26,954 nt of DNA, taken from positions 1 to 26,954 of IMG/VR virus record IMGVR_UViG_3300009168_000098; one strand, written 5' to 3'. The first letter of the stretch is position 1. Every line of letters starts with the position of its first letter. The position numbers and the translations under genes are program-made. Under the pieces are notes generated by a model. The model was not told where the DNA came from, did no database searches, and saw only the letters and a list, made by a program, of their open reading frames with translations. Of the stretch, positions 1 through 26,954 are shown piece by piece. The DNA comes from a virus.

Positions 1-865
1 ACTTATAAGAATTTTGTGTTGGTGCAATTATGAATTGTGATACCAAATGCGTTGTTGCACTGTTATCTAATATATGTCTTATCTTTAAATCCTTAGCTCT
101 AAGACAACCTTTTTTAAAGCTTCTAAGGGCATAATCCATGTTGTCTTGATTTAGTACCTTATCAATAGATAATGATTCACAGGAAGCCTTGAATAGAGGC
201 ACCAGAGGGTTCTTAACTACATTCCAGAAAGTATTATACTGATAGAAACCATCACTCTTAGCATATAAGATTGTTTTACTAAACTCATTAAATTTTGGAT
301 ATGCTGAGTAAGCTCTAAGATTATGCATAGGCTTAGGTATTAACTCAAGCATACCTGAGGATTGTTGGTCATTATAGAGTATAGCCTTGTTGAACCATTT
401 ATCATCTGGTTGTACTTTCAGGGTAGTATCAAACAATCCATCTTTACTCTTGATGTATTCATAAACCTTAGTATAGTCCATAACATTTTGTAATATCTCA
501 TCCTGAAAGTTATATGAGAATGGATATTCAATTATGTATGGTTCTATTTTACCATAGAAATAATTATAATGTACTGTATCAGTAAGGTGTCTCCATAGAC
601 AAGCTTTGTATGTTTGTACATATTTAGTTAATCTGTACTCGTCCTCTGTTATAGGAGCTAAGCTCTGTGTCTTTCTAAACTTACAATCTCCTATAGACTC
701 AATAGTAACCATAGTCACACTATCATCAACAGTGTAACTTATCCCTTTAATAAGAGTTTCAAGACTTACATTCTCGTCTATAAGGTTTTCATTACCATCA
801 TAGATGTTGAATGGTCCAGTATTCTGACCAGCACTAATTAGCTTTATGGTTATTACTTTTGACAT
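1..865 (-). CDS. C-terminal muzzle-like fragment with N-terminal repeated domain (partial, runs off window)
   Basis: An open frame of 288 codons from ATG at 863-865 continues past position 1, so the C-terminus is missing. Residues 1-62 (MSKVITIKLISAG, then NTGPFNIY at 15-22, then a conserved G-D-C) are a third copy of the short domain that forms the gene at 9741-10061 and the first part of 10074-10598. The remainder, rich in Tyr/Phe/Trp, resembles by memory the C-terminal part of crAss-like muzzle/tail proteins. It starts 5 nt after the stop of the preceding gene, so it is probably co-translated with it. I infer that it is the last piece of a split muzzle protein; an independent tail protein is the alternative. 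The coding call is firm, the function moderate. Confidence 0.8.
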   Translation of the reverse strand, partial: MSKVITIKLISAGQNTGPFNIYDGNENLIDENVSLETLIKGISYTVDDSVTMVTIESIGDCKFRKTQSLAPITEDEYRLTKYVQTYKACLWRHLTDTVHYNYFYGKIEPYIIEYPFSYNFQDEILQNVMDYTKVYEYIKSKDGLFDTTLKVQPDDKWFNKAILYNDQQSSGMLELIPKPMHNLRAYSAYPKFNEFSKTILYAKSDGFYQYNTFWNVVKNPLVPLFKASCESLSIDKVLNQDNMDYALRSFKKGCLRAKDLKIRHILDNSATTHLVSQFIIAPTQNSYK

Positions 866-870
866 TTTAA

Positions 871-1932
871 TTATAATAAACGGATTTCTATAATATCTCC
901 TGCAGTCCATGATATATTATAAGCAAAGAATTGTCCAGTTCCAATAGGAATACCACCAGCATTACCTACAACTATATTATTTCTTATAAACATTATCTGA
1001 GGAATCTTAGATAAACAATCATACCCTATTGTTACTGTAACCCCACCACTATTAACTATACCTGTTTTTTGTTCTCCTGCTAAAATAGGGAAAGTATTAC
1101 CAGGATTCATAGTATAGAAGTTTGGTATAACACTGGTTATTTTCATATCTGGTGTACCTGTAACTCTAATTTTAAATGTTTGTACAGCAGGAGCTATTGT
1201 AGTTGTAGATGTAGTTGTAGTAGGATTACAGTTCTCAATTGAAACTATAACACCATTAGTTATTTGAAACACATCTCCACTATAAAAACTAAACTCAGTG
1301 AAATACCATCCATCTGCTAAAACAGTACAATCTGTATTTCCTATACCCACATAAACTTTAGCTCCTTTTTGAATAGAAACCAACTCAACTCCAACAGTTT
1401 CCACTGCCCAATCAGAATTATTATTGATATAAGTAATTGCATTACATGCAGCTGTTTTAGAAGCTGTACTTGAAATATAAGTATTAATAGGTCCTACTAT
1501 TACATAACCTCTTACAAAATTATCACTAGTCATTCTTAAAGGTCTTAAACAAGGTGGTGGAACAGGAGGTACAGTAATTACACCTGTACCAGCTAAATCA
1601 CAAGTAGTCACATTAACTACACCAGTAAGTACACAGTCTAATGGTATAGCAGTAGTAGTTGAAGTAGTTGTTAATGGACGTAATGATGAGGTTGTAGTTG
1701 TTGTAGAAGGATTAGGTACTAACTCTCCTGCAAAAAAAGCAAACTCAATATCAGGATCACAACAAGATTTTATACCTGAATAGAAAAAGTTATTCTCTCC
1801 AACATAGAAATTAGGTAAATAGCTATGAAAAGATATCCAGCTATTAGTTATAAAACTATAGGATAGTGTCCAAGATCTATTACAGAAATACTTTGGATCA
1901 TTAAGAGATACTATTTTTCTTATTGTAGCCAT
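871..1932 (-). CDS. Muzzle-like middle fragment with Thr-rich linkers
   Basis: A 353-residue protein. Residues ~14-50 (YFCNRSWTLSYSF, then SWISFHSYLPNFYVGENNFFYSG) look like the segment that in related phages directly continues the large muzzle protein. Two Thr/Ser tracts follow (DNA about 1651-1711 and 1192-1234), each leading into a beta-rich module with scattered Cys. The start codon shares one base with the stop of the 1486-residue gene (TAATG), which suits translational re-initiation. The gene appears to be the second of three pieces of one ancestral tail protein. The Thr tracts probably act as flexible linkers carrying exchangeable binding domains. No signal peptide or membrane segment is seen. 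Domain identities beyond the muzzle-like start are unknown to me. Confidence 0.82.
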   Translation of the reverse strand: MATIRKIVSLNDPKYFCNRSWTLSYSFITNSWISFHSYLPNFYVGENNFFYSGIKSCCDPDIEFAFFAGELVPNPSTTTTTSSLRPLTTTSTTTAIPLDCVLTGVVNVTTCDLAGTGVITVPPVPPPCLRPLRMTSDNFVRGYVIVGPINTYISSTASKTAACNAITYINNNSDWAVETVGVELVSIQKGAKVYVGIGNTDCTVLADGWYFTEFSFYSGDVFQITNGVIVSIENCNPTTTTSTTTIAPAVQTFKIRVTGTPDMKITSVIPNFYTMNPGNTFPILAGEQKTGIVNSGGVTVTIGYDCLSKIPQIMFIRNNIVVGNAGGIPIGTGQFFAYNISWTAGDIIEIRLL

Positions 1933-4900
1933 TATATTGTTGTGGTTGTAGTAGTGGTAGGTGCAATACTAGTACTAGTTGTAGTAGTAGTAGGTATTTC
2001 TTCCTCTATGTAAAATTCTTTTGTCACTGGATCATACTTAATATCTTCTCTTAAAGGAACATAATCAAGTTTAGTAATAATCATTCTGTCATATTTACTA
2101 TCATATACTCCATGTAATCCTAAATCCTTAAAGTTGTTATCAATATTGACTCCAGGTATTACTGTCTTCTCATGAGTAATAGGGTCTATATTTTCTTTAG
2201 GTGGAAAATATCTAAGTATATCAAAAGGTAAATGGTCTGTAAAGAATCTATTTAATCCTCCTCCAGGACCAGATAAATCTTTAGCTTGATTACCACTTAA
2301 TAAGAATACTTGTCCTCTCTTAGCATCAATGCTTATTTGTCCATATGGTATCTTCAATAGAAATTTATGTTGACTACCTACATAACCCAAATCTGTTTCT
2401 GCAAAGTCTAAAGGAGGTGTAGTATCAGAAAATAATCCTTGTCCTAAGTAAACCTGACCTCTAGTGTTTGTTTGAGTAGTATATAAAGCATTATACAATA
2501 AAGACTTATTCTCAAATCTAGCTAATAACTGTCTATTCTCAATACCATCTATACTAACCAGAGTACCATGGTTTTGAGGAAAATCAAAGTAGTTAGATGC
2601 TCTATATGTCAACCAGTTATTTACTCTATTATCAGCATTAGCTGTAGTCATGTCAGAGTATGTAGCTCTGAATGGATACTCAGTATAACATCTCTTACTT
2701 TTCCAATCAGGAGGTAGGTGTGTAAATAAGTTTTCTCTATTCTGTTTTGAATAGGTTACATTATAGTTATAAGTATTATCATTTAGAATAGAAACATTTT
2801 TCTCTTGTACCCATTCATCAGGAATACCTGTACTAACGTGTGGCCAGAACTCACCTTCTTTATCATTGAAAGCTTGTCTCAAGTCTACATTATAACTAGT
2901 TTCAACATAGAAGTTTGGAACTCCATATGCAAACAAATAGAAGTAACCATCATAGTAGGTTCTATTAGGATTATTCTCTGCAGGTACTGGAGGATTACTA
3001 TCTGGTCCAGGGAGCTGACTATTAGGACAATCAAAGTTATGAGCCTTATAAGATATGATGTTTGACAACACGCCTAGATTAGCATCGCTTGTTGTGAAGT
3101 CTTTGGTAATTGATCTGGCAGAATGCCAATACCTAGGATAAGCTATATTACCAATTTCATCATAGAATATATCACTCTCATCAGGGGCTCCTACTCTATT
3201 ATCAATAAAGAAAGGTACTTTAGTCTTAAATGCAAATCTGGTTATAAATGTATCTCCTCCAAATACAGTATGGTAAGGACCTTCATCTATAGCAAAGTTT
3301 CTTTGAAATCCTGTATCAATTGCTTCATAAGAGTATATTTGTCCCCATTGTCCTCTAAAAATATTCTTCATAGAAGCATAGTAGCTTACTACTCTTATAG
3401 GTTGTTTCTTTGCAGGTGTAGCACATAGTCCTGAATCTCCAATAGTAAACCTTGATACTTCTTCAATCCCTATGTTATTCTTCATTATAGAACTATTACT
3501 AGGGAAAGGAAGAGCTGGAACATCTAAGTCTGTTCTCAAATAAACAGATGTTTCTCTTTCATAGTTATTAATATCAACATCCTGTTCACCTACATTCTGT
3601 ATAACAGGAATAAGATACTTCTTCAAGTCAATTCTTCTTTGTTTTATTCCCTGATTGTTAGGAACAGGCTCTGTATAGTCATAGCTTGCTATAGAATTAA
3701 AGGACATAGCAAAGTTTCTCTTAGTAATACCATTGATAAATATAGTAAGATAAGCCTGGTATATGGTAAACATAGCAGCTCCATTGTTTGGATTAGTTAT
3801 GTTACCAACTTTCTGTGCACTATTTAAAGCATCTCTTTGAGCTTCCTCAGTTAATAATCTATATTTAGCATTCTCTTTTACTTCAACAAAGTGAGCATCT
3901 CCTCTACCATATATAACTGATTCCAGTTTAAGTACATCACCTAAGAATGGTTGCCCAAAGGATGTTTCAGGAGAATTGAATATTAGTCTATGACGTAATT
4001 CATCTTTTACAGCTGGTAATGGAACATCTTTAGAACAGGCATCAGTAGCATCTTTACTAACATCTAACTCAGGTCTACGAACAATTTCTCTATGACAATA
4101 ATTACCAGGTCCACTACAAAGAGCAGAACAATATGGTTTTGTTCCTTGTACTACATGTAAAAGTGTTTTTGCACCATTACTCCAGCCAGAACCAGGTATA
4201 TTTGCTGTTTTTATTCCATATATATGATCATCATATGTTACTGTCCAACCTGCACAGTCATCTAAAAAACCACCTCCTGTATATACCTCATAAACATCAT
4301 AAGCAGTATAACCTATAACAGCTGTAGTTACTCCATCAACTGAAGTAGCATTAACAACTACAGGTTTTTTCATTGAACATATATTTTCTTTAAGTCCAGC
4401 ACTATCATACTTTTTATAAGCTTCTTTGTTTGTATTACAATCTATATATCTGATTTGGGTATAAGCTGCTTCTCCATTCATAGCTGGTACATTCAACTTA
4501 TTTATAGTTACTGTAAATGATTGACATTGTTGACTGTAAGCATTGTTGGTGATATTTAGAAAAGGATCCTTATTTAAATCATTATAAGGATAGTTGGGAT
4601 AGTAAAAGGTTTGTTCTTCTCTTGTATAAGAGTTCACATTACGAAGGATTCCTTTGGCTATAACTGATTTGTTTGTTCCTCTGTTACCTCTTACTATTTT
4701 AAACCCCACTATATCATCTTTCTGTGCTCGTGTAAGATTAGAAGATTCAATTAAAAATTTTATTTGCTCTAAGTTAATCTTAAATCCTATAGGAAAAATA
4801 GCTGTGTTACCACTGGTCATTGTAGTTATACCACCAAATACTCTACCTTCAAATATAGGACTTACAAGTACATCTGGAAACTTATGGTGTCTAATCTTCT

Positions 4901-6392
4901 GTCCTGCTAATTCTCCCCACAACTCTTCATCACAAGGATATTCAACATCTGATTCCCAATAAGCAAACTCTCCATATTCATATGGACCTTTATAATCTTC
5001 TTCTGCAGAGTAACCAGGAGACTTACCTATATTAGTAGCTGTATTATATATCTTCCAATATGGAACTGGACCAGCATCTTCATCCTCTATATAATCAGGA
5101 TTAGATGGATATATAAGTGGTAATGTCTTTTCAACATCTGAAATCTTCCTCCCTGGAATATGAAACCCATCACCTTGTCTTCCACTTCTAAAAACAGGTA
5201 CAAATTCAAGTGGATATATCTCATCTCTCATATACCCTCTGAGATGAGTAGCATTAAACTCATTAGCATAGTTTTCATCAGGTGGTATTCTCCATGTCTC
5301 CCATTGTAAAGTTATTTTAGAAGCTATAGACTGATAACTTAATCTCTCTTGAGAAGTAAGTCCTTTCCAAACAAGGACACCAGCTACTGAAGTAATATCA
5401 TCAGCAACATCATAGATAGGGAACTTCTCAAAAATATCATTAATAGTTAATCTTATATTGTCTACTTTCTGTCCAGAATAAGTTATTTCTTTACTAGGTC
5501 CATCAATCTGATAAGTACCAACAAGTTCTACAGAGGTAATATCATTAACTGTTTTAATTACAGCTAGGTTGAAATATCTGAATTTACCAGACATTTCAAT
5601 ATTTCTAATGGAAACAACTACAGATTTACCTACAGGATAATTAAAATTAACTGTTACTAAATTAGGATCTGCTACAGGAGTAGGGTTTGTAACTGAAAAA
5701 TATGATGTATATGGATTACCTAAAGCATCACTATACTGTAAAGCAAACTGTAAAGTACCTGCAGTAAGACTTCCTCCACTAATAACATCAGTAACTTTAA
5801 CCTGAGGTATTGCTAAATCTGGTTGTATATTAAGTTGATTACAATCTAGATCTGTAGTATATTCAGGACTACATAAGTCACTATTAGGTTTAAGCTTATA
5901 AGGAATGTTATCTATATCTAGATATCTTCTTGCATTATTATCAGGCCAATATATCTCTGTACTACAGTTAGTAGTTCTATGTTCTATCTTAGGAATAGGT
6001 CTATTAACATCAAAATTGAGACAAACATCATTAATAAGAGTCTTATATTGACAATCATTATTATCCATATAACCTATCTCACTTCCCCCTGTAACAGGAT
6101 TAGCTAACATAAAGATATGTTTATATCTCTCCTGTATAAAGTGTCTCCCTATAACTACATAATTCTTTGGAAATACAAGACAAAATTCATTACCAGGTTC
6201 ATTCTGGTAGTTTATACTATTGGCATCATAATTTTCAAGAGCTGCATTTAAGGCAAAAGTAAGAGTACCAGGTGAAACTTGATTAGGAGTTTGATCCATA
6301 TTAAGTCCCTGCATAGCCTTATTAGCCTCCATATTAATATCAGATTTATCTCCTCCAAGGATTTTTCTGATTTTATCTAATTCATCTGCCAT
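1932..6392 (-). CDS. Crass-like tail muzzle protein, large fragment
   Basis: A 1486-residue protein, by far the largest here, directly downstream of the connector genes, where crAss-like phages keep their muzzle (tail-tip/exit gate) protein. The N-terminus is charged and short, then comes a long beta-rich sequence with paired Cys residues (for example YCSALCSGPGNYC near residue 760). The last recognisable family segment is KYDPVTKEFYIEEE, after which the protein ends in a pure Thr/Ser/Pro tail (DNA 1935-1995) and stops. In related phages I recall the sequence continuing into the SWTLSYSF region, which here begins the next gene. The product would sit at the distal tail and control DNA and cargo release. 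Confident as a muzzle-type protein; the fission is my inference. Confidence 0.85.
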   Translation of the reverse strand: MADELDKIRKILGGDKSDINMEANKAMQGLNMDQTPNQVSPGTLTFALNAALENYDANSINYQNEPGNEFCLVFPKNYVVIGRHFIQERYKHIFMLANPVTGGSEIGYMDNNDCQYKTLINDVCLNFDVNRPIPKIEHRTTNCSTEIYWPDNNARRYLDIDNIPYKLKPNSDLCSPEYTTDLDCNQLNIQPDLAIPQVKVTDVISGGSLTAGTLQFALQYSDALGNPYTSYFSVTNPTPVADPNLVTVNFNYPVGKSVVVSIRNIEMSGKFRYFNLAVIKTVNDITSVELVGTYQIDGPSKEITYSGQKVDNIRLTINDIFEKFPIYDVADDITSVAGVLVWKGLTSQERLSYQSIASKITLQWETWRIPPDENYANEFNATHLRGYMRDEIYPLEFVPVFRSGRQGDGFHIPGRKISDVEKTLPLIYPSNPDYIEDEDAGPVPYWKIYNTATNIGKSPGYSAEEDYKGPYEYGEFAYWESDVEYPCDEELWGELAGQKIRHHKFPDVLVSPIFEGRVFGGITTMTSGNTAIFPIGFKINLEQIKFLIESSNLTRAQKDDIVGFKIVRGNRGTNKSVIAKGILRNVNSYTREEQTFYYPNYPYNDLNKDPFLNITNNAYSQQCQSFTVTINKLNVPAMNGEAAYTQIRYIDCNTNKEAYKKYDSAGLKENICSMKKPVVVNATSVDGVTTAVIGYTAYDVYEVYTGGGFLDDCAGWTVTYDDHIYGIKTANIPGSGWSNGAKTLLHVVQGTKPYCSALCSGPGNYCHREIVRRPELDVSKDATDACSKDVPLPAVKDELRHRLIFNSPETSFGQPFLGDVLKLESVIYGRGDAHFVEVKENAKYRLLTEEAQRDALNSAQKVGNITNPNNGAAMFTIYQAYLTIFINGITKRNFAMSFNSIASYDYTEPVPNNQGIKQRRIDLKKYLIPVIQNVGEQDVDINNYERETSVYLRTDLDVPALPFPSNSSIMKNNIGIEEVSRFTIGDSGLCATPAKKQPIRVVSYYASMKNIFRGQWGQIYSYEAIDTGFQRNFAIDEGPYHTVFGGDTFITRFAFKTKVPFFIDNRVGAPDESDIFYDEIGNIAYPRYWHSARSITKDFTTSDANLGVLSNIISYKAHNFDCPNSQLPGPDSNPPVPAENNPNRTYYDGYFYLFAYGVPNFYVETSYNVDLRQAFNDKEGEFWPHVSTGIPDEWVQEKNVSILNDNTYNYNVTYSKQNRENLFTHLPPDWKSKRCYTEYPFRATYSDMTTANADNRVNNWLTYRASNYFDFPQNHGTLVSIDGIENRQLLARFENKSLLYNALYTTQTNTRGQVYLGQGLFSDTTPPLDFAETDLGYVGSQHKFLLKIPYGQISIDAKRGQVFLLSGNQAKDLSGPGGGLNRFFTDHLPFDILRYFPPKENIDPITHEKTVIPGVNIDNNFKDLGLHGVYDSKYDRMIITKLDYVPLREDIKYDPVTKEFYIEEEIPTTTTTSTSIAPTTTTTTTI

Positions 6393-6412
6393 AACTATTA
6401 ACTATTTCTAGA

Positions 6413-7339
6413 TTAACCATTAAAATTTCTACCACCACCTCTTCTATTTCTGATCTCATACATATTCAATCTATTTTTATCCTTAATAATACGTCTTTGC
6501 TTAGCATAAACATCTTGTTTCTTAATTTCTATATCTGCCATTATATAAGCTTCATCACAAAGCTGTTTATAATAAACTAGTTTTTGTTGTAGCTGAGGGA
6601 AAGTCTCATCATTAACTTGATTAGTTAGAGTCTCAAATACTTTATACTTAATAAAAGCTTCTACAAACTCTCTAATACGGTAGTTATCTGGTACCATCTG
6701 ACTGCCTACTTCATCATATTCAGTAGCATACATAAGTAACATTACAACACCCTGTCTAAAGGTTACAATAAACTTATTATCCCTAATGTCAAAGCTATCT
6801 AAAGCAGAAGCATTTGCATTCATACATTCCAGAGAGCACTGTTGTGAGGCGGATATATTCCCAGGTTTAAGAAGATATTCTTTCTTTAAACTACGTGCTA
6901 CAGCATTATTTGTTTTATATACAACCTGAACTAAATTAGGCATACAATGTCCATTACAATCAACATTCTGACAATCATTACCACATCCTCCAACTTGATC
7001 AGTTGTAGTAGGTCCTACTTGTATAGTAGTAGCTGAAGCTGTTTGTGAATAGAAAGAGTTAGCATTTTGATATGGGCTTAAAGGTATATCAGTACATAAC
7101 CAAGCTTCTCTGACAGCATGAAAGTTATCAGGAAGTCTAGCCTCAAAATTACAAACATCCAGAATAACAGGTACGATTGTATACGTAGTTCTTCCAAGCT
7201 TCTTAAGACATTTGTCTAAGTAGGTAGGAAATAGTAAATCATCTACTGCACCAGTATCGAAATAGCTCTTAAGCTCTTCCTTTATGATTGCAAAGATGGG
7301 TTCTGGACTAGCGAAATTATATTTATAGTAATAAGACAT
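6413..7339 (-). CDS. Ring/head-tail connector protein, tail-tubular-A-like
   Basis: A 308-residue protein. The N-terminal half carries features of the T7 gp11-like connector class: a helical start, LDKCLKKLGR at residues 41-50, and LPDNFHAVREAWLC at 69-82. A short Thr stretch (110-113) leads to a Cys cluster, C119-x3-C123-x4-C128-x3-C132, which looks like an inserted metal-binding or disulfide-bonded loop. The C-terminal ~100 residues are helical and end in an Arg/Gly-rich tail. It sits 20 nt upstream of the muzzle gene and 6 nt downstream of another connector gene. The product is expected in the tail barrel between portal and muzzle. Which ring it forms cannot be told from sequence alone. 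Confidence 0.75.
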   Translation of the reverse strand: MSYYYKYNFASPEPIFAIIKEELKSYFDTGAVDDLLFPTYLDKCLKKLGRTTYTIVPVILDVCNFEARLPDNFHAVREAWLCTDIPLSPYQNANSFYSQTASATTIQVGPTTTDQVGGCGNDCQNVDCNGHCMPNLVQVVYKTNNAVARSLKKEYLLKPGNISASQQCSLECMNANASALDSFDIRDNKFIVTFRQGVVMLLMYATEYDEVGSQMVPDNYRIREFVEAFIKYKVFETLTNQVNDETFPQLQQKLVYYKQLCDEAYIMADIEIKKQDVYAKQRRIIKDKNRLNMYEIRNRRGGGRNFNG

Positions 7340-7345
7340 GATTTA

Positions 7346-7825
7346 TTATAGTTGCCATTGTTTATAAATGTGTTGATACTTATCATCACTGTTCACATAT
7401 GTTGTTATTAATCTAGAAGTAAGTCTATAAGGCTTAAAGTGCCATAGAGTAGAATGTTTGAATGTGGCTGCATCTCTAAACCATTGCCAACCAAAGTAAA
7501 ATCCTTCTGTATGGTAATTAAAATTATAAATAATTTTTCCTTTCTCTTTAGTCTTCTTCCAGTCTATAGGAAGATTAATTCTCTCTTCCCCATTATGTGT
7601 TATTATTTTCTTTCTTTTCTTTTTACCTACAGCAAATTCTCCAAATCCATATGGAAACTTAGCTTTATCCCCAGTCTCAAGTAGATGTATCTTATACATC
7701 TCATTATAAGTGTATATGATTTTCTTCCACTCATTGTAAGTAAGTTCTATACTAGGATGTTTTTTCTTAAACAACTCATAGTTACTCTTACTTGCACTTC
7801 TCCACTCCACTTTTACCCTTGTCAT
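7346..7825 (-). CDS. Conserved crass-like tail/ring protein
   Basis: 159 residues from the chosen start at 7825, which lies one base after the upstream stop (TAATATG). A longer frame from 7861 exists but would add 12 residues overlapping the upstream gene. The sequence is rich in aromatic and basic residues: NEWKKIIYTYNEMY, PYGFGEF, LPIDWKKTKEKGKIIYNFNYHTEG and WHFKPYRLTSRL. This pattern is familiar from a small conserved gene between connector and muzzle genes in crAss-like phages. Likely a small ring or tail-stopper subunit; a chaperone or assembly factor is possible. No catalytic motif is seen. Confidence 0.75.
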   Translation of the reverse strand: MTRVKVEWRSASKSNYELFKKKHPSIELTYNEWKKIIYTYNEMYKIHLLETGDKAKFPYGFGEFAVGKKKRKKIITHNGEERINLPIDWKKTKEKGKIIYNFNYHTEGFYFGWQWFRDAATFKHSTLWHFKPYRLTSRLITTYVNSDDKYQHIYKQWQL

Positions 7826-7826
7826 A

Positions 7827-8552
7827 TTATTTACCATTAGGTGCATTAGGTGCCTGACCATCTAAATTATCCTGAGTCAAGTCTGTCTTAATATTAAAAT
7901 ATGTCTGTAGCAGTCTTTGACTAGTTAAATCCATTACCTGTTTTCTTAAATAACCAGGTAAGTCATATTCCTTGTCCAGAGGATTCATACAATAGTCTTC
8001 ATTACTCACAAACACACCACAACAGCACTCTGGATACATTAAGTCATTTGGTATATCCTCCTCAAACATAGCAACCATTCTGACTGCTTTTATATCAGGA
8101 TTAGTAACATATAGATAATCATTACTTATCCAGTAATATGTCTCTTTCTTAATAACAGGAAGTTTTAGGAGATTAAGGTATCTGTTTACTGAAATCTCTT
8201 TCAGTTTAGTACCATGACCACCTAAAACATTAATTGAATATACTCCTTGTATAATATATTGATAAGATCCTTCTGTTATTTTTGGAAGTTTTAATTTAGT
8301 TCTGGCAATAGTACAATCATCTACATATCCACAACACTCACTTATTGGTACTTCTATTAGTTCCATACATGGAATTGTACTAAATATAGTATCTGTAGCC
8401 CATAACTTTCTAAGATTTGTCTCTCTTTTAACTAAAAGAACAGTATTACTCTTTATCTCAGAAGCTATTGCACGATCTGTTATTAAGCTATCAGTACTCA
8501 ATATCTTATGAGTACTTCTAACATCACTAATTAAATTTCTTAAAGTTGCCAT
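7827..8552 (-). CDS. Crass-like ring protein (first connector gene of its operon)
   Basis: 241 residues starting MATLRNLISDVRSTHK, with ITDRAIASEI, RETNLRKLW and an FSTIPCMELIEVPISECC segment, a pattern I recall as conserved in crAss-like connector proteins. The C-terminal third holds a Cys run (PECCCG) and an extended tail ending in an Asn/Pro-rich stretch. It is the first gene after the terminator at 8597-8631, and a promoter candidate lies 16 nt upstream of its ATG. It therefore probably heads a transcript for ring and muzzle genes. Function is inferred from position and pattern. Confidence 0.75.
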   Translation of the reverse strand: MATLRNLISDVRSTHKILSTDSLITDRAIASEIKSNTVLLVKRETNLRKLWATDTIFSTIPCMELIEVPISECCGYVDDCTIARTKLKLPKITEGSYQYIIQGVYSINVLGGHGTKLKEISVNRYLNLLKLPVIKKETYYWISNDYLYVTNPDIKAVRMVAMFEEDIPNDLMYPECCCGVFVSNEDYCMNPLDKEYDLPGYLRKQVMDLTSQRLLQTYFNIKTDLTQDNLDGQAPNAPNGK

Positions 8553-8567
8553 GGAACTAAAAATATC

Positions 8568-8596
8568 GTAAAGTTATAAAATAATTTCTTTAATTA
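8568..8596 (-). promoter_or_regulatory. Promoter candidate P2 with spacer palindrome
   Basis: On the minus strand, TATAACTTTAC (8578-8568) matches the Bacteroidota -7 pattern TAnnTTTG except for the final base. Just upstream lies an inverted repeat, TAATT-AAAGA-AATTA (8582-8596). The ATG follows at 8552. No clear -33 TTTG is visible; the region is A/T-only there. Support comes from the same TATAAyTTTr core at 19801-19811 and 26721-26731. Confidence 0.45.
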
Positions 8597-8631
8597 AAAA
8601 ATAGTACCCCCCTCTATTTTTATCTAGAGGG
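8597..8631 (-). terminator. Intrinsic terminator after the fibre cassette
   Basis: On the minus strand CCCTCTA (8631-8625), an 8-nt loop and TAGAGGG (8616-8610) form a perfect 7-bp stem. A short GGGTAC spacer and a TATTTTTTAA run follow. It lies in the 116-nt gap after the SprB-like fibre gene and before promoter candidate P2, a logical transcript boundary. Confidence 0.65.
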
Positions 8632-8668
8632 AAATACCTATCAGTAAGAAAACCAATAAACCTACTGA

Positions 8669-9739
8669 CTATACCGAAGGAGTTGTTGTATCCTTATTAT
8701 TCAAAACTGTAACAAAAGTAGTAAGGTTATATTTTAAAGTAGCTATACGTGTTCCAGAAGTTCCATCACCAGCATGTTGTAATGTAACTTCTGTACCAAC
8801 AGAATCTATAGTTCTTGTATATAAAGGATCAGCATATGTCCAACACCAAGTATTTGTATCATCATCTAAACAACCATCATGTACAGGTCCTACTACCATA
8901 GGTGATTTATCTTTCCATAATGTAATACCTGCATTTACAGGAACATCACTTACTTCACCTGTAGTATGCCAAAATCCTCTAATATCTACAACAATTTCAG
9001 GTGCTCCAGGGAATAATTGTTTAAACCTTTTAACATTTACTAAGACAGATTCAAACCCAGTACCCCTATTATCTCCACCAAATAATATCATATAAGTTGA
9101 AGGATCTTCAAATTTTCCTGCTTCATAAGCAGTAATAGGAGGATTTACAGAATCAAAACCACCATAATAATAATATCCTAAATATTCAGTTTGTAGATCT
9201 TGACCAATATTAGGAGAAACTATTCTTGTTCTTGTATCTAAATCTCTACCAGCAGTAAACTCATAAGTTATTTGAATCCAATCTGCTTCAAACAAAGTAG
9301 CAGATTGTCCAAGAGTAACTGTAGCAGATGCTGAACAGTTATTAGCATCAACAATAGTTATTGTATAAGCTATATTAGAAGAAAGACCTGTAATAGTCAA
9401 AGGAGAAACTGCTGCTCCTCCAATTATAAAAGGATCACTACCTAGAACTGCATTAGCTATACTATAAGTAAATGGTCCATTACTACCTGTAAAAACTATA
9501 GTTATAGTACCATCTGTACCACCTAAAGTGGTAGGATCTGTAGATGTTACATCAGAAATAGCAAGATCACAAGCAGCTGTACAAGAATTCTTTGCAGTAA
9601 TAATTCCATTAACCAGAGTATAACAATCAGTCCCATTAGAATAAAAAGAGTCTGGAACAGGAATAGTAAACTCTGGATCTGAATATAACTTACATCCTAC
9701 ATCTAAAGGTGTACATGCGCTGAAAAAATTTAGTATCAT
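8669..9739 (-). CDS. Putative adhesin/fibre with SprB-like repeat domain
   Basis: 356 residues. Residues ~10-55 are a Cys-containing module with a YSDPEFTIPVP motif. Residues ~60-145 match the SprB-repeat style of Bacteroidota surface adhesins: TDGTITIVFTGSNGPFTYSI, then ITGLSSNIAYTITIVDANNC. The C-terminal ~200 residues form a separate beta-rich domain starting FEADWIQITYEFTAGRDLDTRT, probably for receptor binding. This is the last gene before the terminator and the only one here ending in TAG. It starts one base after the stop of the previous gene. Predicted to be a virion appendage that contacts the host or gut glycans. The SprB-like domain suggests shared ancestry with host adhesins. Confidence 0.72.
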   Translation of the reverse strand: MILNFFSACTPLDVGCKLYSDPEFTIPVPDSFYSNGTDCYTLVNGIITAKNSCTAACDLAISDVTSTDPTTLGGTDGTITIVFTGSNGPFTYSIANAVLGSDPFIIGGAAVSPLTITGLSSNIAYTITIVDANNCSASATVTLGQSATLFEADWIQITYEFTAGRDLDTRTRIVSPNIGQDLQTEYLGYYYYGGFDSVNPPITAYEAGKFEDPSTYMILFGGDNRGTGFESVLVNVKRFKQLFPGAPEIVVDIRGFWHTTGEVSDVPVNAGITLWKDKSPMVVGPVHDGCLDDDTNTWCWTYADPLYTRTIDSVGTEVTLQHAGDGTSGTRIATLKYNLTTFVTVLNNKDTTTPSV

Positions 9740-9740
9740 G

Positions 9741-10061
9741 TTATATTAGATTAAAGAATTCTGTTCTACGTATTAAATCATAACCATCACAAGCTCCTGC
9801 ACAGGAAGTATCATCAATATATAAACCATATGTATTTACAATTCTTGTAAGAGGAATATATACATTATTTGTACAAACTCCTTTAGCTTGTAATTTAACT
9901 GTTGCTGTATAATCAGGAACAACACTACTTGTATACCCAGCAACTAATGAAGCTTTAGGTATATCTGTAGCAAAAGGAGTCACATATCCATCTAAGTTTG
10001 AGTATAAATCAAACACAGTTGCATCTGTTCCAGCTGTCGTTAATGTTATTAAAACTGTCAT
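9741..10061 (-). CDS. Stand-alone copy of the repeated ITLTTAG-type domain
   Basis: 106 residues. Residues 1-72 (VLITLTTAGTD, VFDLYSNLDGYV, KASLVAGYTSS, GVCTNN) align without large gaps with the start of the next upstream gene and with the N-terminus of the gene at 1-865. The remaining ~30 residues contain SCAGACDGYDLI, a two-Cys turn. It lies between two fibre-type genes with 12-nt and 1-nt gaps. The domain is familiar from crAss-like phage tail genes but has no function known to me; a small beta-sandwich binding or assembly module is plausible. Confidence 0.75.
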   Translation of the reverse strand: MTVLITLTTAGTDATVFDLYSNLDGYVTPFATDIPKASLVAGYTSSVVPDYTATVKLQAKGVCTNNVYIPLTRIVNTYGLYIDDTSCAGACDGYDLIRRTEFFNLI

Positions 10062-10073
10062 TTTATTTAATTA

Positions 10074-10598
10074 TTAAGGAGGGCAACCAATATAAATTGC
10101 AAGCCATTCAGCACAACCACTATAAATAGCTGTATCTAAACCATTTTGAAAAACATTAGCAGTACCAGCTACCATTGTTGAACTTATTAATGTATATGGT
10201 TTTCCATCTGTACCTGTGAAAGTGGCTGTAGCACCAAATCCTAAAAGAGCTGGTAAATTCACCAGTCTTTCTGTATTATCACCACAACAAGTAGCATTAA
10301 CTCTTAATAGATTAGCAATAGGTGCAGCAGTGGTAGTAGTTGAAGTTGTTAATATAGTTGTTGATGTAGTTGTAGTTCCTCCAGGGACAGGGATAAGTAT
10401 CTGATTACTACATATACCAACAGATTGTACTTTAATAATATTAGTACCATTAGGAGCATTACTACTAGGAAATCCAGCTAATAAACTAGCTCTACTTATA
10501 TTAACTTCAAAAGCAGATATGTACCCATCAACATCTGAGTAGATATTAAATGGACCAGTATCTGTCCCTGCTGTTGTTAATGTTATTACTACATTCAT
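10074..10598 (-). CDS. Repeated ITLTTAG domain fused through Thr linker to a beta module
   Basis: 174 residues from the start chosen at 10598, where ATGA overlaps the upstream stop; the frame opens earlier at 10613, but MNVVITLTTAG matches the paralogues. Residues 1-75 are the repeated domain (TGPFNIYSDVDGYI, RASLLAGF, GICSNQ). A Thr/Ser tract follows (DNA about 10320-10382), then an ~80-residue C-terminal module with two CC/C-type Cys positions. It looks like a bipartite fibre component: an adaptor, a linker and a variable tip. Paralogous to its downstream neighbour, probably by tandem duplication with a different C-terminal module. Confidence 0.75.
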   Translation of the reverse strand: MNVVITLTTAGTDTGPFNIYSDVDGYISAFEVNISRASLLAGFPSSNAPNGTNIIKVQSVGICSNQILIPVPGGTTTTSTTILTTSTTTTAAPIANLLRVNATCCGDNTERLVNLPALLGFGATATFTGTDGKPYTLISSTMVAGTANVFQNGLDTAIYSGCAEWLAIYIGCPP

Positions 10599-11155
10599 GA
10601 TAATACTAAACAATTTTTAATATAAATACTAGTGTTCTCTAATATATCATCAACAAGTTCATTACTAAGAATATCTCTTGTTTCTAAATATAAGGCAGTA
10701 CCACCAGCTCCAGCTACCTGAGCAAAGAACTTAGTATAATTGAAAGGAGGACTTCCTGTCAAAATCATTGTACTAGCTTCTATAAAATTAAATGGTAGAC
10801 CACTAAAAGACAAAAAGTACTTTCCTACTCCAGCATACAAAGGAAGAACTGTATATCCAGAAGGAAAGTTAGTATCTATGACCACTATCTGTGGAGCATC
10901 AATTCCTTCTTGAATTATATTAGCCTGCCAATAATAACAATTAATAGGTGTAGCTGTAGTTATAGTACTAGTTGTGCTGGTAGTTGTTATACTTGTAATA
11001 TTACATATAGCCTGATCAATCTTCTGTAAAGCTAAACTAAGACTATCATCTTTATTAACACCAGTACATGGAAGATTGGGACCATAATAGGTCACATTAT
11101 CTGAGTTGACATTGTCACACCCACAGTCACAATCTTTTAAGTACTTCCAAGGCAT
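10595..11155 (-). CDS. Fibre-type protein with Cys-rich start and Thr linker
   Basis: 186 residues. The N-terminus has a CDCGCD cluster (residues 9-14) and YYGPNLPCTGV, followed by DDSLSLALQKIDQAI. That last motif recurs in the next upstream gene (GDPLSLVLDKMTTAI) and probably marks a shared docking region. A Thr/Ser tract (DNA about 10951-11001) joins it to an unrecognised C-terminal beta-rich module of ~115 residues. It overlaps the downstream gene by 4 nt (ATGA). Likely a modular tail-fibre or adhesin subunit; the tip domain is unknown to me. Confidence 0.72.
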   Translation of the reverse strand: MPWKYLKDCDCGCDNVNSDNVTYYGPNLPCTGVNKDDSLSLALQKIDQAICNITSITTTSTTSTITTATPINCYYWQANIIQEGIDAPQIVVIDTNFPSGYTVLPLYAGVGKYFLSFSGLPFNFIEASTMILTGSPPFNYTKFFAQVAGAGGTALYLETRDILSNELVDDILENTSIYIKNCLVLS

Positions 11156-11160
11156 TTTAA

Positions 11161-12297
11161 TCAGGGTATAAACATGATGTAGTTAATACCTACACCAGGT
11201 TGGTAATTATCATGAGCTTCTCCACCACCTGCAGGAATTATAGAAATAAATACATTCTGCGGAGGATCAGTTATAATTTCACCATTACCCCCTTTTAATC
11301 CTGTTACTTGAGGAGCAACACTTTTAACTTGAGTTACACCTCTCCATGTTCTTTCTTCATTATTAGCAAAAGCTGCTTTAAATTCCCATGAATAATCATT
11401 ATAACTATGAGTGTGACCAGGATCATTAATAGTTATAGTAGATTTATGACTATGTGAAGGCATTTGTAAAGGAGTAAGAACTATTCTGTTAACACCTTGT
11501 ATAGATGCACTTCCTCCAAGTTTAAATGCATTGTAAGTAGGATTACCAGGTATATTTGGATCAACTTGATCTGCATAATCTCCTGTACCCATATTAGTAG
11601 CACCTACAAGTACTAAACCTCTTAAGTCTGGTGTACCATGATCACCATTACATAAATAAACCTTAGCCCATAGTCCTAAACCAGCTCCTGTAATATCAAA
11701 AATACCTGTAGTATCACCAAAATAAGGATAGATTACATAAGGAATCATCTTACCACTTTGGTCAGTGGTAGCAGGAATACCTGATAAATAGGTTTGAATA
11801 TAACCATCAATCTCAGATTTAAGTACATAATTAGTACTCAAATCAAGTTTTGTAGCAGCTAAGTCATTAGCTACAATACAAAGTTTAAGTATAGAAGCTT
11901 GTAACACATCATGAGTATCAGAAGAATCAGTTACTCCAGTGAGACAATCTACATCATAATTACCATTTAGAGTATCTAACTCATTTCTCATAAAATTAAT
12001 CCTAGCCTCTATATCACATATAGCCTTTACTATAGCTGTTAATAAGACATTAAGATCTATAGGATCACAACAAGGTAAATAACTCCATATTAAATCACAT
12101 ATATCAGCAGGTTCTACTCGTGGAATTATACCATTACCCTTAAACATCTCTGTAATAGCAGTTGTCATCTTGTCTAAAACAAGAGATAAAGGGTCTCCTG
12201 TAGAGATATCAAGTGCTTCAATATCTATCCCTGTATACTTAACACACTTGTCAGGTGTTGGGTCTGGGCATCCATTATAACAATTTTCGCAAGCCAT
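11161..12297 (-). CDS. Tail-collar-domain fibre protein
   Basis: 378 residues. The N-terminus carries Cys pairs (CENC..C, residues 3-10) and the shared GDPLSLVLDKMTTAI docking motif (residues 34-48), then a helical stretch. The C-terminal half has the hallmarks of phage tail-collar/short-fibre tips: PDLRGLVLVGATNMGTG, LTPLQMPSHSH, DPGHTHSY, and the terminal NYQPGVGINYIMFIP. In this family the His pairs line the trimer and often bind metal. Expected to form a trimeric receptor-contacting fibre. It begins 12 nt after the previous gene and heads the fibre cassette. Confidence 0.85.
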   Translation of the reverse strand: MACENCYNGCPDPTPDKCVKYTGIDIEALDISTGDPLSLVLDKMTTAITEMFKGNGIIPRVEPADICDLIWSYLPCCDPIDLNVLLTAIVKAICDIEARINFMRNELDTLNGNYDVDCLTGVTDSSDTHDVLQASILKLCIVANDLAATKLDLSTNYVLKSEIDGYIQTYLSGIPATTDQSGKMIPYVIYPYFGDTTGIFDITGAGLGLWAKVYLCNGDHGTPDLRGLVLVGATNMGTGDYADQVDPNIPGNPTYNAFKLGGSASIQGVNRIVLTPLQMPSHSHKSTITINDPGHTHSYNDYSWEFKAAFANNEERTWRGVTQVKSVAPQVTGLKGGNGEIITDPPQNVFISIIPAGGGEAHDNYQPGVGINYIMFIP

Positions 12298-12309
12298 GAC
12301 TTAATATTT

Positions 12310-12648
12310 TTAAAATTGAACTGTTGTTGTTGTAGTAGTGGTATAAAATACATAAACTACTTCGTTAGTTATACAGCTAGTACAACCAGCTGTTAATAAC
12401 CTTACTCTATTAGCTATCTTATCTAGAGTAAACTGACAATCATAAATAGGATTAGAATACTTACGTATTAATATCTCTTTATAAGTAAGTAAATCCAATA
12501 TAAGATTAGTATCTATATACAAATTTAATCCATAGACAATATTATTGTAAGCTACACGACTAGCTTCGTATATCTTACAATTAATAGCATTTATAAGTGA
12601 CAGAATGTCATTACACTCTCCACCAATTATTGTTCTAGGAAGTATCAT
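12310..12648 (-). CDS. Small virion-cassette protein ending in a Thr tract
   Basis: 112 residues, mostly alpha-helical, with ECNDILSLINAINCKIYEAS and a SCITNE turn near the end. The last ten residues are almost all Thr (DNA 12320-12345), ending in VQF immediately before the stop. A Thr linker with nothing after it suggests loss of a C-terminal domain. The start overlaps the stop of the upstream microprotein (ATGA). I do not recognise a family; the context suggests a fibre or virion accessory protein. Confidence 0.7.
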   Translation of the reverse strand: MILPRTIIGGECNDILSLINAINCKIYEASRVAYNNIVYGLNLYIDTNLILDLLTYKEILIRKYSNPIYDCQFTLDKIANRVRLLTAGCTSCITNEVVYVFYTTTTTTTVQF

Positions 12649-12761
12649 TTTACTACAGGTTTTTGATTAGCTACACAAGCAGGGCATAGTCCATTAGAAT
12701 TTAAGTTACACCCACACCCCACATTAGCTCCACATCCTGAACATGTTGCTTTAGCTTTCAT
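12645..12761 (-). CDS. 38-residue Cys-rich zinc-ribbon-like microprotein
   Basis: A short frame from ATG 12761-12759 to TGA 12647-12645. It encodes C7-x2-C10 ... C16-x-C18 ... C26-x2-C29, the spacing of a small treble-clef or zinc-ribbon knuckle, then a basic tail. It starts one base after the stop of the 184-residue gene and overlaps the next gene by 4 nt, so it fills an otherwise empty gap exactly. That tight fit is the main evidence that it is translated. Role unknown; small metal-binding proteins of this type recur in crAss-like structural modules. Confidence 0.78.
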   Translation of the reverse strand: MKAKATCSGCGANVGCGCNLNSNGLCPACVANQKPVVK

Positions 12762-12762
12762 C

Positions 12763-13317
12763 TTATTTATAATTTATAATATAATTACTTCCTGTACATC
12801 CACAATCATGTTTAGCCATACGATCTAACATTTTGTTTGCCTGTCCATACAGTTCATTAGCTGTTATAATAGCACAGTTACTGGCTGCAGCTATACTACC
12901 TTGTATAAGTAAGTACACAGTACTTAAATCTACTTTAGCTTGAGTTTTAATAGCTTGATTACACTCCATCATATCTAAATTCATAAATACTGTATAGTAC
13001 TTTTCAAGAAGCTTATCTACTCTCATATGAGATATTTTACTAGAAGCTGTTCCTTCAGAATATGTAAATGTATATACACCATCAGGTAATGCTGTTCTTA
13101 TACCTGGTGCAGTTATCCCCATCATATCAGAAGTAAGTATATGCATTCCTAATACATTAAAAGGTGTATTAACAGGATTATATCCTGGTGCCTCTATAAA
13201 TAATGTAGGACTAACTGTTATAGGAGGATTATTTGGATATGTAGAAGCATCAGCAATAACAATGGTATTGATATCATGTGAATCAAGTACTACTATTTTT
13301 AAATTTAGAGTTGCCAT
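12763..13317 (-). CDS. Conserved crass-like virion-module protein
   Basis: 184 residues. The first ~95 form a beta-rich domain (TLFIEAPGYNPVNTPF, ALPDGVYTFTYSEGT), typical of an Ig-like or fibre-anchor fold. The second half is helical (RVDKLLEKYYTVFMNLDMMECNQAIKTQ) and ends in HDCGCTG. I recall this two-part pattern as a conserved crAss-like gene of unknown role next to fibre genes. It starts 8 nt after the hairpin at 13334-13371, so its expression depends on read-through of that hairpin or on an upstream internal promoter. Confidence 0.75.
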   Translation of the reverse strand: MATLNLKIVVLDSHDINTIVIADASTYPNNPPITVSPTLFIEAPGYNPVNTPFNVLGMHILTSDMMGITAPGIRTALPDGVYTFTYSEGTASSKISHMRVDKLLEKYYTVFMNLDMMECNQAIKTQAKVDLSTVYLLIQGSIAAASNCAIITANELYGQANKMLDRMAKHDCGCTGSNYIINYK

Positions 13318-13324
13318 TTACCTT

Positions 13325-13371
13325 TAAATAAAAATACCAGAGGATAGAGAATCCTCTCGCACCTCTGGTAT
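13325..13371 (-). terminator. Strong hairpin terminator or attenuator after the 388-residue virion gene
   Basis: On the minus strand ATACCAGAGG (13371-13362) pairs perfectly with CCTCTGGTAT (13343-13334), 10 bp, with an inner 4-bp AGAG/CTCT stem (13346-13357 region). TTTTTATTT follows at once. The next ATG is only 8 nt beyond the T-run, with no room for a promoter, so partial termination is more likely than a full stop. Confidence 0.75.
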
Positions 13372-13393
13372 GGTTAGACATTAACTACTTTGA

Positions 13394-14560
13394 TTATGGG
13401 AATAATGTACTAGTAGTTGAAGTTGTTGATGGTGCTACTACAGTAGTAGTAGAACTTGTGGTTAAACAAGTATTCAACTGAGTTACTGCAACACCTCCAT
13501 TAAGAGCTGTAAACAAAGCATCCATGATTCCAATAGCAGCTGCATCAGCATTAGATATTGCTACAATAACCATCTCATCAATTGGAATAAAGTCACCCCA
13601 ATTGTAAGCAGTCCTATCCAAATCATTAAATTTCAAATAATAAGTGGTATAAACTTCACCAGCAGTCACATAAGACTCGTAGTTTTGGTTATACCCCATC
13701 ATTCTATATAAATGTTTCATATAGCCTGCTTGGTAGCTGTAGTAGTTTTTCTCTAATTGTGCTATTTCTTCAGCAGTACCTGTTGCATAAGATGATCTTT
13801 GTATAACAGCAGCAGTAGCTACAATATTACAAGCATCTGAAACAATAAAGTCTACTGTAGTAGCTGGTCCTTCAGTAACGAAAACTCTGAACCACATTCT
13901 GTCGTATTCATGAGGAAAAGCAGCAATATCACATGGTACACCATATTTTGTCAAAGCTTTACCACTAATACGAAGAACGCTTCCAACTCTTTCAAAAGTG
14001 TAGAAGTTATTCAATGAGAGGTTGTCTGGGTTATTACCAGGAGCTTGTTGTTGCAACTTTGCAATCAATTTATCAATCAATGCAGGGATATCCACATTAA
14101 CACAAGGATCAGCTCCACAATCACAACAAGGTGCTTGTACAGATACTGAACGTGTAAATCCATTGAAAGCAATAGTATCAAGATAGCTTGAGTGAGCACG
14201 TAAAGTTAAAGTTACTATGTCACCGCATTGAACAGCCCAATTAGAAACATCAGTAATTTGAACTGCTGGAGTAGCACATCCAATTACTTTATACATTTCT
14301 GTAATATTAGTACCAATACATGCACCTGCAACACACCCTTTAATTTTATCAGAGCGTTTACTACCTTGTAAATAAGTATTTGCTCGACCTTGAGCAAAGT
14401 AAAAGTAAGGAGCTGCTGCAGCTGTTGCTGCTGTAGCTACTGTGTAGTCATTCTTAAAAAGCCCAAAGACTCCTGCACCTAAATCCTGTGTGCTTCCTGC
14501 AGCAGCAAGCGCAACTCCTTTAGGGACTACGAAGAGCGTGGTTAATGAGAAATCAGCCAT
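13394..14560 (-). CDS. Abundant-type crass-like virion structural protein
   Basis: 388 residues starting MADFSLTTLFVVPKG, with PYFYFAQGRANTYLQGSKRSDKIKG at 51-75 (family hallmark by memory), RAHSSYLDTIAFNGFTRSVSVQAP at 121-144, and a Cys cluster CCDCGADPC (145-153). It ends in Thr/Ser tracts (DNA about 13400-13462) that run to the stop. Ala-rich composition and the strong hairpin right after the gene suggest high, separately set expression, as for a head-fibre, decoration or major tail component. It follows the small connector gene by 26 nt. Family membership is fairly sure, exact location in the virion is not. Confidence 0.78.
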   Translation of the reverse strand: MADFSLTTLFVVPKGVALAAAGSTQDLGAGVFGLFKNDYTVATAATAAAAPYFYFAQGRANTYLQGSKRSDKIKGCVAGACIGTNITEMYKVIGCATPAVQITDVSNWAVQCGDIVTLTLRAHSSYLDTIAFNGFTRSVSVQAPCCDCGADPCVNVDIPALIDKLIAKLQQQAPGNNPDNLSLNNFYTFERVGSVLRISGKALTKYGVPCDIAAFPHEYDRMWFRVFVTEGPATTVDFIVSDACNIVATAAVIQRSSYATGTAEEIAQLEKNYYSYQAGYMKHLYRMMGYNQNYESYVTAGEVYTTYYLKFNDLDRTAYNWGDFIPIDEMVIVAISNADAAAIGIMDALFTALNGGVAVTQLNTCLTTSSTTTVVAPSTTSTTSTLFP

Positions 14561-14586
14561 TTTTTCTAAGTATTAAAAATTAATTA

Positions 14587-15318
14587 TTATTCATTTGTTT
14601 GTATTCTAATTTGAGAAGTTTGAATTGCAGATTGGTTCTCTATGTACATTGCTAAATTCTGTACAGCCAAGTCTAATAGTTCATCTTCTAAATATACTTC
14701 TAATTCACAATCCTGAGACAAGGAATTCTTTCCATCGAATTTCACATAACCTTCTTTGTCTATATATACAGGATATCTCATATATGAAACATAAATACTT
14801 TTAGGTGTAAAAGTACCATCTGTAAAGATACTAATTTCATCTGATGATAAAACGTTAAAAGTCTCCTGATACTCAAATGATGGTTTATAGTGATCATTGT
14901 TCAAAATAAATTGTAAATCACCATGCTTAGCTAAATCTCTATTAATCCAAATGATTCTATCTTTACATCTACCCTTGTCAGCTAATAAATAACTATCAAT
15001 ATAGAACATGTATTGTGGTAGTAGTTTACCTAAGTTAGCAGAGTATTGATTTAGAACTTTGTTTGTTTTCTTAAGAGGAAGTTTACCTTCATCATAATCT
15101 ACAACTAGAGATTGTAAATCTTCATATCTTTTTTTAAAAGCATCCAAACCAAGTCCACTTACAATACTAAAACCATCAGTTTTCTGTTTAATTAACTTAA
15201 TCTGTGCTTCATTCAAAGCTAAGATTTTGTCTTCTAAAAAGATTTGCTGATGAGAATTAGTTGAAAGCTTATTAAGTCTCTGATCTATCTTATACAATAA
15301 ACTATCTACTGGTATCAT
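14587..15318 (-). CDS. Crass-like connector/ring-type protein
   Basis: 243 residues starting MIPVDSLLYKIDQRLNKL, then LEDKILALNEAQIKLIKQKTDG, followed by a beta-rich C-terminal part (SIYVSYMRYPVYIDKEGYVKF) and a helical end (LEDELLDLAVQNLAMYIENQ). The helix-bundle plus beta-domain plan fits P22 gp4/T7 gp11-like head-completion proteins. It overlaps the upstream gene by 4 nt (ATGA), so translation is probably coupled. Likely one of the rings under the portal. Confidence 0.72.
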   Translation of the reverse strand: MIPVDSLLYKIDQRLNKLSTNSHQQIFLEDKILALNEAQIKLIKQKTDGFSIVSGLGLDAFKKRYEDLQSLVVDYDEGKLPLKKTNKVLNQYSANLGKLLPQYMFYIDSYLLADKGRCKDRIIWINRDLAKHGDLQFILNNDHYKPSFEYQETFNVLSSDEISIFTDGTFTPKSIYVSYMRYPVYIDKEGYVKFDGKNSLSQDCELEVYLEDELLDLAVQNLAMYIENQSAIQTSQIRIQTNE

Positions 15319-16286
15319 ACTGATGCTATTTTTTTAGCTTTTAATTTTCCTTCTAGGGTTAGTAAGTCATCTTGATGCTCATCATCAGCCAGATATTTCA
15401 CTAATTCATCTTCATCTTTAGCTACTTCAAACTCTCCTTCATAAATTCTACCACTATTTCTAGTACGATAGATAGAATGAGCTAAAGCTTGTTTTACCAA
15501 ATCTTTAATATGGAGCAAGTTTTCTTTCATGTCAGCAAATGAATTAAACACTGTCACAGGATCTAAACCAGAATATCTACCTTTTTTATCCATCTCTGTC
15601 TTTTTAAGTAAATTATCAATCTGATTATATACTACTTCCTCTTTAGTATCTTCAGTTACTGGAAGTCCTAGCAATCTTGCTACTTTACGTTTCTTATCAA
15701 TTGTCATACTATCAAACTTAATAATAGCTTTATTGATAAGTTGTTTTTTCTTGTAAAGAACAGCATTCTCAATTTCATCGTCTGCTATATAAAATTGTGT
15801 ATCTGCTGGATATTCTCCTCTTTCCCATGCCTGATATGAACTGGCAATGGTAGGATGTACTCTTAGCCATGCAAATGCTATAGCCATGAAAGGATTACTC
15901 TGATCAAACAAATTATCACCATCTAATAGTTTAACAGGTTGAACATGTTCATTATCATTTGATGATGATGATAAACCATAGTTCCAAAACTTAGAACGAG
16001 GACCTAAATCAATATCTCCTAGTTCACTTTGTAGTCTGTCTCGCAACTTGGTAACTCTTTCAACTTCAAGTTCTCTTTCAACTGTATCTTGAATTCTTTT
16101 TATATAAGCTGCATCAGGATCTAATCCAGTACGGTATTTACCATCCATTTCCTTGTAGGGAAACTTAAATACTCCTGTCCCTGGAACTCTGGTTAAGCCT
16201 TTTTGACTTAAACCACCATCCATCGTTTGCTGGTCTGAGCTGCTACGTTCTACCTTAATAACAGCAATTTTGCCTACTCTTTCCAT
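15315..16286 (-). CDS. Conserved protein downstream of the capsid gene, function unknown
   Basis: 323 residues from ATG 16286-16284. The frame is open up to 16331, but that extension reads through the tRNA-like element, so MERVGKIAV is the better start. The protein is highly charged and mainly helical, with coiled-coil-like stretches (RIQDTVERELEVERVTKLRDRLQSEL; about residues 75-100) and an Asp/Glu-rich C-terminus. It sits between the capsid gene with its HNH neighbour and a ring gene. A capsid-associated or cargo role is possible by position, but no motif shows it. Confidence 0.75.
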   Translation of the reverse strand: MERVGKIAVIKVERSSSDQQTMDGGLSQKGLTRVPGTGVFKFPYKEMDGKYRTGLDPDAAYIKRIQDTVERELEVERVTKLRDRLQSELGDIDLGPRSKFWNYGLSSSSNDNEHVQPVKLLDGDNLFDQSNPFMAIAFAWLRVHPTIASSYQAWERGEYPADTQFYIADDEIENAVLYKKKQLINKAIIKFDSMTIDKKRKVARLLGLPVTEDTKEEVVYNQIDNLLKKTEMDKKGRYSGLDPVTVFNSFADMKENLLHIKDLVKQALAHSIYRTRNSGRIYEGEFEVAKDEDELVKYLADDEHQDDLLTLEGKLKAKKIASV

Positions 16287-16307
16287 ATATTTAGTTATTT
16301 GGTTTTG

Positions 16308-16358
16308 TGGATAGTAGTGGAGTCGAACCACCTTTAGCTTGTAAGCCCCATGCTACCC
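16308..16358 (-). tRNA. tRNA-like 3' half (T-arm plus acceptor strand), degenerate or non-canonical
   Basis: On the minus strand GGTGG-TTCGACT-CCACT (16332-16316) is a textbook T-arm with TTC and the conserved A. ACTATCC (16315-16309) and a discriminator A follow. A possible 5' acceptor strand GGGTAGC (16358-16352) pairs at six of seven positions (one G-T). That leaves only 19 nt for everything else, including CTTACAA, which resembles a Val (UAC) anticodon loop without a good stem. No GGATAGT-type canonical 5' end is visible nearby. It may be a decayed tRNA, a minimal tRNA mimic, or a remnant of an insertion site. Confidence 0.4.
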
Positions 16359-16361
16359 ATG

Positions 16362-16383
16362 TTCTTTGTTAACGCACAAAGAA
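16362..16383 (-). other. Perfect 8-bp hairpin beside the tRNA-like element
   Basis: On the minus strand TTCTTTGT-GCGTTA-ACAAAGAA. An alternative AACGC/GCGTT pairing overlaps it. No T-run follows, so it is not a simple terminator. Confidence 0.6.
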
Positions 16384-16406
16384 TAAAGCGTTTATTTGAG
16401 AGCAAA

Positions 16407-16426
16407 TTCCCTCCTGTGGGAGAGAA
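16407..16426 (-). other. 8-bp hairpin in a purine/pyrimidine-biased stretch
   Basis: On the minus strand TTCTCTCC-CACA-GGAGGGAA, with one T-G wobble. The flanks are C/T-rich on this strand (G-runs GGGG on the plus strand at 16427-16440). It is part of the 173-nt gap between the HNH gene and the next start. Confidence 0.55.
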
Positions 16427-16450
16427 GGGGTTAGAGGGGATTCACTCTCT

Positions 16451-16470
16451 CTCAGTTCCTTAGAACTGAG
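16451..16470 (-). other. Perfect 8-bp hairpin with the HNH stop codon in its loop
   Basis: On the minus strand CTCAGTTC-TAAG-GAACTGAG; the loop holds the TAA stop of the HNH gene. Stem sequence upstream of the stop encodes the final QF residues. A weak terminator, an RNA-stability element or a homing-site feature are all possible. Confidence 0.6.
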
Positions 16471-16927
16471 GAATATTATTAGCTTCAATTACTTTCTTTA
16501 CATGTTCTATTTCCATATTTGGATTATGAATCTCTCTATGGCAATTAGCACATAATAACATACATTTTGAAGCTTCTTCTAAAATCTCATCATCTTTCTT
16601 GTACTTTAGATACTGTATCTTTATCTCAAACTTTTTTTCATAACCATCTTTATGATGAAAATCAAAAGCTGCTATATTTTTATCATAACCACACTTTTCA
16701 CATTTACCTCCAAACAACTGAATAAGTTCTAACTTTTTCTGAATACCTTTCATGGTATATTTATTTAAACCAAACTCATTCTTAAATTGTTGATATTGCT
16801 TAGAAGCAGTTGCGTACTTATGCAAATCATGACATTTTTGAGAACAAAACACTTTATCTTTTCTCAACTTTCTATTACTATTAATAGCACTAAAAAGCAT
16901 TCCACAATGAAGACAATTCTTTTCCAT
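16460..16927 (-). CDS. HNH homing-type endonuclease
   Basis: 155 residues. An N-terminal zinc finger (C5-x2-C8 ... C28-x3-C32) is followed by a classical HNH nuclease: C76-x2-C79, the His pair H91-H92 in FDFHH, and C126-x2-C129-H130-x3-H134 in LLCANCHREIH. Such free-standing enzymes cut a target gene and spread by repair. It begins 3 nt after the capsid stop (TAAGGTATG). Its C-terminus, NIPQF, repeats the capsid C-terminus, EIPQF, with all four third codon positions changed. Lys/Asn-rich composition differs from the capsid gene. It is a mobile gene placed inside the virion operon, probably dispensable for the phage. Confidence 0.92.
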   Translation of the reverse strand: MEKNCLHCGMLFSAINSNRKLRKDKVFCSQKCHDLHKYATASKQYQQFKNEFGLNKYTMKGIQKKLELIQLFGGKCEKCGYDKNIAAFDFHHKDGYEKKFEIKIQYLKYKKDDEILEEASKCMLLCANCHREIHNPNMEIEHVKKVIEANNIPQF

Positions 16928-16930
16928 ACC

Positions 16931-18484
16931 TTAAAATTGTGGTATTTCTTCAATAAGTACTGTTCTGGACAAGTCTTCAATGAACACATCACATCTGTCT
17001 TTCATCCAAATTTCATAACCAGGGAATTTATTAGCAGAAGACATACCTTGAGATTTTGCAAATCCTAAGTGGTGTCTAGTACCATCAATATAACCCCAAG
17101 TCATAGAAGGAGCACCTTTCATACGTACCTCACGAATATTATTAACCATAGAACCATCAGACATTGGAGAAACATCAAACACGAAGAATACTGGTGTTGA
17201 TTTTTTGTTTTGTCCAAACTCTAAGTTAGTTTGAGGTAAGTCAAGTTCTTTCAAGTGAATCAACTCAATTTTACCAGTTTCACGAGTGATCATAGAATCA
17301 AACGCAAAGTTGTAAGTAATATGTTGTCCTTCACCTTGCATAAATCTGTTTCCAGAGTCTGCTACAAGAACAAGACCTGAATTTAGAGCATCATTTTTAA
17401 GAGCTTGTTGGAATACATCAAATCCAGCTTCATTAGTGTACATTTTAACACGTCTGTCTTTCACATCCACACGTCTGTAGAATAAATCTCCAAACACACT
17501 TCTCAAAAGATTAGCACTAAACTCACCTCTGTTGTACTGAACTAAGTTACCATTATTACGCATTCTGTAGTATACACCAGCAGAAACACGTTTTACTTCT
17601 TGTCGGCTACCATTAGTTTTTACTGTACCTGGTTGAGCCCAGATCATACGTTTTACTTTTAGTTCCAACATTGACTTACGCATCCAGAATTCAATAAATG
17701 GTTCCCATTTAACATCATTACGAGTTAAAGGTAATTCACCACGTCTTTGAGGAGCATATACTAAGATGTCCAAAGCTTTACCACCAGAATCTTTCAACAT
17801 TCTATCATCTGCCCATTCTGTGATTTTGTGTTCATAACCATATGCAGAGCTTAAAGACTCAAACATAGTAATTTTTTCACCAAGTCTAGGTAAACCTAGC
17901 AAGTCTTGGTCAAATTCACCAATAGCAGCATCAACCAATTCAAGTTCGTTACCAACTTTCAAGAATTGAGAAGCAACAAAATCAACTTTAGGATTTGGAG
18001 AAACGAGAGTAAAAGAATAAAGATAACCATTGTTCCATGGTAGTGGATCTTTAATCGCGTATAAACGAGGACCATATTGACGAGATCCTACTGAAACGAT
18101 GGCATTCTTAGAGAACTCGTTAGTGTCTAGCACTAATTGGAACTCTTGTCCATCAATACCAGGTTTAGCTAAAGCTGCAGTGGTGTCAGGGATGTCAATA
18201 ATCTTAGGGAATTTGTATGGAACAGCTATGTCCCATTTCCAAGAATCACTGTTATTATCAATGTAAAACGGTGTACTCTTATTAATCATGTCCAGAAAAT
18301 CATTGCTGTACAATGTACTCTGGGTGTAGAGACTAATGATTTTCTTATCATAGTCTGCAGGTTCTGTGGAGTGGAAGGATTCCAAGTGATTGGAGTCTGT
18401 TAACTTACCTACTGCACGTTTGTCCATTGACGCCACCCTGGCGTAGGTAAACCCAACTAATCCTGGGATAGATTGTAGTGCCAT
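16931..18484 (-). CDS. Major capsid protein, crass-like (HK97-fold family)
   Basis: 517 residues, the usual length for crAss-like capsid proteins. Recognisable stretches include SLYTQSTLYSNDFLDMI near the start, LGLPRLGEKITMFESLSSAYGYEH around residues 195-220, and the C-terminal block SPMSDGSMVNNIREVRMKG then GYIDGTRHHLG. It follows the scaffold candidate by 32 nt, the standard order. The protein should form the icosahedral shell. Its last codons (ATA CCA CAA TTT TAA) are echoed by the following HNH gene. Assignment is from remembered family pattern plus position between portal/scaffold and connector genes. Confidence 0.9.
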   Translation of the reverse strand: MALQSIPGLVGFTYARVASMDKRAVGKLTDSNHLESFHSTEPADYDKKIISLYTQSTLYSNDFLDMINKSTPFYIDNNSDSWKWDIAVPYKFPKIIDIPDTTAALAKPGIDGQEFQLVLDTNEFSKNAIVSVGSRQYGPRLYAIKDPLPWNNGYLYSFTLVSPNPKVDFVASQFLKVGNELELVDAAIGEFDQDLLGLPRLGEKITMFESLSSAYGYEHKITEWADDRMLKDSGGKALDILVYAPQRRGELPLTRNDVKWEPFIEFWMRKSMLELKVKRMIWAQPGTVKTNGSRQEVKRVSAGVYYRMRNNGNLVQYNRGEFSANLLRSVFGDLFYRRVDVKDRRVKMYTNEAGFDVFQQALKNDALNSGLVLVADSGNRFMQGEGQHITYNFAFDSMITRETGKIELIHLKELDLPQTNLEFGQNKKSTPVFFVFDVSPMSDGSMVNNIREVRMKGAPSMTWGYIDGTRHHLGFAKSQGMSSANKFPGYEIWMKDRCDVFIEDLSRTVLIEEIPQF

Positions 18485-18516
18485 CTTATTCTAATTTTTG
18501 TTGTTATTACTAATTT

Positions 18517-19773
18517 TTATAAACCACCCCATTCTGGAGGGCTTAAGCTTCCTGTATTTTTAGATCCACCAGTAGTTCTGTCTTTTGTAACTTGTCTGGC
18601 AACCTCGCTAAATAAAGAATCAGTTTGTTTAGTAACACCAGCTTTTTGAATAGTGGAAAGAGTTGGATCTTTCTCTAGTACTTTTAAGAGTAGAGCTATC
18701 TTAACTTTGGTTGCATGATTCTCTGGTCTTTTCAAATCTAGAATCATCTTATCAAAATCAGTTAGCGTATCTCCTGCAGCTGTCTTATACTTGTCGACTA
18801 AAAGGAACTCTTGTAGCTCACCTGCCAACTTAGTATTGATGGGAATACCATCAAACTGTTTCTCTTTTAGTTTTTCTTGTATAACAGATTGAACATTATT
18901 AATAAACAGATTTTTAACCTGTGCTTTCTGAGCTAATTCATATTGAGATCTTTGTTCAATCTCTTGTAATTTAGCTGCTTGCTTTTTTACTAATACTTTA
19001 TGATTTCTTGTAGCTACTGTTTCCAGATCACCATAATTCTTCAATCGTTCAATCTCTGTATCTATATCTTCTTTATCGTAACCTTGTTCTGTTAGTGCTG
19101 CTCTGACTACTGATTCTTGATTACTTTCAATAGTAAGATCCATTTCAGCATAATCTACAGCTGTATTATAAGCTGTAAAATATTCACGAGGGTCAACACC
19201 CTTAACAAATATGGCATCAAAAGCTTGTTGATAATCTTCTCCAAACTGACCTATAAATTGGTTAACCATATCTATAGCTCCTCTTTGTTTCTCATCATTG
19301 AATCTTTCTAAGAAAGCTTCAGGAGTGGAAATATCAGGATCAGGATCATTTTCATCTTCAGTGAATACTCCTAATTTGAATAAATCCCTGGACAATGCTG
19401 TAAATTGGTTACCCTGTGGAGCATCCTCTTCATTATCTTTAGTAATATTTGCTGCTTTTCCTGTAGTGATTACCTCTTCTTCATCATCATCTTCATGATT
19501 ACCTAAGAAGTCATTAATAGTATTCTTGTTTTTTGGTTCTTCTCCTGGTTCAGGAGGTGTAAGATCTTTTCCTTTAAGAGGAAGAGTCTTAGGATCAGCT
19601 GGTGGTGCAGGTGGTTCAGCATCCTTAACAATAGGTGTGATGTCTGCAGGATCAGTTGAAGTCTCTGGAGACATAAGGTCATTCAGTAATTGGGCATTTC
19701 CTAAGCCCATTTCCATAGTATCTTTGATACTGAAATCACTGAATGCATCTTTATTAGTTTCTTCAGTTGCCAT
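18517..19773 (-). CDS. Scaffold-like protein upstream of capsid gene
   Basis: 418 residues, very acidic and Pro-rich in the first ~120 (an Asp/Glu run near residue 95). It is helical after that, with coiled-coil-like sequence around residues 250-300 (KKQAAKLQEIEQRSQYELAQKAQ) and a C-terminus ending PPEWGGL. Acidic, helical, low in aromatic residues, and directly upstream of the capsid gene, it fits a scaffolding protein that templates procapsid assembly. A head-maturation protease is less likely because no catalytic signature is visible. A promoter candidate lies 28 nt upstream. Confidence 0.72.
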   Translation of the reverse strand: MATEETNKDAFSDFSIKDTMEMGLGNAQLLNDLMSPETSTDPADITPIVKDAEPPAPPADPKTLPLKGKDLTPPEPGEEPKNKNTINDFLGNHEDDDEEEVITTGKAANITKDNEEDAPQGNQFTALSRDLFKLGVFTEDENDPDPDISTPEAFLERFNDEKQRGAIDMVNQFIGQFGEDYQQAFDAIFVKGVDPREYFTAYNTAVDYAEMDLTIESNQESVVRAALTEQGYDKEDIDTEIERLKNYGDLETVATRNHKVLVKKQAAKLQEIEQRSQYELAQKAQVKNLFINNVQSVIQEKLKEKQFDGIPINTKLAGELQEFLLVDKYKTAAGDTLTDFDKMILDLKRPENHATKVKIALLLKVLEKDPTLSTIQKAGVTKQTDSLFSEVARQVTKDRTTGGSKNTGSLSPPEWGGL

Positions 19774-19800
19774 ATGTAGTTGTATTATTGGTTTATGAAT

Positions 19801-19843
19801 GTAAAATTATAAAGAGATTTACTCTTTACAAAGGATAATGGTA
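19801..19843 (-). promoter_or_regulatory. Promoter candidate P3 with palindromic spacer
   Basis: On the minus strand TTTG, then 19 nt, then TAATTTTA, fits the Bacteroidota TTTG-N19-TAnnTTTG layout apart from the last base. The 19-nt spacer is exactly a hyphenated palindrome, TAAAGAG-TAAAT-CTCTTTA (19828-19810). It sits in the 132-nt gap after the endonuclease VII-type gene, upstream of scaffold and capsid. The rest of that gap shows nothing else clear. Confidence 0.5.
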
Positions 19844-19905
19844 CTCATTAGAATAATTTTTCCCATTTTATAGCATAAAGACAATCCATTTCTAACCAAA
19901 AAAGT

Positions 19906-20328
19906 TTATTTGCCAGGTTTGTTTTTGTTTCTAAGGTAATTAATAGCAGATTGAAGTCTATTTATATCTTCATTCATCAGACCTAAAGCAGTATTACAAT
20001 TATTACAAAGTAAACTTCTTACTTCTCCTGTTGAATGAGAATGATCTACTGCTAATCTTCTTTTAAACTCTGTTTGATGCCTATAACAGATTGCACAAAA
20101 GCCTTTCTGTTTTTCAAATAAAATATTATATTCTTCTAAAGAAATATTATATTTATTTTTTATATTTCTTTCCCTACTAACTATAGGATCATAATTTTCT
20201 TTATATTTATCTGCATTATAAATAGAGACACATACTTTACAATATGCTTTCCTTTGAAATTTACCATTTTTATCATAATTAAATTCATCTAATGGTTTTT
20301 CCACATGACATTTTGAACACCTCTTCAT
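19906..20328 (-). CDS. Endonuclease VII-type HNH nuclease (homing-like)
   Basis: 140 residues. An N-terminal zinc knuckle (C4-x2-C7 ... C30-x2-C33) precedes a recombination endonuclease VII domain: C78-x2-C81, the D95-H96-x-H98 motif in AVDHSHSTGEVRSLLC, C108-x2-C111, and the following NTALG..NED segment. Phage T4's enzyme of this family resolves Holliday junctions, but small versions such as this, wedged between virion genes, often behave as mobile genes. It begins 3 nt after the portal stop (TAAGCTATG). Its end (RNKNKPGK) resembles the portal end (RNRNNPKK). Its A-rich codon use differs from its neighbours. Confidence 0.9.
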   Translation of the reverse strand: MKRCSKCHVEKPLDEFNYDKNGKFQRKAYCKVCVSIYNADKYKENYDPIVSRERNIKNKYNISLEEYNILFEKQKGFCAICYRHQTEFKRRLAVDHSHSTGEVRSLLCNNCNTALGLMNEDINRLQSAINYLRNKNKPGK

Positions 20329-20331
20329 AGC

Positions 20332-22917
20332 TTATTTTTTAGGATTATTACGATTTCGAGCATTAATTTTAGCTATTTCAAGGTCATTTTTCTGATTATC
20401 TCTTTCTACATCAAGTTTTTCTCTTTCTATATCAAATTTTCTATTATCTATTTGTTGTTTAGAATTTATACCAGCCATTTTAGTTTCAAAATCTCTAGTA
20501 ACTCTCATTTCTTCATTAGCCATATTGGTAATTTCTAAAGCATCAGCTACTCCTGACTGGTCAACATCCGCAGTAGCCTCTGGATTTCTTGAAAGGGCTT
20601 GAATGACAGCAATTTCTTTTTTATTGATTCTATCCAACTCGTTTTCATGATTTTGATTAAGTATTTCTTGTTCTCTAGCTTGTCTGGCTTGTTCCATCTG
20701 AGCCTGAGCAATTTGTCCTTGTTGTTCAACTTTTTGTTGTTCAGTTTGCTGAGCTTGTTGTTGCATAGCATCTTGTTTATCACGTAAATCTTTGAAAACT
20801 TTTTTCATTGCTCTCATTGATTTATTTGAATAAAGTTCTATAATATCATATACACTACCTCCATTTTGGATAATAGCCTGACTTAACTGTCTAAGCTCAT
20901 TAAACATTTTAGTATCTTCAGGTCTATTAGTTGGGAATATTTTTAAATCTCTAAATTTAATATCATTTCCAGTAACAGTAATAAAAGCAGCTTCTCCTTC
21001 TGCAGTAATATAAGATATATTGGATTCAGGTTTACTAGATTCAATATATTGAGAAGCATCTATGATAGCTTGATATAAATGTCCTAAGACATATTCATGT
21101 GCTACAAACAAAGGTTCTGTTTGTGTATAACTTTGTTGTACCTCTGTGTTTGTCCCTGTAGCAGTAGCAGAAGCAGCTACATTTCCCATTCTTGATTTAG
21201 ACATACCAATTAACTCCCAACATTCATTCTTCATTTGTACAGCCAGATTATATCTGGTTTGAATCTCTTGAGTTCTAGTAAGGTCTAAAGCTGTAAATTG
21301 ATTGAAGCTACTTGGAGCTTTAAGATTTTCAGGACTATCATCCACAAATACAACACCTCTACGTCTTGCTTCCATTTCCCAAACATCAAGAGCATCTTGT
21401 GCATCCCCATCTTTAGGAATTGGTACATGACGAAGTGACATTAATTGTACCTTACCTATTTCCTTACCTAATATCTCAAATAGTTGATTCATACAAACAT
21501 TATAGATAACCTGGAAAGGTTTCATCATGTCTAGTAAGGATCTAGACTCTGTATTTTTAATTTCATGTATTGTTCCTATGATAGGACAATAATTCAATAA
21601 TTTGAATGGTTTTACAAAGTAAATATCAGGTCCTACTTTAATTCCCTGATACCATTCATTAATCCATCCCCATTCTAAACTCACCTGAGTAGGAAGTATT
21701 CCTGACTTGTAATTCTCATCAACTAACATTGACTGCAGTTCATCAAACTTATCTCTATAAACTACTTTACCTATTTTTCTTTTAGATATCCAGTATGCTC
21801 TAACTACAACATATTTATACCCAAATGCACTAACATTATTAGTTAGTCCTAAGAAGTCTCTAAGTCCATCATTATTCTCTTTAAGCTCAGACTCAATAAT
21901 CATCCTTGTCTGAAGGACTAAAGGGTCATAAGCATCATACATAATAGACTCTTGTCCTGGTATTGCATTGGGATTTCCCAAGTTCGATTCTCTAACATTA
22001 ATAAGCCCATAATCTTGTAAGCTACTTCTAAGGTGGTCAATTTCTTCTTTAGTTAAGTCTGGAATACTCTCTATAATCTCTGAAAGTTCCATTACTTGTA
22101 CAGTTCCTGCTGCATAAGCTCCTTGAGCTCTACCACTTGGATCTGATATATATTTTCTGTCTGGTGTGGTTAAATACCATGTATTTTTAGGATTTGCTAC
22201 TTCAATATTGTATCCCACCTTAGAATTATCTTCATAAATATGGTAAAATTCTCTATTAGAAATACATAAATCTCGAAAAGCATCTTCTGATTTCTCTTTA
22301 GTATTAAAGTCTGCTTGTTGACAGGTGAGAACGTGATTAGCCCACTTTTCCCCTATAGAAGTATAATCTGTCAACTGCTCTTGTACTTGCTCCATGGACA
22401 TCTGTTCTGCTTCCTCAGGTTCAAGTTCTATCCCTTCCATTGCAGCTTTCTCAAGTATCTTTTTCTTTGCTTGGGACATTATATAGTCCTGTAACATTTG
22501 AGTTTTATATTGTAACTCTTCAGCTTTAGATTCATCATCAAAAGCTTTTATTCTATATGTATCAGGTCTTTTTGTTAACTCTCCTACTAATTCATTTATT
22601 GGTGTAGTTACTATAGAATAGTTCTTTACATACTTAGGCAAAGCCATATCTTTTTCAAGCATATCTGTAAAGCTCTTTACTTCAGGTTCCTGATAGAAAT
22701 CTTCTACCCTAAGGATACCTTTAATAAGGTCATAGTTTCCCACAAAAGTTTCTCTGTTCTTAATATATTCTGAGTATGCTTTGTTGGCAAAGTAATCCAT
22801 TGTATTCTTTATCCAACTTTCGTCAGCTTTTTCCTTTTCAGTCTTAAACTGATCTGGGAATATATTAAGATAGGCATACCTAATGGTAGCATCCTTGGTA
22901 TATCTGATAATTGCCAT
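20332..22917 (-). CDS. Portal protein, crass-like
   Basis: 861 residues, directly downstream of the large terminase (3-nt gap), the canonical place for a portal. The N-terminal half includes VTTPINELVGELTKRPDTY (about residues 104-122), a usual portal-core pattern, and later AVQMKNECWELIGMSKSRMGN. The last ~170 residues are an extended Gln/Glu/Lys-rich coiled coil (from about residue 690), fitting a long portal barrel reaching into the capsid. The protein forms the dodecameric DNA gateway. The C-terminal coiled coil makes a false overlapping frame of Lys/Leu-rich composition. Confidence 0.9.
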   Translation of the reverse strand: MAIIRYTKDATIRYAYLNIFPDQFKTEKEKADESWIKNTMDYFANKAYSEYIKNRETFVGNYDLIKGILRVEDFYQEPEVKSFTDMLEKDMALPKYVKNYSIVTTPINELVGELTKRPDTYRIKAFDDESKAEELQYKTQMLQDYIMSQAKKKILEKAAMEGIELEPEEAEQMSMEQVQEQLTDYTSIGEKWANHVLTCQQADFNTKEKSEDAFRDLCISNREFYHIYEDNSKVGYNIEVANPKNTWYLTTPDRKYISDPSGRAQGAYAAGTVQVMELSEIIESIPDLTKEEIDHLRSSLQDYGLINVRESNLGNPNAIPGQESIMYDAYDPLVLQTRMIIESELKENNDGLRDFLGLTNNVSAFGYKYVVVRAYWISKRKIGKVVYRDKFDELQSMLVDENYKSGILPTQVSLEWGWINEWYQGIKVGPDIYFVKPFKLLNYCPIIGTIHEIKNTESRSLLDMMKPFQVIYNVCMNQLFEILGKEIGKVQLMSLRHVPIPKDGDAQDALDVWEMEARRRGVVFVDDSPENLKAPSSFNQFTALDLTRTQEIQTRYNLAVQMKNECWELIGMSKSRMGNVAASATATGTNTEVQQSYTQTEPLFVAHEYVLGHLYQAIIDASQYIESSKPESNISYITAEGEAAFITVTGNDIKFRDLKIFPTNRPEDTKMFNELRQLSQAIIQNGGSVYDIIELYSNKSMRAMKKVFKDLRDKQDAMQQQAQQTEQQKVEQQGQIAQAQMEQARQAREQEILNQNHENELDRINKKEIAVIQALSRNPEATADVDQSGVADALEITNMANEEMRVTRDFETKMAGINSKQQIDNRKFDIEREKLDVERDNQKNDLEIAKINARNRNNPKK

Positions 22918-22920
22918 TGC

Positions 22921-24945
22921 TTAAAACATTTTTCTATTATTATTTGTGAACATTGGCCTAGCACTAAACAACTTCTTATTAGGCTTCTGTGCATACATAG
23001 CTTGTACTCTAACATCTTTCTCTCCACCAATTGCTCCCATTATAGGATCAAGTTTCATAGCTAAGGCTATTGCTAACTCTGCAGCTATTATTCTATCAAA
23101 GTTTCCTTCTTCATTATAAGCCATCATCTCATCGAGTAACATAGGATCAAATATCTTAGTCATACCTTTTAATTCAGTTTTTACTACTCCTGAATCATCT
23201 TTTTCTCTATGAATAATCTCTTCTGTATATTTCTTCAAACAACCATGCAAAAATAACCTAATTTTCTCAGCTGACCTATGTATTCCATAATCTCTTCTAA
23301 CAGTTGTATTAGGAACAATCTCTTGTAACCATAAAGGCTGTCTTTCCAAGTATTGACTATCTCCTTTTGCAATCATATAGTCAATAAATGATATTTCATC
23401 ATTTTCACATAAAGTTCTTGCATTATAAAACTTAATCAACAATCTAGCTTGTTCTTCCCAAGTAGTTTTGTTATCAGGTCTTGCACAATAGCTAGCTACA
23501 AACATATCCTGATATTGTTCCCCACTAATAGAAGACATTCTCTTATAAATGTAAACAGATCCTAAGGAACTACTATAAGCTGCTTTACCTTGTCTGTAAG
23601 GGTCAACTCCTGCAACATATAATCCATATGGAGGATCCTTTACAGGAAATTCATATATCATAACAGGAGCATCCTTATTATCATCCTTCTTCACTGGAAA
23701 GTTGGTGATTGGCTGTTTATCTGTAAACTCATGTTTCACTCCACTTCCATCGTCATACAACACAACAGGTGTTCCTGTGTGCCCGACTTCTGACAGCCTA
23801 TGTTTTTGTCTCTTGGCACCTTCAATGTCAAAAATATTTTCCCCTGCTGAAAGAAAACATTCCTCCACCGTAAGCGGAAAGTACATTATCTGTTTTAAAT
23901 ATATAGTTCTATCAGGATTAAGTTTAGCTGCTATTCTTTCATTTATAATAGTATTCTCAGCTAACACCTTATCAGATACACTTATCTCTATTTTACTTAA
24001 CTCTGTAGTGTTCTCAGGTGTAATTCCATACTCTTCTGCTAACCAAACATCAAGTGTTGTAGTATACTTGCAATCCTGTCTATACAATCCAGAGAGGAAT
24101 AAGCCAGTTTTCTTCCCTGTAATTTTATCAACAACAGCTCTAAATTGGTTGGCTTCTGGATTATAAAAGAAATTCTCAGCATCTTGCCCTCTGTCAAATG
24201 CACCACCTGTACCAACTAATATTGGAACAGCTCTCCATCCATATTTACCTTTGAACGCAGGTTCTGCTGCTTTAAATGTTGCTGAGAAAGGATATTTCCC
24301 AACCTCATCCATAATAAAACTTTTAGCTGTTGTTCCAGCTGCAACCTCTGTTACATTACCATCCTTAGCATTTCTAATTACAATATAACTCCAAACAGCA
24401 TCTTCTCCATCAGGTCTTTTATAACCAAGTCTAATCTGATTTGATCTCCATGTTTTATCTAGTCTGGGAATAGCAATACCTTCCCATAAATTCTTCAATC
24501 CAAAGTCTACCTTATCTTTCAACAACCCAAGGTCATAATCATTACCACACACAATAACATTCTGTGTATTCTCAAACAGTGTAGCATTCATTCCAAAGTA
24601 AGATGCTTCCATCTCAGACTTTCCTCCTTGTCTACCACCTATCTCCATATAACCCTGTTGGTCAACTCTACACCCTTCTAAGAATTCAGCTCTTATCCAT
24701 TCATTATCTCTTAATTCTGGTCTCTGGGTCACCCTAATATCATTCCCAAATTTATCCTTCTCATCAACTCTAATCCACCAATGATTCAAATGCCAATATA
24801 ACCATCCTGATATAAACACACCATTGATGTTTACACCACCTTTAATCTTCTCTTCTTCCCAGTTAATTAACTGTTCAAACTCTCTTGTACCAGGAGGAGG
24901 TAAAGATTTCATATTCCTGAAGAACTCTGAAGTTTTAATTTCCAT
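22921..24945 (-). CDS. terL: Terminase large subunit (packaging ATPase/nuclease)
   Basis: 674 residues. The ATPase domain has Walker A GGRQGGKS (103-110), Walker B FIMDE (210-214) with the catalytic Glu, and the coupling motif LVGTGG (243-248). The C-terminal RNase H-like nuclease begins at YVAGVDPY, with catalytic Asp at about 448 and further acidic residues downstream (ENDEISFID near 545). The conserved PLTVEECFLSAGENIFD linker lies at 357-373. It overlaps the small upstream gene by 11 nt, implying coupled translation. It pumps DNA into procapsids through the portal encoded next. Confidence 0.96.
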   Translation of the reverse strand: MEIKTSEFFRNMKSLPPPGTREFEQLINWEEEKIKGGVNINGVFISGWLYWHLNHWWIRVDEKDKFGNDIRVTQRPELRDNEWIRAEFLEGCRVDQQGYMEIGGRQGGKSEMEASYFGMNATLFENTQNVIVCGNDYDLGLLKDKVDFGLKNLWEGIAIPRLDKTWRSNQIRLGYKRPDGEDAVWSYIVIRNAKDGNVTEVAAGTTAKSFIMDEVGKYPFSATFKAAEPAFKGKYGWRAVPILVGTGGAFDRGQDAENFFYNPEANQFRAVVDKITGKKTGLFLSGLYRQDCKYTTTLDVWLAEEYGITPENTTELSKIEISVSDKVLAENTIINERIAAKLNPDRTIYLKQIMYFPLTVEECFLSAGENIFDIEGAKRQKHRLSEVGHTGTPVVLYDDGSGVKHEFTDKQPITNFPVKKDDNKDAPVMIYEFPVKDPPYGLYVAGVDPYRQGKAAYSSSLGSVYIYKRMSSISGEQYQDMFVASYCARPDNKTTWEEQARLLIKFYNARTLCENDEISFIDYMIAKGDSQYLERQPLWLQEIVPNTTVRRDYGIHRSAEKIRLFLHGCLKKYTEEIIHREKDDSGVVKTELKGMTKIFDPMLLDEMMAYNEEGNFDRIIAAELAIALAMKLDPIMGAIGGEKDVRVQAMYAQKPNKKLFSARPMFTNNNRKMF

Positions 24946-25270
24946 AATCTCCCTTATTTTGCATTCTATGAGGAACTGTAGCAGAACCTCTAGCTTCTTT
25001 CTTACTATCTTCCTTCTCTCTCAACTTCTCAACCACTTCAAGAAGAGCTAAATAATTCTTCATTGTCTCCTGAATAAACTTCCCTTGAGCTTCTATGCTT
25101 GCTATCACCATTGGTAATAAACCACCTTTAGCTGTAGGTTTCCATTCAATCCTATCCTTCAACTCATGCAAAGGATGAGCATCAATATAAGCTTTCCATG
25201 TTTGTAGTTGTTCCTCAGCCCATACGAGCTCAGTGTTGATAAACGTACCTTTTGTCGTAGCCATAATCAT
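24935..25270 (-). CDS. Small terminase-linked protein
   Basis: 111 residues from ATG 25270 (ATGA overlap with the upstream stop). A second ATG at 25264 gives MATTKGTF and is equally possible. Helical, with VWAEEQLQTWKAYIDAHPLHELKDRIEWKPTAKGG and a C-terminal coiled-coil-like basic region. It overlaps the large terminase by 11 nt. The position fits a small terminase or terminase accessory protein, but no DNA-binding motif is clear. Confidence 0.75.
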   Translation of the reverse strand: MIMATTKGTFINTELVWAEEQLQTWKAYIDAHPLHELKDRIEWKPTAKGGLLPMVIASIEAQGKFIQETMKNYLALLEVVEKLREKEDSKKEARGSATVPHRMQNKGDYGN

Positions 25271-25452
25271 TCATCTTTTAATTCCCTAATAAGTATAACA
25301 TCCAAAGAGATCAGATTCTTTAAATCCTTAATCCTCTCCCTCATATCCTCCAATCTCCTTTCATACATAAGCATAGAATACTCCAAGGATTTAATTTCTG
25401 TCATCCTTGAAGCTATACTCTGCAAAAGCTCTTGTTTTGAAGGATTTTCCAT
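25267..25452 (-). CDS. Small coiled-coil protein
   Basis: 61 residues from ATG 25452, one base after the upstream stop (TAATATG). A frame from 25467 exists but overlaps the upstream gene. Almost entirely heptad-like helix (QSIASRMTEIKSLEYSMLMY then ERRLEDMRERIKDLKNLIS), so probably an oligomer. It is linked by ATGA overlap to the next gene. A packaging accessory role is inferred only from location. Confidence 0.65.
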   Translation of the reverse strand: MENPSKQELLQSIASRMTEIKSLEYSMLMYERRLEDMRERIKDLKNLISLDVILIRELKDE

Positions 25453-25453
25453 A

Positions 25454-25735
25454 TTACACCAATCCATTTATATCATCATCTGATAGCTTACTATCTTCAT
25501 CTTCATCTTCATAATCATCATCATCAACATCCTCTCTATTCAACTCTCTATGCTTATCCTTATACTCAGGATTCACATATTCATCCCTAGTATGTATAAG
25601 CAACTTATCCTGACCTGGTGTACTATTATCAGAGCTCAAGTCAACATAATCAACCCCACTCTCATAAAGTTCCATAAGAAGAGTTAACAACCTATCCAAC
25701 TCAATTTTCTGTATCTTAAATACTCGTTTCATCAT
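25454..25735 (-). CDS. Small acidic-tailed protein, function unknown
   Basis: 93 residues from ATG 25735 (MMKRVFKIQKIELDRLL). An upstream ATG at 25753 would extend the overlap with the previous gene to 38 nt. An N-terminal helical domain of ~40 residues (LDRLLTLLMELYESGVDYVDLS) is followed by a disordered tail with a 15-residue Asp/Glu/Tyr-rich segment. The N-terminal pattern is familiar from small crAss-like genes near the terminase. The acidic tail might mimic DNA or bind a basic partner; this is speculation. Confidence 0.68.
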   Translation of the reverse strand: MMKRVFKIQKIELDRLLTLLMELYESGVDYVDLSSDNSTPGQDKLLIHTRDEYVNPEYKDKHRELNREDVDDDDYEDEDEDSKLSDDDINGLV

Positions 25736-26012
25736 TAATAGTTTTTTGTTCATCTGAAGTTATCTCTGGACCCCACTTATCTTCAGGACACTTACACGTT
25801 AAACACTTAGTCTTTGCACTTAATGTACACCCACATGCTGTACAATGCTCATCAATCCTAAGCGAATGATAATTCTTCCTATTAACAGAATTAAGAGGAC
25901 ACTCCCTACATATCATCATTCTCTCACTGGAAACCTTATCTATCACCTCCTTCATATACTCATCAGGAGATAAATGATTCTTCCACCCCTCAAATATCTG
26001 ACTTAAACTCAT
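25716..26012 (-). CDS. Zinc-ribbon protein upstream of the terminase
   Basis: 98 residues. A helical start (LSQIFEGWKNHL) leads to a Cys cluster: C35-x2-C38 (ICRECPLNS), then HCTACGC around residues 57-63 and KCLTCKC near 69-75, a double-knuckle zinc-binding layout. It starts with an ATGA overlap and its end overlaps the next gene. The pattern recurs, by memory, near the terminase in crAss-like phages. Probably binds nucleic acid or a packaging partner. Confidence 0.78.
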   Translation of the reverse strand: MSLSQIFEGWKNHLSPDEYMKEVIDKVSSERMMICRECPLNSVNRKNYHSLRIDEHCTACGCTLSAKTKCLTCKCPEDKWGPEITSDEQKTINDETSI

Positions 26013-26359
26013 CTCAACTTTGGTTTTAAATGTTCTATATTCTTATTCAACGTAGCAATTTTCATCTCAATATTCCTTCTCCCCTCTTCACCATCCAGGG
26101 ACAGCAGCTGTTGTTCAAGGATGTTTTTAACCAGCAAATATTTATCCATAGTCTTCTGAGCCTTAACTCTAAGAAATATTAACTTCCCAAATCCAGAAAA
26201 CTCTATAGAATTAGATAAGCTAGTTTGCTTAAGAGCTTCTGTAAACTGTTCATTTACAATTATCTCTACTGTCCTTTCAGGAGTTAACAGCTTCTGGCTT
26301 ACCTTCTTTATTAACCATTCCTTCAGAGGCATACTTGAGGGTTTCTCGTTTGGATCCAT
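26009..26359 (-). CDS. IHF/HU-like DNA-binding protein
   Basis: 116 residues. MPLKEWLIKKVSQKLLTPERTVEIIVNEQFTEAL then NSIEFSGFGKLIFL (about residues 10-64) has the helix pair and the 'GFGxF'-type turn of the HU/IHF family, although the long DNA-clasping arm is not obvious. A C-terminal coiled coil (residues 75-114) is an addition. crAss-like phages are known to carry IHF-like genes. The start at 26359 overlaps the upstream gene by 83 nt; ATG 26332 (MPLKEWL) is an alternative. It may bend DNA for packaging or compact it in the head. Confidence 0.75.
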   Translation of the reverse strand: MDPNEKPSSMPLKEWLIKKVSQKLLTPERTVEIIVNEQFTEALKQTSLSNSIEFSGFGKLIFLRVKAQKTMDKYLLVKNILEQQLLSLDGEEGRRNIEMKIATLNKNIEHLKPKLR

Positions 26360-26699
26360 TTTCTTGTATCGTTAGCGTTATCTGTAACATTAAAGGTTTC
26401 GAGAAATCTAGGGCTATTACTGGATTAACAACAATATACTTCCCTGACTTGACAAATATCTTAGACTTCTTCAACTTAGCTACAATATTATTTATCGTAG
26501 GAAAGGAAGAACCATACTTTGCACAAAACTCCTCACGCACTGACGTATATGTAATACTGCCTCTTACTGCTGTGAATGCCACAAGCTGTATCTCCCTGTC
26601 TGTCAAACACAAGTTATTTATGGCTGATAGGATACTGTAGTATCGTTCAGCAACCTGTATGTTATCTTTACACCCCTTTTCTAACTGTTGAACTATCAT
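26277..26699 (-). CDS. Winged-helix-like protein, first gene of the structural operon
   Basis: 140 residues. LTDREIQLVAFTAVRG, then SVREEFCAKYGSSFPTINNIVAKLKKSKIFVK (about residues 32-85), reads as a winged helix-turn-helix with a recognition helix at PTINNIVAKLKK. The pattern recurs in crAss-like phages ahead of the IHF-like gene. It may be the small terminase (DNA recognition) or a regulator of this operon; sequence alone cannot decide. A promoter candidate lies 22 nt upstream. Confidence 0.78.
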   Translation of the reverse strand: MIVQQLEKGCKDNIQVAERYYSILSAINNLCLTDREIQLVAFTAVRGSITYTSVREEFCAKYGSSFPTINNIVAKLKKSKIFVKSGKYIVVNPVIALDFSKPLMLQITLTIQENGSKRETLKYASEGMVNKEGKPEAVNS

Positions 26700-26720
26700 A
26701 ACATTAATGTAATTAATTAA

Positions 26721-26749
26721 ACAAAGTTATAATAATCATTCTGATTATT
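26721..26749 (-). promoter_or_regulatory. Promoter candidate P1 with palindromic spacer
   Basis: On the minus strand TATAACTTTGT (26731-26721) contains TAACTTTG, an exact match to the Bacteroidota -7 TAnnTTTG. A perfect hyphenated palindrome, AATAATCA-GAA-TGATTATT (26749-26731), occupies the spacer directly upstream. A -33 TTTG is not clear (TTTA is present). It would drive the whole minus-strand block starting at 26699. Confidence 0.6.
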
Positions 26750-26775
26750 TTTAAATTTTTTAAAAATTTTTTTTT

Positions 26776-26856
26776 GTTTGTGGGAGTGTATGGGGAGGGT
26801 ACTCCAGTGGAAACCCTCCCTACGGTCGGTGCGGGTTGTGGGTACTCCCGCCAAAC
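26776..26856. other. GC-rich structured element at the divergent junction
   Basis: Outer stem: GTTTG (26776-26780) with CAAAC (26852-26856), and GGGAGT (26782-26787) with ACTCCC (26844-26849). Inner hairpin: GGGAGGGT (26793-26800) with ACCCTCCC (26813-26820), capped by TCC-AGT-GGA. A competing pairing of GGGAGT with ACTCC (26801-26805) exists. GGGTACTCC occurs twice (26797, 26840). It is much richer in G/C than its surroundings and lies in the 189-nt gap before the plus-strand gene, so it would be in that gene's leader. Confidence 0.6.
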
Positions 26857-26888
26857 TAAATCTTAAACTAATTAAATCCTAAAACATT

Positions 26889-26954
26889 ATGAAAACAGTT
26901 ATTATTACAGGAGGACATTTCACGGAAGGTAAAGATACTAACGGACGTGATAAA
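26889..26954 (+). CDS. Start of a divergent gene, possibly an amidase-type lysin (partial)
   Basis: 22 codons from ATG 26889-26891 are open to the window edge: MKTVIITGGHFTEGKDTNGR and onward. The beta-strand followed by GGH resembles the first metal-binding His of N-acetylmuramoyl-L-alanine amidases (amidase_3), but 22 residues are too few for certainty. There is no Shine-Dalgarno site, as elsewhere here. It is the only plus-strand gene seen, marking the divergent boundary of the structural block. Confidence 0.6.
   Translation, partial: MKTVIITGGHFTEGKDTNGRDK

Follow-up and report, generated by a model that had tools for sequence, protein, structure and literature searches.

Mobile endonuclease genes that bring along a new end for the gene they invade are known from fungal mitochondria, where open reading frames (ORFs) of this kind have been described for atp6 of Allomyces macrogynus and for atp6, atp9, cox2, and nad3 of Glomus (PMC3630166). 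In these cases, the endonuclease gene sits within the 3' portion of a conserved gene, a foreign and mostly synonymous end located upstream of the nuclease completes the target gene, and the displaced native end is found downstream, where it matches uninvaded relatives (PMC3630166). By analogy, these mobile ORFs are the closest precedent for the elements described here. In T4-like phages, the seg and mob genes encode free-standing homing endonucleases; they are intron-free, adjoin essential phage genes, have a patchy distribution, and overlap their neighbours by start and stop codons, and the known endonucleases of the T4 type cut hundreds to thousands of bases away from their own gene (PMC2988022). 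A further type, the DHHRN (EndoVII-motif) homing endonucleases, is represented by F-CphI, for which self-cutting is blocked by an intron in the target (PMC6083498).

Targeting of an essential gene at its 3' coding end, combined with a recoded rescue under the native promoter, is also the principle of the synthetic home-and-rescue drive HomeR, an engineered Cas9 system for flies which has no parts in common with the phage elements (PMC7968924). The ShiLan insertion in phage methylase genes possibly follows the same logic by analogy, as its initial 11 residues are similar to those of the methylase directly past the insertion site; it differs in being an in-frame insertion with a hidden HNH, and the similarity is not known to have been read as a replacement gene end (PMC11855218). 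An earlier phage report of a homing design that replaces the end of its target gene was not found in the open-access literature searched, so that priority is uncertain.

The locus compared here with these systems is located on a fragment of a crAss-like phage (IMG/VR record IMGVR_UViG_3300009168_000098), the 26,954 nucleotides of which are referred to as the window and the structural genes of which lie on the minus strand. The complete major capsid protein gene (16931..18484, minus strand; 517 aa, end IEEIPQF) was assigned by Pfam PF23898 Crass_capsid (E=3.5e-28) and phrog_11589, major head protein. Separated from its stop codon by a three-base gap, there follows the start of a gene for an HNH endonuclease of 155 aa, a putative homing endonuclease (16460..16927, minus strand; phrog_2255 HNH endonuclease, E=4.1e-22). 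Homologues of this protein give a weak Pfam HNH match, and the Cys, His, and Asn residues of the HNH core, including the zinc cysteines, are invariant in seven homologues; an AlphaFold model of the protein (mean pLDDT 52) was too poor for use. The nuclease gene is located outside any intron or intein, as the capsid ORF is complete and its stop codon precedes the nuclease. An Rfam search of positions 14500-20500 for intron families gave no credible match and one chance match, and a group I intron or intein was rejected as an explanation on both grounds.

The earlier note on this sequence had stated that the capsid and HNH genes end in codons for the same I-P-Q-F which differ at third positions, and that TAAGG is shared, which is correct: the capsid gene ends ATT GAA GAA ATA CCA CAA TTT TAA GG and the HNH gene ends GCT AAT AAT ATT CCT CAG TTC TAA GG. 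The block common to both ends comprises 17 nt, of which 13/17 are identical, and the four differences are all synonymous third-position changes. The sequence ATTGAAG, which the note had also pointed out upstream in both ends, is not part of the copy; in the HNH gene, it encodes a VIE/VLE motif of the family, which is conserved in homologues.

The identity of the native end was settled by the element-free relative L301, which was found when the HNH-side end was used as a search pattern. L301 is 94-96% identical to the window, lacks the element, and is collinear with the window on both flanks. Its uninterrupted capsid end, ATTCCTCAGTTCTAAGG, matches the HNH-side copy at 17/17 positions versus 13/17 for the present capsid end of the window, ATACCACAATTTTAAGG, the four differences all being synonymous, and capsid end plus flank of L301 equal the HNH-side copy across at least 59 nt. 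The insertion point lies between GAAGAA and ATTCCTCAG. Because L301 presents the HNH-side copy as an uninterrupted capsid end, the inserted element can be delimited as the 471 nt from 16475 to 16945 (minus strand), consisting of a recoded capsid 3' end, one base, and those codons of the HNH gene that are its own. The last four capsid codons and the stop codon in the window thus come from the element, with the replacement end ATA CCA CAA TTT TAA GG at 16929..16945 (minus strand), and the native capsid 3' end at 16458..16474 (minus strand) now provides the C-terminus of the HNH protein in frame, together with its stop.

The HNH-less relatives L003, L004, and L013, which after L301 have the nearest empty loci, lead to the same assignment. 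What follows the HNH stop can be aligned with what follows their capsid stops, a profile of these empty loci matches the HNH end (E=5.5e-11) and gives no match to the present capsid end, and each of the individual alignments to the HNH end scores above all 2000 shuffles. TTC, the final codon on the HNH side, is also the last capsid codon in 102/105 distinct empty loci, versus TTT in the window capsid gene, and codons -4 to -2 are non-diagnostic across these 105 loci. By flank, by last codon, and decisively by L301, the HNH-side copy is the native capsid end. The comparison with HNH-less relatives that the earlier note had suggested therefore came out in favour of its proposal: in both sequence and flank, empty relatives resemble the HNH-side end and not the present capsid end, the exact sequence of which was found in no other viral contig searched, and an IPQF ending is no general property of the HNH homologues; among the capsid-adjacent ones it occurs in the window alone (L002 ends in QF). 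An ordinary HNH gene placed beside a capsid gene with a coincidental IPQF ending might still be envisaged, as four residues are few and nuclease genes near phage head genes are common (PMC10448857), but with native flank behind the HNH stop (E=5.5e-11), refutation by the empty relative L301, and independent recurrences, the probability of such a coincidence is negligible.

The native capsid 3' flank, which contains terminator-like hairpins (16391..16457, minus strand), is now located 3' of the HNH gene; it was recognized by identity with L301 over the first 59 nt from 16474 and by alignment to L003, L004, and L013. A hairpin at 16451-16470, CTCAGTTC-TAAG-GAACTGAG, spans the native capsid stop and is also present in L301, and is thus a native feature of the capsid end of this lineage. 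The intergenic region at 16310-16400 (minus strand) contains a T-arm-like sequence, GGTGGTTCGACTCCACT, and a 3' acceptor-like end and resembles a tRNA remnant; intact tRNA genes occur at or near the matching position in L003, L005, L087, and L118, and a search by ARAGORN returned zero tRNA genes in the window and zero in L301.

Upstream of the repeat, window and L301 differ at 8/117 third positions (6.8%) and inside the block at 4/4, the probability that all four would differ by chance at the local rate being about 2e-5. The recoding is confined to the 17-nt block, and the adjoining capsid sequence of the window matches L301. These values indicate that the recoding was imported rather than acquired by drift. 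The replacement end of the window is nearest to the one that L082, an HNH-bearing relative, has at this place, ATACCACAGTTTTAA. The HNH tree places the window together with L082 and L115 (support 92/92, under the star threshold). A target-site or tandem duplication with subsequent synonymous drift of the capsid copy would leave two short direct copies flanking the insert, as observed, and synonymous changes are also what drift would produce in a constrained protein; this origin is nevertheless very unlikely, given that the HNH-side copy equals L301 and that the capsid copy differs at every third position against so low a local rate, and given a recoded portal end common to two relatives inside a 98%-identical element (see below).

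The presence of the HNH gene is patchy, with lateral spread. Searches yielded 117 distinct capsid loci, which were termed occupied when a related HNH gene is present at exactly the same place; this applies to 12/117 loci, scattered over the capsid tree. The last codon plus stop, TTCTAA, is found at the capsid end in none of the 12 occupied loci (0/12) and in 98/105 empty ones, and its loss among the 12 involves seven different codon/stop combinations, although these counts overstate independence because the capsid loci are mutually related. Occupied loci are nested among empty ones, so that the HNH label needs six changes on the capsid tree, four of them on starred branches; the four independent supported contrasts (starred branches only) showed the same direction or no difference and are too few for significance in a sign test. 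In places, the HNH tree conflicts with the capsid tree: the window and L002 belong to one tight capsid clade, yet their HNH genes group apart, and L120 has the most distant capsid, its HNH gene nonetheless being close to those of L083/L087.

One may ask whether the nuclease simply homes and a diverged capsid end of the donor is co-copied during repair, the codon changes not having been selected for blocking cutting. In phage homing, flanks are normally co-converted (PMC2988022), the changes differ between loci, and in the occupied loci L118 and L119 the TTC codon is kept and only the stop is altered. We regard this as rather unlikely in view of the seven combinations that all remove TTCTAA in the occupied loci against its retention in most empty ones, and of the restriction of the change in the window to 17 nt next to capsid sequence matching L301. 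A last codon TTT without an HNH gene occurs in L029, L059, and L254, which possibly are former carriers or uncuttable alleles. As to co-transfer of capsid codons, the last eight capsid codons of L002, L115, and L088 are mutually closer than to their nearest empty relatives (rank 1/373 windows tested); with five lineages instead of three the rank is 5, so that this test is supportive, short of conclusive. At the right junction, a profile of empty capsid ends matches at or just past the HNH stop in six occupied loci, and TTCTAA or more is kept in L002, L082, L088, L116, and the window. The HNH start adjoins or overlaps the capsid stop, as in coupled translation.

In our preferred reading, which we consider very probable, the HNH gene represents a homing element of the free-standing type with the conserved capsid 3' end as homing site and a recoded rescue end. 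The earlier note had proposed an insertion inside the capsid end, a synonymous replacement carried by the insert, and conversion of the original codons into the HNH end, and this proposal is supported by L301 and by recurrence at two other genes. Insertion and boundaries, recoding, identity of the native copy, and patchy distribution follow directly from the sequences, as does, for the portal element, the joint movement of nuclease and recoded end; DNA cutting, the exact cut site, the repair route, and immunity through recoding are steps that we infer from them. In a mixed infection, the nuclease would cut element-free capsid genes near ...GAAGAnATnCCnCAnTTCTAA, and repair from an element-bearing donor would copy in the HNH gene, preceded by a capsid end in which codons or the stop are changed. 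The last codons of the recipient would be shifted downstream, where in the window they are read in frame and supply the HNH gene with its C-terminus and stop; the capsid protein is unaltered and the native 3' flank is retained. On the left side, the protein but not the DNA sequence is regained, and the right side retains only the downstream part of the site; lacking the original DNA sequence, the restored capsid end would thus probably not be recut. In the window, 17 native bases and further sequence downstream of them remain on the right side, so that the recognition site would have to extend upstream into GAAGAA or beyond. Reuse of the native end in frame gives the nuclease a stop and leaves the native 3' junction undisturbed.

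The phage element works like a fungal mobile ORF, sharing with it the position within the 3' portion of a conserved gene, a synonymous end supplied upstream of the nuclease, and a displaced native end downstream (17/17 to L301), but it is no member of that group. The nucleases are of the HNH and EndoVII types and reside in phage virion and replication genes, the replacement comprises about 4-9 codons only, and the native end can be reused as nuclease C-terminus. The intron-free, patchily distributed nuclease gene next to an essential phage gene, with adjoining or overlapping start and stop codons, recalls seg and mob, but here the site of insertion falls within the probable target, where its coding sequence ends.

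A second element of the same kind is located directly 3' of the portal protein gene of the window (20332..22917, minus strand; phrog_6547 portal, E=6.8e-93) and consists of an EndoVII-type endonuclease gene of 140 aa (19906..20328, minus strand; Pfam PF02945, E=2.6e-25). The present portal end is ARNRNNPKK, followed by the stop, versus LRNKNKPGK for the nuclease. The probable native portal 3' end, captured as EndoVII C-terminus (RNKNKPGK plus stop; 19906..19932, minus strand), was identified by alignment of the EndoVII-gene end plus flank to the empty portal ends of L002, L003, L005, and L013, each scoring above all 2000 shuffles; an empty relative near-identical to the window at this element was not found by DNA pattern search. 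The nuclease contains the motif CX2C, D-H-x-H, R, CX2C-N, and its D-H-H-R-N pattern (D95, H96, H98, R104, N112) has the spacing of F-CphI (PMC6083498); protection would come from the recoded target end here, in contrast to the intron of the F-CphI target.

Homologous EndoVII-type genes are present at the portal site of L006 and L125. The L006 nuclease ends KGRNKKSK, then TAATGTTTGATA, which is the portal end of the empty relative L025 except for one synonymous base. Between L006 and L125, identity over the 435 nt of the portal element, which include the recoded portal end, amounts to 98.4%, versus 79.7% and 75.7% for the flanks, and right of the element each has kept its own native portal end, which differs between them (NKKSK and IKKSK, respectively). 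This pair provides direct evidence, at the level of sequence, that recoded portal end and nuclease move jointly. In L125 (3576-3995), the EndoVII gene has a premature TAA (CAA in L006) and is still flanked by the recoded portal end, as expected of a decaying homing gene.

A scan for shared C-termini over 1260 adjacent gene pairs recovered the portal pair of the window and two T4-like contigs, L166 and L169, in which the end of clamp-loader gene 44, ECEFQ, equals that of the adjoining EndoVII-type gene. Matches in L154 and L157 (low-complexity) and other non-nuclease matches were set aside. In Synechococcus phage S-8S53 (OQ504982.1), gene 44 ends GAG TGT AAC TTC AAA TGA and the nuclease gene GAA TGT GAA TTT AAA TGA, and the nuclease end runs into the next gene as in the element-free relative DSL-LC02. 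For a viral contig taken from a sequence collection, such as the window, fusion of two capsid-end alleles by metagenome assembly would be a conceivable artefact, but it is made highly improbable by twelve distinct occupied loci on different contigs and by S-8S53, a named isolate with the same design. A captured gene end was found in none of ten more nuclease regions of named phages, including T7-like 13.5 genes, Roseobacter phage CRP-6, and cyanophage SS120-1, and the design is therefore not universal for EndoVII-type genes.

We lean towards the view that gene-end-replacing homing elements form a general class in phages, with unrelated nucleases, several essential genes as targets, a recoded immune end, and the native end reused as C-terminus, and that they would act as natural home-and-rescue drives between coinfecting phages. 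They would be the natural equivalent of the engineered design, found in viruses and in genes whose disruption is not tolerated, and would explain how an essential gene can accommodate a cutting gene in its coding end without self-cutting or harm to the host. In element-free coinfecting relatives, the capsid, portal, or clamp-loader gene would be cut, and the elements may act in phage competition. Pairs of occupied and empty sites yield exact cut-site predictions, and among named cyanophages, S-8S53 carries the element and DSL-LC02 is without it.

In the T4-like contigs L170-L179, EndoVII-type genes are located just 5' of gene 44 and overlap its start with their last codons, without a copied end. 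In the tail gene region of the window (1932-6392, 10074-12648, and 13394-14560), Thr/Ser runs of the type TTTTTSTT occur within several structural proteins or form their ends.
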